Positions 1 through 64,000 of a DNA stretch of 64,000 bases are shown piece after piece (the stretch's first letter is position 1; each line of letters begins with the position of its first letter). Both the position numbers and the translations under genes were made by a program. The stretch spans positions 1 through 64,000 of the forward strand of contig NZ_JAKFHA010000023.1 of assembly GCF_021502675.1 (NCBI RefSeq), written 5' to 3'. This DNA comes from Yinghuangia soli (lineage in GTDB: Bacteria > Actinomycetota > Actinomycetes > Streptomycetales > Streptomycetaceae). Below the pieces are notes generated by a model. That model ran no database searches. It saw nothing but the letters and a program-made list of their open reading frames with translations, and was not told the origin of the DNA.

Positions 1-120
1 TGGCTCCACGGCTTCCGCCGCCTACGGATCCGCTGGGAACGCCGCGACGACATCCACGAAGCCTTCCTCGCCCTCGCCACCTGCCTCATCACGCTCAGGC
101 ACGTACAACGCCTTTGTTAG
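1..120 (+). CDS. IS5-family-like transposase, C-terminal end (partial)
   Basis: The frame is open from the window edge and stops at TAG 118-120. The 39 visible residues (starting WLHGFRRLRIRWERR and ending LRHVQRLC) look like the C-terminus of IS5-family DDE transposases common in Streptomyces; this is recognition from memory, not a search. The stop codon lies in what is probably the right terminal inverted repeat of the insertion sequence. Directly after it, in the same frame, integrase-type sequence resumes, so the IS appears to have landed inside an integrase gene. The catalytic residues lie outside the window, so activity cannot be judged. Confidence 0.7.
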   Translation, partial: WLHGFRRLRIRWERRDDIHEAFLALATCLITLRHVQRLC

Positions 121-366
121 GACCACTTACGCCACGGCGGGGTCTCGCTCGGGCTCAACGGCACGGCCGACCCGACGGACGTCGCCGAACGAGCCGGCCA
201 CAGTGTGGAGACGCTGCTGCGGGTCTACGCCAAGTGCATCGACGGGCGCCGCGACGCGAACAACAAGCTGATCGAGGAGCGCTTGAACGAGGGCCTGGCG
301 AAGCCGGACAAGGCGGCGAAGGGCGGCAAGCGCAAGAAGAAGGGCAAGGGGAAGAAGCACAAGTGA
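121..366 (+). pseudogene. Tyrosine recombinase (integrase) C-terminal fragment, cut by an IS
   Basis: After the IS stop codon the same frame reads DHLRHGGVSLGLNG..., then AERAGHSVETLLRVYAKC, and ends in a Lys-rich tail (KRKKKGKGKKHK). This matches box II of tyrosine recombinases: the R and H of LRH, the H of GHS, and the nucleophilic Tyr of VYAKC. It aligns with the C-terminus of the intact integrase at 10113-11486 (YDLRHAALSTWLNAG..., SRYAKCLDGR). The N-terminal two thirds, including the first catalytic Arg, are missing in this window, so it is a remnant of a neighbouring integrative element. The attachment-site copy at 482-598 follows it, just as the intact integrase is followed by the other copy. 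Confidence 0.75.
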
Positions 367-400
367 ATGAGGTCAGGCCCACTGACCTGCGCGAACACAG

Positions 401-434
401 CGGCCCGCGGTCCTCACGGACTGGCGGGCCGTTT
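401..434 (+). terminator. Hairpin terminator after integrase remnant
   Basis: CGGCCCGC (401-408) pairs with GCGGGCCG (424-431). An inner GTCC/GGAC stem extends the hairpin, and TTTC follows. A smaller hairpin, AGGTCAG/CTGACCT (370-388), lies between it and the integrase stop. The position suits a transcription end for the truncated integrase. Confidence 0.5.
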
Positions 435-481
435 CGCACCTGTTTCGCAGATGGCGACAAACAGCCGCTCAGAGCGGCATG

Positions 482-598
482 CGGCTGCACATGGTCTGGA
501 CCCTACAAACAGTAATGGCCCCTGGTGAGGGGCCATATCCGCTGGTCTTGCGAGGTGCCCCCGGCAGGATTCGAACCTGCGCACACGGCTCCGGAGGC
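482..598. repeat. Left attachment-site copy (direct repeat with 11622-11738)
   Basis: Positions 482-546 (65 bp) equal 11622-11686. After a 7-bp divergent stretch, 554-598 (45 bp) equal 11694-11738. The 45-bp part is the 3' half of the tRNA-Arg(CCG) gene, from the anticodon loop to the acceptor end. This is the usual core of tRNA-targeting integrative elements. The 65-bp part holds a perfect hairpin (515-536, stem ATGGCCCCT) that is also present beside the intact tRNA. The repeat marks the junction between the truncated left element and the intact element on its right. Confidence 0.88.
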
Positions 599-660
599 AC
601 CTACAATCCCAAGCATATGTGCAGGTCAGAAGCTCGGAGGCCCTTCGTTATCAGGGTGCT

Positions 661-677
661 CGCCACGAGTACGCCAC
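661..677 (+). other. Candidate integrase arm-type site, left end
   Basis: CGCCACGAGTACGCCAC lies 63 bp inside the left 45-bp repeat and recurs with one change (CGCCACGAATACGCCAC) at 11572-11588, just inside the right end. Each copy contains CGCCAC twice, spaced 11 bp. Paired repeats at both ends of an element are typical of integrase or Xis arm sites. That role is inferred. Confidence 0.45.
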
Positions 678-745
678 GACCGGGTTGCGGCCCCTGCACC
701 CCGCCCCGAGGGGCACTGACGTCATATGAGGCATAGCGTGGAGGC

Positions 746-1198
746 ATGAAGTGGCTGGTCTTGGTGCCCGCAGCCATCGCCGTGGCTGCCTTGCTGAGCG
801 GATTTCTCAACCATCAGTACAGGCAGCCGCGTGGTCGTCACAAGGTGAAGATGGACCTGGAGATTCTTGGGCTTCTGCCGAAGGACAGCGGAATCAGAAC
901 GAAACTTCTTGGCCACATCGACGCCACCATTAAGGGCATTATCGAGGTTGAGGATTCGCGGCGACGCGACTGGCAGGGTATTTGGCTAGCTGTTGTCTTC
1001 CTCGTGACTTCGGGTTCCTTGTTCTACGGCGCATCTGAGAACGACGGTGACTGGTGGTGGCTTGCGTCTGGGGCGATCGTCGCGTTCGTCGGAACGATGG
1101 GACTACTGGTCAGCGGCCCTAAAAGGCAGCGAGACATCGGGGGGTCGCCGATCGATCAGGTGGATGGCGATCAGGGCCGTGATCATGTGAAGCGTTGA
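746..1198 (+). CDS. Small predicted membrane protein of the element
   Basis: 150 residues with a hydrophobic N-terminus (about 3-20) and two further hydrophobic segments (about 74-93 and 99-120) separated by an acidic, Trp-rich loop (ENDGDWWW). The middle region, about 25-70, is charged. I do not recognise the family. A GGAGG sits at 740-744, only one base before this ATG; that is very close, so translation could begin at TTG 761 or GTG 764 instead. Codon use is less GC-rich than in the chromosomal genes, in line with carriage on the mobile element. No neighbour overlaps it. An entry-exclusion or spread role is possible, but nothing in the sequence shows it. Confidence 0.58.
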   Translation: MKWLVLVPAAIAVAALLSGFLNHQYRQPRGRHKVKMDLEILGLLPKDSGIRTKLLGHIDATIKGIIEVEDSRRRDWQGIWLAVVFLVTSGSLFYGASENDGDWWWLASGAIVAFVGTMGLLVSGPKRQRDIGGSPIDQVDGDQGRDHVKR

Positions 1199-1244
1199 AG
1201 CCGCTGGGGGTGGCGATCCCGCGCAATTCGATAGGTGGAGCGAC

Positions 1245-1399
1245 GGTTTGCCGAACCTTGATCGCCGGGGCGGGAGCATGAACGGGGGCCCGTAAACTTG
1301 ATCGGTGAATGTGGGGGGCTTGCCACCCCACCCGAATTCCCACATTGGGCCCCCGTTCTTGCTCCCGGTGGGCCCCCGGCTATCGAGGTTCGGCAAAGC
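1245..1399. repeat. 155-bp imperfect inverted repeat between genes
   Basis: The left arm from 1245 (reading TTTGCCGAACC, then TTGATCGCCGGGG, then GGGAGCATGAACGGGGGCCC) returns in reverse complement in the right arm ending at 1399 (GGTTCGGCAAAGC as its outer end). The arms are roughly 50 nt, with a few substitutions and one 5-nt gap. A second dyad, AATGTGGG (about 1309-1316)/CCCACATT (about 1340-1347), sits inside. There is no open reading frame of its own. The surrounding 1199-1624 is otherwise free of genes. A MITE-like remnant or a structured single-strand origin are both possible; neither is proven. Confidence 0.7.
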
Positions 1400-1624
1400 T
1401 TCGTGGAGCCGGTCCCACGGATCGAGTCGCGCGCCTGCACTTCGTGGGCGCGCGGTGGCCGCCGCCGGCCGGGACCGGCGGAACGCCGCACGCCCGGCCG
1501 AGCGGCGAGCCGGCCGCGCGCCCGGCGCGCGTGGCGCGCCGGGCTTCTTGAACACGTAGGGAAACTTTTGACGCACCCCGCGTCGCGCGTTCCGGCTAGG
1601 GCCCGTCTCCGCGGAGCACCTACT

Positions 1625-2206
1625 GTGGCTGTCATGGGAACGGACCTCGCGACCCCCTCGGCTGCGGCAGCGCTGGCAGAGAAGATGCTGCCCCCACTCG
1701 GTGACCGTTGGGCACATGTCCAAGCCGTCGCCGCCAAGGCGGAAGCCATCGCTGTTGTCGTGCCCGAAGCAGACCGGAACCTGTTGGTGGCCAGCGCCTG
1801 GCTGCACGACATCGGATACGCGCCTGAGATTCGCCACACCGGCTTTCACCCGCTGGACGGCGCGAGATTCGGAGCGACTCAAGGTGCCAGCCGTCGCCTG
1901 TGCTGCCTGATCGCACATCACTCAGGCGCCGTGTATGAGGCTGAGCAGCGCAACCTGGCCACCGACCTTGCGGACTACGAGCGTGAGGACGGCCCGGTTC
2001 TGGACGCCCTGATCTACTCCGACATGACGACCGGTCCGCAGGGCCAGTCGTTGCCGTTCGAGGCGCGCATCGACGAGATTCTCGTCCGCTACTCGGCCGG
2101 TGACCCGGTGCACACGGCGATCACGAACGCACGCCCGTACCTGCGCGCTGCGGTACAGCGGACAGAATCTCGGCTAACCGATGTAGGGCTCAGTCCGGCC
2201 TTCTAG
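1625..2206 (+). CDS. HD-domain phosphohydrolase-like protein
   Basis: 193 residues from GTG 1625, which has GGAG at 1613-1616 with 8-nt spacing; ATG 1634 is the alternative but lies 17 nt away. His31, the paired His61-Asp62 in WLHDIGY and the later AHHSGA motif fit the metal-binding residues of HD-superfamily hydrolases, which act on nucleotides or phosphate esters. The substrate cannot be read from the sequence. Its 3' end overlaps the convergent Nudix gene by about 33 bp. An HD gene tail to tail with a Nudix gene inside a pSAM2-like element suggests nucleotide housekeeping or transfer control. Confidence 0.78.
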   Translation: MAVMGTDLATPSAAAALAEKMLPPLGDRWAHVQAVAAKAEAIAVVVPEADRNLLVASAWLHDIGYAPEIRHTGFHPLDGARFGATQGASRRLCCLIAHHSGAVYEAEQRNLATDLADYEREDGPVLDALIYSDMTTGPQGQSLPFEARIDEILVRYSAGDPVHTAITNARPYLRAAVQRTESRLTDVGLSPAF

Positions 2207-2644
2207 GTAGTGGTCGATTCGCATCCGCATCGACGGATGGATGCTCAGTGTGTCCAGCCGATCGACCGCAACGAACTCGACCTCCTTCGTCTCGCTGCTG
2301 GTCCGGAGTTCCCCGCCGAGCACACGGGTGGTGAAGCACACGCTGAACTGCTGGCGGACCTCGCCGTCGTCGTACGCCATGACGTGCCCCGGGTTGGTGT
2401 AGATCCCGATGATCCCGGTGACCTCGACGTCGATTCCCGTCTCTTCCTTCACCTCGCGGACCGCCGCGTGAGCGATCGATTCGCCGAGGTCCATGCCGCC
2501 ACCGGGCAGCGCCCAAAGGTCGTTGTCGGTCTTGTGCACCAAGAGGATTCGCCCGGCTTCGTCTGTCGCAACTGCGGTGACGGACGGAACGAGGCTGTTC
2601 GCCGGCGGGGCTTCTGGGTCGTCCAGATAGTCGATACGAGCCAT
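2174..2644 (-). CDS. Nudix hydrolase, possible Pif-like transfer immunity protein
   Basis: 156 residues with a complete Nudix box at 49-71: G49, E55, R63-E64, E67-E68, G70 (REVKEETGI). It should hydrolyse a nucleoside diphosphate linked to another moiety; the substrate is unknown. In pSAM2 the immunity factor Pif carries a Nudix motif and blocks redundant transfer into cells that already hold the element. The equivalent location here makes this protein a candidate for that role, but Nudix proteins are common and the link is an inference. Its end overlaps the convergent HD gene. It lies on the same strand as, and 12 bp downstream of, the XRE regulator gene, so the two are probably co-transcribed. 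Confidence 0.82.
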   Translation of the reverse strand: MARIDYLDDPEAPPANSLVPSVTAVATDEAGRILLVHKTDNDLWALPGGGMDLGESIAHAAVREVKEETGIDVEVTGIIGIYTNPGHVMAYDDGEVRQQFSVCFTTRVLGGELRTSSETKEVEFVAVDRLDTLSIHPSMRMRIDHYLEGRTEPYIG

Positions 2645-2656
2645 GCCATCAGCTTG

Positions 2657-3406
2657 TCACGACACCTCGGCGACCGGCCTTGCGCTCTCCCAGACACGAT
2701 CAAAGCTGGCCATGTAGTGGGTGTACACGCGTCCCCCGGAGACTTGTCGCAGGTGGAGAACCGGGTTTTGCGCCGCTGGCGCCCCGTAGACATGCGTGTT
2801 GACCAAGGCATCCCGGTCGAAGCGGTAGATGGAGTTGTACAGCACCACACCGTGCAGACGAACATCGACACCCGGCTGTGCCAATGCCGGACGCAGGTAA
2901 TTGAGCGCCAGCCGTACACGCGCCGCGAGGCCGTCGCCGATGCCCTCTTCATCCCCGCGCGCACGTACCGCAGGGCTATCAGGATCGCCGAGAAGGATGC
3001 GTACCCGCGTCCCTGAACGTCCCTTCTCCGCAAGAACATCGGCTAGATCGGCGCGTGTGTCGGCGAGGAACAACCCTGCGAACGCCAGTAGATCGATGGA
3101 CTCACGGGAGCGGCCCAGCAGCGTTGACCACAGCTTGGCTGGCACGGCGCTGCGGTTCGGGTACATCGTGACTAGTTCGGCCTGACTGGCCCGCTTGGTG
3201 TGCGGGTCATCTTCGACACTTGGCCACAGGTAGATCTCATCCGCACCGAGGTAGCGTGCAGCACCTTCGCGGTGTGCACGGTGCGGAACGCGTTCTTTGG
3301 TGATCCACCGCTCCACGGTCTTGGGGTCAACACCGAGGTGTCCAGCGAGATCGCTGATCTTGATTCCCTTGTCAGCAACGGCATTTCGCAGCCGCTCGTT
3401 CGCCAT
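2657..3406 (-). CDS. XRE-family transcriptional regulator with C-terminal effector-like domain
   Basis: 249 residues from ATG 3406, preceded by a G-rich ribosome site. Residues 10-40 form a Cro/CI-type helix-turn-helix (KISDLAGHLGVDPKTVERWI). The rest (about 80-249) matches what I recall of DUF5919-type C-terminal regions in actinobacterial regulators, with LLGRSRESIDLLAFAG and VRILLGDPDSP. This has a faint phospholipase-D-like flavour, and a catalytic role is not evident. It is divergent from the transfer genes starting at 3548, and the space between holds repeated ACGTCC motifs that could be its operator. A repressor keeping transfer genes silent in the integrated state is the likely role. 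Confidence 0.78.
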   Translation of the reverse strand: MANERLRNAVADKGIKISDLAGHLGVDPKTVERWITKERVPHRAHREGAARYLGADEIYLWPSVEDDPHTKRASQAELVTMYPNRSAVPAKLWSTLLGRSRESIDLLAFAGLFLADTRADLADVLAEKGRSGTRVRILLGDPDSPAVRARGDEEGIGDGLAARVRLALNYLRPALAQPGVDVRLHGVVLYNSIYRFDRDALVNTHVYGAPAAQNPVLHLRQVSGGRVYTHYMASFDRVWESARPVAEVS

Positions 3407-3430
3407 GTCCACGCACCCCCGCGCGTAGTA

Positions 3431-3491
3431 GGGACGTTTCGAGAGTACTGAAGACGTCCCTGTACGTCCATGCCGGAGGTCCCGACGTCCC
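3431..3491. promoter_or_regulatory. Candidate operator array for the XRE regulator
   Basis: The divergent intergenic region carries GGGACGT (3431-3437) and, inverted to it, ACGTCCC (3454-3460), ACGTCCA (3464-3470) and ACGTCCC (3485-3491). The direct copies are spaced 10 and 21 bp, one and two helical turns. This fits cooperative binding by a dimeric helix-turn-helix regulator. That it is the neighbouring XRE protein which binds is inferred from position. Confidence 0.5.
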
Positions 3492-3547
3492 CGCATGCCG
3501 CGGTTTCTTTGTGAGGCAAGGAAGTTGCGACTCTCAAGGAGATGGAC

Positions 3548-3895
3548 ATGGTTGCGATTCCGGTGGACGTGACGGCAGCGATGGTGATGGTGGCCATGCC
3601 GCCGGTGCCGAAGGTCAAGGACAAGCGCACGGGTGAGATCGCGGTGGACCACGAGACCGGCGTTCCGCTGGTGAACGTGACGGTGAACTTCGTCTTCGAC
3701 GGCGCGGTGGAGTTGCTGACGGTGGCGGTCCCGGAGACCGGCATCGCCGATGACCTGCTGCCCGGTGCGATGGTCGCGATGACCGGGATGGTCGCGCGGT
3801 CCTGGGAGATGGAGTTCAACGGGCGCAAGACCCACGGCGTCTCGTTCCGCGCTGTCGCGGTGACCGCGCTCGCGCCGGCCGGGAAGCAGGGCTGA
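3548..3895 (+). CDS. Conserved small protein at the start of the transfer genes
   Basis: 115 residues from ATG 3548, which has GGAG six bases upstream; the ATG at 3542 sits right on that ribosome site and is less likely. The sequence is beta-rich (VNVTVNFVFDGAVELLTVAVPE, taken as short strands) and ends in a Lys/Gly tail. Such proteins precede the FtsK-like gene in many Streptomyces AICEs, but I know of no established function. The fold could be OB-like, which would suit single-strand DNA binding; this is a guess from strand pattern. It ends 3 bp before the next gene, so the two are surely co-transcribed. Confidence 0.68.
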   Translation: MVAIPVDVTAAMVMVAMPPVPKVKDKRTGEIAVDHETGVPLVNVTVNFVFDGAVELLTVAVPETGIADDLLPGAMVAMTGMVARSWEMEFNGRKTHGVSFRAVAVTALAPAGKQG

Positions 3896-3898
3896 GCG

Positions 3899-4396
3899 AT
3901 GGCCTCGGATCTGGTCGTGGGCCTTGAGCTGCTGGGCCTGTCCTCGCCGTTCGTGGCGATCGGCGTGATGCGGATGAAGTACCTGGCCGGCCTTTCGCCT
4001 GAGGGGCGGGCCGGTATCCGGCTGGCGCGGCGCGCTCAGCGCGACTGGGTGCAGCTCGCGCTCAACCTCGGCCTGAAGTGGGAGGAGCCCACGGCGGGGC
4101 GTCGCGAGTTCGCGTGGCTGAACAACCCGCAGTTGCCGCGGGGCCGCACGCCCCGGGTCGAGGTGCCGCGGTTCCGGGCCGAGCCGATCGAGGGCGGGTT
4201 CGTGGCCACGGTCGGCACGATGCACGGTGTGGGCCTGGCGGAGGTGCAGAAGCAGGCCGAGCACCTGCGCAACGCCTGGCGCTGTGAGCGGGTCACGGTC
4301 GAGCAGGACGTCCCGGGCAAATTGAAGATCCGGGCGCTGATCACCGACCCGCTGACCGTCCCGTACAGCCCGAGGAAGGGCGCGACATGGGCCTGA
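3899..4396 (+). CDS. FtsK/Tra-associated N-terminal protein (split motor, part 1)
   Basis: 165 residues. A hydrophobic stretch lies at the N-terminus (about 5-25), followed by a region (about 95-165) resembling the segment upstream of the ATPase core in FtsK/TraB-like translocases (FVATVGTMHGVGLAEVQKQAEHL and LKIRALITDPL). No Walker motif is present. Its stop overlaps the start of the next gene (ATG 4387) by 10 bp, giving tight translational coupling with the ATPase half. It likely works with that protein as a membrane or oligomerisation part of the double-strand DNA transfer motor. It could equally be an independent small transfer protein. Confidence 0.68.
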   Translation: MASDLVVGLELLGLSSPFVAIGVMRMKYLAGLSPEGRAGIRLARRAQRDWVQLALNLGLKWEEPTAGRREFAWLNNPQLPRGRTPRVEVPRFRAEPIEGGFVATVGTMHGVGLAEVQKQAEHLRNAWRCERVTVEQDVPGKLKIRALITDPLTVPYSPRKGATWA

Positions 4397-5298
4397 CCAG
4401 CGTCCTGCTCGGGCGTGACGAGGTTCGGGAGGAGATCCGACTGCGGCTGTCCGGCGTGCCGGGCATGACCGTGGTCGGCCTGCCGGGCTACGGAAAGACG
4501 CAGCTCATCATGCACCTGGTCGGCGAGTTGGCGGACTGCCCGTACGTGCAGTTCGCGTTCCTGGACGGCAAGGGCGGCCCGGACTACGACGACGTCGCAC
4601 CGCGGGCGTTCGTGCACCTGGGCGACGACATCAAGGAAGCCCTGGAGCTGGTCCGGTACCTGTACGAGCTGATGCAGCAACGCCAGGGCGCCCTGCGCGA
4701 GCACCTGGGCGTGAAGAACCTGTGGCACGTGGGCCCGTCCGCGCTGTGGCCGCTGATCGTGCTGGTCGTGGACGAGGCGCACACGTTCTTCTACACCGGC
4801 AAGGGCACCACCCGCGAGGAGGCCGCCGCCGCACACGAACTGGTACGGCTGATCGAGCAGTTGGTCAAGAAGGGCCGCAACGTCGGCTTCTTCACCGTCC
4901 TGCTCACCCAGAAGGGCACCGGGGACGCGATCCCGACGCAGATCCGGGACGTGTGCACCCTGAAGGTCGCGTTCGCGGTCGCCACGATGGAAGCCGCGGA
5001 CGCCGGCCTGGGGCAGGCGATCCGGATGTACCCGGACGCACACCCGATGTTCCTGCAAGACCCGAAGTACATCGGGGTCGCGACCATCGCCCGCGAGGGC
5101 GCCAAGGGCTTCACCCGGGTCCGCATCCCCACGGTTGACGAAGACGCCGTGGCCGAACGGGCCCACAAGTACAGGTTCCTGGCGTCCGACCCGGCTGGCC
5201 TGTTCGACGTGGCCTGCCGCACGCTCGGCAGCCCCGGGCCGGTCCCGCTGCCGGTGCCCGACGTGGACGCCGACGACGGCGCCGATCTGGTCGCCTAG
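4387..5298 (+). CDS. FtsK/SpoIIIE-like DNA translocase (Tra) ATPase
   Basis: 303 residues. Walker A GLPGYGKT is at 31-38 and Walker B LIVLVVDEAH at about 122-131, followed by a long motor-type helix region (VRLIEQLVKKGRNVGFFTVLLTQ) and a sensor-like TQKGTGDAIPTQIRD. In AICEs a single FtsK-like hexameric ATPase pumps double-stranded DNA into the recipient. The size is close to what I recall for pSAM2 TraSA. There is no transmembrane segment in this ORF. The preceding overlapping ORF probably supplies the N-terminal portion. The C-terminus is Pro/Asp-rich (PLPVPDVDADDGAD). Confidence 0.82.
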   Translation: MGLTSVLLGRDEVREEIRLRLSGVPGMTVVGLPGYGKTQLIMHLVGELADCPYVQFAFLDGKGGPDYDDVAPRAFVHLGDDIKEALELVRYLYELMQQRQGALREHLGVKNLWHVGPSALWPLIVLVVDEAHTFFYTGKGTTREEAAAAHELVRLIEQLVKKGRNVGFFTVLLTQKGTGDAIPTQIRDVCTLKVAFAVATMEAADAGLGQAIRMYPDAHPMFLQDPKYIGVATIAREGAKGFTRVRIPTVDEDAVAERAHKYRFLASDPAGLFDVACRTLGSPGPVPLPVPDVDADDGADLVA

Positions 5299-5387
5299 CC
5301 CGACCGCATTCACCGTACCTCCGGCGGCGTGACCGCATCACGCCAGGTCCCTACCCGACCCATGCCCGAATCGAAAGGAGAACCGGC

Positions 5388-5603
5388 ATGACCGACCGCC
5401 CCACGCTCTCCGAGGTCACCGCGCTCATCCGCGAGTTGAAGGAACTCATCGTGGACGGCGTCGGCGACCCGGCCGAGGTCATGGACCACAAGGCCGACCT
5501 GTTCGAACGCACCGCGCTCCACGACCCCGGCATGCCCGGCATCGCCGACGTCGCCCGGGACGCCCGCACCTACGCCGACCGGCTCAACGGCCGGCTGCCG
5601 TGA
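5388..5603 (+). CDS. Small acidic helical protein of the element
   Basis: 71 residues from ATG 5388 with a strong ribosome site (AAAGGAGAA). The sequence is acidic and mostly helical (LSEVTALIRELKELIVDGVGDPAEVMDHKADL). No known motif is visible. Its stop overlaps the GTG of the next gene (GTGA), so the row of tiny genes from here to 6824 is translated as a coupled set. Conserved small ORFs of this kind follow the Tra gene in Streptomyces AICEs; the function is unknown. Confidence 0.68.
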   Translation: MTDRPTLSEVTALIRELKELIVDGVGDPAEVMDHKADLFERTALHDPGMPGIADVARDARTYADRLNGRLP

Positions 5604-5779
5604 CCGACTCCCCGGAACCGTGCACCGCGTGCGAGGGCGGCCAGACCGTGACCGTCCCGGTCCGCGTCGGTCGCGCCCGCCGCCGTGTCGGCAGCCAGGA
5701 CGGCTGGTGCCTGCGGTGCTTCGGCACCGGCACCGAACCCGCTTCCTGCGACGAGACCCGAGAGGAGGACAACCCGTGA
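5600..5779 (+). CDS. Tiny CxxC zinc-ribbon-like protein
   Basis: 59 residues from GTG 5600, overlapping the previous stop by 4 bp. CTAC at the N-terminus and CLRC near residue 43 could bind one zinc ion between them. A basic stretch (RVGRARRRVGS) lies between the pairs, as in small nucleic-acid-binding ribbons. The frame keeps GC-rich third positions. It overlaps the next start (GTG 5776) by 4 bp. Function unknown. Confidence 0.6.
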   Translation: MTDSPEPCTACEGGQTVTVPVRVGRARRRVGSQDGWCLRCFGTGTEPASCDETREEDNP

Positions 5780-6030
5780 TCTTCGGAACCGACTTCGAGG
5801 ACGCACCGCGCGTGCCGACCCTGGGCGGCTGGCTCGCCGACAGTGCCCGCGAACTCTGGCACGGCGACGGCTTCACCACCCAGTGCCGCGACTGGCTCGC
5901 CGGCCGCCCGGTCCGCCGGACCTCGGTGCCCGTGCAGTCGCTCGGCGGCTGGCTCGCCACCGGCAGCGCGTACGCCGCACGCCGGTCCGTGCCCTGCTGC
6001 ACCGACCCCGACTGCCCGCACCTGACCTGA
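5776..6030 (+). CDS. Small protein with two repeated GGWLA segments
   Basis: 84 residues from GTG 5776, with GAGAGGAGG about 8 bases upstream. LGGWLADSA (about 16-24) and LGGWLATGS (about 57-65) form an internal repeat. The C-terminus has CCTDPDCPH, which could hold a metal. I do not recognise the family. It belongs to the coupled small-gene row after the transfer motor. Confidence 0.58.
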   Translation: MIFGTDFEDAPRVPTLGGWLADSARELWHGDGFTTQCRDWLAGRPVRRTSVPVQSLGGWLATGSAYAARRSVPCCTDPDCPHLT

Positions 6031-6044
6031 AAGGAGGGCCCGTG

Positions 6045-6161
6045 ATGTACCCCTGCCCCGACTGCGACGGCTTCCCCGTCGTTGCCACCGGCCATGGCAC
6101 CGAACGCTGCCCGGCCTGCCACGGCACGGGCAACGACACCGCGACCGCACCTGCGCAGTAG
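6045..6161 (+). CDS. Tiny protein with paired CxxC motifs
   Basis: 38 residues. GGAGG lies 7 bases before ATG 6045; GTG 6042 is an alternative 4 bases away. CPDC (4-7) and CPAC (about 24-27) followed by HGTG resemble one half of a DnaJ-type zinc module. It is too short for a domain of known function, but the cysteine pairs and good ribosome site argue that it is real. Confidence 0.55.
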   Translation: MYPCPDCDGFPVVATGHGTERCPACHGTGNDTATAPAQ

Positions 6162-6248
6162 CTCCGCCCCGGCCGGACGCCTCCAACCACCAAGTCATCG
6201 GCGTCCGGCCGGGTCACCCACCACCCACAAGGAGTGAGGAGAACTCCA

Positions 6249-6407
6249 GTGAACACCAGCGACATCACCGGCGCACCGCGCTACTCGGCCATGTGCAGCG
6301 TCTGCTCGGGCGCCGGAACCGTCCAGCGCGGCTGGGTCTTCCTGCGTCTGCGCCCGTGCCGCCACTGCCGCGGCACCCGCTACGCCACCGCGGCCGGCGC
6401 CCGATGA
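6249..6407 (+). CDS. Tiny CxxC protein, DnaJ-zinc-finger-like
   Basis: 52 residues from GTG 6249, with GAGGAGAA upstream. CSVCSGAGTV and CRHCRGT carry CxxC pairs followed by Gly, as in DnaJ cysteine-rich repeats, and the chain is Arg-rich. It overlaps the next gene by 4 bp (ATGA at 6404). Similar small proteins occur in Streptomyces AICE accessory regions; role unknown. Confidence 0.58.
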   Translation: MNTSDITGAPRYSAMCSVCSGAGTVQRGWVFLRLRPCRHCRGTRYATAAGAR

Positions 6408-6637
6408 ACGACTACTTCGGCTACGACCCGGACGAGTACCGGGCCCGCGTCCTGGACGATGCCGACCGCTCCGCCGACCTGGCGAACGGCTTCAACGCCT
6501 ACGACGCGCTTCCCGGTCGCGACCGCGCATTCTCCGACGTCCTCTACGACGCGCTGACGCCGCCGCTCACCGCCACCGGCGAACTCGACTACGGCCAGTA
6601 CCCGCCGCCCGGTCACAGCTTCCCGCGCGTGGGATGA
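6404..6637 (+). CDS. Small acidic protein of the element
   Basis: 77 residues from ATG 6404, translationally coupled to the previous gene by an ATGA overlap. The N-terminus is Tyr/Asp-rich (MNDYFGYDPDEYRAR) and the rest is acidic, with no cysteine and no recognised motif. It ends one base before the next gene. Confidence 0.55.
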   Translation: MNDYFGYDPDEYRARVLDDADRSADLANGFNAYDALPGRDRAFSDVLYDALTPPLTATGELDYGQYPPPGHSFPRVG

Positions 6638-6638
6638 C

Positions 6639-6824
6639 ATGGGCGTCGCCCTCGACTGGACAAGCGGATCGCACTGGGGCGGATCGCACGAACCCTGTGT
6701 GATCTGCGGCGAGTTGACGTTCCTCGTCTCCGACCGCGGCCGCCCCTGCCACAAGGAATGCGCCGAACGCTGGTACGACGCCCACCCCCACGTGGAGCCC
6801 TTCGGCCCGCACTGGCGCACCTGA
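6639..6824 (+). CDS. Small zinc-finger-like protein (CxxC...CHxxC)
   Basis: 61 residues from ATG 6639. CVIC (about 20-23) and CHKEC (about 37-41) make a four-ligand zinc site of treble-clef or ribbon type. There is no separate ribosome site; it follows the previous stop by one base, so it probably relies on re-initiation. It is the last gene before a strong terminator hairpin at 6840-6880. Confidence 0.6.
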   Translation: MGVALDWTSGSHWGGSHEPCVICGELTFLVSDRGRPCHKECAERWYDAHPHVEPFGPHWRT

Positions 6825-6839
6825 AATCCCCGATTCCCC

Positions 6840-6880
6840 GGTACGGCACCGGCCGGCCACCCGCGCCCCGGTGCCGTACC
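6840..6880 (+). terminator. Hairpin terminator before the methyltransferase gene
   Basis: GGTACGGCACCGG (6840-6852) pairs perfectly with CCGGTGCCGTACC (6868-6880): 13 bp with a 15-nt loop and no T-run. The position separates the small-gene row from the methyltransferase-Rep group. Confidence 0.6.
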
Positions 6881-6911
6881 GCACCACGCCTCCATCCGAA
6901 AGGAGTGCCTC

Positions 6912-7847
6912 GTGCTCGCCTCGACACCTGCACCCGGCTTGCGGATCGGGTCGCTGTGCTCCGGATACGGCGGCCTGGACCTGGCCGTGACCGACGTCGT
7001 CGGCGGCTCGGTCCTCTGGCACGCGGACAACGCCCCGGCCGCCGCCGCGGTGCTCGCCCGCCACTGGCCCGGCGTCCCGAACCTCGGCGACATCAAGACC
7101 GTCGACTGGCAGTCCGTTCCGCCCGTCGACCTGGTCACCGCCGGCTACCCGTGCCAACCGTTCTCGTCCGCCGGCCAGAAGAAGGGAGTCAACGATGCCC
7201 GGCACCTTTGGCCCCATGTCGCTCGTGCCCTGGGCCTCCTTCGACCTCGTTGGGTCGTGTTGGAGAACGTGGGGCATCACCTCCGGCTCGGCTTCGACGT
7301 CGTGCTCGGTGACCTTGCCCGCCTCGGGTTCGATGCGCGGTGGTGCTGTGTACGAGCGTCCGATGTGGGAGCGGCCCACGAGCGTCGCCGGCTGTTCGTC
7401 CTCGCGTGGGACGCGGCTGTTGCCGACCCCGCGGGCCTCGGACCACACCGGTCCCGGACTGCGCGGGAACGGCGGGCTGAACCTGCGCACCGCGGTCCGG
7501 CTGTTGCCGACCCCGGCGGCGCGGGACTGGAGGTCCGGCCGGTCGAACCTGCTGGGCACCAACGCCAGACCGCTGAACGAGGTGGCGCAGATGACGTTGG
7601 CACCTGGGGCCACTACGCCGCAGCCGTCGCCACGCAGGAAGCGGCGACCCGCCCCGCCCCTCGGCCAGTTGACGATCTGGGACGACTGAATCCCGGGTTC
7701 TCCGAGTGGCTGATGGGCCTGCCTGCCGGCTGGGTCGCCGACACCCCGGGGCTGTCCCGCACCGCGCAACTGACCGTGCTCGGCAACGGCGTGGTCCCGG
7801 CCCAGGCAGCTGCGGCACTGAATGCGCTGATCGGAGAGTCCTGGTGA
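6912..7847 (+). CDS. C5-cytosine DNA methyltransferase
   Basis: 311 residues from GTG 6912, with AAAGGAG upstream. Motif I is GSLCSGYGGLDLAV (about 12-25), motif IV PCQPFS (Cys81 as nucleophile), motif VI ENV (about 118-120) and motif VIII-like HERRRLF (about 157-163). The C-terminal motifs IX/X run from LNPGFSEWLMGLP to TVLGNGVVPAQAA. No restriction partner is adjacent, so it may be an orphan enzyme that shields the element. Residues about 163-232 are odd: the +1 frame over 7390-7610 reads LLPTPRASD and LLPTPAARD, motifs known from related phage-type enzymes. The gene stop overlaps the next start. Confidence 0.85.
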   Translation: MLASTPAPGLRIGSLCSGYGGLDLAVTDVVGGSVLWHADNAPAAAAVLARHWPGVPNLGDIKTVDWQSVPPVDLVTAGYPCQPFSSAGQKKGVNDARHLWPHVARALGLLRPRWVVLENVGHHLRLGFDVVLGDLARLGFDARWCCVRASDVGAAHERRRLFVLAWDAAVADPAGLGPHRSRTARERRAEPAHRGPAVADPGGAGLEVRPVEPAGHQRQTAERGGADDVGTWGHYAAAVATQEAATRPAPRPVDDLGRLNPGFSEWLMGLPAGWVADTPGLSRTAQLTVLGNGVVPAQAAAALNALIGESW

Positions 7848-8494
7848 CCAAGACCCTTGCCCGCCTGCGCCTTGACCCGCTGCTCGTTCAGGCGGCCATC
7901 GCCGGTGCGCTGTCGTTCTCGCACCTGCACGACATCGCCCAGGCGGCCGGCCAGTCCGGCTGGCAGGCCTGGGCCTACCCCGTGTCCGTCGACCTGCTAT
8001 TGGTCGCGGCGTGGCGCCGCCTGGTCGCCGCCCGCGACATCGGGGCCGGCCAGTTCATGCCGTGGCTGTGGTTCCTCGTCGCGCTCGCCGCGTCGCTCGG
8101 CGCGAACGTCGCCACCGCCGGACTCCTCGACCTGGAGAACCCGCCCGCGTGGCTGCGGCTGACGGTCGCCGGATGGCCGGCTCTGGCGTTCCTCGGCGGC
8201 ACGCTCCTCGTCCACCGACCCGCCGCGGTTCGGCAGCCCGCACCCACGCCTGAACCAGCGCCGGCCGTCGAGGTCCTTCCCGACCTGGACGTCGAACCCG
8301 AACCGGTGGCTCTGCCTGCGCCTCCCAAGCCACCTGCGGTGGTTGCCCCCGCGCTGCTGGACCACGCGCGCCGCATCGCCGACACACACCGCCGAACGAC
8401 CGGCCACCCGATGACCCCGGACGCTCTCCGAGCCCGACTGGGCGTCCCCGCCCCGCTCGCGGCACAGATCGCCGCGCACCTCGAACTCACCTGA
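7844..8494 (+). CDS. DUF2637-like membrane protein (spread-type)
   Basis: 216 residues from GTG 7844, overlapping the methyltransferase stop by 4 bp. About four transmembrane segments lie within residues 10-125 (AAIAGALSFSHLHDIA, VSVDLLLVAAW, WLWFLVALAASLGANVA, LAFLGGTLLV). A Pro/Ala-rich linker (about 130-165) and a C-terminal helix-turn-helix-like region follow. DUF2637 proteins occur beside Rep genes in Streptomyces plasmids and AICEs and are thought to help intramycelial spread; family and role are from memory. Confidence 0.73.
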   Translation: MTKTLARLRLDPLLVQAAIAGALSFSHLHDIAQAAGQSGWQAWAYPVSVDLLLVAAWRRLVAARDIGAGQFMPWLWFLVALAASLGANVATAGLLDLENPPAWLRLTVAGWPALAFLGGTLLVHRPAAVRQPAPTPEPAPAVEVLPDLDVEPEPVALPAPPKPPAVVAPALLDHARRIADTHRRTTGHPMTPDALRARLGVPAPLAAQIAAHLELT

Positions 8495-8510
8495 CCACCC
8501 TGGAGGAACC

Positions 8511-9929
8511 TTGCCCCAGCTGCTCGCGGGGGACGTGGCGCCGGCGGCGCTCGCCGATCTGGCCCGCGCCGCCCGCCACGGACGCAGTGCCGGACTTTTC
8601 GCGCAGCTCGAACGCCTCGGCGGCTGCGCCGACCCGATCCGCCTCGACGGCCACCGCACCGACATCGACACCACCAGCGGCGAAATCGTCCACACGGTGA
8701 CCGCACACGACCTGCCCGCCGGCGCGCTGCTGGTCCGCTGCAACAACCGCCGCACCACCCGCTGCCCGGCCTGCGCCGAGACCTACCGCCGCGACACCTA
8801 CCACCTCATCAGCGCCGGACTGGCCGGCGGCAAAGGCGTCCCGGACGACGTCGCCGCGCACCCGCGCGTGTTCGTCACGCTGACCGCCCCGTCGTTCGGG
8901 CCCGTGCACAACCGCCCGGACTCCGGACGCTGCCGCTGCGGCACCCGCCACCGCCCCGATGCCGCCGAACTCGGCACCCCGCTCGACCTGGACACCTACG
9001 ACTACACCGCCGCGGTCCTGTGGAACGCGCACGCCGGAGCGCTGTGGGCGCGCTTCAGCATCGAACTTCGCCGCGCTCTGGCCGCCGCGGTCGGGCTGAC
9101 GCAACGCGTCTGCGCCGAGTTGCTGCGCCCATCGTTCGCAAAGGTCGCTGAGTACCAGCGGCGCGGCGCCGTGCACTTCCACGCGGTCATCCGCCTCGAC
9201 GCCGGACGCCGCGCCGGAGACGACATCACCCCACCACCCGACGGATACGGCGACTGGCACCACGTACTCGAGTCCGCCGTGCGCGTTGCCGCCGGCCGAG
9301 CCCGCGTCCCCGGACCCGACGCAGAAGGCACCGACCTGCCGAGCCACTTCGTGTTCGGGCGACAGGTCGACGTCCGGCCGATCCGCAGCAACGCACTCGC
9401 GGACGGGCCGCTCACCGATCGGTCGGTCGCCGGCTACATCGCCAAGTACGCCACCAAGGGCGCCGAGACCGCGACCGGGACGCTCGACCGCCGCATTGCC
9501 AGCCTGGCGGACCTGGACCGGCACGACCTGACCGACCACGCCCGCCGCCTGGTCGCCGCCTGCTGGACCCTCGGCACCCGTCCCGGCCTCGAACACCTGC
9601 TCCTGCGCAAGTGGGCCCACATGCTCGGCTTCCGCGGCCACTTCACCACCAAGTCTCGCTGCTACTCCACCACCCTGGGCGCCTTACGTGCAGTCCGCAT
9701 GCTGTGGAACGAGACCCGCCGCCGCGCCGCCGCAGAAGCCGCCGGACACCCGCTGCCCGACCCGGACACCACACTCGTCCTCGCGCACTGGGAGTACGCC
9801 GGCCACGGACACACCGCCGGCGAATCCCTCATCGCCGCAGGACTCGACCGCACCCGACAACTCGGCCATGAAGCCGCACGAGAAGCACGCGCCGAACGGG
9901 ACGAGGAAGGAGCGGACGATGCCCGGTAG
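8511..9929 (+). CDS. Rolling-circle replication initiator (RepSA-like)
   Basis: 472 residues from TTG 8511, with GGAGGAA directly upstream. The N-terminal region has cysteine pairs (CPAC at about 84-87, later CRCG). Motif FVTLTAPSFG is followed by the HUH motif HFH (about 222-224, in RRGAVHFHAVIRL) and the Tyr-containing YIAKYATKG (about 307-315), where a tyrosine would nick the origin. This is the RCR initiator type used by pSAM2 to replicate after excision. It overlaps the excisionase start by 11 bp, giving the rep-xis-int operon seen in pSAM2. The double-strand origin was not located. Confidence 0.85.
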   Translation: MPQLLAGDVAPAALADLARAARHGRSAGLFAQLERLGGCADPIRLDGHRTDIDTTSGEIVHTVTAHDLPAGALLVRCNNRRTTRCPACAETYRRDTYHLISAGLAGGKGVPDDVAAHPRVFVTLTAPSFGPVHNRPDSGRCRCGTRHRPDAAELGTPLDLDTYDYTAAVLWNAHAGALWARFSIELRRALAAAVGLTQRVCAELLRPSFAKVAEYQRRGAVHFHAVIRLDAGRRAGDDITPPPDGYGDWHHVLESAVRVAAGRARVPGPDAEGTDLPSHFVFGRQVDVRPIRSNALADGPLTDRSVAGYIAKYATKGAETATGTLDRRIASLADLDRHDLTDHARRLVAACWTLGTRPGLEHLLLRKWAHMLGFRGHFTTKSRCYSTTLGALRAVRMLWNETRRRAAAEAAGHPLPDPDTTLVLAHWEYAGHGHTAGESLIAAGLDRTRQLGHEAAREARAERDEEGADDAR

Positions 9930-10116
9930 GACCGATGAACTCATGACCGTGCCGCAGATCCTTGCCGAGCTCGGCGACGTGTCTCGGCGCACCTTCTACC
10001 GGTGGCGTGAACTTGGCACGGCACCCGCGGCCATGAAGCTCCCGAACGGTGAGCTGCGCGTCTGGCGCTCGGACTTCACGGCATGGCTCAACGGGCTTGA
10101 GGAGACCGCGGCATGA
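9919..10116 (+). CDS. xis: Excisionase (MerR/HTH_17-type)
   Basis: 65 residues from ATG 9919, with AAGGAGCGG upstream, starting inside the end of rep. It is a compact winged helix-turn-helix (LMTVPQILAELGDVSRRTFYRWRELG) with a short wing (LPNGELRVWRSDFTAWL), typical of AICE excisionases that bend att DNA and steer the integrase to excision. It overlaps the integrase start by 4 bp (ATGA), so the two are translated together. Confidence 0.85.
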   Translation: MPGRTDELMTVPQILAELGDVSRRTFYRWRELGTAPAAMKLPNGELRVWRSDFTAWLNGLEETAA

Positions 10117-11486
10117 AGTCGCTGGACGTGCGCATCTGGGGTATCCGCCTGGACAAGCGCGCCAAGAACCCCATGTATGAACTGCGCTGGCGCGTGGCGG
10201 GTGAGGTGTTCCACGAGCGGTTCCGCACCAAGGGCCTGGTCGACACCTTCCGCGCGAAGCTCGTCACGGCGACGAAGGACGGGGAGCCCTTCGACACCGA
10301 ATCGGGGCTGCCAGCGTCGATGGAGAAGAAGACGTCACCGCTGACCTGGTACGAGTTCGCTTGCGCCTACGCTGCGGCGAAGTGGCCCTTTGCGTCGGCC
10401 AATCACCGCGACAGCATCAGCGAGACGCTGACCGGCGCCACACTGGCGATGCTCGCGGACCGCCCCGGGCGACCTGATGCGGCCGTGTTGCGCGCGGCAC
10501 TGCGGGGCTGGGCCTTCATCCCCGCGGAACGCTGGCCGGATCAGCCGACCGAGGTTGCGAACGCCCTTCACTGGGTGGGCCGCTCATCGCGACCGGTGGC
10601 CGATCTCGCGGAACCTGCCGCGATGCGCGCCCTCTTGGACGCGTTGGCGCTGCGCCAGGATGGCCGGCGTGCTGCGGCTGAGACGGTACGGCGCAAGAGG
10701 TCAGTCCTCTACGGGGCACTCACGCGCGCAGTCGAGCTGCGGGCGCTCACGGAACACCCGATCGACGCCATCAAAGTGGCTGGCGCCAAGGTGAACAAGC
10801 AGGTTGACCGCCGCGTCGTCGTCAACCCGAAGCAGGCACGCGAACTCCTCATCGCCGTTTCGTACGTGGGCGGCTACTCGCGTGCCCGCGGCCGCCGCCT
10901 GGTGGCCATGTTCGCGTGCATGTACTACGCCGGACTCCGGCCTGCGGAAGCGGTGGGGCTCCTGCGCACGGACTGCACTCTGCCCAAGAAGGGATGGGGC
11001 GTCATCGTCCTGCACAAGACCCGCCCGACGGCTGGCAAGAGGTGGACCGACTCCGGGGACACCCACGATGCCCGCGGGCTCAAGAACCGGGCCGAGGAAG
11101 AGACTCGTCGTATCCCGATCCCGCCCGTGTTGGTCAAGCATCTTCGGCGTCACCTCCGGGACTTCCCAGGTGCCAAGGACGGCCGCGTCTTCGGGAACGA
11201 ACGCGGGGACCTGGTCGGCTCGTCCACCTACTCCCGAGCCTGGCAAGAGGCACGGGAACTTGCACTCACACCGGAGCAAGCAGCATCGCCGCTCGCCGGC
11301 ACGCCGTACGACCTGCGGCACGCGGCTCTGTCGACATGGCTCAACGCGGGCATGGACCCGCCCGAAGTCGCGCAGCGCGCCGGCAACAGCGTGGACGTGC
11401 TGATGAGCCGGTACGCGAAGTGCCTGGACGGCCGAGACGAGATCAACAACCAGAAGATCGAGAAGTTGCTACGCGGCAAGCACTGA
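10113..11486 (+). CDS. int: Tyrosine recombinase, site-specific integrase of the AICE
   Basis: 457 residues. The catalytic region holds Arg276 (YAGLRPAEA), Arg402-His403 in YDLRHA, and Tyr434 in SRYAKC. The usual His of the GHS motif is Asn425 (RAGNS), whereas the truncated integrase at 121-366 keeps His. The N-terminal arm-binding and core-binding regions span about 1-220. It integrates the element into the tRNA-Arg(CCG) gene located 210 bp downstream. It is coupled to xis by an ATGA overlap, so its expression depends on the rep-xis-int transcript, as in pSAM2. Confidence 0.92.
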   Translation: MKSLDVRIWGIRLDKRAKNPMYELRWRVAGEVFHERFRTKGLVDTFRAKLVTATKDGEPFDTESGLPASMEKKTSPLTWYEFACAYAAAKWPFASANHRDSISETLTGATLAMLADRPGRPDAAVLRAALRGWAFIPAERWPDQPTEVANALHWVGRSSRPVADLAEPAAMRALLDALALRQDGRRAAAETVRRKRSVLYGALTRAVELRALTEHPIDAIKVAGAKVNKQVDRRVVVNPKQARELLIAVSYVGGYSRARGRRLVAMFACMYYAGLRPAEAVGLLRTDCTLPKKGWGVIVLHKTRPTAGKRWTDSGDTHDARGLKNRAEEETRRIPIPPVLVKHLRRHLRDFPGAKDGRVFGNERGDLVGSSTYSRAWQEARELALTPEQAASPLAGTPYDLRHAALSTWLNAGMDPPEVAQRAGNSVDVLMSRYAKCLDGRDEINNQKIEKLLRGKH

Positions 11487-11502
11487 ACGGCGGCGGTACG
11501 GT

Positions 11503-11528
11503 AGGCCCCTGGGGATTCCCGGGGGCCT
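11503..11528 (+). terminator. Terminator after int
   Basis: AGGCCCC (11503-11509) pairs with GGGGCCT (11522-11528), and the pyrimidine-rich CTTCGCTTTCCC follows. It lies 17 bp after the integrase stop. Confidence 0.65.
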
Positions 11529-11571
11529 CTTCGCTTTCCCGGCGTGACCTGCGAAAACGCAGCAAGATCCC

Positions 11572-11588
11572 CGCCACGAATACGCCAC
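11572..11588 (+). other. Candidate integrase arm-type site, right end
   Basis: CGCCACGAATACGCCAC differs by one base from the copy at 661-677 near the other end of the element and has the same orientation. It lies between the int terminator and the right att repeat. Confidence 0.45.
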
Positions 11589-11621
11589 AGCGCAGGTCAC
11601 ACGCCTGCACATTGCCGCTTC

Positions 11622-11738
11622 CGGCTGCACATGGTCTGGACCCTACAAACAGTAATGGCCCCTGGTGAGGGGCCATATCCGCTGGTGAAACTGGGTGCCC
11701 CCGGCAGGATTCGAACCTGCGCACACGGCTCCGGAGGC
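11622..11738. repeat. Right attachment-site copy overlapping tRNA-Arg
   Basis: This matches 482-546 and 554-598 except for 7 bp (11687-11693). The last 45 bp (11694-11738) belong to the intact tRNA gene. The crossover therefore restores a full tRNA on this side and leaves a 3'-half copy at 554-598. Confidence 0.88.
11655..11676 (-). terminator. Hairpin downstream of tRNA-Arg
   Basis: ATGGCCCCT (11655-11663) pairs with AGGGGCCAT (11668-11676) around GGTG: a perfect 9-bp stem 20 bp beyond the tRNA 3' end. Read on the minus strand it is followed by TACTGTTTG. It is duplicated at 515-536. Confidence 0.6.
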
Positions 11739-11767
11739 CGTTGCTCTATCCCCTGAGCTACGGGGGC
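11696..11767 (-). tRNA. tRNA-Arg (anticodon CCG)
   Basis: 72 nt on the minus strand. The acceptor stem is GCCCCCG/CGGGGGC, the D arm GCTC...GAGC, the anticodon stem ACGGC/GCCGT with loop CTCCGGA (anticodon CCG), and the T arm GCAGG-TTCGAAT-CCTGC, with discriminator A. No CCA is encoded. All stems pair. The 3' half is the integration core of the neighbouring element, and the gene stays complete after integration because the att core carries the missing half. Confidence 0.95.
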
Positions 11768-11819
11768 TCGAGGTGGGTGAAACATTACCAGTCCGTGGGT
11801 GGTGGTTGCGCCAGGGTTT

Positions 11820-11895
11820 CCCGTGGGGTGGGGGCGCGGGGGTGTGCGGGGGCGGCGGGTTGGGGGTGTGGGGGTGGTTGCGGGGTGGGAAGTGG
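11820..11895 (+). other. G-rich tract with G-quadruplex potential
   Basis: The top strand has many runs of three to five G separated by one to four bases (GTGGGGTGGGGGCGCGGGGG, then GGGGGCGGCGGG, TTGGGGGTGTGGGGG, GGGGTGGG), enough for several quadruplexes. It lies between the tRNA 5' end and the response-regulator gene, outside any reading frame I trust. Confidence 0.5.
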
Positions 11896-11939
11896 CGGTT
11901 CGGGCACCGGAGGGTGCGGCGGGCGCTTAGGGTCTGGGT

Positions 11940-12329
11940 GTGGGCGGTAGGCCGGGGGCGAAGGCCGGGCGGGTCCTTGTCGTGGATGACGACGAGGTGA
12001 TCCGGCGGCTCATCATGGTCAATCTGCAGATGGAGGGGTTCGAAGTGACCTCTGCTGCGGACGGTGAAGAGTGCCTGGGGAAGGTGCACGAAGTGCGGCC
12101 TGACCTGGTGACGCTGGATGTGATGATGCCGAGGTTGGACGGGATACGGACCGCGGCGCGGTTGCGTGCGGATCCGCGGACCAGCCATCTGAAGATCGTG
12201 ATCATCAGTGCGTGTGCGCAGAGCGCGGATCTGGCGCGGGCCCGGGAGGCCGGCGTCGATGCGTATCTGACGAAGCCGTTCGACCCGGATCAGTTGATAC
12301 GGGTGGTTCGGGGCCTGGCGATCCGGTGA
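11940..12329 (+). CDS. Single-domain response regulator (CheY-like)
   Basis: 129 residues from GTG 11940. The receiver fold is complete: acidic pocket VVDDDE (about 15-20), phospho-acceptor Asp in TLDVMMP (about 60), Ser in IISACAQ and Lys in LTKPFDP. No output domain follows, so signalling must go through protein contacts. No histidine kinase lies nearby. Comparable stand-alone receivers sit just upstream of argS in Streptomyces. An obvious ribosome site is lacking, so the exact start is uncertain. Confidence 0.83.
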   Translation: MGGRPGAKAGRVLVVDDDEVIRRLIMVNLQMEGFEVTSAADGEECLGKVHEVRPDLVTLDVMMPRLDGIRTAARLRADPRTSHLKIVIISACAQSADLARAREAGVDAYLTKPFDPDQLIRVVRGLAIR

Positions 12330-12623
12330 AGGCCGGGCCCGAGGTCTGGGCCTGAAGGTCTGGGCTTGTGCGTTCGTTTCGTCGAAGGCCGTTGTCCGGT
12401 CGGGTGTCGGGCTGTCGTCCCCCACGGGGGTGGGGATGCGGGGTGCCCGGTCGCGGGATTGGATGGAATGACGGACGGATGGAGACGGGCGGGGAGCCCT
12501 GGTCGGGTGCGCGTCGCTGATGCGGATAGCGGTTATGGGATGCGGATGCGACGCGCGCCCGGGGGTTTTCGGAGTGGAGCCGGGCTGCGGTGGCGGGGGC
12601 GGAGCCGGCGAGGAGGCGGTCCG

Positions 12624-12839
12624 GTGGAGCGGCAGCCGGTGGTCTCGGGGCACATCGCGTCGGTGGGGTACGACGGCGAGTTGAGCGTGCTCGAAGTGGC
12701 GTTCCGGGACGGCGCGGTCTACCGGTATTTCGCGGTGCCTCGGTCGGTGCACCGGGCTTTCATGCGCGCGGCGAGCAAGGGGCGGTTTCTTACGGCGGTG
12801 GTGAAGCCGACGTATAGCTATGAGCGGGTAGCCGACTAA
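12624..12839 (+). CDS. KTSC-domain protein
   Basis: 71 residues. GTG 12624 is chosen because AGGAGG lies about 8 bases upstream; an open frame extends much further but without supporting signals. The KTSC signature is clear: SGHIASVGYDGELSVLEV, VYRYFAVP, the SKGRFL-type turn and a final YSYERV. KTSC domains are about 60 residues and have been proposed to bind nucleic acid, mainly because they occur beside lysyl-tRNA synthetase or nuclease domains; the function is unproven. The flanks 12330-12623 and 12840-13104 hold no other gene I can support. Confidence 0.8.
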   Translation: MERQPVVSGHIASVGYDGELSVLEVAFRDGAVYRYFAVPRSVHRAFMRAASKGRFLTAVVKPTYSYERVAD

Positions 12840-13104
12840 TAGCCGACTTGTAGCTGCTTACAGCTGTGGACGGGGAGTGGGGCCGTCAGCGGGGGGTGAT
12901 GGGGGAGTGGGGACCTCGTGCGGGTGGGGGAGTAGAGCGTCGGGGCTCGGGCTCGGGGGCTCGTCGTGTGGGGTGGTTGTGCGGCCGGCCGCAGGCTTGT
13001 GGTGGGCCTTTGGTCTGGGGCGGGGAGGGCCTTCGGCTCGATTGGGGTAGTCGGGGCGATACCGAGGGGCGTCGGGGGTGGGTGGTCGCTTAGGCTTGTG
13101 TGCC

Positions 13105-14757
13105 GTGACCCCCGAAGAACTTTCCCAGGCTGTTTTGTCCGCTGTCGGCGCGTCGGTCGAGGCCGGCGAGCTTGCTGTTGCCGTGCCCGAGCAGGTGACG
13201 GTGGAGCGATCCAAGAACCGGGACCACGGGGATTACGCGACGAATGTGGCGTTGCAGCTCGCGAAGCCGGCCGGGAAGCCGCCGCGGGAGGTTGCGGCGC
13301 TGCTGGCCGCCCGGCTGACGCAGGTCGCCGGTGTCGCGAAGGTGGACGTGGCCGGGCCCGGCTTCCTGAACATCACGCTGGACGCGGCGAGCGCCGGTGT
13401 CCTGGCGCGGAGCATCGTCGAGACGGGCGACGCGTACGGCAAGGGCGACAGCCTGCAGGGCCTCAAGATCAATCTTGAGTTCGTTTCCGCGAACCCGACC
13501 GGCCCGATTCATATCGGCGGCGTGCGCTGGGCCGCGGTGGGCGACTCGCTCGGCCGGATCCTGAAGGCGGCCGGCGCCGATGTGAGCACCGAGTACTACA
13601 TCAACGACGCCGGCGTGCAGATCGACAAGTTCGGTTCGTCGCTGCAGGCGGCGGCGAACGGTCGGCCGGTGCCGGAGGACGGGTACGTCGGCGAGTACAT
13701 CAACGACATCGCGCGGGACATCGTGGCCGAGGTGCCGGACGTCCTGGAGAAGAGCGACGAGGAGCAGAAGAAGGTCTTCACGGAGACCGGGCTCAAGCTG
13801 ATGGTCGCCGAGATCCAGCGCTCGATGACCGAGTTCGGTGCGCACTTCGACGTGTGGTTCTCGGAGAAGTCGCTGCACGACTCGGGCGCGGTCGAGAAGG
13901 CCATCGAGCGGCTGCGCGAGCAGGGCCACGTGTACGACGACGGCGGCGCGATCTGGCTGCGCACGACGGACTTCGGCGACGACAAGGACCGGGTGCTCGT
14001 CAAGGGCGACGGCGAGAAGACGTACTTCGCCTCGGACGCCGCGTACTACCTGGACAAGCGCGACCGCGGCAACGAGGTCTGCGTCTACATGCTCGGCGCC
14101 GACCACCACGGCTATGTGGGCCGGCTCAAGGCGATCGTGGCGTGTGCGGGCGACGACCCGGAGCACAACATCGAGGTGCTCATCGGGCAGTTCGTGAAGA
14201 TGCTGCGGGGCGGTGAAGAGGTCCGCATGAGCAAGCGTGCGGGCAACATCATCACGATCGACGACGTGGTCGAGTGGATCGGCGTGGACGCGGCGCGTTA
14301 CTCGCTGGCGCGTTCCTCGACGGACTCGACGATCACGCTCGACATCGACGTGCTGACGAGCGCGACGAACGAGAACCCGGTCTACTACGTGCAGTACGCG
14401 CACACCCGGATGTGCGGTGTCGAGCGCAAGGCCAAGGAACTGGGCATCGTACGCGGCGAGTTCAAGCCCGAGCTGCTCACCACTGAGTGGGAGTCGAACC
14501 TGCTGAGCATGCTCGGCGAGTTCCCCCGCATCGTGGCCAAGGCCGCCGAGCTGCGCGAGCCGCACCACGTGGCCCGGTACCTCGAGGAACTGGCTGGCGT
14601 CTACCACCGGTTCTACGACAACTGCCGCATCATGCCGATGGGCGACGAGCCGGCGACCGACCTGACGTACGCGCGGATGTGGCTGGCGGACGCCGCCCGC
14701 ATCGTGGTGGCGAACGGTCTGGATCTGCTCGGGGTCTCCGCACCGGAGCGGATGTGA
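13105..14757 (+). CDS. argS: Arginyl-tRNA synthetase
   Basis: 550 residues from GTG 13105. It has an N-terminal tRNA-recognition domain (1-110) and a class I catalytic core with FVSANPTGPIHIGG at about 125-140, where the HIGH box reads HIGG. The KMSKS-equivalent is MSKR (about 374). The C-terminal DALR anticodon-binding domain ends with LDLLGVSAPERM. It charges tRNA-Arg in the cytoplasm and needs tRNA for activation, as is usual for this family. Length is normal for actinobacteria. A terminator follows, and lysA is downstream. Confidence 0.97.
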   Translation: MTPEELSQAVLSAVGASVEAGELAVAVPEQVTVERSKNRDHGDYATNVALQLAKPAGKPPREVAALLAARLTQVAGVAKVDVAGPGFLNITLDAASAGVLARSIVETGDAYGKGDSLQGLKINLEFVSANPTGPIHIGGVRWAAVGDSLGRILKAAGADVSTEYYINDAGVQIDKFGSSLQAAANGRPVPEDGYVGEYINDIARDIVAEVPDVLEKSDEEQKKVFTETGLKLMVAEIQRSMTEFGAHFDVWFSEKSLHDSGAVEKAIERLREQGHVYDDGGAIWLRTTDFGDDKDRVLVKGDGEKTYFASDAAYYLDKRDRGNEVCVYMLGADHHGYVGRLKAIVACAGDDPEHNIEVLIGQFVKMLRGGEEVRMSKRAGNIITIDDVVEWIGVDAARYSLARSSTDSTITLDIDVLTSATNENPVYYVQYAHTRMCGVERKAKELGIVRGEFKPELLTTEWESNLLSMLGEFPRIVAKAAELREPHHVARYLEELAGVYHRFYDNCRIMPMGDEPATDLTYARMWLADAARIVVANGLDLLGVSAPERM

Positions 14758-14770
14758 CGGAGTGAACGAG

Positions 14771-14806
14771 CGCGGCGGTCCGGTCCAACCGGCCGCCGCG
14801 ATCGTT
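14771..14806 (+). terminator. Terminator after argS
   Basis: CGCGGCGG (14771-14778) pairs with the CCGCCGCG ending at 14800, extended by CCGG pairing inside, and ATCGTTT follows. It ends the argS transcript. Confidence 0.65.
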
Positions 14807-14810
14807 TATG

Positions 14811-14841
14811 AGGACCGAGGACCGAGGACCGAGGACCGAGG
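14811..14841. repeat. Heptanucleotide tandem repeat (AGGACCG)4
   Basis: AGGACCG is repeated four times from 14811, then decays into GAGGGCTGAGAGCTGAGGG. It is non-coding, between argS and lysA. The remaining gap up to 15096 holds CAGCCGCAGCCAACAC-like short repeats and no gene. Confidence 0.8.
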
Positions 14842-15096
14842 GCTGAGAGCTGAGGGCTGCGGATCTCGGCCTGCGGCCTCCAAGCGCCACCGCGCGATAG
14901 CCAGCCCGTGAGACACCCGGACCAGGATCCGAGACACGTAGGTACGGTCATCTCGTGCACCGGCCCCCGCGCCGGCACGCCCGACACTCGCAGCCGCAGC
15001 CAACACCCGCAGCCGCAGCCACACCCAGCCCCAGACCCACACCACCACCGCCGCGCAGCAGTACGCAGCACACAGCAGCAGGGGAGCGTTCGCACC

Positions 15097-16488
15097 ATGA
15101 GCAGGTCTGCACACCCCGCCGGCCCCCGGCACGCCGACGTCCTGCCTGAGGGCCATGCCCTTCCGGCGCCCGAGGACCTCAACTTCCTCGACCCCAAGGT
15201 GTGGAGCAAGACCACCGAGCGCCGCGCCGCCGACGGTGTCGTGACGGTCGCGGGCCTGGACGTGCGCGAGCTCGCCCAGGAGTTCGGCACCCCGGCGTAC
15301 ATCCTCGACGAGGACGACATCCGGGAGCGCTGCCGCGCCTGGAAGGACGCGTTCGCCGGCTCCGACGTCTTCTACGCCGGCAAGGCCTTCCTGTGCCGCG
15401 CGCTGGTGAAGTGGATCGCCGAGGAGGGCCTCAACCTCGACGTGTGCTCCTCCGGCGAGCTGGCCGTCGCGCTCAGCGCCGGCATGGACCCGGCGCGCAT
15501 CGCGTTCCACGGCAACAACAAGTCGGCCGCCGACATCACCCGCGCCATCGAGGCGGGTGTCGGCCGCATCATCGTCGACTCGTACGAGGAGATCGCGCGC
15601 GTCGCGTTCGCCGCCGAGCGCCACGGCGTGGTCCAGAAGGTCCTGGTCCGCGTCACCGTCGGCGTCGAGGCGCACACCCACGAGTTCATCGCCACCGCGC
15701 ACGAGGACCAGAAGTTCGGCCTGTCCGTCGCGGACGGCAAGGCGGCCGAGGCGGTACGCCGCATCCTCAAGCTCGGCTCGCTCGAACTCCTGGGCCTGCA
15801 CTCGCACATCGGCAGCCAGATCTTCGACACCGCGGGCTTCGAGGTGTCCGCCCGCCGCGTCGTCGCGCTGCTCGCCGCGATCCGCGACGAGCACGGTGTG
15901 CAGCTCCCCGAGATCGACCTCGGCGGCGGCCTCGGCATCGCGTACACGAGTGCCGACGACCCCAAGCAGCCCTCCGACATCGCCCGGGAGCTGGTCGACA
16001 TCGTCAAGCGCGAGTGCGCCGCGGCCGACCTCGACGTGCCGCGCCTGTCCGTCGAGCCGGGCCGCGCGATCGCCGGGCCGAGCACCTTCACGCTGTACGA
16101 GGTCGGCACCGTCAAGCAGCTCGAAGGCCTGCGCACCTACGTGAGCGTCGACGGCGGCATGTCGGACAACATCCGCACCGCGCTGTACGACGCCGAGTAC
16201 GCGGTGTCCCTCGTGTCCCGCGCCAGCGACGCCGAGCCCATGCTCTCGCGCGTGGTCGGCAAGCACTGCGAGTCCGGCGACATCGTGGTCCGCGATGCGT
16301 ACCTGCCCGCCGACCTGGGCCCCGGCGACCTGGTGGCGGTCCCCGCGACCGGTGCCTACTGCCGCTCGATGGCCAGCAACTACAACCACATCACGCGTCC
16401 GCCGGTCGTCGCGGTCAAGGACGGCCAGGCGCGCGTGGTGGTCCGCCGCGAGACCGAGGACGACCTCCTCCGGTTGGACGTCGGCTGA
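15097..16488 (+). CDS. lysA: Diaminopimelate decarboxylase
   Basis: 463 residues from ATG 15097, with GGGGAGCG upstream. It is a PLP-dependent alanine-racemase-fold enzyme that makes L-lysine from meso-diaminopimelate, the last step of the pathway. The PLP lysine is in YAGKAFLC (about Lys94). Other signatures are [10 protein letters not shown] (about 230), the Gly-rich [16 protein letters not shown] and the C-terminal [13 protein letters not shown]. It lies just upstream of hom/thrC in the aspartate-family cluster. The following gap (16489-16748) contains a very stable hairpin, so hom may have its own promoter. Confidence 0.96.
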
Positions 16489-16535
16489 GCAAGGGAACCC
16501 TGGAGGGCACCCCGAATAAGCCCGGCGCGACCGCA

Positions 16536-16561
16536 GACGCAGGGCCGCAAGGCCCTGCGTC
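16536..16561 (+). terminator. Stable hairpin after lysA
   Basis: GACGCAGGGCC (16536-16546) pairs perfectly with GGCCCTGCGTC (16551-16561) around a GCAA tetraloop. There is no T-run, as is common in high-GC actinobacteria. It lies 48 bp after the lysA stop. Confidence 0.65.
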
Positions 16562-16748
16562 CCGGAAAATCTCGCGCCGCGACCCGGTCTATTCCGCAAG
16601 AATTCCCGTCTCGGATCCTGGACGGGCGTGGGATTGCCGGATGATCCCGGCGACACTGGCCGGGACCGGCACCGCCGCATCGTGCGGGCGCCGGCGAGGC
16701 AGAGGCACAGCACAGGCAAACGAAGAAGTCCTGATGAAGCGAGGTCGG

Positions 16749-18041
16749 ATGATGCGTACGCAGCCGCTCAAGGTGGCGCTGCTCGGTTGTGGTGTGGTGG
16801 GTTCCGAAGTGGCCCGCATCATGACGACGCACGCCACGGACCTCGCCGCCCGCATCGGCGCCCCTGTCGAGCTTGCCGGTGTCGCGGTACGCCGCGCCGG
16901 CCGCGACCGCGCGGGCATCGACCCCGCCCTGGTCACCACGGATGCCGAGGGGCTGCTGAAACGCGGCGACATCGACGTCGTCGTCGAGGTCATCGGCGGC
17001 ATCGAGCCGGCCCGCGCGCACATCCTGACGGCGATGGAGCACGGCGCCTCCGTCGTGTCCGCCAACAAGGCGCTGCTCGCCGAGGACGGCGCGACCCTGC
17101 ACGCCGCGGCCGCCAAGCACGGCGTCGACCTCTACTACGAGGCCGCGGTGGCCGGCGCGATCCCGCTGCTGCGCCCGCTGCGCGAGTCCCTCGCAGGCGA
17201 CAAGGTCAACCGGGTCCTGGGCATCGTCAACGGCACCACGAACTTCATCCTGGACCGGATGGACTCGACCGGCGCCGGCTTCGCCGAGGCGCTCGACGAG
17301 GCCACCCAGCTCGGGTACGCCGAGGCCGACCCGACTGCCGACATCGAGGGCTTCGACGCGGCCGCCAAGGCCGCGATCCTGGCCGGCCTGGCCTTCCACA
17401 CGCGCGTGACCGCCGCGGACGTCTACCGCGAGGGCATCACCGAGGTCACCGCCGCCGACGTGGCCAGCGCGAAGAGCATGGACAGCGTGGTCAAGCTGCT
17501 GGCGATCTGCGAGCGCAGCGCGGACGGCACCTCGGTCAGCGCCCGCGTGCACCCGGCGATGATCCCGCGGTCGCACCCGCTGGCGTCGGTGCGCGAGGCG
17601 TACAACGCGGTCTTCGTGGAGTCCGAGGCGGCCGGCAGCCTGATGTTCTACGGCCCCGGCGCGGGCGGCGCCCCGACCGCGAGCGCGGTGCTGGGCGACC
17701 TGGTCGCGGTATGCCGCAACAAGCTGTCCGGGACGACCGGCCCGGGGGAGTCCGCGTACGCGAACCTCGACGTGCGCCCGGTGGGCCAGGCGGTCACCCG
17801 CTACCACCTCAACCTCGACGTGGCCGACAAGCCCGGCGTGCTGGCCCAGGTGGCGGCCGTCTTCGCCAAGCACGATGTGTCGATCGACACCGTGCGGCAG
17901 CAGGGCCGCGACGGTGATGCGACACTCGTGATCGTCACGCACAGCGCCACCGACGCCGCCCTGTCGGCCACCGTGGACGAACTGCGCGGGCTGGAAATCG
18001 TCCGCGACATCGCCGGCATCATGCGGGTGGAAGGGGAATGA
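16749..18041 (+). CDS. hom: Homoserine dehydrogenase
   Basis: 430 residues from ATG 16749 (MMRTQPLKV...), with GAGG just upstream; ATG 16734 would add five residues. The NAD(P)-binding motif is [10 protein letters not shown] (about 9-18), and the catalytic core includes [25 protein letters not shown] and [15 protein letters not shown]. The C-terminal ACT domain (about 352-430, [16 protein letters not shown]) should give feedback inhibition by threonine. It reduces aspartate semialdehyde to homoserine. It overlaps thrC by 4 bp. Confidence 0.96.
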
Positions 18042-19153
18042 CCATCGTGAGCGCGGAGAACAGCGCGGCGAGCGACGCCGCACGCGCCGGACAGACCCGC
18101 CAGTGGCGCGGGGTCATCGAGGAGTACCGGGACCGGCTGCCGGTCACCGCGTCGACTCCCGTGGTCACGCTCCGTGAAGGCGGCACGCCGCTCGTCCCGG
18201 CCCAGGTGCTCTCCGAGCGCACCGGCTGCGAGGTGCACCTCAAGGTCGAGGGCGCCAACCCCACCGGGTCCTTCAAGGACCGCGGCATGACGATGGCGAT
18301 CTCGCACGCCAAGCAGGAAGGCGCGCAGGCGGTCATCTGCGCGTCGACCGGCAACACCAGTGCCTCGGCCGCGGCGTACGCGGTGCGCGCGGGCATGGTG
18401 TGCGCGGTGCTCGTGCCGTCCGGCAAGATCGCGCTGGGCAAGATGGGCCAGGCCCTCGTGCACGGCGCGCGCATCCTGCAGGTCGACGGCAACTTCGACG
18501 ACTGCCTCACGCTGGCCCGCGACCTGGCCGACAAGTACCCGGTGGCGCTGGTCAATTCGGTCAACCCGGTGCGCATCGAGGGCCAGAAGACCGCGGCGTT
18601 CGAGATCGTCGACATGCTCGGCGACGCGCCCGACATCCACGTGCTGCCGGTCGGCAACGCGGGCAACATCACCGCCTACTGGCGCGGCTACAACGAGTAC
18701 GCCGCGGACGGCCTCGCGCAGCGCCGCCCGCGCATGTGGGGCTACCAGGCGGCCGGTTCGGCCCCGATCGTGAACGGCGCCCCCGTCACGTCGCCGCAGA
18801 CGATCGCCACCGCGATCCGCATCGGCAACCCCGCGTCGTGGGACTTCGCACTCGCCGCGCGCGACGAGTCCGGCGGCCACATCGACTCCGTGACTGACCG
18901 TCAGATCCTTTCTGCGTACCGCCTGTTGGCCTCGCAGGAGGGTGTGTTCGTGGAGCCGTCGTCGGCGGCCAGCGTCGCCGGTCTGCTCAAGGCCGCCGAG
19001 CTCGGCCTGGTCGACCCGGGGCAGCGCATCGTGTGCACCGTCACCGGCAACGGCCTGAAGGACCCGGACTGGGCGGTGGCCGGTGCGCCCAAGCCCGTCG
19101 TGGTCCCGGTCGACGCCGGCGCGGCCGCCGCGCAGCTCGGCCTCGACGGCTGA
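18038..19153 (+). CDS. thrC: Threonine synthase
   Basis: 371 residues from ATG 18038 (GGAAGGGGA upstream), coupled to hom by an ATGA overlap. It is a fold-type II PLP enzyme converting phosphohomoserine to threonine. The PLP lysine is in TGSFKDRGM (about 82), the phosphate loop is [12 protein letters not shown], and [14 protein letters not shown] is also typical. Of the two threonine synthase classes, this is the shorter bacterial/archaeal kind. A perfect 15-bp hairpin lies 42 bp after its stop, before thrB. Confidence 0.96.
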
Positions 19154-19195
19154 CCGACCGCTGGTTTCCGGCCACTGCGCCGGAGCGAGTACGAC

Positions 19196-19235
19196 GGGCG
19201 AGGGGTACGCAGAGCCATCCGCGTACCCCTCGCCC
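19196..19235 (+). terminator. Terminator between thrC and thrB
   Basis: GGGCGAGGGGTACGC (19196-19210) pairs perfectly with GCGTACCCCTCGCCC (19221-19235). A stem of this length after thrC suggests that thrB (19540) needs its own promoter or readthrough. The rest of the 386-bp gap holds a weak TACGCT -10-like box at 19371-19376 and no gene. Confidence 0.75.
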
Positions 19236-19539
19236 GCACCCGGGCCCGCCCGGCGGCCCCACGAGGGCCGGCGGCCCGGTGGCCCGGCCCCGCAAATGGT
19301 CGATACGGCGACTCGGCGCGAAATCGAGAATCTCTCGGGCGCGGCGTCCCGGTCCACCAGGTCCTTTCGCTACGCTGAAGCCCTGACGCGGCCATGCGAC
19401 CTGCCCACAGGTCCGCGCCCGTCTCATCTGCCGTTCCCCAGTGCCCGGCATGGCCGACCGTTCGCCATGCCGCTCGAAGGTGCCCCAAGCCCTCGAAGGC
19501 GCGAGCGGGGGACTCCACGAGGAGGAGTGTCCGCAGCCG

Positions 19540-20454
19540 ATGGCCGGTCCTGCTTTCCGCGCCGCCCCCGTCCGGGTGCGCGTTCCCGCGACAAGTGCCA
19601 ACCTGGGTCCCGGATTCGACGCCTTCGGGCTCGCGCTCGGGCTGTACGACGACGTCGTCGTACGCGTCGCCGACCAGGGGCTCTCGATCGACATCGCGGG
19701 CGAGGGCGCCGACAATCTGGCGCGCGACGAGAACCACCTCGTCGTCCGCGCCCTGCACGCCACTTTCGAGGCGCTGGGCGGCCGTCCGCCCGGGCTCGAG
19801 ATCGTGTGCGCCAACCGCATCCCGCACGGCCGCGGCCTGGGTTCGTCGGCGGCCGCGATCTGCGCGGGCGTGGTGGCGGCCCGCGCGCTGACGATAGGTG
19901 GCGCCGAGCGCCTCGACGACGCCGCGGCCCTGCGCGTCGCGACCGCGCTCGAAGGCCACCCGGACAACGTCGCGGCTTGCCTGTACGGCGGGTTCACCAC
20001 CGCGTGGACCGACGAGGACGGCCCGCACGCGGTCCGCTCGATGCCGCACTCCGACGTGGCGCCGGTGGTCTTCGTGCCGGCCACCCCGCTCTCCACCGAG
20101 GTCGCCCGCGGCCTGCTGCCCTCCCACGTGCCGCACGCCGAGGCCGCGATCAACGCCGGCCGCGCCGCACTCCTGGTGACCGCGCTGACCGCGCGCCCGG
20201 ACCTGCTGCTGCCCGCCACCGAGGACCGGCTGCACCAGGACTACCGCGCCAAGGCGATGGCGCCGAGCGCCGAGCTGGTCGGCAAACTCCGAGGTCAGGG
20301 CCATGCCGCGGTGATCTCCGGGGCGGGCCCCACGGTGCTCGCGCTGGTCACCGCCGAACGGGTGGACGACGTGATCGGGGCGGCGGGCGCCGAATGGGCG
20401 GCCACCCGGCTCGATGTCGACGCGGATGGGGCAGGCGTCCTCCCGCTCGGGTAA
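19540..20454 (+). CDS. thrB: Homoserine kinase
   Basis: 304 residues. ATG 19540 ([13 protein letters not shown]...) matches the usual Streptomyces N-terminus. AGGAGG lies at 19520-19525, a longer spacing than normal. GHMP-kinase signatures are [15 protein letters not shown] at the N-terminus, the ATP-binding [12 protein letters not shown] (about 95-106) and the C-terminal [12 protein letters not shown]. It phosphorylates homoserine for threonine synthase. It lies in the hom-thrC-thrB order, but with a terminator hairpin between thrC and thrB. Confidence 0.95.
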
Positions 20455-21016
20455 CCCACGGGATGGTTGCTCGTTGGCAGGGGGCCGTACCACGCGACGT
20501 CCCTCGCGACGGACTCACCCGCGTGAGCCTGCACACCAGCCGATATCAGCCGACACAGGCCGACACACCGACTCGGAGGCGTCACGGGGTGGGGGAATGT
20601 CGTGCGGGTCCGGTAGTGTTAATGTCACCACCGCACCAGGAGTCCAGCCCTCATCGGGCCGGGCCGGTTCGGTGCCCCCGATCGGTGCATCGGTGTCGTT
20701 CTCCGTGGCCATGGTCCTACGGGAGCTCCCCCTCCTGCCTGTCCCTCGTGACGAAACATGGCTCCCCGAAGACGTGCGACGCCCTCCCGGCGCCGTACCG
20801 CATGTATTTCCCGGGGCCCCGAGGACGAGCCACTCCCGCATCATCGTGAGCCCGATCCCGACCGTGCCGGACGCAGTTTCGTTCGTTTCCCGCCGTCAGG
20901 CGGACCACCGCACCGGATCCGTACCCGGACCACCAGGGCCCGGGACCCGGGCCGGACAGCACAACCGGTCGCCGAGCCGTATCAAGGCCGACGCCCGCTC
21001 CAGGGAAGGACCCTTC
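20455..21016 (+). promoter_or_regulatory. Long upstream region / putative rho leader
   Basis: 562 bp lie between thrB and the rho start. GGTAGTGTTAATGT at 20612-20625 contains a good -10-like TAGTGT (20614-20619) but no clear -35. This would leave a leader of nearly 400 nt, and long leaders upstream of rho often mediate autogenous attenuation. I see no convincing small gene inside. The promoter is tentative. Confidence 0.4.
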
Positions 21017-23071
<2,055 letters not shown>

Positions 23072-23087
23072 CGGGTGTGACTCCGGC

Positions 23088-23127
23088 GAGGGCCCTGCCG
23101 ACCGCTTCGCGCGGCGGCGGGGCCCTC
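23088..23127 (+). terminator. Hairpin after rho
   Basis: GAGGGCCC (23088-23095) pairs with GGGCCCTC (23120-23127), with further TGCCG/CGGCG pairing inside. It lies 17 bp after the rho stop. Confidence 0.55.
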
Positions 23128-23298
23128 CCGCATGTGCGGGCGGCTGCACCGCACCGGTCCCGTACCGCACCGGTACCGGACCCGATTTTGGCCGGACCGC
23201 CCCGGCCTGGCAGACTGGTACGTCGGCCCCGGTTCACGTCCGCCCCTCACTCGTACGGTGGCGACCCGGTGCCCTCCCGATTCGTCAAGGAGACTCCT

Positions 23299-23523
23299 GT
23301 GAAGCCCGAGATCCACCCGGAGTACGTGGAGACCGTCGTCTCTTGCACCTGCGGTGCCACGTTCACCACCCGCAGCACCGCCACGAGCGGCAAGATCAGC
23401 GCCGACGTGTGCTCGCAGTGCCACCCGTTCTACACGGGCAAGCAGAAGATCCTCGACACCGGCGGCCGCGTCGCCCGCTTCGAGAAGCGCTTCGGCAAGA
23501 CGCCGGTCGGCGGCAACAAGTAG
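23299..23523 (+). CDS. rpmE: 50S ribosomal protein L31 (zinc-binding type)
   Basis: 74 residues from GTG 23299 with AAGGAGA upstream. The metal-binding CxC (CTCG) and CxxC ([12 protein letters not shown]) motifs show the zinc-containing (C+) form. The C-terminal RFEKRFGK is typical. It bridges the 50S and 30S subunits. No Zur-type palindrome is evident in front of it. The gene is monocistronic by sequence, with a terminator directly after. Confidence 0.96.
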
Positions 23524-23533
23524 CGACCTTCGG

Positions 23534-23584
23534 CGCCGGAGGGGAGCGCAGGGCTCTTGCGAGCCCTGCCCGTCCCCTCCGGCG
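23534..23584 (+). terminator. Terminator after rpmE
   Basis: CGCCGGAGGGGA (23534-23545) pairs with TCCCCTCCGGCG (23573-23584), with an inner GCAGGGCTC/GAGCCCTGC stem, followed by TCGTTCGTTTG. Confidence 0.8.
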
Positions 23585-23702
23585 TCGTTCGTTTGTCCGC
23601 GCTTCCCCGGGCGGACTCCGCACACTGTCCTGCTTGTTCCACCTTGTCCGGCTTGCCCCGCATGCGCTGTTGCGCCGCGCGATCCACTGACAGGAGCCCC
23701 TC

Positions 23703-24776
23703 GTGTTCGAGGCGATGGACGAACTGCTCGCCGAGCACGCCGATCTGGAACGCCAGCTCGCCGACCCGCAGGTCCACGCCGACCAGGCGCGGGCCCGGAG
23801 CCTGGGTCGCCGGTATGCCGAGCTGAGCCCCATCGTCGAGACGCACCGGGCCTGGCTGCAGGCCGGCGACGACATCGCCGCGGCCCGCGAACTCGCCGCC
23901 GAGGACCCCGACTTCGCCGCCGAGGCGGTCGAGCAGGAGGCCCGCCGCGAGGAACTCGCCGAGAAGCTCCGGCACCTGCTCGTACCGCGCGACCCCGCGG
24001 ACGACAAGGACGTCATCCTGGAGATCAAGGCCGGCGAGGGCGGCGACGAGTCCGCGCTGTTCGCCGGCGACCTGCTGCGCATGTACCTGCGGTACGCCGA
24101 ACGGGCCGGCTGGAAGACCGAGATCATCGACGCCAACGAGTCCGACCTCGGCGGCTACAAGGACGTCTCGGTGGCGGTCAAGGCCAAGGGCACCCCGGCG
24201 CCCGGCGAGGGCGTCTTCGCCCGCCTCAAGTTCGAGGGCGGCGTGCACCGCGTGCAGCGCGTCCCGGCCACCGAGTCGCAGGGCCGCATCCACACCTCCG
24301 CGGCCGGCGTCCTGGTGCTGCCCGAGGCCGAGGACGTCGACGTCGAGATCAACCCGAACGATCTGCGCATCGACGTCTACCGCTCGTCCGGCCCCGGCGG
24401 CCAGTCGGTCAACACCACCGACTCCGCGGTCCGCATCACGCACCTGCCCACCGGCGTGGTCGCCTCGTGCCAGAACGAGAAGAGCCAGCTGCAGAACAAG
24501 GAGCAGGCGATGCGCATCCTGCGCTCCCGGCTGCTCGCCGCGGCGCAGGAGGAGGCCGAGAAGGAGGCCGCCGACCAGCGCCGCAGCCAGGTGCGCACGG
24601 TCGACCGCTCGGAGCGGATCCGCACGTACAACTTCCCGGAGAACCGGATTTCCGACCACCGGGTGGGCTACAAGGCCTACAACCTGGACCAGGTGCTCGA
24701 CGGGGACATCGACGCGGTCGTCCAGGCCTGCGTGGACGCCGACATGGCCGCCAGACTGGCCCACAGCAACGGCTGA
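23703..24776 (+). CDS. prfA: Peptide chain release factor 1
   Basis: 357 residues from GTG 23703 (GGAGCCCC upstream). The anticodon-mimic tripeptide PAT is at 188-190, reading UAA and UAG. GGQ at 232-234 ([10 protein letters not shown]) triggers peptidyl-tRNA hydrolysis. The N-terminal coiled region and the C-terminal tail are of normal length. prmC, which methylates the Gln of GGQ, follows at 24932, as in many bacteria. The 155-bp gap between them shows no hairpin, so co-transcription is likely. Confidence 0.97.
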
Positions 24777-24931
24777 CCGCGGCCGGCCCCAGGGCCCCGC
24801 GGCACTGCCACACAGCACGCCCACACAGCACGCCCCACACGGCGCCCCGCATCCGGGGACCGGGACCGCAGCACCGGCCCCGGACCCGGCCCGGGAGGCC
24901 AGGGACGCACGGGACCTGCGGACGGAGAAAG

Positions 24932-25777
24932 ATGAACCTGCTGCTCGCCGAGGTGGCGCAGGCCACCCTGCGGCTGGCCGATGCGGGCGTGCCCTCGCCG
25001 CGCTTCGACGCCGAGGAGCTCGCCGCTTATGTGCACGGCGTGAAGCGGGGCGAGCTGCATTCGGTCGCGGACGGCGACTTCGACGCGCGCTTCTGGGAGG
25101 CGGTGGCCCGCCGCGAGGCCCGCGAACCGCTCCAGCACATCACCGGCCGCGCGTTCTTCCGCTACCTCGAACTCGAGGTCGGCCCGGGCGTGTTCGTACC
25201 CCGCCCGGAGACCGAGGTGGTGGTCGGCTGGGCCATAGAGGCGCTGCGCGCCATGGACGTCGCCGAGCCGCTGGTCGTCGACCTGTGCACCGGCTCCGGC
25301 GCGATCGCGCTCGCGGTCGCCCAGGAGGTGCCGCGCTCCGTGGTGCACGCCGTCGAGCTGGACGAGCGGGCCTTCGGGTACGCCGAGCGCAACGCCGCCG
25401 GGTCCCGCGTCAACCTGCACCAGGGCGACGCCCTGGCCGCGCTGCCGCACCTCAACGGCACCGTCGACCTGGTGATCAGCAACCCGCCGTACATCCCGCT
25501 CGAGGAGTGGGAGAACGTCGCCCCCGAGGCCCGCGACCACGACCCCGAGATGGCGCTGTTCTCCGGCCAGGACGGCCTGGACGTGATCCGCGGCCTGTCC
25601 CGGACCGCGTACCGGCTGCTGCGCCCGGGCGGCCTCGTGGTGGTCGAGCACGCCGACACCCAGGGCGGCACCGTGCCGTGGATCTTCAACGAGGAATCCG
25701 GCTGGGTCGACGCCGCCGACCACCGGGACCTCAACAACCGCCCCCGGTTCACCACGGCTCGGAAAGAGGGAGCCTGA
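24932..25777 (+). CDS. prmC: Release factor glutamine methyltransferase
   Basis: 281 residues from ATG 24932 (GGAGAAAG upstream). The N-terminal helical substrate domain carries the conserved LQHITGRAFFR. The Rossmann SAM site is VVDLCTGSGAIALAV (about 110-124), and the catalytic NPPY lies at 184-187 (VISNPPYIPLEEW). It N5-methylates the glutamine in the GGQ motif of release factors. Position after prfA supports the assignment. Confidence 0.95.
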   Translation: MNLLLAEVAQATLRLADAGVPSPRFDAEELAAYVHGVKRGELHSVADGDFDARFWEAVARREAREPLQHITGRAFFRYLELEVGPGVFVPRPETEVVVGWAIEALRAMDVAEPLVVDLCTGSGAIALAVAQEVPRSVVHAVELDERAFGYAERNAAGSRVNLHQGDALAALPHLNGTVDLVISNPPYIPLEEWENVAPEARDHDPEMALFSGQDGLDVIRGLSRTAYRLLRPGGLVVVEHADTQGGTVPWIFNEESGWVDAADHRDLNNRPRFTTARKEGA

Positions 25778-25907
25778 TGCGCGGCGGGTGCCCGGGGGCG
25801 CGCCCCGGGGTCGCACGGACCGTACCGACCGCACAGCCTGCCCGGCTTGCGGGGATGGCAGGGATCGCACCGGCACCGACCGCAGACCGTCTGGAAGGAC
25901 AGCCCCG

Positions 25908-26555
25908 ATGAGCCGACGCTACGACTGCTCCGACACGCTGGACCGCGGCCTCGGGCTGCGCGAGGCGACCAGCGCCGTCAAGCGTGGCGACCTGGTCGTG
26001 CTGCCCACCGACACGCTCTACGGCATCGGCGGCGACGCTTTCTCGCCGCACGCCGTCAAGGCGCTCCTGGAGGCCAAGGGCCGCGGCCGCAACATGCCCA
26101 CGCCGGTCCTCGTCGGCTCGCCGACCACGCTGCACGGCCTGGTCACCGGGTTCCCCGAGGTCGGCTGGGAGCTCGTGGACGCCTTCTGGCCGGGCGCGCT
26201 GACCATCGTGGCGTTCCACCAGCCGTCCCTGCAGTGGGACCTGGGCGAGACGCGCGGCACCGTCGCGGTGCGCATGCCGCTGCACCCGGTGGCCATCGAG
26301 CTGCTCAACGAGACCGGCCCGATGGCGGTCAGCAGCGCCAACCGCAGCGGCAACCCGCCGGCCACCACCGTGGACCAGGCCGTCGACCAGCTCGGCGAGT
26401 CGGTGTCCGTGTACCTGGACGGCGGCAGCTGCCCGGCCACCACGCCCTCGTCGATCATCGACCTCACCGCCGGCCGGCCCCGGCTGCTGCGCGAGGGCGC
26501 CCTGTCCCTGGACGCCTTGCGCGAAGTCGTGCCCGACTTGGAGGGCGTCAATTGA
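25908..26555 (+). CDS. tsaC: L-threonylcarbamoyladenylate synthase (Sua5/YwlC/TsaC family)
   Basis: 215 residues from ATG 25908 (GGAAGGACAG upstream). The YrdC fold is shown by VLPTDTLYGIGGDAF (about 32-46), the Lys/Arg-rich AKGRGRNMPTPVLV, FWPGALTIV, VAVRMPLHP and AVSSANRSGNPP. It makes threonylcarbamoyl-AMP for the t6A37 tRNA modification. It lacks the extra C-terminal Sua5 domain. Its stop overlaps the next gene's TTG start (TTGA), so the pair is coupled. Confidence 0.93.
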   Translation: MSRRYDCSDTLDRGLGLREATSAVKRGDLVVLPTDTLYGIGGDAFSPHAVKALLEAKGRGRNMPTPVLVGSPTTLHGLVTGFPEVGWELVDAFWPGALTIVAFHQPSLQWDLGETRGTVAVRMPLHPVAIELLNETGPMAVSSANRSGNPPATTVDQAVDQLGESVSVYLDGGSCPATTPSSIIDLTAGRPRLLREGALSLDALREVVPDLEGVN

Positions 26556-27181
26556 CGCCCCCTCCACCCGGGACCGGCACGAGCGGTGCGGTCCCGTTCC
26601 GCATCCTGTTCGTGTGCACGGGCAGCATCTGCCGCTCGCCGATCGCCGAGCGGCTGGCCCGGCTCGGCCTGGCCCGGCGGCTGCCCGCGTACGAGGTGGA
26701 CCGCATCGAGGTGACGAGCGCCGGCACGTGGGGCCACGAGGGCGCCTCCATGGAGCCGTTCGCGGCCGAGGTGGTGCGCGAGTTCGGCGGCGACCCGGGC
26801 GACTTCAAGGGCCGCGAGCTGCAGGACGAGCACGTCGCCGAGGCCGACCTGGTGCTGACCGCGACGCTCGACCACCGCGCGCACGTGGTCTCGATGGGCC
26901 ATGCCTCGGGTCTGCGCACCTTCACGCTCAAGGAGTTCACCCGTCTGGTGGGCGTCCTCGAACATTCCGCGGTGCCGGACGGCGACCTGGTCGAGCGGGG
27001 GCGCTTCCTGGTGCGCGCGGCCGCCGCGCTGCGCGGCCGGATGGCCGCTCCCGGGCCGGAATGGGACGAAGTGGCCGACCCGTACGGCTCGCCGCTGAAC
27101 GTGTTCCGGGCCTGCGCCTCGGAGATCAACACCGCGATCGACCCGATGTTGACCGCGCTTACCGCGCGGACAGGGATGTGA
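26552..27181 (+). CDS. Low-molecular-weight protein-tyrosine phosphatase
   Basis: 209 residues from TTG 26552, with GGAGGG about 6 bases upstream and a 4-bp overlap with tsaC. The P-loop CTGSICR (Cys22-Arg28, in FVCTGSICRSPIAE) is exactly CX5R, with Cys as nucleophile. The general-acid Asp is likely in the late VADPYGSP motif (DPY/DPF in the family). The central region has an inserted segment relative to the usual 150-residue enzyme. Similar genes follow tsaC in Streptomyces. Substrates are unknown; tyrosine-phosphorylated proteins or arginine phosphates are options. Confidence 0.88.
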   Translation: MTPPPPGTGTSGAVPFRILFVCTGSICRSPIAERLARLGLARRLPAYEVDRIEVTSAGTWGHEGASMEPFAAEVVREFGGDPGDFKGRELQDEHVAEADLVLTATLDHRAHVVSMGHASGLRTFTLKEFTRLVGVLEHSAVPDGDLVERGRFLVRAAAALRGRMAAPGPEWDEVADPYGSPLNVFRACASEINTAIDPMLTALTARTGM

Positions 27182-27202
27182 TGTAGGTCTCGCCGACCTA
27201 CA
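27182..27202. promoter_or_regulatory. Dyad symmetry upstream of glyA
   Basis: TGTAGGT (27182-27188) and ACCTACA (27196-27202) form a perfect 7-bp inverted repeat with a 7-bp spacer, directly after the phosphatase stop and 120 bp before glyA. It could be an operator for glyA or a weak terminator. Confidence 0.45.
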
Positions 27203-27321
27203 GTAGAGGTTGCTCCCGCCCAAACCCGGGCAGCACCCCCCATTTCCCTGTCGCGCGGCCACGGCCAGGGACCGCCCCCCAGCGGGGACCCGACAGGCCG
27301 GCACGGTTAAGGAGTTGTGCC

Positions 27322-28596
27322 ATGGGCACGACCGACGCCCCCTTCTGGGGTCCGGACTTCTCCCTGCTCCAGCGGACCGACCCCGATATCGCCGACGTGG
27401 TCCTCGGCGAGCTGGCCCGGCAGCGCGGCGGCCTCCAGCTGATCGCCAGCGAGAACTTCACCTCGCCCGCGGTGCTGGCGGTGCTCGGCAGCACGCTGTC
27501 CAACAAGTACGCCGAGGGCTACCCGGGCAAGCGCTACTACGGCGGCTGCGCGCAGGTGGACCAGGCCGAGGAGATCGGCATCCGCCGGGCCCGCGACCTG
27601 TTCGGCGCCGAGCACGCGAACCTGCAGCCGCACTCCGGCGCCTCCGCGAACCTGGCGGCGTACGCGGCCCTGCTGGTCCCGGGCGACACGGTGCTTGCGA
27701 TGTCCCTGCCGCACGGCGGCCACCTCACCCACGGGTCGCGGGTGAACTTCTCCGGACGGTGGTTCTCCACGGTCGCCTACGGAGTCCGCGAGAGCACCGA
27801 GACCATCGACTACGACCAGGTCAGAGACCTGGCGCTGCGCCACCGCCCGAAGATGGTGATCTGCGGGGCCACCGCCTATCCGCGACTTGTCGATTTCGCT
27901 CTCTTTCGAGAAATCGCCGACGAGGTGGGCGCCTATCTGGTGGTCGACGCGGCGCACTTCATCGGCTTGGTGGCCGGCGGCGCGGTGCCCTCGCCGGTGC
28001 CGTACGCGGACGTCGTCACCTGCACCACGCACAAGGTCCTGCGCGGTCCGCGCGGCGGCATGATCCTGTGCCGCGAGGAGCTGGCCGAGCGCATCGACAA
28101 GGCGGTCTTCCCGTTCTGCCAGGGCGGCCCGCTGATGCATGCGGTGGCCGCCAAGGCGGTGGCGCTGCGCGAGGCCGCGCAGCCCGCCTTCGCGCAGTAC
28201 GCCCGGCAGGTGGTGGTCAACGCGCAGGCGCTGGCCACCGGCCTGGAGGCGGAGGGCATGCGCGCGGTCTCCGGCGGCACCGATACCCACCTGGCCCTGC
28301 TCGACCTGCGCGGCCTCGGGGTCAGCGGGCGCGATGCGGAGACCCGGTGCGAGCGGGCCGGCATCACGCTCAACAAGAACGCCATCCCGTTCGACCCGGC
28401 GAAGCCGATGATCGCGTCCGGGATCCGGGTGGGCACCCCTGCGGTGACCACGCAGGGCATGACCGAGGGCGACATGAAGGAGATCGCCACGCTGGTGGGC
28501 CGCGCGGTCCGGGACACCGACGGAAGTGCGGCGCGGGAGGTCGCCGCGGCGGTCGCCGAGCTGGTCGCGACGCATCCGGCTTACCCGTACGCGTGA
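27322..28596 (+). CDS. glyA: Serine hydroxymethyltransferase
   Basis: 424 residues from ATG 27322 (AAGGAGTTG upstream). It is a fold-type I PLP enzyme interconverting serine and glycine with tetrahydrofolate. Signatures are IASENFTSPAVL (about 38), YAEGYPGKRYYGGC (about 60), LQPHSGASAN, DAAHFIGLVAGG and the PLP lysine in TTHKVLRGPRGG (Lys238). The length is normal. The region after it up to 28864 has no gene I trust. Confidence 0.96.
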   Translation: MGTTDAPFWGPDFSLLQRTDPDIADVVLGELARQRGGLQLIASENFTSPAVLAVLGSTLSNKYAEGYPGKRYYGGCAQVDQAEEIGIRRARDLFGAEHANLQPHSGASANLAAYAALLVPGDTVLAMSLPHGGHLTHGSRVNFSGRWFSTVAYGVRESTETIDYDQVRDLALRHRPKMVICGATAYPRLVDFALFREIADEVGAYLVVDAAHFIGLVAGGAVPSPVPYADVVTCTTHKVLRGPRGGMILCREELAERIDKAVFPFCQGGPLMHAVAAKAVALREAAQPAFAQYARQVVVNAQALATGLEAEGMRAVSGGTDTHLALLDLRGLGVSGRDAETRCERAGITLNKNAIPFDPAKPMIASGIRVGTPAVTTQGMTEGDMKEIATLVGRAVRDTDGSAAREVAAAVAELVATHPAYPYA

Positions 28597-28864
28597 TTCG
28601 GCCGGCCGTGCGCCTGAAAGGAGCAATGCGTCCCCTGAAGAGCGGGCGCCGGAGCGGTGGTTCTATCGTGACTACGCAGTGCACACGGCGGTTCATGGAT
28701 GAGCACGGGTGAGTGCGCAGAGGTCCATGTGCCGTACGGGACGCGGGGTGCCGGTGGCCCGCAAGGTGTCCACTGTGCGATCGTTTCCCGCCGGGAAGAC
28801 GATGACCTCTAGTGTGCTGCGTGTGGTGCGGCGATATGCAGAGTCCGGGGACGGTGGCTGAGTC

Positions 28865-30172
28865 TTGCGCGAGTACCTGCTGACGCTGTTCGTCACGGCA
28901 GCAGTCACGTACCTGCTCACCGGCGCCGTCCGACGGTTCGCGATCGCGGCGGGGGCGATGCCCGAGATCCGCGCGCGCGACGTGCACAAGGAGCCGACGC
29001 CGCGCCTCGGCGGTCTGGCGATGTTCGGCGGCCTGTGCGCGGGCCTGCTGATCTCCCGTCACCTGCCCGGCATGGAACGGGTCTTCACCGATTCGTCGGA
29101 CGTGCAGGCGCTCATGTCCGGGTGCGCGCTGATCTGCCTGCTGGGCGTGATCGACGACAAGTGGGGCGTCGACGCCATCATCAAGCTGCTGGGCCAGGCG
29201 CTGGCCGCGGGGATCATGGTGTGGCAGGGCATCGTGATCCTGTGGCTGCCGATCCCCGGGCACGGCACGTACAGCCTCAGCCCGACGCAGGGCGCGATCC
29301 TGACCATCGCCGTGGTGGTGATCACCATCAACGCGGTGAACTTCGTGGACGGCCTCGACGGGCTCGCGGCCGGCATGGTCTGCATCGGCGCGCTGGCCTT
29401 CTTCGTGTACGCGTACCGGCTCTGGTTCGGCTACGGCATCGCCGAGGCGGCCGCCCCGACCATGTTCACCGCGCTGCTGATCGGCATGTGCGCCGGCTTC
29501 CTGCCGCACAACCTGCACCCCGCGCGCATCTTCATGGGCGACTCCGGGTCGATGCTCATCGGCTTGATGCTGTCCGCCGCCGCGATCACGCTGACCGGCC
29601 GCATCGACCCCGAGACGATCGCCGACCTGAGCGGTTCGCAGACATTCGCGACGCACAAGTTGGTGCCGGTCTACATCCCGCTGATCCTGCCGTTCGCGGT
29701 CCTGATCGTGCCGCTCCTGGACCTGGTGATGGCCGTCACCCGGCGCGGCTGGGCGGGCCGCTCGCCGTTCGCCGCGGACAAGGGCCACCTGCACCACCGG
29801 CTCCTGGAGATCGGCCACTCGCACAGCCGCGCGGTGCTGATCATGTACTTCTGGTCCGGGCTGATCGCCTCGTTCACGGTGCTCATCTCGGTGCGGCCGG
29901 CCCGGCGCCCGATCGTGTACGCGGGGCTCGGTTTCATCGCGCTCGGCCTGATCGTCCTGCTGCTGCCCTGGTTCCGTCCGAACGTCCCCAAATGGCTCTA
30001 TGCCGCGGTCCCGCCGAGGTATCGCGGACAGGGCCGCCGACGGGCCTCCACGGAGGCCGAGAAGGACTCGGACATAGCTCCCGAATCGCTCGAACAGCCT
30101 TGGCCGGCACCGGAATCCGATCCGCGGCCGGTGGCCGGGAGCGGCTCGCGGGGCCGCCGCGGACCGCTGTGA
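28865..30172 (+). CDS. Polyprenyl-phosphate N-acetylhexosamine-1-phosphate transferase (WecA/TagO family)
   Basis: 435 residues from TTG 28865; an in-frame TGA lies just before it, so no earlier start is possible. There are about eleven transmembrane segments. Family motifs are KEPTPRLGGLAMFGG (about 39-53), the Mg-binding Asp pair in GVIDDKWG (about 96-102), NAVNFVDGLDGLAAG (about 155-169), MGDSGSM (about 223) and HLHHRLLEIGHSHS. It transfers a sugar phosphate to undecaprenyl phosphate, priming teichoic-acid or other wall glycans. The C-terminal 60 residues are charged and disordered. It sits directly upstream of the ATP synthase genes. Confidence 0.9.
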   Translation: MREYLLTLFVTAAVTYLLTGAVRRFAIAAGAMPEIRARDVHKEPTPRLGGLAMFGGLCAGLLISRHLPGMERVFTDSSDVQALMSGCALICLLGVIDDKWGVDAIIKLLGQALAAGIMVWQGIVILWLPIPGHGTYSLSPTQGAILTIAVVVITINAVNFVDGLDGLAAGMVCIGALAFFVYAYRLWFGYGIAEAAAPTMFTALLIGMCAGFLPHNLHPARIFMGDSGSMLIGLMLSAAAITLTGRIDPETIADLSGSQTFATHKLVPVYIPLILPFAVLIVPLLDLVMAVTRRGWAGRSPFAADKGHLHHRLLEIGHSHSRAVLIMYFWSGLIASFTVLISVRPARRPIVYAGLGFIALGLIVLLLPWFRPNVPKWLYAAVPPRYRGQGRRRASTEAEKDSDIAPESLEQPWPAPESDPRPVAGSGSRGRRGPL

Positions 30173-30211
30173 GGTTGGGCACAGGATCGGGTAAAGCTCT
30201 GCTCAAATAGT

Positions 30212-30229
30212 TTGTGATACCGTTCACGA
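30212..30229. promoter_or_regulatory. Rex-operator-like site upstream of the atp genes
   Basis: TTGTGATACCGTTCACGA fits the Rex consensus TTGTGAAnnnnTTCACAA at 12 of 14 defined positions. It overlaps a TAGTTT (30208-30213) that could be a -10 box. Rex is the NADH/NAD-sensing repressor of actinobacteria and controls respiratory genes. The site is 147 bp before atpI. It is also close to a Crp-type site (GTG-N6-TTCAC). Confidence 0.6.
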
Positions 30230-30375
30230 ACCAGGAGATAAGAGCCGAAGGACCCTAGGGATACGGGCTTTCAGGCATCTGAACCCGCCGCCCGAACCGA
30301 CGCAGTCCGGGGAAGTCGGCCAGGCCGTCCTGGTAGACCCTCGCACCACCCCCGACTCTTGCCGGAGACACCGAC

Positions 30376-30780
30376 ATGCAGGCCAATGACGCACGGCTTC
30401 TGCGCGGTTCGGCCATTCCCACGGCCGCCGTCGCAATCGTCGCGATGATCGTGGGCACGGTGATCGCCGGAACCAAGGGCTTGATCGGCGCTGCGTTCGC
30501 ATCCGTCGTCGTCCTTGCGTTCTTCTCACTGGGCCAGATCGCGATCGGAAAGATCACCAACGGCAACCCGTTCATGATCATGAACATGGCGATGCTGACG
30601 TATCTGCTCCAGGTCGGCGGGGTCGCCATCCTGCTCTTCGCCTTCGCCGACGCCACCTGGTTCGACACCAAGGTGTTCGCCCTCACGATCCTCGCCGCGA
30701 CCCTCGTGTGGATCGCTGCGCAGGTCCGGGTGTTCAGTCAGCTGAAGATCGCGTACGTCGAACCGGACGGGAAGCGATGA
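30376..30780 (+). CDS. atpI: ATP synthase protein I (AtpI-like)
   Basis: 134 residues from ATG 30376 (GCCGGAGACACC upstream). Four transmembrane segments span about 12-32, 36-55, 68-90 and 98-120, the pattern of the small AtpI/UncI protein thought to help c-ring assembly or ion supply. It is the first gene of the atp cluster and lies downstream of the Rex-like site. It ends 100 bp before a second AtpZ-like gene. Confidence 0.83.
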   Translation: MQANDARLLRGSAIPTAAVAIVAMIVGTVIAGTKGLIGAAFASVVVLAFFSLGQIAIGKITNGNPFMIMNMAMLTYLLQVGGVAILLFAFADATWFDTKVFALTILAATLVWIAAQVRVFSQLKIAYVEPDGKR

Positions 30781-30880
30781 CGAATGACACGTCATCCGCG
30801 CCCCGCGTTCACCGGCTCACCAGTGATCGACGGGCCGGGTGCAGTAACTGCTCGGGCCTCCTGCTATCGTCCGGTGCGTC

Positions 30881-31126
30881 ATGAGCGAGAGTGGACGCCG
30901 CAGCGGCCCGGAAAGTTCCCGAGAAGGGGACCCGAAGGACCGCAGTCTGGCCGACGCCACGTGGTCGAGCATCAGCTACATCCTGGGCGGCATGGCCGTC
31001 TACGGAGGACTTGGCTGGCTGATCGACGACTGGACGGGACATTCCGCGCTCTTCCTGCCGATCGGTGTGATCGTCGGAGTCGCTCTGGCCCTGGTTCTTG
31101 TGTATTTCCGCCACGGCAGGTCCTGA
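30881..31126 (+). CDS. AtpZ/AtpI-family small membrane protein
   Basis: 81 residues from ATG 30881. A charged N-terminus (1-25) is followed by two transmembrane segments (about 31-48 and 57-76, LFLPIGVIVGVALALVLVYF), as in AtpZ. AtpZ with AtpI may form a Mg2+/Ca2+ channel or act in c-ring assembly. No clear ribosome site precedes it, and a TATCGT box at 30864-30869 hints at a near-leaderless transcript. It precedes atpB. Confidence 0.75.
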   Translation: MSESGRRSGPESSREGDPKDRSLADATWSSISYILGGMAVYGGLGWLIDDWTGHSALFLPIGVIVGVALALVLVYFRHGRS

Positions 31127-31213
31127 CCAGGAACTGCTGCGTGCCGCCCCGCGGTCCCGTACCGCGCCGACACACTGAGGTTGCCGCAAAGATGCTTCAC
31201 GACGAAGGAGTCG

Positions 31214-32324
<1,111 letters not shown>

Positions 32325-32353
32325 CGCTTCACTTCCCAACGGAGGTTCCCACC

Positions 32354-32908
32354 GTGATTTACCTCGCCAGCGGCGAAGAGGAGATGAACCCTCTCCTTCC
32401 GCCGCTCGACGAAATCATCATCGGTGGCGTGGCGTTCCTCATCGTCTTCTTCTTCCTCGGCAAGGTCCTCCTGCCGAAGATCCAGAAGACGCTGGCGGAC
32501 CGTACGGACGCCATCGAGGGCGGCCTCGCTCGTGCATCGGAGGCCCAGGCGGAAGCCCAGGCCGAGCTCGAGCGCTACCGCGCCCAGCTGATCGACGCCC
32601 GTCGCGAAGCCGGCCGCCTCACCGAGGACGCCCGTGAGCAGGGTGCCGCGGCACTCGCCGAGATGCGCGCCGAAGGCGCCCGCATCAAGGACGAGATCGT
32701 CGCGTCCGGCCACGCCCAGATCGACGCCGACCGCAAGCAGGCCTCGGCCGTGCTGCGGCAGGACATCGGCAAGCTCGCGACCGAGCTGGCCGGCCGCATC
32801 GTCGGCGAATCGCTCGAGGACGAGGCGCGCCAGCGCCGCGTGGTCGACCGCTTCCTGGACGAGCTCGAGGCCAAGGCCGCTGCTCAGACCGCCGAGCAGG
32901 TGCGCTGA
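32354..32908 (+). CDS. atpF: ATP synthase subunit b
   Basis: 184 residues from GTG 32354, with GGAGGT 7 bases upstream. One N-terminal membrane helix (about 20-40, GGVAFLIVFFFLGKVLLPKI) is followed by a long charged coiled coil (about 45-184), the peripheral stalk. Its stop overlaps the atpH start (TGATG). Confidence 0.96.
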   Translation: MIYLASGEEEMNPLLPPLDEIIIGGVAFLIVFFFLGKVLLPKIQKTLADRTDAIEGGLARASEAQAEAQAELERYRAQLIDARREAGRLTEDAREQGAAALAEMRAEGARIKDEIVASGHAQIDADRKQASAVLRQDIGKLATELAGRIVGESLEDEARQRRVVDRFLDELEAKAAAQTAEQVR

Positions 32909-33723
32909 TGCAGGGCGCCAGCCGGGAGTCGATCGCTGCGGCGCGTGAGCGCCTGGACGCGCTCGCGCAGTCCACGGGCACCGACATGCAGGCACTCGCC
33001 GAGGACCTGCACTCCGTCGTGCTGTTGCTCGACCGCACGGTGGTCCTGCGTCGGGTCCTGACGGACCCGGCGCGGTCCGGGGAGTCGCGGGCCGCGTTCC
33101 TGGCCCAGCTCCTCGACGGCCAGATCAGCGGCGAAGCCGCGGATCTGCTCGGCGGCCTGGTGCGGGCTCGCTGGTCGAGCCCGCGCGACCTGGTCGACGC
33201 GGTCGACGCCCTGTCGACCGAAGCCGAACTGATCGGCGCGGACCGGGACAACGCCCTCGACGACCTCGAGGACGAGCTGTTCCGCTTCGGCCGCATCGTG
33301 GCCGGAGAACGCGAGCTGCGGTCCACGCTCGCCGACCCGTCCGTCACGGACACCCGCAAGGCCGAGCTGGTCTCGGGTCTGCTGGCCGGCCGGGTCCGCC
33401 CGGTCACCCAGCGCCTGGTGGCCCGCCTGGTCGCGCACCCGCGCAGCCGTAGCCTGGAAGCGGGACTCGAGGCGTACGCCCGGCTCGCCGCCGAGCGCCG
33501 GCGCCGCATGGTCGCCCTGGTCACGGTGGCTCTGCCCCTCACCGAGGAGCAGAACACCCGCCTGGCGGCCGCCCTGGGCCGGATGTACGGCCGCCAGGTG
33601 CACCTCAACGTCGAGATCGACGCCGAGGTCATCGGAGGGGTCCGCGTGCAGATCGGTGACGATGTCATCGACGGCACCGTGGCCACCCGCCTCGACGAGG
33701 CAGGGCGCAAGCTGGTGCGTTGA
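32908..33723 (+). CDS. atpH: ATP synthase subunit delta
   Basis: 271 residues from ATG 32908, overlapping atpF by one base. An N-terminal helical extension of about 90 residues precedes the usual delta domain; the longer form is normal in actinobacteria. The C-terminal signature is VNVEIDAEVIGGVRVQIGDDVIDGTVATRL. It links the stator stalk to the top of F1. A 115-bp gap precedes atpA. Confidence 0.95.
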   Translation: MQGASRESIAAARERLDALAQSTGTDMQALAEDLHSVVLLLDRTVVLRRVLTDPARSGESRAAFLAQLLDGQISGEAADLLGGLVRARWSSPRDLVDAVDALSTEAELIGADRDNALDDLEDELFRFGRIVAGERELRSTLADPSVTDTRKAELVSGLLAGRVRPVTQRLVARLVAHPRSRSLEAGLEAYARLAAERRRRMVALVTVALPLTEEQNTRLAAALGRMYGRQVHLNVEIDAEVIGGVRVQIGDDVIDGTVATRLDEAGRKLVR

Positions 33724-33838
33724 CCTCCCGCGGGGTCAGCGAGCAACGAAACACGACAGACAGCAGCATCGCGGTTCCGAGATCGCCGTCACCGACGGCG
33801 GACCGTAACCCCACCACCTAGGAGAGCAGGGACACCAG

Positions 33839-35482
33839 ATGGCGGAGCTCACGATCCGGCCGGAGGAGATCCGGGACGCGCTGGAGCGCTTCGTCGACTC
33901 GTACGAGCCGGACACGGCGTCGCGCGAGGAAGTCGGCACGGTCAGCGAGTGCATGGACGGCATCGCCAAGGTCGAGGGCCTGCCCTCGGTCATGGCCAAC
34001 GAACTCCTGAAGTTCGAGGACGGCACCCTCGGCCTCGCGCTGAACCTCGACGTCCGCGAGATCGGTGTCGTCATCCTCGGTGACTTCAGCGCGATCGAAG
34101 AGGGCCAGACGGTCCGCCGGACCGGCGAGGTTCTGTCCGTGCCGGTCGGCGACGGCTACCTCGGCCGCGTGGTCGACCCCCTCGGCAACCCGATCGACGG
34201 CAAGGGCGACATCGAGAGCGAGGGCCGCCGCGCCCTCGAGCTCCAGGCGCCCGGCGTCATGATGCGCAAGTCGGTCCACGAGCCGATGCAGACCGGCATC
34301 AAGGCGATCGACTCGATGACCCCGATCGGCCGCGGTCAGCGCCAGCTGATCATCGGCGACCGCCAGACCGGCAAGACCGCGGTCTGCGTCGACACGATCA
34401 TCAACCAGAAGAAGAACTGGGAGTCGGGCGACCCGACGAAGCAGGTCCGCTGCATCTACGTCGCGGTCGGCCAGAAGGGCTCGACGATCGCGGGCGTCCG
34501 CCGCTCGCTCGAAGAGGCCGGCGCGATGGACTACACGACCATCGTCGCGGCCCCCGCGTCCGACCCGGCCGGCTTCAAGTACCTGTCGCCGTACACCGGC
34601 TCGGCCATCGGCCAGCACTGGATGTACCAGGGCAAGCACGTCCTCATCGTCTTCGACGACCTGACCAAGCAGGCCGAGGCGTACCGCGCCGTGTCCCTGC
34701 TGCTCCGCCGCCCGCCGGGCCGCGAGGCCTACCCGGGTGACGTCTTCTACCTGCACTCCCGCCTGCTGGAGCGTTGCGCGAAGCTGTCCGACGAGCTCGG
34801 CGCCGGCTCGATGACGGGTCTCCCGATCATCGAGACCAAGGCGAACGACGTCTCGGCGTACATCCCGACCAACGTCATCTCCATCACCGACGGCCAGTGC
34901 TTCCTGGAGTCGGACCTGTTCAACCAGGGCGTCCGCCCGGCGGTCAACGTCGGTATCTCGGTCTCCCGCGTCGGCGGTTCGGCGCAGACGAAGGCGATGA
35001 AGTCGGTCTCCGGCCAGCTGCGTCTGTCGCTCGCCCAGTACCGCGAGCTCGAGGCGTTCGCCGCCTTCGGCTCCGACCTGGACGCCGCGTCGAAGTCCTC
35101 CCTCGAGCGCGGCGCGCGCATGGTCGAGCTGCTCAAGCAGGGCCAGTACTCGCCGTTCCCGATGGAGGAGCAGGTCGTCTCCATCTGGGCCGGCACCACC
35201 GGCCGCCTGGACGACGTCCCGGTCGAGGACATCCGCCGCTTCGAGACGGAGTTCCTCTCCTACCTGCGCAACTCGCGCAAGGAGATCCTCACCACGATCG
35301 CCGAGACCGGCAAGCTCGAGGACTCGACCATCGAGTCCATGGGCGACTCGCTCGCGGCGTTCAAGCAGATGTTCGCCAAGGCCGACGGCTCGCCGCTGGT
35401 CACCGAGGTGGCCGTCGACGCGCTGGGCAAGGACGAGGTCGGCCAGGAGACCATCAAGCGCCACGTCAAGTCCGGCAACTGA
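33839..35482 (+). CDS. atpA: ATP synthase subunit alpha
   Basis: 547 residues from ATG 33839 (AGGAGAGCAGGG upstream). An N-terminal beta-barrel is followed by the nucleotide-binding domain with P-loop GDRQTGKT (about 173-180) and the C-terminal helical domain. The alpha signature is [17 protein letters not shown] (about 370). It carries the non-catalytic nucleotide sites and contributes the Arg finger (VSRVGG). The C-terminal extension of about 35 residues is typical of actinobacteria, where it limits ATP hydrolysis. Confidence 0.97.
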
Positions 35483-35501
35483 GAACGGAGAGACCTGACC
35501 C

Positions 35502-37861
<2,360 letters not shown>

Positions 37862-37882
37862 ACGCGAACGCAAGGGTGACGA

Positions 37883-37915
37883 GCGAGGGGCGGTCCGCTA
37901 CGGGCCGTCCCTCGC
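37883..37915 (+). terminator. Hairpin between atpD and atpC
   Basis: GCGAGGG (37883-37889) pairs with CCCTCGC (37909-37915), extended inward by CGG/CCG pairs. It lies 21 bp after atpD and may reduce transcription into atpC. Confidence 0.6.
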
Positions 37916-37986
37916 CCGCCACCTGCCGCTTTGCGGTCTGCGGAACCCGGCAGGCGCTCCGGCGCGGCCGGGCCTCGCGGTCCCGG

Positions 37987-38017
37987 TTGGAACCGGGGTC
38001 CGCGGGACCGATATTCT
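37987..38017 (+). promoter_or_regulatory. Putative promoter for atpC
   Basis: TTGGAA (37987-37992) and TATTCT (38012-38017), spaced 19 bp, resemble -35 and -10 boxes of a HrdB-type promoter. They lie 83 bp before the atpC start and after the hairpin at 37883-37915. Confidence 0.45.
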
Positions 38018-38099
38018 GACAGCATCCCGCGCCGGTGATCCGGCCGCGCGGGACACGGCCGGGCCCAGCGCGCCCGCCCGTACGACCTGAGGAGCCACG

Positions 38100-38474
38100 T
38101 TGGCTGAGCTGCACGTCGAGCTGGTCGCGGCCGACCGCAAGGTGTGGTCCGGCGAGGCCACCATCGTGGTCGCCCGGACCACCGATGGCGACACCGGTAT
38201 CCAGCCCGGGCACACCCCGGTCCTCGGGGTGCTCGAGTCCGGTCCGGTCACCATCCGCCAGGCGGACGGCACCACCATCGTCGCCGCCGTGCACGGCGGC
38301 TTCATCTCCTTCGCGAACAACGAGCTGTCGCTGCTCGCGGAGATCGTCGAGCTGGCCGACGAGATCGACGTCGCCCGGGCCGAGCGTGCGCTCGAGCGGG
38401 CCGGCGCCGAGAAGGACGCTGCCGCGGAGCGCCGTGCGGACACCCGCCTGCGCGCGGCCGGCGTCGGCCACTGA
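38100..38474 (+). CDS. atpC: ATP synthase subunit epsilon
   Basis: 124 residues from TTG 38100 with GAGGAG upstream. The N-terminal ten-strand beta sandwich includes TTDGDTGIQPGHTPVLGVLE (about 27-46). A short C-terminal helical hairpin (about 90-124) is present but brief. It is the inhibitory and coupling subunit. A 238-bp gap with a hairpin and a promoter-like sequence separates it from atpD. DUF2550 follows after 60 bp. Confidence 0.95.
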   Translation: MAELHVELVAADRKVWSGEATIVVARTTDGDTGIQPGHTPVLGVLESGPVTIRQADGTTIVAAVHGGFISFANNELSLLAEIVELADEIDVARAERALERAGAEKDAAAERRADTRLRAAGVGH

Positions 38475-38534
38475 CGCCGGGCGCACAGGCGTCGGCCGGG
38501 ACCGGGACGCAAGGGTACGAGGAGGTCTGACGAG

Positions 38535-39134
38535 ATGGTCCTCGTTCTTGTGGCGGTGGTCTTGGCCGTCGTCGTGGTTGCTGCCGCGGCGATCGGCGTA
38601 TTCGCGCTGCGGCGGCGGCTGATCCAGCGGCCGGGCGGCACGTTCGACTGCTCGCTGCGCCGCCTGCCCGATGTACCTCCCGCCTCCCCGGCCGACTCGG
38701 CCGAGGGGGCGGACCCTTTGGCGGCCCCGGGCGGCGCCGGGCCCCGGAGCGCCGACGCCCCGGCGGACCCGCCGGCCGCCGGCGAGGCCGCGGCCGGCGA
38801 CGAGGACCCCGCCCCGCCCGCCGCGGAGTCCGGCGACCACGGCAAGGGCTGGGTCTTCGGCATCGCCCGCTACAGCGGGGACCGCATCGAGTGGTTCCGG
38901 GTCTTCAGCTACGCCCCCCGCCCGCGCCGCACGCTGGAGCGCCACGACATCGTCGTGGTGCAGCGCCGGCTGCCGGTGGGCCAGGAGGAGCTCGCGCTGC
39001 TGGCCGGTTCCGTGGTGCTGGTGTGCAGTTACGAAGGCCAGTTCCTGGAACTGGCGATGAGCGAGGACGCACTGACCGGGTTCCTGGCCTGGCTGGAGGC
39101 CGCCCCTCCCGGTCAGCGCGTAAACGTCGCGTGA
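38535..39134 (+). CDS. DUF2550 membrane-anchored protein with Ala/Pro-rich insert
   Basis: 199 residues from ATG 38535 (GAGGAGG upstream). One N-terminal membrane helix (1-23) is followed by RRRLIQRPGGTFDCSLR. A low-complexity Ala/Pro/Glu stretch (about 50-100) precedes the conserved part GKGWVFGIARYSGDRIEWFRVFS, with the C-terminus TGFLAWLEAAPPGQRVNVA. DUF2550 proteins follow atpC in Streptomyces and are usually about 145 residues, so the linker is an extra. The function is unknown. It converges with the adenosyltransferase gene, one base apart. Confidence 0.85.
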   Translation: MVLVLVAVVLAVVVVAAAAIGVFALRRRLIQRPGGTFDCSLRRLPDVPPASPADSAEGADPLAAPGGAGPRSADAPADPPAAGEAAAGDEDPAPPAAESGDHGKGWVFGIARYSGDRIEWFRVFSYAPRPRRTLERHDIVVVQRRLPVGQEELALLAGSVVLVCSYEGQFLELAMSEDALTGFLAWLEAAPPGQRVNVA

Positions 39135-39135
39135 T

Positions 39136-39708
39136 TTAGCGGTTGGCGCCGGGGACCCACAGGACGTCGCCGTGTTCGCGGTTGGCGTGCCGGGCCAGGA
39201 TGAACAGCAGGTCCGAGAGCCGGTTCAGGTACTTCGCGGTGAGGGCGTTCATGCTGTCGCCATGCACCTCCAGCGCCGCCCAGGTGCTGCGCTCGGCGCG
39301 GCGGGCGACCGTGCGGGCCTGGTGCAGGAGCGCGGCGCCCGGGGTGCCGCCGTTGAGGATGAAGCTGCGCAGCTTGGGCAGGTCCTCGTTGTACTTGTCG
39401 CAGGCCGCCTCAAGGGCGTCGACGTACGACTCCTCGACGCGCAGCGGCGGGTACTTCGGGTCCTCGACGACCGGGGTGCACAGGTCCGCGCCCACGTCGA
39501 ACAGGTCGTTCTGAATACGCGTCAGCAGAACGGCCACGTCCTCCTCCAGGCCGCCCATGGCCAGCGCGACCCCGATGACCGAGTTGGCCTCGTCGACGTC
39601 CGCGTAAGCGGTCAGCCGGGGGTCGTTCTTCGAGGTGCGGCTCATGTCGCCCAGCGCGGTGGTGCCGTCGTCGCCGGTGCGTGTGTAGATGCGTGTCAGG
39701 TTGACCAT
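39136..39708 (-). CDS. Cob(I)alamin adenosyltransferase (PduO type)
   Basis: 190 residues from ATG 39708. Family hallmarks are [19 protein letters not shown] (about 5-23, ATP-binding), the helix with [44 protein letters not shown] (catalytic Arg/Asn region, quoted in part) and [18 protein letters not shown]. It adenosylates cob(I)alamin to coenzyme B12, the cofactor of the MeaA-type mutase encoded at 45947-47989. It is divergent from murA, with the starts 80 bp apart. Confidence 0.93.
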
Positions 39709-39787
39709 GTCTCCAAACCTACGCGGGTGTGTCACCACGCTGCGACACGTGTTCGGAACGGCCGTGCGGAGCCCATACGATGCCGTG

Positions 39788-41062
39788 ATGGACAGGTTCC
39801 GGGTGACCGGCGGGGCACGGCTCGCCGGCGAGGTGCGTATCACGGGCGCGAAGAACAGCGCGCTGAAGCTCATGGCGGCAGCCCTCCTGGCGGAGGGGGT
39901 GACGGTCCTCGAAGAGGTGCCGAAGATCCTCGACGTGCAGATCATGAGCGAACTGCTGCGTCGGCTGGGCTGCGTGGTGGAGGGGGAGACCACCGGCACG
40001 CTGAGCATCGACGTCCCCGCGTCGCCCGGCCACGTGACGGATTACGACCTGGTGCGCAGCATGCGGGCCTCGATCTGCGTGCTGGGCCCGCTGCTGGCCC
40101 GCTGCGGCGAGGTGCAGGTGGCGTTCCCGGGCGGCGACGCGATCGGCTCGCGCGGTCTCGACATGCACATAGACGGGCTGGTCAAGCTCGGTGCGACGGT
40201 CGAGAACGAGCACGGCTACCTGATCGCGAAGGCGCCCAAGGGGCTGGTCGGCACGCCGGTGTGGCTGGACTTCCCGAGCGTGGGGGCGACCGAGAACATC
40301 CTCATGGCGGCGGTGCTCGCCAAGGGCACCACGGTGATCGACAACGCGGCGCGCGAGCCGGAGATCGTCGACATCTGCACGATGCTCAGCGGCATGGGCG
40401 CCAAGATCGAGGGGGCCGGCACCTCGACCATCGAGATCCACGGTGTCGACGGGCTGAGCCCGGTGCGGCACCGGACCGTCCCGGACCGCATCGTGGCGGG
40501 CACGTTCGCGGTGGCCGCGGCGGTGACGCACGGGGACGTGACGGTCCGCAACGCGCGGCCCGAGCACCTGGAGATCGCCCTCGACAAGCTGACCGTGTCG
40601 GGGGCCGCGGTGACCACGGTCGAGGACGGCTTCCGGGTGGTCATGGACCGCCGCCCGGGCGCGGTGGACGTGGTGACGCTGCCGTACCCCGGCTTCGCGA
40701 CCGACATGCAGCCGCAGTTCGCGGTGCTCAACGCGGTCTCGGACGGGCACGCGATGATCACCGAGAACATCTTCGAGGCGCGCTTCGTCTTCCTGCAGGA
40801 GCTGCTGCGCCTGGGGGCGTCGATCCGGACCGACGGGCACCACGCGATCGTGCGCGGGGTGGACCGGCTCTCCGGTGCCCCGGTGCTGGCCACCGACGTG
40901 CGGGCGGGGGCCGGGCTGGTGCTGGCGGGACTGGTCGCGGACGGCGAGACGCTGGTGAGCGGGGTGCACCACATCGACCGGGGGTACGACGACCTGGTGA
41001 ACCAGCTGCAGGTGCTGGGCGGGTCGATCGAGCGCGAGCCGGAGCCCGAGCCGCGCTTCTGA
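39788..41062 (+). CDS. murA: UDP-N-acetylglucosamine 1-carboxyvinyltransferase
   Basis: 424 residues from ATG 39788; GTG 39785 is one codon upstream. The EPSP-synthase fold has [17 protein letters not shown] (about 21), [15 protein letters not shown] and the catalytic loop PGGDAIGSR (about 114-122), where Asp117 replaces the usual Cys (Cys115 in E. coli). [16 protein letters not shown] and [11 protein letters not shown] are also typical. It catalyses the first committed step of peptidoglycan synthesis. The Cys-to-Asp form, as in mycobacteria, is intrinsically insensitive to fosfomycin. Confidence 0.95.
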
Positions 41063-41094
41063 GTGCGGCGTACGAGGCCCGCGAAGGCATTTCT

Positions 41095-41135
41095 GACGGC
41101 CCGTCAGCTCTCCCTGGGGGAGCAGGCGGGCCGTC
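41095..41135. terminator. Bidirectional terminator murA / 107-aa gene
   Basis: GACGGCCCG (41095-41103) pairs with CGGGCCGTC (41127-41135), with an inner CTCTCCC/GGGGGAG stem. It lies between converging genes; TTTCT precedes it for the minus strand. Confidence 0.75.
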
Positions 41136-41160
41136 GGCGTTCCGGGGCTCGCAGGGGACC

Positions 41161-41484
41161 TCAGGCGGCGTCGGGATAGCGGGTGAGGGCGAGCCGCGCG
41201 GCCTCTTCGTCGGGCGGCCACACCATGACCCGCAGTCCGTCGGTGGTCTCCACCAGGGTGCTGCGGATCCCGTCCGCGGCCAGCGAGCGGCACAGCCGCC
41301 GGCCGTGCACCGCGTCGGCCGGCGCGGCGACCGCGATCAGCAGGCCGTAGTCCTCCGGCGCGCCTTGCTGCGGCGACCGGGGCACCAATGACGTACCGCG
41401 TCCGAACGCCCAGCGCAGCAAGAGCGCCAGCACGCCGACCACGGCGAACCCGACCAACGGCGTGAGCAGGTACGAACGGTCCAT
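41161..41484 (-). CDS. Small membrane protein, conserved hypothetical
   Basis: 107 residues from ATG 41484, with AGGGGAGGTC upstream on the minus strand. One membrane helix (about 7-27, LTPLVGFAVVGVLALLLRWAF) is followed by a soluble domain resembling a small alpha-beta fold (DYGLLIAVAAPADAVHGRRLCRSLAADGIRSTLVET, quoted across segments). The latter recalls DUF2007-type putative signal-transducing domains. The function is unknown. It is divergent from the dehydrogenase gene. Confidence 0.8.
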   Translation of the reverse strand: MDRSYLLTPLVGFAVVGVLALLLRWAFGRGTSLVPRSPQQGAPEDYGLLIAVAAPADAVHGRRLCRSLAADGIRSTLVETTDGLRVMVWPPDEEAARLALTRYPDAA

Positions 41485-41608
41485 TTGACCTCCCCTCCAA
41501 GACTGCCGCACGGGGTGTACAAGGGACCAGCGGCGGCGCCCGATCGAGTGGCCGTTACCCTCGGCCAAGGACCGCCGCACGACCGCATGTACGAGAGAGG
41601 TTTTCGAC

Positions 41609-42460
41609 GTGACGAAGAAGATCGCCGTCATCGGTGCCGGGCTCATGGGAGCCGGCATCGCCCAGGTGTCCGCCCAGGCCGGGTACGAGGTCACCCTGCG
41701 CGACGTGACCGACGCCGCGCTGGAGCGCGCCCAGGGCGGCATCCGCGCGTCGTACGAGAAGTTCGTGGCCAAGGGCAAGATGTCCGCGGAGGACGCCGAG
41801 GCCGCGCTCGCGCGCCTGACGGTGACCACCGACCTGGACGCGGTGGCCGACGCCGACCTGATCGTCGAGGCGGTCTTCGAGAAGATCGAGATCAAGCAGG
41901 AGGTGTTCCGCCAGTTGGACGCCGTCGCCAAGGACGGCGCGGTCCTGGCGAGCAACACCTCGGCGCTGCCGATCACCCAGATCGCCGCGGTCACGAACCG
42001 TCCCGAGTTCGTGGTCGGCACGCACTTCTTCTCGCCGGTCCCGCTCATGCAGCTGTGCGAACTGGTCCGCGGCTACAAGACCTCCGACGAGACGCTGGCG
42101 GTGGCCCGCGCGTTCGCCGAGGGCGTCGGCAAGACCTGCATCGTGGTCAACCGCGACGTCGCGGGCTTCGTGACCACGCGCCTGATCACCGCACTCACCA
42201 CCGAGGCCGTGCGCCTGTACGAGGCGGGCGTCGCGACCGCCGAGGACATCGACGTCGCCTGCAAGCTCGGCTTCGGCCACGCGATGGGCCCGCTGGCGAC
42301 CATCGACCTGACCGGCGTCGACATCATGCGCAACGCCACGAGCAACATTTACGAAGAGACCAAGGACGAGAAGTTCGCGCCGCCGGAGCTGCTCAACCGC
42401 ATGGTCACCGCGGGCGACCTGGGCCGCAAGAGCGGCAAGGGCTTCTACGACTACAAGTAG
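41609..42460 (+). CDS. 3-hydroxybutyryl-CoA dehydrogenase
   Basis: 283 residues from GTG 41609 (GAGAGAGG upstream). The NAD site is IGAGLMGAGIAQ (about 8-19). The catalytic His is in GTHFFSPVPLM and the partner Glu in LIVEAVFE. The C-terminal dimerisation domain has NRDVAGFVTTRLITAL, GFGHAMGPLATIDLTG and GRKSGKGFYDY. It oxidises or reduces short-chain 3-hydroxyacyl-CoA in butyrate/acetoacetyl-CoA metabolism. This could feed the ethylmalonyl-CoA route together with the MeaA-type mutase. A strong terminator follows at 42578. Confidence 0.93.
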   Translation: MTKKIAVIGAGLMGAGIAQVSAQAGYEVTLRDVTDAALERAQGGIRASYEKFVAKGKMSAEDAEAALARLTVTTDLDAVADADLIVEAVFEKIEIKQEVFRQLDAVAKDGAVLASNTSALPITQIAAVTNRPEFVVGTHFFSPVPLMQLCELVRGYKTSDETLAVARAFAEGVGKTCIVVNRDVAGFVTTRLITALTTEAVRLYEAGVATAEDIDVACKLGFGHAMGPLATIDLTGVDIMRNATSNIYEETKDEKFAPPELLNRMVTAGDLGRKSGKGFYDYK

Positions 42461-42577
42461 GCCGTGCGGGGGCGGATGCCCCCGGATGCGCGCCCGACAT
42501 GCGTAACCGCCGTCCGACAAGGACAATTCGCGCGGAAATGGCGTGGAACGCATGAGATATGCACGACAGGCGGAAAT

Positions 42578-42609
42578 AGGCCGGACCGGGAATGATCCCG
42601 GTCCGGCCT
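42578..42609 (+). terminator. Strong terminator
   Basis: AGGCCGGACCGGGA (42578-42591) pairs perfectly with TCCCGGTCCGGCCT (42596-42609) around ATGA, followed by TTG. It lies 118 bp after the dehydrogenase. Confidence 0.85.
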
Positions 42610-42728
42610 TTGTCGCTGAAAGGGGTGAAATTCCTCAAGGAATCGGAGTAATCGCCTACTCCGGTGGTCTGATGAGGACGCAAACGCGCACCAGGACCGG
42701 ATCTGTCCCCGACCGGAGGAGGCGACAC

Positions 42729-43034
42729 ATGCATGTCTGGGGCGACGACCGTGAACTGCACCTGAGCGGAACGCTGGACGTGCACTCCGCCGCCGACGTG
42801 CGGGCCCGGGTGCACACCGCGGTCGACCGCGGCACCGGCGACTTCGTGCTCGACGTCTCGCGCGTGGACACCTTGGACGCCACCGGCCTCGGCCTGCTGG
42901 TGGCCATACACCGCCGCGCGGGCCGCCGCGAACGCCGGTTCGTGCTGCGCGGAGCCACCCCGGCGGTGCACCGGATCCTGGTCATCACCCGGCTGCACCG
43001 GATCCTGGTCCTGCAGGGCGCAGTCGCGGCGTGA
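42729..43034 (+). CDS. STAS-domain protein (anti-anti-sigma factor-like)
   Basis: 101 residues. ATG 42729 is chosen because GGAGGAGG (42715-42722) sits 6 bases upstream. The STAS fold runs from LHLSGTLDVHSAADVRARV to FVLDVSRVDTLDATGLGLLVAIHRRAG, quoted in parts; the region DTLDATG holds the usual phospho-acceptor position as Thr rather than Ser. The C-terminal AVHRILVITRLHRILVLQG carries a duplicated RLHRILV/VHRILV element. It probably binds a serine kinase/anti-sigma factor, which is not in this window. Confidence 0.87.
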   Translation: MHVWGDDRELHLSGTLDVHSAADVRARVHTAVDRGTGDFVLDVSRVDTLDATGLGLLVAIHRRAGRRERRFVLRGATPAVHRILVITRLHRILVLQGAVAA

Positions 43035-43062
43035 CCCGCGCTGCTGCCCGTCCTGCGCCCCG

Positions 43063-43099
43063 CTGCCCGCCGAGCGCGCAGCAGCGGCTCGGCGGGCAG
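43063..43099. terminator. Bidirectional terminator
   Basis: CTGCCCGCCGAGC (43063-43075) pairs perfectly with GCTCGGCGGGCAG (43087-43099). It lies between the STAS gene and the converging sigma-operon end. Confidence 0.8.
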
Positions 43100-43131
43100 T
43101 TGCCGGCCGCCCGACGCGGCCGGCAGTCCGA

Positions 43132-44172
43132 CTACGGCCGGCAGTCCGGCTTCAGCGAGGAGGGCGTGCGCGTCGCGTCCTCGCCGACCGTGAACGGCGC
43201 CGCCCCGCCGTCGAACGTCACCGTCCACCCGTTGACCGTCGTTCCGGACGCCGGGCTGTCCAGCACCCAGCGCTTCGGCTGCGTGCTCTGGCAGGTCAGC
43301 CCGGCCAAAGTGGCGGGGGCCTCGGGGCCCGCCTCGGTGATGATGCGGGTGATCTCGGCCTGCGTCGCGGGCCGCGACGCGGACACGATGCCGCCGTAGG
43401 CCATGGTGAAGGCCAGGCCTTCCGCTACCACCTTCGGGTTGACCGGTCGCGGGGTGCATGTGATCGAGGTGATCAGTCCGGCCGCGTCGACGGTCACGCG
43501 CGCTTCCTTGTCCTGGAGCGCCCGGCCCTTGTAGAGCCGCACGATCGCGATGAACCGCCCGTCGCCGGAGGAGTCCAGTACGCCGATCTGCGGGATCAGG
43601 GCACCGTTGACGCCTGCGGTCCCGCAGTGCGCCCGGGGCAGCTCGGTCGCCTCCTTGCCGGGCGCGAAGAGCGACTGGGCGGGCGCGGGCTGGTAGGTCG
43701 TCCGTCCCGACGCGTCGGTTTCCGCGGTCGTGTAGAGCCGGCGCAGGGTTGCGAGGAACTGCCCATGGCCGCTGCTGTCGGGGTTCCCGGCGTTCTGGCC
43801 GGTCTGAGCACCGGTGCGAGTGCCGTTCGGCGTACCGGTGCCGGTCCGCGGGCCGGTCGGCTCAGCAGTCGGTGCGGATGCCTGCGGAGCCGGGGAGTCG
43901 GACGCCGATGCGGTCGGCTGGACGGTCACGCCCGCCTTTTCGCCCGCATCGCCCGGTGCCAGCGCCACGACGGTGCCACCGGCAAGTACCGCGACAGCGG
44001 CTGCGGCCGCGACGGCGGTGTACCGGCGGTTGCGCCGTCCGCGCACGGTCGCCCGGATGGCCTCGGGGTCGAAGGCGCGCGGCGTCCGCCGGTCGGCGAA
44101 GTCGCGCATGCTGCCCGCCAGTTCCGCTTCGAAGCCGTCGCGGGCCGACGGGGTGGTCCGGTCGGTGTTCAT
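43132..44172 (-). CDS. Membrane-anchored partner of the ECF sigma factor (possible anti-sigma)
   Basis: 346 residues from ATG 44172, overlapping the sigma gene by 4 bp. A cytoplasmic N-terminus (1-50) with RAFDPEAIRATVRGRRNRR is followed by one membrane helix (about 52-72, AVAAAAAVAVLAGGTVVAL). A Thr/Pro/Gly-rich linker (about 80-135) leads to an extracytoplasmic domain with CGTAGVNGALI (about 185) and ITCTPRP. It lacks a zinc anti-sigma HxxxCxxC motif. Coupling to an ECF sigma gene makes an anti-sigma or sensor role likely, but the family is not known to me. Confidence 0.75.
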   Translation of the reverse strand: MNTDRTTPSARDGFEAELAGSMRDFADRRTPRAFDPEAIRATVRGRRNRRYTAVAAAAAVAVLAGGTVVALAPGDAGEKAGVTVQPTASASDSPAPQASAPTAEPTGPRTGTGTPNGTRTGAQTGQNAGNPDSSGHGQFLATLRRLYTTAETDASGRTTYQPAPAQSLFAPGKEATELPRAHCGTAGVNGALIPQIGVLDSSGDGRFIAIVRLYKGRALQDKEARVTVDAAGLITSITCTPRPVNPKVVAEGLAFTMAYGGIVSASRPATQAEITRIITEAGPEAPATLAGLTCQSTQPKRWVLDSPASGTTVNGWTVTFDGGAAPFTVGEDATRTPSSLKPDCRP

Positions 44173-44759
44173 ACGGCCTCTCCGAACGGCAGGTGGATGA
44201 CGTCCGCGCCCGGCCCGTCCGAGCGCGCCGCGTCGTGCATGTGCGCGCGCAGCTTCGCGAGTCCCCGTGCGGCCTGGGAGCGCACTGCTCCGGCCGTGAT
44301 GTCGAGCGCGTCGGCGATCTCCGCATCGCTCTGCTCGTCGAAGTAGCGCAGGACCAGGACGGTCCGCATCCCCATCGGCAGCCGGAGCAGCGCACGCATG
44401 AGCTCGTCGCGGTGCTCGATGCGTCCGTAACCGGGCTCCGGCCGGGTGCGGTCGTCCGCGAGCGGGACGGACGGCGCCTGGTTCAGCTGCCGCCAGCGGT
44501 CGTTGGCGAGATTGGCCACGATGCGCCGCACGTACGCTTCCGGCGAGTCCGCGATGCCGATCCGGGCCCAGTTGCGGCAGGCCTTCTCCAGGGCGTGCTG
44601 CACCAGGTCCTCGGCGGTGTGCAGGTCGCCGACCAGCAGCGTGGCGGTACGCACGAGTGCGCCCGAGCGGGCGCGTACGAAGTCCGCGAAGTCGACCGGC
44701 GCGGCCTCCGCCGCATTATCCGGTCGTGGCGGCTTCCTGAGTATTCCGCGTAGACGCAT
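44169..44759 (-). CDS. SigE-family ECF RNA polymerase sigma factor
   Basis: 196 residues from ATG 44759. Region 2 has FADFVRARSGALVRTATLL, AEDLVQHALEKA and the -10-binding PEAYVRRIVANLANDRWR. Region 4 is LPMGMRTVLVLRYF-DEQSDAEIADALDITAGAVRSQ with a helix-turn-helix for -35 recognition. There is no C-terminal extension. The next gene, overlapping by 4 bp, encodes a membrane partner. A perfect Crp-type site lies 83-98 bp upstream, in the gap to the preceding gene, so it may be cAMP-Crp responsive. Confidence 0.9.
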   Translation of the reverse strand: MRLRGILRKPPRPDNAAEAAPVDFADFVRARSGALVRTATLLVGDLHTAEDLVQHALEKACRNWARIGIADSPEAYVRRIVANLANDRWRQLNQAPSVPLADDRTRPEPGYGRIEHRDELMRALLRLPMGMRTVLVLRYFDEQSDAEIADALDITAGAVRSQAARGLAKLRAHMHDAARSDGPGADVIHLPFGEAV

Positions 44760-44841
44760 GGCCCCCGTCCTGGTTCGCCGCGACGTGCCTGTCGCCGATA
44801 TGACCGGCCGGGGGAGTGGCCTGCTGCACGCCGCCTGCGAG

Positions 44842-44857
44842 TGTGACCCAAGTCACA
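44842..44857. promoter_or_regulatory. Crp-type binding site upstream of the sigma gene
   Basis: TGTGACCCAAGTCACA is a perfect 16-bp palindrome apart from its 4-base centre. It matches both the E. coli CRP core TGTGA-N6-TCACA and the Streptomyces Crp motif GTG-N6-GNCAC. It lies between the 285-residue gene and the sigma-factor gene. Confidence 0.6.
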
Positions 44858-44872
44858 TTCGCGTGGCATTCG

Positions 44873-45730
44873 TCAGTCTTTGCAGTCGATGCGGGAGAGC
44901 TTGCCGTCCTGGGCTTCCACGGTGATCTTGGTGAAATGGAACACCAGGAGGGACCACGACGTCACCGGACCGGACGTGGTCGCGGAGTCGGCCATCCAGT
45001 AGCTGGGCATCCGGCCGCAGGCCAGGTCCTGGGGCTTGATGGACGGCACGGCGTGACGCGAGGTGAGTGCTGCTGCGGTGGCCTCGGCCGGTTCCGCGCC
45101 GTCCCGCCCGAACAGCCCGGCCATGCCGCCGTACAGGGAGGTGAGGGGAACCGCGGGCACCTGCGCCGGGACGGGCGCGGCGGAGCAGGTGCCGTCGGTG
45201 ACCATGGAGAGCTTGTCGTCCTGCTTGACCACGGCACGCTGGGCCAGCATCCGGTCGCCGCGGAAGAACAGGACCTCGGTGCCTGCTGCGGACGGTGTGC
45301 CGATGAGGACGCCGTTGATCCCGGTCATCCCGCAGGAGATGGTGCCCGGTGCGGATGCGGTGCCCCAGGCGGTGTCGAACGCCTTGTCCGAGGCGAAGTT
45401 GAAGCGCCGGATCAGCTCGTCGGGTTCGAGGAGCATGTCGGTCGACATGGGAGGCAGTCCGGCGAGTGGAGTGGGCTCGGAGCCCGGCAGCGCGTAGCGG
45501 AGCAGTACTTGCTGGTAGAGCGAGCGCAGGATCACGGGGCGGTAGTCGTCGTCCGGGGCCGACGACGGTGTGCCCGATCCCGAGGGTGCGGTCGCGGGCG
45601 GGGCGGCCGGGGTCGTGCCGGCCGGGGCGGGCGTCGGCGGGGATGATGGCGGGCTCCGACCGTGCAGCGCATTCGCGTGAATTCGATCGCTTCTTTCCGC
45701 AGGCGAGATATCTCTGTCTGCTTCTGTCAT
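44873..45730 (-). CDS. Pro-rich protein with CGxxGxNG domain, sigma-locus companion
   Basis: 285 residues from ATG 45730; a longer frame starting at GTG 45805 exists but would place the palindrome at 45759-45781 inside the gene. The N-terminus is acidic/polar, then comes a Pro/Ala/Thr linker (about 28-60) and a domain with ILRSLYQQVLLRY, CGMTGINGVLI and the C-terminal KLSRIDCKD. The motif CG-x2-G-x-NG-x-LI recurs in the membrane partner at 43132-44172, suggesting a shared domain. No clear signal peptide or membrane helix is visible. Function unknown. Confidence 0.68.
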   Translation of the reverse strand: MTEADRDISPAERSDRIHANALHGRSPPSSPPTPAPAGTTPAAPPATAPSGSGTPSSAPDDDYRPVILRSLYQQVLLRYALPGSEPTPLAGLPPMSTDMLLEPDELIRRFNFASDKAFDTAWGTASAPGTISCGMTGINGVLIGTPSAAGTEVLFFRGDRMLAQRAVVKQDDKLSMVTDGTCSAAPVPAQVPAVPLTSLYGGMAGLFGRDGAEPAEATAAALTSRHAVPSIKPQDLACGRMPSYWMADSATTSGPVTSWSLLVFHFTKITVEAQDGKLSRIDCKD

Positions 45731-45758
45731 CCCTTGAACGGGTTCGTCGGCGGCCCGC

Positions 45759-45781
45759 GGATCCGACACAGTGTCAGATCC
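45759..45781. promoter_or_regulatory. 23-bp near-perfect palindrome in a divergent promoter region
   Basis: GGATCCGACAC and its mirror GTGTCAGATCC flank a central A. Ten of eleven positions pair. It lies 29 bp upstream of the 285-residue gene (minus) and 166 bp upstream of the mutase gene (plus), a typical operator position for either. Confidence 0.55.
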
Positions 45782-45946
45782 GGCGCCCAAGATGTGGCGG
45801 GGCACACCCTGCCGAGGCCGATTACCCGTCAGTACACTCCGAGGTAAGCAGGGCCGCGTCTCGGTGCGGCGTGCGCCGGACCCCGGGCAGCATGGGGCCG
45901 GTAGCCGTCGTCCGTACGGGGCCCGGAACCCTCCCGGAGGTCCCCC

Positions 45947-47989
45947 GTGGCGAGCCAGACGCCCTCAGCTCAGCCCTCTCCCGACCGGCCGACGCGCGAC
46001 CGCCCCTGGGTCATGCGTACGTACGCGGGCCACTCCTCGGCCAAGGAGTCCAACGCGCTGTACCGCCGGAACCTGGCCAAGGGCCAGACCGGCCTCTCGG
46101 TCGCGTTCGACCTGCCCACGCAGACCGGCTACGACCCGGACCACGAGCTCGCCCGCGGCGAGGTCGGCAAGGTCGGCGTGCCGATCTCGCACATCGGCGA
46201 CATGCGGCAGCTCTTCGACGGCATCCCCCTGGAGGGGATGAACACGTCGATGACCATCAACGCGGTCGCGCTGTGGATGCTGGCGCTCTACCAGGTCGCC
46301 GCCGAGGAGCAGGGCGCGGACATCGCCAAGCTCAACGGGACCACGCAGAACGACATCATCAAGGAGTACCTGTCGCGCGGGACGTACGTCTTCCCGCCCG
46401 GGCCCTCCCTGAAGCTCATCACCGACACGGTCGCGTACACCGTCTCGAACATCCCCAAGTGGAACCCGATCAACATCTGCAGCTACCACCTGCAGGAGGC
46501 CGGGGCCACGCCGGTGCAGGAGATCGCGTACGCGATGTGCACCGCGATCGCCGTGCTGGACGCGGTGCGCGACAGCGGCCAGGTGCCGGCCGAGCGCATG
46601 GGCGAGGTCGTGCAGCGCATCTCCTTCTTCGTGAACGCCGGCGTGCGGTTCGTCGAGGAGATGTGCAAGATGCGCGCCTTCGTCGAGCTGTGGGACGAAC
46701 TCACCCGGGAGCGCTACGGCGTCACCGACGCGAAGGCCCGCCGCTTCCGCTACGGCGTGCAGGTCAACTCGCTCGGCCTGACCGAGGCGCAGCCCGAGAA
46801 CAACGTGCAGCGCATCGTGCTGGAGATGCTCGCCGTCACGCTGTCCAAGGACGCCCGGGCCCGCGCGGTGCAACTGCCCGCCTGGAACGAGGCGCTGGGC
46901 CTGCCGCGCCCGTGGGACCAGCAGTGGTCGCTGCGGATCCAGCAGGTCCTGGCGTACGAGTCGGACCTGCTCGAGTACGACGACATCTTCACCGGCTCCG
47001 TGGTGGTCGAGCGCAAGGTCGCCGACCTGATCGCGGGCGCCAAGGAGGAGATCGACCGGGTCCAGGCGATGGGCGGCGCGGTCGCCGCGATCGAGTCCGG
47101 CTACATGAAGTCGCAGCTGGTCGCCTCGCACGCGGCCCGCCGGGCGCGCATCGAGGGCGGCGACGAGATCGTCGTCGGCGTCAACAAGTTCGAGACCACC
47201 GAGCCGAACCCGCTCACCGCGGACCTGGATGCGGCGATCTTCGTGCCGGACGCCGCGGTCGAGACCGCGGCCGCCGCTGCGGTGCAGGCCTGGCGCGCGG
47301 ACCGCGACCAGGCGGCCGCCGACGCGGCCCTGGACCGGCTCCGGGTCGACGCCCGGGCCTGGAAGGCCACCGGCACCAATGCCGCGGTCAACCTGATGCC
47401 CGCCACTTTGGACTGCGTGCGGGCCGGGGTGACCACCGGGGAGTGGGCGCACGCGCTGCGCGACGAGTTCGGCGAGTACCGCGCCCCGACTGGCGTCTCC
47501 GGCGTGGTCGGCGTGCAGGAGGGCGGCGCCGAGCTGACCGCGGTCCGCGAGTCGGTGCGCGCCACGGGTGAGGAACTCGGCGGCCGGCTGCGGCTGCTGG
47601 TCGGCAAGCCGGGCCTGGACGGGCACTCCAACGGCGCCGAGCAGATCGCCGTGCGGGCCCGCGACGTCGGCTTCGAGGTGGTCTACCAGGGCATCCGCCT
47701 GACCCCCGCGCAGATCGTGGCCGCCGCGGTCGAGGAGGACGTGCACTGCGTCGGCCTGTCGATCCTGTCCGGCTCGCACCTGGAGCTCATCCCGGACGTG
47801 CTGGCGCGGATGCGCGAAGCCGGCCTGGACGACGTCCCGGTCGTGGTCGGCGGCATCATCCCGGCCGCCGACGAACAGGCCCTGCTTGCCCAGGGCGTCG
47901 CCGCGGTGTTCACCCCGAAGGACTTCGGCATCACCGAGATCATGGGCCGCATCGTGGCGGAAATCCGCAAGGCCAACGAGCTGGCCTGA
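45947..47989 (+). CDS. meaA: MeaA-type B12-dependent acyl-CoA mutase (ethylmalonyl-CoA mutase-like)
   Basis: 680 residues from GTG 45947 with CGGAGGTCCC upstream. The TIM-barrel acyl-CoA domain includes MRTYAGHSSAKESNALYR, FDLPTQTGYDPDH, GMNTSMTINAVALW and NGTTQNDIIKEY. The C-terminal B12 domain has DxHxxG as Asp558-His560-Gly563 (GLDGHSNG), then SGSHLELIPDV and GGIIP. At 680 residues with both domains fused it fits MeaA/ethylmalonyl-CoA mutase better than the methylmalonyl-CoA mutase large subunit (about 730). It depends on adenosylcobalamin; the adenosyltransferase is encoded at 39136-39708. Exact substrate is inferred. Confidence 0.88.
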   Translation: MASQTPSAQPSPDRPTRDRPWVMRTYAGHSSAKESNALYRRNLAKGQTGLSVAFDLPTQTGYDPDHELARGEVGKVGVPISHIGDMRQLFDGIPLEGMNTSMTINAVALWMLALYQVAAEEQGADIAKLNGTTQNDIIKEYLSRGTYVFPPGPSLKLITDTVAYTVSNIPKWNPINICSYHLQEAGATPVQEIAYAMCTAIAVLDAVRDSGQVPAERMGEVVQRISFFVNAGVRFVEEMCKMRAFVELWDELTRERYGVTDAKARRFRYGVQVNSLGLTEAQPENNVQRIVLEMLAVTLSKDARARAVQLPAWNEALGLPRPWDQQWSLRIQQVLAYESDLLEYDDIFTGSVVVERKVADLIAGAKEEIDRVQAMGGAVAAIESGYMKSQLVASHAARRARIEGGDEIVVGVNKFETTEPNPLTADLDAAIFVPDAAVETAAAAAVQAWRADRDQAAADAALDRLRVDARAWKATGTNAAVNLMPATLDCVRAGVTTGEWAHALRDEFGEYRAPTGVSGVVGVQEGGAELTAVRESVRATGEELGGRLRLLVGKPGLDGHSNGAEQIAVRARDVGFEVVYQGIRLTPAQIVAAAVEEDVHCVGLSILSGSHLELIPDVLARMREAGLDDVPVVVGGIIPAADEQALLAQGVAAVFTPKDFGITEIMGRIVAEIRKANELA

Positions 47990-48055
47990 AGGGCCGACGA
48001 ACAGGGCTGAAAGGCCGACGTCTTGGCTTGAGCCGGTCGGAACGGAGACGGCAAG

Positions 48056-48083
48056 AAGGGCCCGCGCGACCGCGCGGGCCCTT
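48056..48083. terminator. Bidirectional terminator meaA / sugar dehydrogenase
   Basis: AAGGGCCCGCGC (48056-48067) pairs with GCGCGGGCCCTT (48072-48083), a 12-bp stem with a 4-nt loop, followed by CCGCTGCTTTCC. Confidence 0.85.
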
Positions 48084-48105
48084 CCGCTGCTTTCCGACGC
48101 TGCTG

Positions 48106-51100
48106 CTAGATCGCCGTGTTCATGTCCGTGGTGATCTCGGCTGCGCTCAACGCCCTGTTATACAGGCGTACTTCATCGATCTGGCCGGTGAAGTACTCGC
48201 CCCACACGCTGTTGCCGCCGATGCGCAGGTCACCCGTTCCATTGGTGAGTGCGCCCGTCTGCGCGCGCGAGGCCACCTGGGCGCCGTTCACGTAGAAGCG
48301 CATGGTCGCGCCGTCGTACGTGAACGCGATGTGCGTCCAGGTGTTCAGGGCCAGGTTGGCCGGCGAGCCGAGGGACTGGTCGACCGTGCCGATGCGGCAG
48401 TAGCCGGCCGCCCGGTCGTCGCCGCCCGCATACAGGCCGTACGACAGGGCGTTCGTCCCGCGCTCCTTGAGCAGCACGGTCCGCCAGCCCGTCACCGACG
48501 CGGGCTTGACCCACGCTTCCATGGTCACCTTGTCGGTCATCGACAGCGACGCGCTGTTCGCCACCGTGACCCACGCGTTGGTGCCGTTGAAGGTGAGGGC
48601 CTGGCCGTACCGGCCCGCGGTCCACGCCGTGTTGGCCGCGGTGCCGTTGTTGCCGTTGCCGGACGTGTCGGCGACCGCCGTCCCGGTCCCTGCGTTGAAC
48701 CCGTACGCCGCCACCAGGCCGCTGGGTGCCGCGACTTCCTGGTAGACCGCGGTCAGGGTCTGCGCGGTGGCCAGTGCGACGATGTTGTGCGACTGGGTGC
48801 CCCCGTCCGACCACGAAACGAACTGGTACGTCTTGCCGTTGAGCGTCTGCGGCGACGGCGCCGCGATCGAGTTGGTGCCGCCGACGATGACCGTTCTGGT
48901 CACCGGCGCCGCGCTCTGCGTGGAGTTGAAGCCGAGGTTCAGGCCGGCCGGCGAACTGGCCAGCGTGATGTTCACCGTCTTCGGATCCAGCCGGACCCCC
49001 GAGGTGCCGGTCAGCCCGCCGGAGTCCGTTGCGGTGAGCCGCACTTCGAGCCACGACGGGTACTCGTGGTCGACCGCGGTGAACGTGCCGCTCGCGACGC
49101 CGTCGAGCGAGGTCACGGTGTGCTCGTGGCAGGTGCTCGGCGTCGTGCAGTGGTTCATGATCAGCGTCCAGCGCAGTGCGGACGCCGGCAGATTGCCGTC
49201 CTGCGGATCGGTGGCCCGCCCGCTGAACGGGATCGGATCGCCGACCTTCCAGGTCAGCGCGCTGGTCGGGGTGTCGATGATCGCGGTCGGCGGCGCATTG
49301 CCCGCGGTGATGGTGGTCTGCGCGGTGCCGCGCAGGCCGGTGGGGTCGGTGACGGTGAGCTGCGGCTGATAGGTACCGGGCGTGGTGTACGTCCACGACG
49401 GGGTCGCGGACGTCGAGTCGACCGTGCCGTTGCGGTCGAAGTCCCAGGCGTAGGTGAGGGTCTGGCCCGGATCCGGGTCACTGGACGTGGTCCCGCTGAA
49501 GGCCACGGCCAGCGGCACCGCGCCGCTGGTCGGGGTGGCGGTGATGCGGGCGATCGGCCGGCTGCCGGTGTAGTGGATGCGCCCGATGCGGCCGCCCTCG
49601 AAGTCGACGTAGTAGATGTCGCCGTCCGGGCCGGTCTTGAGCGCGACCGGGTTCACGGCGGTGGCCACGACGATGCGCTTCGCCGGGTCGGGCACGCCGT
49701 TCGCGTCCGGTCCCATCGCCCAGATGCAGCGGCGGCTGTGGTCGGCGAAGAACAGCGCGTTCTGGTACGCCGTGGGGTAGTTGTTGGCCGACGAGAAGGC
49801 GATACCGCTGATCGCCGAGCCGTTGGCGGTCGGGCAGCCGTCGCCCGCGACCACGGCGGCCGCGTGGTCGTAGGCGTAGTGCGGGGCCTTCACCGCGCCG
49901 GTGCCGGCCGCGTACAGGTTGTTGCACAGGTTGAGGTTGATCGACTCGTAGCCGCCCTGGCGGCCGTTGCCTTCGTAGCAGGGCCAGCCGAAGTTGGTCG
50001 CCGCGGACGTGGTGCTGATCCGGTCGACCTCCTCCCACTTGCCCCAGCCGACATCGCCCAGCCACAGCTCGCCGGTCCCGGGGCGGAAGCCCATCCGGAA
50101 CGGGTTGCGCATCCCGTACGCGAGGATCCGGCGCGCATTGGCGTCCGAGCTGCTCGCGAACGGGTTGCCGGGCGCGCCCTGGCCGGTGTTCGGGTCGATG
50201 CGGATGACGGTGCCGTCCAGGCCGGCCGCGTCGCCGGTGGTCCGCATGTCCTGCGAACGCAGCGCGCCGCCTTCGGCAGTGGGCGCGGTGAGCGCGGTGC
50301 CGACCGGGGAGGGCGCGTCGGCGCACGGGTTGGCGGGGATCGGGTCCTTGCCCGGGATCGCTCCGCTGGTGCCGGTCTGGCCGTAGTCCGCCCAGTCGAA
50401 GCTGGCGCCGTCGCCGGCCGAGGCGTACAGATAGCCGTCGGGGCCGAAGGCGAGCGAGCCGGTCGAGTGCGACGGGAACTGCTGGCACCAGTCGGTGATC
50501 AGCACCTGCTCGGGGCCTGCGGTGTTGCCGCCGCCGACCGCGGTGAGCTTGGAGAGGCGGCCGGTGATGACGCAGCCGTACGTCTGGGCGCCGGGCGGCG
50601 TCGCGCAGTTGTCCGCGCTGGTCCCGGCGGTGCCCCAGTAAGGGGCGGTCTTGCCGGGGGCGGCGTCGTGCGCGTACAGCACGAACACGGACGGGTCGGC
50701 CGGGAAGTTGGGTGAGACCTCGATGCCGAGCATGCCGCGGTCCCAGAAGTTGAACACCTGGGTGCGCAGGTCCGCGAAGACCGTCGCGGTGGGGTCGGAG
50801 AGCGAGTCGAAGACCTTGACGATCCCGGACTTCTCGGCGACGAACACCCGTCCGTCCGGCGCGAATTCGATGTCCGCGGGATCGGTGAGGCCGGAGAAGG
50901 CGGTCTGGTCCTCGAAACCGGCCGGGACGGCCGCGGCTGCTTGCGCGGCCTGCGCGGTGGTCTTGGACCGGCTTCCGCCGTCGGACGTGCTGCCGGACGC
51001 GCTTCCGGAGGTGAAGATCTCCGGGCCGGTCCGGGTACCGGACGGTGCCGGTGAGGTGTCCGCGGGCGCTGCGGCGAGCGCGCCGGTCGCGGACGGTGCG

Positions 51101-51261
51101 GTGGCGAGCATCACCGCGGCGAGCAGGGCCGCGGTCGCGGCGGCGGTGCGCCGCCGGTGCCGCGTACGCGTACGCGTGGGTGTAAGGGATTTGCGGGATA
51201 TGGGCGAGATTCGGGGTAGGCGAGAGAGCGCGCTTTTGCGCGTGCGGGTACTGCCGGTCAT
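48106..51261 (-). CDS. Secreted PQQ-type sugar dehydrogenase-like protein with PKD and LamG domains
   Basis: 1051 residues from ATG 51261 (CCAGGGGGG upstream). An Arg-rich n-region and hydrophobic stretch (about 37-65) form a signal peptide with a late Ala-x-Ala. Residues about 115-500 match the six-bladed glucose/sorbosone dehydrogenase propeller (LTDPADIEFAPDGRVFVAEKSG, RGMLGIEVSPNF, GSLAFGPDGYLYASAGDG, YGMRNPFRMGF). About 505-600 is a PKD domain (YAWDFDRNGTVDS, YTTPGTYQPQLTV). Then come a Big-like and a repeat region, and about 850-1051 is a LamG/concanavalin-like domain. It is an extracellular enzyme on sugars or wall polymers; PQQ use is assumed from the family. Confidence 0.87.
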   Translation of the reverse strand: MTGSTRTRKSALSRLPRISPISRKSLTPTRTRTRHRRRTAAATAALLAAVMLATAPSATGALAAAPADTSPAPSGTRTGPEIFTSGSASGSTSDGGSRSKTTAQAAQAAAAVPAGFEDQTAFSGLTDPADIEFAPDGRVFVAEKSGIVKVFDSLSDPTATVFADLRTQVFNFWDRGMLGIEVSPNFPADPSVFVLYAHDAAPGKTAPYWGTAGTSADNCATPPGAQTYGCVITGRLSKLTAVGGGNTAGPEQVLITDWCQQFPSHSTGSLAFGPDGYLYASAGDGASFDWADYGQTGTSGAIPGKDPIPANPCADAPSPVGTALTAPTAEGGALRSQDMRTTGDAAGLDGTVIRIDPNTGQGAPGNPFASSSDANARRILAYGMRNPFRMGFRPGTGELWLGDVGWGKWEEVDRISTTSAATNFGWPCYEGNGRQGGYESINLNLCNNLYAAGTGAVKAPHYAYDHAAAVVAGDGCPTANGSAISGIAFSSANNYPTAYQNALFFADHSRRCIWAMGPDANGVPDPAKRIVVATAVNPVALKTGPDGDIYYVDFEGGRIGRIHYTGSRPIARITATPTSGAVPLAVAFSGTTSSDPDPGQTLTYAWDFDRNGTVDSTSATPSWTYTTPGTYQPQLTVTDPTGLRGTAQTTITAGNAPPTAIIDTPTSALTWKVGDPIPFSGRATDPQDGNLPASALRWTLIMNHCTTPSTCHEHTVTSLDGVASGTFTAVDHEYPSWLEVRLTATDSGGLTGTSGVRLDPKTVNITLASSPAGLNLGFNSTQSAAPVTRTVIVGGTNSIAAPSPQTLNGKTYQFVSWSDGGTQSHNIVALATAQTLTAVYQEVAAPSGLVAAYGFNAGTGTAVADTSGNGNNGTAANTAWTAGRYGQALTFNGTNAWVTVANSASLSMTDKVTMEAWVKPASVTGWRTVLLKERGTNALSYGLYAGGDDRAAGYCRIGTVDQSLGSPANLALNTWTHIAFTYDGATMRFYVNGAQVASRAQTGALTNGTGDLRIGGNSVWGEYFTGQIDEVRLYNRALSAAEITTDMNTAI

Positions 51262-51365
51262 GAAGCCCCCCTGGACACGAACCGACGAACCGACGGGAAG
51301 AGGTGCGCCCGCACCCGGGTCGGCCGGGCACAGGGTGGCGCTGTTCCTCGCGCGAGCAGGCGGAG

Positions 51366-51436
51366 TGCAGGTGTGCCTGTGTGTCTGTATGGCTGTGTGC
51401 CTGCTGTACCTGTGTGTCCGTGTGCCGGCGGGACTG
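51366..51436. repeat. TG-rich low-complexity tract
   Basis: This is a degenerate run of GTGTGCCTGTGTGTCTGT-type units (CAGGTGTGCC, CTGTGTGTCT, GTGTGCCTGC, CTGTGTGTCCGTGTGCC). It lies upstream of the sugar-dehydrogenase gene on the minus strand and is non-coding. Confidence 0.6.
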
Positions 51437-51844
51437 AGCCGATCGCCGTCGGCACACATGGGCAGAACCTTAGGGCGGTGCGGATTGCGGTGTTGTGCCT
51501 TTGCCGTAAAGAAGACTGATGGTCTGTTAGGGAAGCCGGTGCTTTGCGTGGTTTCCTGTGGGTATCCGACGGTCGGGTGACCTCGCGTCGGTTACGCGCG
51601 TTGTGGAGAGTGGGCGAAGGTTTGGCATCGAAGGGCGCGGCAGGGCCTGGTCCGGTGGCACGCTGGTGCAGGTGTGGCGGTCGCCGAGGCGGCGCGGCAC
51701 ACTGATGATCCACATCCGGGCGGCAGCGCTCTCGGGACGGCCGCCCGGCGGCGTCCGAGCGGCCCGCGTGGCCCGCGGGGCCGGATGGGGGCCACACACC
51801 GGGGCGGGGCGCGGCAGGGGGCGGACGGGGATCGAAGGAGAGCG
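51437..51844. other. Gene-free divergent region
   Basis: About 400 bp lie between the TG-rich tract and the ATPase gene. AAAGAAGACTGATGG (51509-51523) is unusually A-rich for this genome and could lie in a promoter for either side. Nothing else is recognised. An open frame on the plus strand reaches back to 51674, but the ribosome site GAAGGAG before ATG 51845 is the better start. Confidence 0.4.
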
Positions 51845-54800
51845 ATGGACGCAACCCCGCGGGGTGTCGGGGAGGAACACCCGACCCCGCAGGGCCGGGG
51901 CGGAGCTGCGACCGGAACCCGCCAGGACTCCTCGGCGGCGGTCCGGGACACGGCATCCGGCACCTCGGCCGGGCGACCGCCCGGCGACGAGGCGCGCGAC
52001 GGACGAGGCACGGCCGACCCGGCCGGCACCCTCGCCGCGGACGCACCGGCTGTACCTACGGAGTCAGGCCCGGTCGATGCGCCTGACGCGCTGGACACAT
52101 GGGATGAGTGGGACGCACCGGAGCGGGCCGGTGGCGGGGAACGGGCCTGGGAGCAGGGCGGGGAACAGGGCACGGAACGGGGCAGGGCGGCGGAACAGCA
52201 CGGGCAGGCCGAACGGGGCGAGAGCGTGATGCGTGGGGGGACCGGACCGGGGGGTCTGGAGGACCGGGAGAGCCGTGCGGACCGCGGCTACCGGGAAGAG
52301 CGCAGAGGGGAGCGCATGGGGCGGGCGGAACGCGTCCGCTTGGCCATGCGTACGGGCGATGCAGCGGACTCGGTGACGGCGGGCTCGGTCGCGGGCTCGG
52401 ATTGGGGCTCGGATCTGGGCTTGAGCCTGGGGTCGGACGCGGGTTTGGACGCAGGTAATGGGAACGGCGCCGCTGCGGCGTCGGGCGCGGGGATGGAGAC
52501 GGAGGCGTCGACGGCGCCCGAATCGGTGTCCGATTCGGTGTCCGAATCGACGTCCGCGGCTGCTTCTGGACCGTCCGACGAGCCGGTGCGTCCGCGCCGT
52601 CCGTCACGTGTGGAATACCCGTGGCGCCGCACGCGGTTCGAGGACGACACCGACGATGCCGACGACCACGCGAGCGGCTTCGAGGACACGGCGTCACCGC
52701 TGCGCAACGGGAAGGCCAACGGCGCCGCGTCGCGTCCGGCGGACGGCACGCAGAATGGATCCGGCGCCGAGCACGACGCCCGGGCCGGAGCCGCGATCGA
52801 GGCCGCGGCCGATGCCCGGACGCAGGGCCGGGGCAAGGCTCCGGGAGCCGACCCCAGGACCGGATCCGCGTACGACGGCGTTAAGGGGCGGACGCCGGGC
52901 CAGCCGCAGAACCAAGCGCACGGACAAGGCCATTCCGCGGACCAGGGCCAGCGGCACACCCAGGCTCAAGACCGGAGCCAAGGCCAAGGCCAAGGCCAAG
53001 GCCAAGGCCAAGGCCAGGTTCGAAGCCAGGCCCAGAACCAAGCGCAGTCGCAGCCCCAGGCTCAGCCGCAGGCTCAGGGGTCGGCCCAAGGCCAGGCGTT
53101 CGGCGGCCGCACGTCGTATCCGAACGGCCTCGCCGGCCCGGGATCGCTCGTCCAACTCGCGGTGGGCAACCACCTGTTGACCATCGGCGGCCCGGACGGC
53201 AGCGAGATCGTCCCGCTGCCCGCGACCTCGCGTCCGCTGCCGGTCCGCAAGTCCGCGCCGCCTCGTTCGATCGGATACCCGCCGATAGGGCGGCAGGCCG
53301 AGATCGCCGAACTCCGCGGACTCCTCGCCCGCGGCACGTCCGTCCGCGTCGGCGGACCCGCCGGGATCGGCCGCAGCACGCTGCTGCGCTACCTGGCCTC
53401 AGGTGACGCCGCGGGAGCACCGGACGGCGTCGTCTTCCTGACCGGGCACAAGCGCGGACTGGACGACCTGCTCCAGCAGTTCCACGACGCGTGCTTCGCA
53501 GGAGAGGCGTACCGGCCGACGCGCGAGACGCTCGCCGACCTGCTGGCCGAAGTGGCGGCCCTGGTCGTCGTGGACGACCTCGACCTGCCCGCGGACGAGG
53601 TCGAGGAACTGCTGCGCATCGCACCGGAATGCGTCTTCCTGGTGGCCTCGTCGTCCAGCGGTGCCTCGGGTGCGTCCGGTGCTGCGGGAACCCACGGCAG
53701 CTCCGGCCTCGCCGCCCTGGCGGGTCTGCCGGGCGGGTCGAGCGCGTCCGGCGGGTCCGGCTTTCCCGGGCTCCCTGCGCTGCCCGGCGACAGCTCCGGA
53801 TCGCCGAGCCGGGCGGATTCGCCGTTCTACGAGATCACCCTCGGCGGCCTGCCGCAGGAGGCGGCGTTCGCGCTGCTGGCGCGCTGCGCCGGACGCGAAC
53901 TCGACGACGAGGAACTGGCCTGGTCCGCGGCGCTGTGGTTCGAGGTCGACGGGCACCCGGGCCGCTTCGCGCAGGCCGGTGCGCTGCTCGCCCGGCTGGG
54001 TACCGGCGTCCAACCCGACGATCACGACGAATTCGGCGGTCTGTCAGGGGACTTCGACCCGTTCGAGTCTTTCGACGCATTCGGCTCCGAGTTCGGGTTC
54101 GCCGCTCCGGAACTGCCGTCCCCCGGAGAGCCGCAGCTGTTCGTGCCGCGGCTCATCCCGCTGCTGTCGCGTCCGGCCCAGCAGGTGCTGCGCCTTGGCG
54201 CGGCGCTCGACGGCGTCCTGCCCGATCCTGCCCACTTGCCTGCTCTGACCGGCGCGGTCGACGCGCACGGCGCCGCCGCCGAACTCGTCGCGGCCGGCCT
54301 GGTCGTCGTCGAATCGGGCCGCTACCGGCTGGCCGGCGGCGTCGCGGACGAAGCGGCCGGGCTCATGCGCGGCCCCTCGTCATGGGCGGTCGCCGCGATG
54401 CAGCACTTCACCTGGTGGGTCTCGCACCCGACGGTGACCGCGGCGCAGGTGGCCGAGGAAGCGGACGTCATCCTCGCCTGCCTGCGCGAGGTACAGCGGC
54501 TCGGGAAGCCGAGTTCGGTACGTGTACTGGCCCGCGCGGCGGCCCCGGCGTTCGCGTCCGCCCTCCGCTTCGAGGCGTGGCACGACTGCCTGGAGATCGG
54601 CGGTGCAGCCGCGGGGGCGTCCTCCGCGGCTGCCGAACAGGCTTGGTTCCACCACGAGTTGGCCGTACTCGCACTGTGCTCGGCGGACGTCGGGCAGGCC
54701 CGCGAGCAGGCCACCGCGGCCTCGCGTCTGCGCGACGCGGGGGACAAGCGGGGGATAGCGGCCGACCGGCGGATCCTCGTCCTGGCGGGCGAACGCCCGG

Positions 54801-55342
54801 GCGCCTTCGGCATCGACACGAGCGCTGCGGCGGCCGCGGGGCGGCGCCGGGCGATGTCGGCCTCTGTGTCCGGCAAGCGCGGCGTTATGACGTTGGGCGC
54901 CGCGGGCGTGCTGGTGGCGACCCTTGCGGTCATCATCGCGATGGGCAGCGACGCACCCGGCAGCGGCGGCGGCAACACGCCGTCGACCGGCGTCACGGTC
55001 ACGGGCGGGACGGCCGACCCGGGAAGTGCCCCGGCGGGCGCGGGAATGCCGGGAGTGCCGTCCTCGGCGGGCGACCGTACGCCGGGGGGAACTCCGTCCA
55101 CGGGACGTTCCGGCAGCCGTACCCCCAGTGGCATATCCGGCACCCCGGGAACGAAGACGCCGACGTCGACCCGGGGTGCCACCACGAGACCGGCGACCCA
55201 GACCACCCCGCCGGCCAACCCGAACCCCAACCCGGGCGGGAATCAGCCGGGCAACCCGCCCCCACCCGTCCAACCGCCGCCGCAGCCCACCCCGAGCCCG
55301 ACCACCGAGTCCCCGACCGCGACGGCGACCGAAACGCCGTGA
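51845..55342 (+). CDS. Membrane P-loop (STAND-like) ATPase with extracellular Pro-rich tail
   Basis: 1165 residues from ATG 51845, with GAAGGAG upstream. Residues 1-440 are disordered, acidic and Gly/Gln-rich, with (GQ)n encoded by a hexanucleotide repeat. The ATPase domain (about 480-800) has Walker A-like GGPAGIGRST (about 503-512; Arg where Lys is expected) and Walker B ALVVVDDLDLP (about 570-580). A helical region (about 800-990) is followed by one membrane helix (about 1013-1034, MTLGAAGVLVATLAVIIAMG) and a Thr/Pro/Gly tail outside (to 1165). It lies 103 bp upstream of WXG/mycosin genes, so it is probably part of a type VII-like system. The exact family is not recognised. Confidence 0.77.
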   Translation: MDATPRGVGEEHPTPQGRGGAATGTRQDSSAAVRDTASGTSAGRPPGDEARDGRGTADPAGTLAADAPAVPTESGPVDAPDALDTWDEWDAPERAGGGERAWEQGGEQGTERGRAAEQHGQAERGESVMRGGTGPGGLEDRESRADRGYREERRGERMGRAERVRLAMRTGDAADSVTAGSVAGSDWGSDLGLSLGSDAGLDAGNGNGAAAASGAGMETEASTAPESVSDSVSESTSAAASGPSDEPVRPRRPSRVEYPWRRTRFEDDTDDADDHASGFEDTASPLRNGKANGAASRPADGTQNGSGAEHDARAGAAIEAAADARTQGRGKAPGADPRTGSAYDGVKGRTPGQPQNQAHGQGHSADQGQRHTQAQDRSQGQGQGQGQGQGQVRSQAQNQAQSQPQAQPQAQGSAQGQAFGGRTSYPNGLAGPGSLVQLAVGNHLLTIGGPDGSEIVPLPATSRPLPVRKSAPPRSIGYPPIGRQAEIAELRGLLARGTSVRVGGPAGIGRSTLLRYLASGDAAGAPDGVVFLTGHKRGLDDLLQQFHDACFAGEAYRPTRETLADLLAEVAALVVVDDLDLPADEVEELLRIAPECVFLVASSSSGASGASGAAGTHGSSGLAALAGLPGGSSASGGSGFPGLPALPGDSSGSPSRADSPFYEITLGGLPQEAAFALLARCAGRELDDEELAWSAALWFEVDGHPGRFAQAGALLARLGTGVQPDDHDEFGGLSGDFDPFESFDAFGSEFGFAAPELPSPGEPQLFVPRLIPLLSRPAQQVLRLGAALDGVLPDPAHLPALTGAVDAHGAAAELVAAGLVVVESGRYRLAGGVADEAAGLMRGPSSWAVAAMQHFTWWVSHPTVTAAQVAEEADVILACLREVQRLGKPSSVRVLARAAAPAFASALRFEAWHDCLEIGGAAAGASSAAAEQAWFHHELAVLALCSADVGQAREQATAASRLRDAGDKRGIAADRRILVLAGERPGAFGIDTSAAAAAGRRRAMSASVSGKRGVMTLGAAGVLVATLAVIIAMGSDAPGSGGGNTPSTGVTVTGGTADPGSAPAGAGMPGVPSSAGDRTPGGTPSTGRSGSRTPSGISGTPGTKTPTSTRGATTRPATQTTPPANPNPNPGGNQPGNPPPPVQPPPQPTPSPTTESPTATATETP
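52978..53018 (+). repeat. Hexanucleotide repeat (CCAAGG)6
   Basis: Six exact CCAAGG units followed by CCAGG lie inside the ATPase gene and encode alternating Gln-Gly. The unit length keeps the frame, so copy-number changes would only lengthen or shorten the disordered region. Confidence 0.9.
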
Positions 55343-55445
55343 ACTGCCTTACTGAGGGGGCGTTTCTGCGGAATGGTTGGCTAGACTCGCCCTGACCGCG
55401 GCATGGCCGCGGGAAATTGATGCTTCCACGGGGGAGGCGAGCACA

Positions 55446-55910
55446 ATGATCAACGAGATGGACGGCGTTTCGCTCGAGCGCATGATGGTGGACCTCGACT
55501 CGCTCAAGGAGTTCGAGGCGAGCATCCTCTCCGTCCTCGACGACCTGACCAGTGGTTCGGTTTCGGCCGTGAACCCGGTCGACGGCGTCGTCAAGGCGGA
55601 TGACTACGGCACAGGCTTCAACGAGGCGTACTTCATCGCCTGGGGCACGATCGGTGTCGTCGAGCACGTCAAGCGACTGGCCACGATGCTGCACCAGCAG
55701 ATCGAAGCAATGGCGATGACGATCCAGATGGCCGGTGACAAGACGGTCGCGGCGGACGACGGTGCCAAGCAGAAGCTCTCGAAACTGCTTTACGGCGACG
55801 GGAAGAGCGCCGACACCCGGCCCTACTCCGACAAACCGACCCAGGTGGCGCCGTCCCAGACTTCGGCCGGGACCGGAGCGTCCACCACGGAAGTCGCCGG
55901 CACCGGCTGA
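55446..55910 (+). CDS. Small helical protein of the type VII-like cluster
   Basis: 154 residues from ATG 55446, with GGGGAGG 8 bases upstream. Two helical stretches (about 8-35 and 62-110) flank a turn with NPVDGVVKADDYGTGFNEAYFIAWG. The AWGT at about 68-71 recalls, but does not match, a WXG turn. The C-terminus (about 125-154) is Ser/Thr/Gly-rich and disordered. It precedes the WXG protein by 28 bp, so it could be the partner of an ESX-like pair. I do not recognise a named family. Confidence 0.75.
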   Translation: MINEMDGVSLERMMVDLDSLKEFEASILSVLDDLTSGSVSAVNPVDGVVKADDYGTGFNEAYFIAWGTIGVVEHVKRLATMLHQQIEAMAMTIQMAGDKTVAADDGAKQKLSKLLYGDGKSADTRPYSDKPTQVAPSQTSAGTGASTTEVAGTG

Positions 55911-55938
55911 CGCTGCCGGATCTCAACGGGGGAATCGC

Positions 55939-57513
55939 ATGTCTTTCGCCAGCACGAACTTCGACGGGTTCAGCCACCAGCAACTGGTCGACATGATCGC
56001 CGCTGCAAAGAGCGGGAACGTCATGGACGCCGGTCAGCGTCTGCAGACCGCCGGGCTCAAGATTCAGATAGCTGCGAACGTCCTGAAACTGAAGACCGGC
56101 ACCGTGGCGTGGGAAGGCCCGGCCGCCGCCAGCTTCCGCACCTGGACAGACGATCTCGTAGCCTCGACTCTTGCGCTGTCGGACTATACGTACAACTCGG
56201 GTCTCCAACTGGACATCGTCGGCAACAAGCTCGCCTCGACGCACTTGCCGCCGGTTCCCGTCCAGGACCAGGCCACGGCCGTCGCCATGGCGCAGAACCC
56301 GGCCGCTGCGTCGGCGGTGGACCCTGTGACGGGACAGAGCGAGATCGCCAAACTCGAGGCGTCCATTGAACGCCAACGGCAAGAAGCTGTCGCCCAGATG
56401 CAGGCGCTGGCGGCAACGTATGTCACGTCATCGGAGCGGATGCGAGACATGCCGCTGCCTGCCTTCAAAGAGCCGGTGGACGTGCATGCGGTCGGACGCA
56501 GCGATCCGGACTCGGAGGACTATGGCGGTTCTACCGGCGTGGCGGCCGCCACAATGGTCGGGCTCGGCGGGCAGACATCGCTCGCAGGCGGGGCATCGGG
56601 GCGCGGCTCGGCGAACCTGGGGTCGGCGCCCGGAGCGCCTGCCGGCTGGCCACCGGCTCAGGGCCCAGCGGTTCCGTCTGTGGTCGGCACCGGGCCGATG
56701 ACGGGGCCGCCGCAGGGCGTGAATCTACTCGGCCAGACGAACACACCGCCGGCCCCTCAGCCGAACCAGACGACACCTGGCGGCACTGGTCAACTTCCCG
56801 GTGGCACAAACGGCAATCCCCCCATTCCTTCGCGCGGTCCTACCACGGGTCCGGTGCCTGGAACTGTCGGGCTGAACAAGCCCGCACCCTCCAACGGGCT
56901 GCCAGGGAGCCGCCCTCCGGGCACGCCCGGTATGCCAGGAGGTTCGACCGGGCCGACACAAGGTGGGGGTGGCCAGTATCGCAGTGGCCAACCGACTGGA
57001 ATCAGTGGTGGGGCGCCCAGCCGCACTCCGCCTGGAAGCAGCCGCAACATCGGTGCCACCGGACTTCGGAACGGGCCGATCGAGGGCGGAACACAGCGCC
57101 CCGGGCAGATGACCGGCGAAGCACGCGCAACAGGCGGTGGGCGGACCGGCATGCCCATGGGCGGCGGAACGGGCGGTGCCCCTGGGGGGACGCCGGCGTC
57201 CACTGGTGGACGGTCCGGATCGGGTCGGCTGCCACTCGGGACCCCAGGGGGCATGGTCGGCGGCCCCCCGGCCCGAATTGGGCAAGGGGCCTTCTCGGCG
57301 GGCGGATCCGGACTGCGTTCTGGGCCAGGCCAACCAGGCGGGGGCGCTTCGGGAACCGGTCACGGAGCCGGACGTCCTATGGGCGGCATGGGCGGCGGCG
57401 GGACTCCGGACGACCGTGAGCGTCGACGTCGCGAGCGTGCCGATTACCTTGAAGAGGACGAGGAGACCTGGGGCGGCGGGCAATCGGGGAGCGTCCCGCC
57501 GGTGATCGGCTGA
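55939..57513 (+). CDS. WXG-motif protein with long Gly/Pro-rich tail (ESX/PPE-like substrate)
   Basis: 524 residues from ATG 55939 with GGGGGAA upstream. The first 190 residues are helical and carry W58-E-G60 (TVAWEGPAAASFRTW), the WXG turn of type VII secretion substrates. Residues about 200-490 are Gly/Pro/Thr-rich and low in complexity. The conserved C-terminus is charged (DDRERRRRERADYLEEDEETW), followed by a Gly-rich end VPPVIG; the YLEEDEETW element occurs in actinobacterial PPE-like proteins as I recall. It is likely secreted or surface-located, and is followed by the mycosin gene. Confidence 0.82.
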   Translation: MSFASTNFDGFSHQQLVDMIAAAKSGNVMDAGQRLQTAGLKIQIAANVLKLKTGTVAWEGPAAASFRTWTDDLVASTLALSDYTYNSGLQLDIVGNKLASTHLPPVPVQDQATAVAMAQNPAAASAVDPVTGQSEIAKLEASIERQRQEAVAQMQALAATYVTSSERMRDMPLPAFKEPVDVHAVGRSDPDSEDYGGSTGVAAATMVGLGGQTSLAGGASGRGSANLGSAPGAPAGWPPAQGPAVPSVVGTGPMTGPPQGVNLLGQTNTPPAPQPNQTTPGGTGQLPGGTNGNPPIPSRGPTTGPVPGTVGLNKPAPSNGLPGSRPPGTPGMPGGSTGPTQGGGGQYRSGQPTGISGGAPSRTPPGSSRNIGATGLRNGPIEGGTQRPGQMTGEARATGGGRTGMPMGGGTGGAPGGTPASTGGRSGSGRLPLGTPGGMVGGPPARIGQGAFSAGGSGLRSGPGQPGGGASGTGHGAGRPMGGMGGGGTPDDRERRRRERADYLEEDEETWGGGQSGSVPPVIG

Positions 57514-57556
57514 ACGAAAGCCGAAGTTTGTCCGTCGGAAGAGAGGTCGATCACGC

Positions 57557-58885
57557 GTGCGCACTAGGCAGCGCTGCCTGCAGCGGAGCATTGCAGGACT
57601 GGCGTCAGCGATTGCGGTGCTTGTCGGTCCGATTGCGTCGGCTCCACCCGCCCACGCCGTCGATCCGATTCGACCGGCGCAGTGGTACCTCGACAGTTGG
57701 AAGATCGAGGAGGCTTGGAAGACCTCCCAAGGCGATGGTGTGACAGTGGCATTGGTGGATGGCGGGGTGGATCTTGCGCACCCCGACCTGGTCGGTCAGG
57801 TGACGTTGGCCCAGTTCAACGGTGGCGTGAACATCCCGACCAGGCACGGAACATCCATGGCCAGCCTGATTGCCGGGAGCGGCAAAGGCGTGGGAGGCCA
57901 AGGAGCCTTTGGAGTCGCCCCCAAGGCCCGGGTCCTGGCGTTCAGCGTCCCCGAGTCGGGGAGCAAGGACCTGGACTCCGACAAAACGACCGAGGCGATT
58001 CGAGCCGCGGCCGACTCACCCGCCAAGATCATCAGTTTGTCGTTGGGCAGCGGTCGGAACCCGATCCGATCCGAGGCGATTGCCTATGCTCTCAAGAAGG
58101 GCAAACTCGTAATTGCCGCAAGCGGCAACGTTGAAGAGGCCTATCCTCGGCCGGCGTACCCGGCTGCCGACCCTGGGGTTCTCGGCGTCGGAGGATATGA
58201 CCAGTCCGGTCGTTTGTCTCCAGGAAGCGTGACTGGAAACTGGGTTTCATTGGCCGGCCCAGGCGTCGACATCGTCAGTGCGTGCACCGGTCCGACGGGA
58301 TACTGCAAGGGGACCGGTACATCTGATGCGACCGCACTCACCGCGGGCGTCGCAGCGCTCCTGTGGGCCCAGCGCCCCGAATACACCGCGAATCAGATCA
58401 TCAAGGTCCTCATCGACTCGGCGAACAAGCCGGAAGGCCCGCTGCCCAACGACTCGCTCGGCTACGGCAACGTCAGTCCGCGCAAGGCACTCGGCTGGAC
58501 CGGGGACCCTGGCCCGCCAGACGTCAATCCCCTCGTGGGCAAGCGTGGCAACCTGCCCTCGCCCAGTGCCGCGTCGCCGGTCGACCAGACAACGCCATCG
58601 CAAAGCGCCGCTGCGCCGGGTGGAGCCCAGTCTGCGCCCGAGTCGTCGGCCGCGGCTGCAGGTTCCGCAGCGGAGAAGTCCGACGGCGGCGGCTCGAACA
58701 CCCTTGTCGTGGTGGCCATCGTCGGCGGCGGAGTGATCGCCATCGCGGTGTCTGTCGGCCTGCTCCTCCGGTCGAGGCGTAACCGAGGGGGACCGGGCGG
58801 ACCGCCGCCGTCCATGCCCAACTCGGCTCCTCCATACGGCGCTTCGTATCCACCGGGCCCACCGCCTCCGGGTTCGTATCGCTGA
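57557..58885 (+). CDS. Mycosin-like S8 serine protease (type VII secretion-associated)
   Basis: 442 residues from GTG 57557. The signal peptide (1-34) ends SAPPAHA. The subtilisin triad is complete: Asp68 (ALVDGGVD), His97 (RHGTSMASLIAG) and Ser256 (GTSDATALTAGVAAL), with the oxyanion Asn in AASGNVEE. A Pro/Ala linker (about 330-378) leads to a C-terminal membrane helix (about 381-406, LVVVAIVGGGVIAIAVSVGLLL) and a short Pro-rich cytoplasmic tail. This is the MycP layout: an anchored extracellular protease needed for type VII secretion in mycobacteria. It converges with the PhzF gene 4 bp away, so it ends the cluster. Confidence 0.92.
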   Translation: MRTRQRCLQRSIAGLASAIAVLVGPIASAPPAHAVDPIRPAQWYLDSWKIEEAWKTSQGDGVTVALVDGGVDLAHPDLVGQVTLAQFNGGVNIPTRHGTSMASLIAGSGKGVGGQGAFGVAPKARVLAFSVPESGSKDLDSDKTTEAIRAAADSPAKIISLSLGSGRNPIRSEAIAYALKKGKLVIAASGNVEEAYPRPAYPAADPGVLGVGGYDQSGRLSPGSVTGNWVSLAGPGVDIVSACTGPTGYCKGTGTSDATALTAGVAALLWAQRPEYTANQIIKVLIDSANKPEGPLPNDSLGYGNVSPRKALGWTGDPGPPDVNPLVGKRGNLPSPSAASPVDQTTPSQSAAAPGGAQSAPESSAAAAGSAAEKSDGGGSNTLVVVAIVGGGVIAIAVSVGLLLRSRRNRGGPGGPPPSMPNSAPPYGASYPPGPPPPGSYR

Positions 58886-58888
58886 CGG

Positions 58889-59782
58889 TCAGGGCAGCGG
58901 GAGGCGTACCACCCGTCCGACCCTGGCCACGCCTCCTAGGCGGACCGCGGGGCTGCCCGTGTCCTCCGTCGCGTCTGCCGTGGCGGTGATCGTCGCGGGG
59001 CTGCCCAGCGAGTCGCCCATGTCGACGGCGATCCGGTTGATCCCGCGTCCGGCCATGTACGCCGCCAGGCACGCCGTGCTGTTGGCGTTGGCGATGTCCT
59101 CCGGGACGCCGATCGACGGTGCGAACATCCGTGCCGCGGTGCGGCCGTCCGGCCCCGGCGTGACGTACACGTAGCACCCCAGGAAGCCGAACCGGTCGCA
59201 GGCCTCGCGCAGGCGGGCGAAGTCCGGTGCCAGGGAATCCAGTACGGACCGGTCCTTCACCTGTACCAGCAGGCGGGGCCGTCCGATCGATGCGACGACA
59301 GCGTCGTCGAGGTCGCCATCGCCGTCGAGCCCAAGCGCGGCTCGGACGGCCGTCAGTTCCGGCTCTGTCGCCGCCCGCAGGTCGACCGCGCCCGGGTCGA
59401 AGGCGGCCTCGACCGTGTCGGTCTCGCGGCCCCCGCGTACCCATCCGTCGAAGGCTCGACCGGACGCTTCCAGATGCACGTTGTCGGACCTGGATTCCGC
59501 CAGGAACGCCAAGGCGGCGACCGTCCCATGCCCGCATGCCGGCAGTTCGCCGTCCCGGGTGAAGAACCGCAGGGTGGCGACCGTCGAACCGTCCTGCGGC
59601 CGGGATACGAAGACCGCGTGCGACGTACCCGCCAGCACCGGTACGCGGCGCCGCTGTTCGTCGCTGAGCGCACGCTCGTCCAGCACAGCGGTGGGGCTTC
59701 CGCCGGTGCCGTCCCGCAGGCAGGCGTCCACGATCGTGACCTGCAGGTCTTCCACACTCATCGACGTCTTCACGCCGGTCAA
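58889..59782 (-). CDS. PhzF-family isomerase/epimerase
   Basis: 297 residues from TTG 59782, with GAGGTGA upstream; ATG 59761 is a shorter alternative. The two-lobed diaminopimelate-epimerase-like fold has VDACLRDGTGGSPTAV, RFFTRDGELPACGHGTVAA and ARMFAPSIGVPEDIANANSTA. In characterised PhzF the catalytic Glu lies near the N-terminus and is followed by GNP; here the segment reads DGTGGSPTAV without an obvious Glu, so activity may differ. Substrate unknown. No phenazine genes are adjacent. Confidence 0.82.
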   Translation of the reverse strand: MTGVKTSMSVEDLQVTIVDACLRDGTGGSPTAVLDERALSDEQRRRVPVLAGTSHAVFVSRPQDGSTVATLRFFTRDGELPACGHGTVAALAFLAESRSDNVHLEASGRAFDGWVRGGRETDTVEAAFDPGAVDLRAATEPELTAVRAALGLDGDGDLDDAVVASIGRPRLLVQVKDRSVLDSLAPDFARLREACDRFGFLGCYVYVTPGPDGRTAARMFAPSIGVPEDIANANSTACLAAYMAGRGINRIAVDMGDSLGSPATITATADATEDTGSPAVRLGGVARVGRVVRLPLP

Positions 59783-59818
59783 CGCTACCCGTCACCTCGG
59801 CCCACTAGCGTGCGCGGC

Positions 59819-60126
59819 ATGGCGATCCCCGGACTCGGTCCCCTGATCGTCGACACCGTGTACGCCAACGCCGGTGCTGCCGGTGCGGGCGAATACGTGG
59901 GCTACCGGAGCATGCCGCTGCACGTTCCCGTACTCGGCGACGGCCTCCGCGAGTTCATGCTCTTCGGCTATGCCGAAGCCGACGCGCAGGACGACTGTTC
60001 CGCGGCGGCCGTACGGTCACGAAGGTGGGCCCGTACGACGGACACATCAGCAACGCTGCCGCGTACGCGGATCCGGCCCTGGCGTATGTCGTGTACAACC
60101 GGTCCCGCCGGGGCAGCGCGCACTGA
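59819..60126 (+). pseudogene. Small conserved gene with a frameshift
   Basis: From ATG 59819 the frame reads MAIPGLGPLIVDTVYANAG, then REFMLFGYAEADAQDDCS, and then loses sense. From about 60003 a different frame continues plausibly with GGRTVTKVGPYDGHISN and ALAYVVYNRSRRGSAH, stopping at 60126. Joined, it would be about 102 residues. A one-base indel in the run TCCGCGGCGGCCGTACGG (60000 area) explains both. It is a true pseudogene or a sequencing error. No family assigned. Confidence 0.6.
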
Positions 60127-60147
60127 CCTGCCCGCGATCACTCGCGG

Positions 60148-60753
60148 TCAGCAGGCCTCGACGAGCGTCGGTACTTCGGCCTCGGTGAGCACCCACACAT
60201 CCGGCACGTACCCGGTGTTGCCGCCCGGCGTGGTGACCTTGTCCCACAGCGTCGACGACTTCGCGTTGCGGCCGTACACGGCCGGGCCGGTTGTGTGGCA
60301 GACCAGCGTGACCTGCGTCTCGTAGCCGAGGCGGGCGATGACCTCGCTTGTGTTGTTCGGTTCGGACCGCACGATCAGCGACGTGCGGTGCTGCGTGAAC
60401 GCGGTTTTCCCCTTCGGTATCCGCGTCCCCGTGGCAGTCGCCGCAGGCTGGTTCGGATCGCCGCTCGCGGCTCCGGTGCCGTCTCCGCCCGGTGCGCCGG
60501 CCCCGGATGCCGTCGCGGACGAACTCACCGTGGGTGAGCCGGAATCCGAGGCATTCTCCGTCGGTGTCCCGTTGTCGTTGCCGCCGAGGAGAACGACGAC
60601 GATCACCACCACGGAGAGGCCGAGCGCGATCCACATGCCGCGCGAGAGCCGCAGCCCGCCGCCGCTTCCTGTCGCCTCTTCACCGCCGCCGGACGGCTTC
60701 CGCTGCACCTGGGTCTTGAGCCAGGAGCCCAGCGACGACGGCTCGTCCGCCAC
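60148..60753 (-). CDS. Membrane-anchored SH3-like protein
   Basis: 201 residues from ATG 60753. A cytoplasmic N-terminus (1-38) is followed by one membrane helix (about 40-58, MWIALGLSVVVIVVVLLGG), a Ser/Thr/Gly linker (about 60-110) and an outside domain with SLIVRSEPNNTSEVIARLGYETQVTLVCHTTGP and TGYVPDVWV (quoted in parts). This matches bacterial SH3_3-type repeats: a Val-Arg-Ser start, a Gly in the middle and a final GYV. Such domains often bind peptidoglycan. It runs opposite to the frameshifted gene and has no operon partner. Confidence 0.8.
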   Translation of the reverse strand: MADEPSSLGSWLKTQVQRKPSGGGEEATGSGGGLRLSRGMWIALGLSVVVIVVVLLGGNDNGTPTENASDSGSPTVSSSATASGAGAPGGDGTGAASGDPNQPAATATGTRIPKGKTAFTQHRTSLIVRSEPNNTSEVIARLGYETQVTLVCHTTGPAVYGRNAKSSTLWDKVTTPGGNTGYVPDVWVLTEAEVPTLVEAC

Positions 60754-60985
60754 GGATGGTCCCCTTCGATCGTGTTTGCCGGTTCGAAGCCCAGGCTAGC
60801 GACCAGGTCCCCCATACGTACCGTCAAATACGCCGAACACCCGGTCACTTGGCGTCGAGCAGCCGTTGAACGAGCGGTGTGCGGCAGCCCTGTGCACAGC
60901 CGCCCGTGTGCATGGCAGCCGCGTCGCAGGGCAGCGCCAGTTACAGGCCCGCCGTTCCCGGCGGGCCGCGACCGAAGGGTGAACC

Positions 60986-61159
60986 ATGACCATCCGCAGC
61001 CGAATTCGCAGCCTCGAACGCGCCCTCGCGCTGCACCGCGGCCGACGGACCGGCACGCGCACCCGCAGGGGTACCGGCACCGGTCGCCGCACCCGCGGCG
61101 TCGGCCTCCGCGCCCGCCTGGGCCGCTTCCGCATCGGTGCGGGCGCCGGCCGCCGCTGA
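60986..61159 (+). CDS. Tiny Arg-rich protein
   Basis: 57 residues from ATG 60986 with GAAGGGTGA upstream. Nineteen of 57 residues are Arg, the rest mostly Gly, Thr, Leu and Ala (GRRTGTRTRRGTGTGRRTRG). Such a hyper-basic chain could bind nucleic acid. High-GC DNA easily gives Arg-rich chance frames, so the ribosome site is the main support. Short TCTTATCGG-type repeats follow at about 61187-61222. Confidence 0.35.
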   Translation: MTIRSRIRSLERALALHRGRRTGTRTRRGTGTGRRTRGVGLRARLGRFRIGAGAGRR

Positions 61160-61264
61160 AGTACGCCGGGTCCTGCCGGTCCTGCCAGTCTTATCGGACC
61201 TATCGGTCTTATCGGTCTTGTCGGCCCCGGCGCACCGCCGGGCCGCGCCTGCTAGAAGAGCCGG

Positions 61265-61924
61265 CTAGAAGAGCTTGAGCTTGTCGTCCTCGACACCCCG
61301 GAGGGCGTCGTAGTCCAGGACGACGCAGCCGATGCCGCGGTCGGTGGCCAGGACCTTCGCCTGGGGCTTGATCTCCTGCGCCGCGAAGATGCCCTTGACG
61401 GGGGCGAGCAGGGGGTCGCGGTTCAGCAGTTCCAGGTAGCGGGTGAGCTGCTCGACGCCGTCGATCTCGCCGCGGCGCTTGATCTCGACCGCGACCGTCG
61501 CGCCGTCGGCGTCCTTGCACAGGATGTCGACGGGGCCGATGGCGGTCGGGTACTCGCGGCGGACCAGGGTCCAGCCGTCGCCGAGCGTGGTGATGCGGTC
61601 CGCGAGCAGTTCCTGCAGGTGGGCCTCGACGCCGTCCTTGACCAGGCCCGGGTCGACGCCGAGCTCGTGCGAGGAGTCGTGCAGCTTCTCCTCGATGGTG
61701 ATGATCAGTTTCTCGCCGGCCTTGTTGACCACGGTCCAGGTGTCGCCGTCCTCCTTGAGGGAGCACGGCGGGCTCATCCAGTTCAACGGCTTGTACGCGC
61801 GGTCGTCCGCGTGGATCGAGACGCTGCCGTCCGCCTTGACCATGATCAGGCGCTGGGCGGAGGGCAGGTGGGCCGAGAGCCGTCCCGCGTAGTCGACGGT
61901 GCAGCGGGCGATGACGAGACGCAT
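61265..61924 (-). CDS. nucS: Mismatch endonuclease NucS (EndoMS)
   Basis: 219 residues from ATG 61924. The N-terminal dimerisation domain begins [21 protein letters not shown], and the C-terminal nuclease domain has the PD-(D/E)xK residues Asp133 (GPVDILC) and Glu147-x-Lys149 (VEIK). It ends LKLF, the short tail motif through which NucS binds the sliding clamp. In actinobacteria, which lack MutS/MutL, NucS performs mismatch repair. It is followed on the plus strand by repeats only, and two membrane-protein genes lie upstream on the same strand. Confidence 0.94.
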
Positions 61925-61934
61925 GGGGACCAGC

Positions 61935-62417
61935 CTAACCGCCGTCGGAGCCGCTCCCGTGCGGTGTGCCGGAAGGCGGGGGCGCGAACGGCGGCGACGG
62001 GGGCGCGAAAGGCGGAGGGGCGGGTGGGGCAGGCGGTGCGTAGGGCGGGGACGCGTACGCAGGCGGCAGCGGTGCCACCGGAGGCACCGGGGGAGGCGTC
62101 GGGGGAGGTGCGTGCAGCGGCCGAGGCGGTGCGTCCGCCCGCGGCACGCTGCCCGCGACAACGAAGGCCATGAAGTCGAAGCCCCCGTGCTGGTAGCTGC
62201 CCGCGTACTCGTAGCCGAGGCTGCGTGCGATGCGGAGTAGTTCCAGCGTGTCGACCGGATAGAAGGCGTACAGGAAGAAGACGGGTGCGGTACCGCTGAA
62301 GCGTGCCCGGATGTCGGCGTCCAGGCGGGCCCGGGACCAGCGGAACGGGCGGGTCATGCGCACGACGATCCACACGAGGATGACCGCGGTCACCAGGATC
62401 GCGAAGGACTCGCTCAC
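61935..62417 (-). CDS. Membrane-anchored protein with Pro-rich C-terminus
   Basis: 160 residues from GTG 62417. One N-terminal membrane helix (about 5-22, [18 protein letters not shown]) is followed by a soluble part with [43 protein letters not shown] (in segments), and then a Pro/Ala tail (about 98-160) rich in APPPP and YAPPAPPAP. It overlaps the upstream frameshifted gene by 4 bp (GTGA) and lies 10 bp before nucS. No family recognised. Confidence 0.72.
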
Positions 62418-62867
62418 GGCATCCACCACCGCTTGGGCAGCACCAGCTGCGGCCTGGCCGGGAACCCGGGGTGGCGGGCGAAGTGGTACTCGATGCCGTC
62501 CGTACCGCGGCCGGACGTGGCCCGTGCGGCGAGCCGGGCGCCGATGCCCGCACCCCTGCCCGCACCCCTGCCCGCGCCGATACCCGTACCGGGGCCGGGG
62601 CCGGTACGTGCCGCCCCCGTGAGCGGGCGATGCCCCGTGCAGTCGTACCCGTACTGCACGGCGATCGCCCCGACCTCCGCCGGCGACACGTCGCGGGCCC
62701 GCAGGACGCAGGTGGCTGCGGCCCGCCCCGTCCAGGGCCCGGGTGATCAGCCGCAGCACGAGCGCGCGGCGCCGCTCCGCGGGTGACTGGAGACGGCGGA
62801 AATACCAGACCATCCAGGCGACTGCCGCCACCAGGATGAGGATGGCCGCGAGCCTGAACACCAGCAC
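62414..62867 (-). pseudogene. Membrane-protein gene interrupted by a frameshift
   Basis: From GTG 62867 (GGGGGAG upstream) the frame encodes a membrane helix (VLVFRLAAILILVAAVAWMVW) and RRLQSPAERRRALVLRLITRALDG, then drifts. A second frame takes over with CVLRARDVSPAEVGAIAVQYGYDC and runs to the stop at 62414. The switch lies around 62720, in GGGGCGGGCC. Total length (454 nt) is not divisible by three, so a single indel or sequencing error is likely. The intact product would be about 150 residues. Its end overlaps the next gene start. Confidence 0.6.
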
Positions 62868-63040
62868 ATCGACTCCCCCGTAGTCGTCGAAGTCCCGCAC
62901 GCTACCAGCGAGGACGCGCGGCCGGGCTCGGAAGCCGGAACCGGCCAACTGCCCAGGCGGCTCTGGTGCGATCCGTCAGCACCGGCATACGGTGAGTCAA
63001 ACCGCTTGCTGTTTCAGTCAGTTGGTGGAGGGAGCGCACC

Positions 63041-63433
63041 ATGTCGCTAGATGTGCCGCCGGAGCTGCTCGCACAGGCCGAATCCGGAGACGTCGACGAG
63101 GCCGAGTTCGTCGAATGCATCCGCACTTCCTTGCCGTACGCCTGGGACCTGATCGCCGAGCTGGTGGTCCGACTCGAGGTGGACGGCGGGGAGTTCGCCG
63201 ACAATCAGGTTCCGCCGCCGGACGAACAGGCGCGCGGGCAACTGCTGCGCGCGTTGGCCAGTGACGCCATCAAGGGGGCGCTGGAGCGCCACCACGGGGT
63301 GAAGCTGGCGTTCCAGAACTGCCACCGGGTGGGGGTGTTCCCGGCCGGTGCCGAAGCGTCCGACCGTTATGCCAAGTTCACTTCGGTGCGCGGCCAGTTG
63401 CTGAACCAGTCGCCGCTGCTGCGGGACTGCTGA
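63041..63433 (+). CDS. SCO5389-family conserved protein
   Basis: 130 residues from ATG 63041 with GGAGGGAG upstream. It is acidic and helical (LDVPPELLAQAESGDVDEAEFVECIRTSLPYAWDLIAELV in segments), with conserved Cys/Trp, and ends SVRGQLLNQSPLLRDC. In Streptomyces a protein of this type lies next to nucS (SCO5388/SCO5389), which fits here. The function is unknown. A terminator follows. Confidence 0.83.
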   Translation: MSLDVPPELLAQAESGDVDEAEFVECIRTSLPYAWDLIAELVVRLEVDGGEFADNQVPPPDEQARGQLLRALASDAIKGALERHHGVKLAFQNCHRVGVFPAGAEASDRYAKFTSVRGQLLNQSPLLRDC

Positions 63434-63461
63434 ACGAAGTTCAACAAGATTCGACTACCCC

Positions 63462-63490
63462 GGCCGGGCCTGTTGCCAGCAGGTCCGGCC
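63462..63490 (+). terminator. Terminator after the SCO5389-type gene
   Basis: GGCCGGGCCTG (63462-63472) pairs with CAGGTCCGGCC (63480-63490) over 11 bp with one G-T pair. Confidence 0.7.
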
Positions 63491-63517
63491 TGCGGTTTGC
63501 TGTGCTGAGCGAGCGCT

Positions 63518-63679
63518 AGTACCGCAACAGGCAACGTTCACCCCGTCACGGCGCCCGGCACCGCACCTCGCGGCGTTGCAGGGCCTTGCGAGTACGACCG
63601 AGTACGAGCTTCGGCCCTGCGCCTTGCGATGCACGGCACCGGACACCGCGACGGGGCAAACGTTGCCTGCCGCGGTACT
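63518..63679. repeat. 162-bp imperfect palindrome upstream of acyl-CoA synthetase
   Basis: The first arm (63518 onward: AGTACCGCAACAGGCAACGT, then CACCCCGTCACGG) returns in reverse complement from 63679 (AGTACCGCGGCAGGCAACGT, then GCCCCGTCGCGG). The arms are about 80 nt each and roughly 80% alike by eye. The centre holds GCGAGTACGACCGAGTACGA. It lies 194 bp before the next gene. It may be a MITE-like element or a large RNA hairpin. The rest of the gap 63434-63872 contains only a terminator. Confidence 0.85.
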
Positions 63680-63872
63680 GGAGAACTGGTACTTCCGGCC
63701 GTCGGCTGCCGTCCGCCCTGCCCATGCTGCCTGCCCGCACGCCGCAGCGTCCCTGATGTCCCGATCCGCTTCTCCCCGGGCCGTACGTCCCAGGCCCTGC
63801 TCCCCGGACCGCGCCGAGAGCCCTGCGCACCACGTACGGATCCCGCATCCCCACCCCAGGGAGACTTCGCCC

Positions 63873-64000
63873 ATGGGCATCACTCAGCCTCTGCACCGCA
63901 TGGCCCAGCAGAACCCCGGCAAGACCGCGCTGGTCGAGGGCGACACGGTCGTCACGTTCGGCGAGTTCCGCGACCGGACCGCGCACTCCGCGGGCGCCCT
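63873..64000 (+). CDS. Acyl-CoA synthetase / AMP-binding protein, N-terminal part
   Basis: ATG 63873 (CAGGGAGAC upstream) opens a frame running off the window. The 42 visible residues (MGITQPLHRMAQQNPGKTAL, then VVTFGEFRDRTAHSAGAL) match the start of long-chain-fatty-acid-CoA ligases and related ANL enzymes, in which the motif TFGEFRDR is typical (TYAEL...R elsewhere). The ATP-binding and catalytic motifs lie outside the window, so the acyl substrate cannot be assigned. Confidence 0.8.
   Translation, partial: MGITQPLHRMAQQNPGKTALVEGDTVVTFGEFRDRTAHSAGA

Follow-up and report, generated by a model that had tools for sequence, protein, structure and literature searches.

The window, a stretch of 64,000 nucleotides that corresponds to bases 1-64000 of contig C16 in the draft genome (9.7 Mb, 91 contigs) of Yinghuangia soli, a member of the Streptomycetaceae, carries an intact tRNA-Arg (CCG) gene on the minus strand (11694-11767, ARAGORN), which is the integration target of an element that we call E1. 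The body of E1 (599-11613) contains the modules expected of a pSAM2-type AICE, as indicated by its gene content and by a relative of it in Streptomyces sp. SID3343, integrated at the same tRNA (integrase 71% identical, DNA 71% over 3.2 kb). Its genes follow the order FtsK-type transfer protein, DUF2637 protein, RepSA, small helix-turn-helix (HTH) protein and integrase, with a NUDIX gene on the opposite strand. The FtsK/SpoIIIE-type transfer protein (4387-5298, plus strand; TraSA/TraB-like) is short at 303 aa, matching Pfam FtsK_SpoIIIE (9.4e-09) and no NCBIfam model. The RepSA-type replication initiator (8511-9929, plus strand; Pfam RepSA, 7.3e-144) reaches 3.3e-158 against NCBIfam RepSA, yet stays below the curated cut-off. 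The small HTH protein occupies the position of Xis (9919-10116, plus strand; Pfam HTH_17, 1.5e-06), and the 457-aa tyrosine integrase follows at 10113-11486 on the plus strand (Pfam Phage_integrase, 4.5e-07, just above the cut-off). The NUDIX-domain protein (2174-2644, minus strand; Pfam NUDIX, 3.7e-21) may have a Pif-like role. A match to C-5 cytosine methylases at 6912-7847 is confined to positions 2-161 of the 324-position Pfam profile, and the gene is a truncated or divergent piece of cargo. E1 thus combines the features by which an AICE is recognised, namely an integrase beside an att site in a tRNA 3' target, a replication initiator and an FtsK/SpoIIIE-type transfer protein. It shares with pSAM2-type AICEs the tyrosine integrase, the small HTH protein, RepSA, the FtsK-type transfer protein, NUDIX and a tRNA 3' core; unlike pSAM2, whose target is tRNA-Pro, E1 is integrated at tRNA-Arg (CCG).

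E1 is bounded by two att copies in direct repeat, one at its right end overlapping the tRNA (11614-11738) and one upstream of it (474-598), which are 93% identical over 125 bp. Within 400-12000 this att pair is by a wide margin the strongest direct repeat (141 nt at 89%; the runner-up is 40 nt at 73%). Each copy consists of a 65-bp flank (482-546 and 11622-11686, identical at 65/65 positions) and a 45-bp core derived from the 3' part of tRNA-Arg (554-598 in the outer copy, identical to the tRNA-side copy at 45/45 positions), and six of the seven bases between flank and core differ between the two. An earlier sequence-only reading had proposed that a remnant integrase outside E1 is followed by its own att copy and that the two copies share a 65-bp flank, and both observations hold. 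Since E1 has the only unbroken integrase gene and two unchanged core copies, its sequence suggests that it is probably the sole member of the locus still able to excise.

Upstream of the outer att copy, the window begins within an insertion sequence (IS) of the IS5 family, of which the right end, with the transposase C-terminus, is present (1-126, plus strand; stop codon TAG at 118-120). It abuts the C-terminal portion of another integrase (127-366, plus strand), which we assign to an outer element, E2. The transposase and the integrase piece are both in frame 1, as had been noted in the earlier reading. The in-frame joining that it described does not amount to a fusion, because the transposase terminates at the TAG (118-120). 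Four contigs of this genome (C16, C42, C1 and C18) begin with the same 126 bases, so the left edge of the window reflects an assembly break within a repeated IS, which the contig end truncates. The opposite end of the IS occurs on four further contigs (C77, C79, C27 and C11). Right ends thus stand at C16:1, C42:1, C1:1 and C18:1, and left ends at C77:1, C79:1, C27:1 and the end of C11, so that these four right and four left ends at contig ends apparently represent collapsed copies. TTA is found at all four left flanks and at three of the four right flanks, the fourth (C18) having TAA, a mismatch with the left flanks that we count against the array proposed below. The 39 transposase residues in the window, taken alone, match no Pfam family. 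The family assignment comes from an intact relative in another genome (G051, locus L092), 885 bp long and flanked on both sides by a TAA target duplication, whose transposase scores above the cut-off for the IS5-family model NF033580 and contains DUF4096. The copy studied here has a short duplication of the same TNA type, with TTA on both sides.

The piece of E2 integrase in the window amounts to 79 codons, 54 of which align, at 52-53% identity, to residues 400-453 of the 457-residue E1 integrase. Its resemblance to the C-terminus of the intact element was correctly recognised from the sequence, and the estimate that it comprises the last third was too generous, the true share being the last 12-17%. 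Alone, the 79 residues match no Pfam family. Six places in the genome match the E1 integrase: the C16 fragment, E1 itself, one each on C77 and C57, and two on C12 (31-32% identical). The match on C77 (L022) covers residues 330-401 of the E1 integrase and so adjoins the part found on C16. Both pieces border the same IS at opposite ends: on C77 TTA precedes the left IS end, and on C16 TTA follows the right IS end (127-129). Joined over a single TTA, as in an empty site, the two pieces give 155 residues that read through the conserved PYDLRH box. The leftward continuation envisaged in the earlier reading was thus partly recovered: C77 holds the opposite end of the IS together with the neighbouring stretch of integrase, and the IS target duplication is the TTA seen on both contigs. 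The middle of the IS lies on neither C77 nor C57, and a search of the whole genome did not recover the N-terminal two thirds of the E2 integrase. Because these were not found and a stop stands upstream of the joined stretch, E2 was damaged by more than the IS. That the left-edge IS is a wrong assembly join, with no IS beside the integrase fragment, might be suspected from the presence of the same IS end on four contigs. We regard this as very improbable, because the integrase fragment, the att copy and E1 are contiguous on C16 and because, among the four contigs with the opposite end, only C77 has an integrase match, which is the adjoining piece and carries the same TTA.

C77 (5222 bases) holds further remains that we attribute to E2 and terminates in the right end of a second IS, of the IS3 family. 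It contains a truncated att trace in which ACACGGCTCCGGAG, representing 14 nt of the shared core, is followed 25 bases on by GCAGGTCAG; beside the window att copy the corresponding spacing is 24. Two of the six ORFs scanned on C77 have a Pfam domain, and neither is a rep or tra gene. They are an APH-type phosphotransferase-domain protein (L022, 1489-2406, minus strand) and an SMI1/KNR4 (SUKH-1) protein (4462-5136, minus strand), both cargo. The SMI1/KNR4 gene, flanked by the IS3 end on one side and the truncated att trace on the other, is possibly a trace of a fourth element. At E 1e-3, neither C77 nor C57 yielded a homologue of the Rep, transfer, HTH, NUDIX or DUF2637 proteins of E1; the missing transfer-protein homologue is weak evidence, since the same search found none in any fetched relative. 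E2 is accordingly recognised by its split integrase remnant, the att copy at 474-598 and the truncated trace on C77, and is classed as a remnant and not as an AICE because rep and tra genes were found on neither C77 nor C57. It also differs from a CIME, which has two intact flanking att sites, in that only 14 core nucleotides survive in the C77 trace. Tandem accretion with decayed members is likewise known from ICESt1-related elements and CIMEs of Streptococcus thermophilus. Because the left att trace is truncated, mobilisation of E2 in cis looks less likely.

A third integrase C-terminus, E3, followed by an att copy (28957-29081), is found on C57, which ends in the left end of an IS3-family element. 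The core of this att copy has four changes (by eye). It supplies the third att copy that the earlier reading expected to the left, in addition to the truncated trace on C77. Over the aligned parts, the integrases are 53% (E1-E2, 120 positions), 46% (E1-E3, 67 positions) and 41% (E2-E3, 82 positions) identical; E3 is closer to the outer integrase of another genome, G002 (75% over 64 positions). These values bear on several explanations. One of them is that the right end of E1 was simply duplicated, giving the outer integrase end and att copy with no separate element involved, and the perfect identity of flank (65/65) and core (45/45) between the copies speaks for it. We nevertheless rejected a duplication because the integrases are only 41-53% identical: the E1 and E2 pieces share just 53% of their residues in protein, C77 carries an additional part of the E2 integrase as well as an att trace, and C57 a third, divergent copy, so that this origin is now hardly credible. 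It is somewhat less implausible, and still quite unlikely, that a single old element preceded E1 and that its remains were spread over C57 and C77 by IS insertion or rearrangement. Such a history would account for the fact that both remnants preserve the C-terminal side of an integrase and have similar att flanks, and for assembly breaks falling at IS copies. The PYDLRH region is present in both pieces with different sequence (E2-E3 41% identical), which identifies them as two integrases, and each integrase remnant is followed by a separate att copy.

The IS at the ends of C57 and C77 belongs to the IS3 family, as a complete copy on C14 (L038) has a family transposase scoring above the cut-off (NF033516, 1.3e-93), and the ends on C57 and C77 are 94% and 89% identical to this copy. 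By eye, GTCC flanks the IS ends on both C57 and C77, and GCGG those on both C20 and C43. Left ends occur at contig breaks on C57, C59, C20 and C10, of which one fits each right end (C77 and C43). The match is 4 bp in two pairs; that of the complete C14 copy seems to be 3 bp, which speaks against the array. From the 4-bp match and from synteny we infer that C57 and C77 are joined through an IS3 copy. The junction itself was found in none of 60 relatives. For its C77 side, the matches in these relatives were short apart from one of 149 nt, located on a different contig of Yinghuangia seranimata (G001); for its C57 side there were two short matches. G001 is assigned to this species, a congener of the host, because all 15 chunks of 500 bases taken from the named record L090 occur in its stretch L069.

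The Y. seranimata genome is collinear with the C57 flank in several blocks (76-84% identity), and the counterpart of C57 28617-29081 adjoins tRNA-Arg there, after which comes the sequence that corresponds to the window's right flank. C57 has no comparable match in the compared Y. seranimata stretch at about 9.3-23.5 kb and 25.7-28.6 kb. Since the counterpart of C57 28617-29081 adjoins the tRNA in Y. seranimata, an E3-type remnant appears to have stood at the tRNA before E2 and E1. Y. seranimata also has a C77-like att trace 6 kb from the tRNA (L069, about 11650-11706), consisting of GGCTCCGGAG and then GCAGGTCAG, which is possibly the other end of its remnant.

Given these relationships, we consider it very probable that the locus is a tandem array of related integrative elements that entered one after another, by site-specific integration, at the 3' end of tRNA-Arg (CCG). 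In this model each new arrival would have integrated next to the tRNA, on the near side of its predecessor, and contributed a copy of the tRNA 3' part together with the flank. The array would then read from the C57 flank through the E3 integrase remnant with its att copy, the IS3 copy, and C77 with the truncated att trace and E2 cargo, to the E2 integrase split by the IS5 copy, the att copy at 474-598, E1, and the att copy with the tRNA. Growth at the tRNA side would make E3 the oldest member, followed by E2 (later split by the IS) and then E1. The direct-repeat att copies at 474-598 and 11614-11738 lie on one contig between different elements, as accretion predicts, and the copy at C57 28957-29081 would be the third if the proposed linkage holds. 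Against the array, no contig spans the whole of it, and both joins cross collapsed IS copies. The lack of E1-type homologues on C77, the mere 14 nt of core in its att trace, the missing C57-C77 junction in the 60 relatives and the unmatched stretches of C57 weigh in the same direction. The earlier proposal that two related AICEs occupied one tRNA site is right about tandem occupation and too low in number, as at least three integrase lineages are present. Although no rep or tra gene was found for E2, both E2 and E3 may once have been full AICEs.

The 65-bp flank is better conserved than the rest of E1 relative to SID3343, as 61 of its 65 positions are shared compared with 71% DNA identity. At the tRNA of Y. 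seranimata it is identical (65/65), the displaced C57 copy has 60/65 and the outer copy of G005 59/65; the outer copy of G002 has fewer than 45 ungapped identities and aligns by blastn at 77% over 96 positions. The flank, which lies between the convergent genes for the integrase and the tRNA, can form a hairpin, and in the G002 outer copy one pair has changed on both sides, from C-G to G-C. Other flanks at tRNA-Arg form different hairpins. When 20 flanks were folded on one strand against shuffles preserving base composition only, z ranged from -0.8 (G008) to -6.2 (G013), with -1.2 for E3 on C57 and for the G002 outer copy, -1.8 for E1 and -2.3 for E2. Because of this spread, a role of the hairpin as tRNA terminator is a suggestion. 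Tentatively, and with less than even confidence, the flank could be a functional unit that every element of the group must bring, each supplying its own terminator for the occupied tRNA, which would decay only after displacement by a newer element. Behind this reading is the observation that the flank is the same in E1, E2 and Y. seranimata, while roughly a quarter to a half of the positions differ between the compared integrases, and more than a quarter between E1 and SID3343 in the surrounding DNA. An alternative is exchange of the flank between members of the array. We also considered a native tRNA flank as the source of the arm, since Y. seranimata has the flank (65/65 in both species) without an intact integrase. 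This origin is less likely, because the similarity of Y. seranimata to C57 continues into integrase remains and because other relatives have other flanks at tRNA-Arg.

Among the matches listed, at least seven of 31 genomes, this one included, have a further copy of the core close to this tRNA (G000, G002, G005, G007, G013, G018 with 38 nt only, and G028), all 31 genomes compared having matched the query. In the single-contig genome G002, two integrases about 55% identical to that of E1 and two further att traces lie at the tRNA. Further core or flank copies near tRNA-Arg are located at G007:C23 98335 and 82369, in another genus, and at G002:C1 2953849 and 2958797.

Accretion of AICEs with remnants at tRNA-Arg is already published (PMC9513070, PMC3218068). 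According to the parts of PMC9513070 consulted, one to three AICEs or defective AICEs and an old remnant are accreted at one tRNA-Arg in a Streptomyces population, the tandem AICEs being flanked by direct repeats and their integrases 39-88% identical. In the present array, by comparison, an IS5 copy interrupts one remnant integrase, another is reduced to its C-terminus, and the host is a Yinghuangia. The consulted parts of PMC3218068 describe the tandem AICEs Sav3708/Sav3728 (tRNA-Arg) and Fean5518/Fean5534 (tRNA-Lys), with separate and joint excision detected for the Frankia pair. These likewise are AICE-type elements in tandem at one tRNA, but each pair consists of two AICEs, whereas here all modules are found only in the tRNA-proximal element. 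No IS-split integrase is described in the consulted parts of either source.

Our work leaves the knowledge of AICEs unchanged, and documents a case of accretion by at least three integrase lineages in which a sister species, Y. seranimata, shows the state before the last two arrivals. It also illustrates how arrays of this kind escape notice, because IS copies divide the outer layers and interrupt draft assemblies; the flanks of the collapsed IS5 copies could help to order contigs. The conserved flank offers a small, testable lead on how these elements keep the tRNA gene working.
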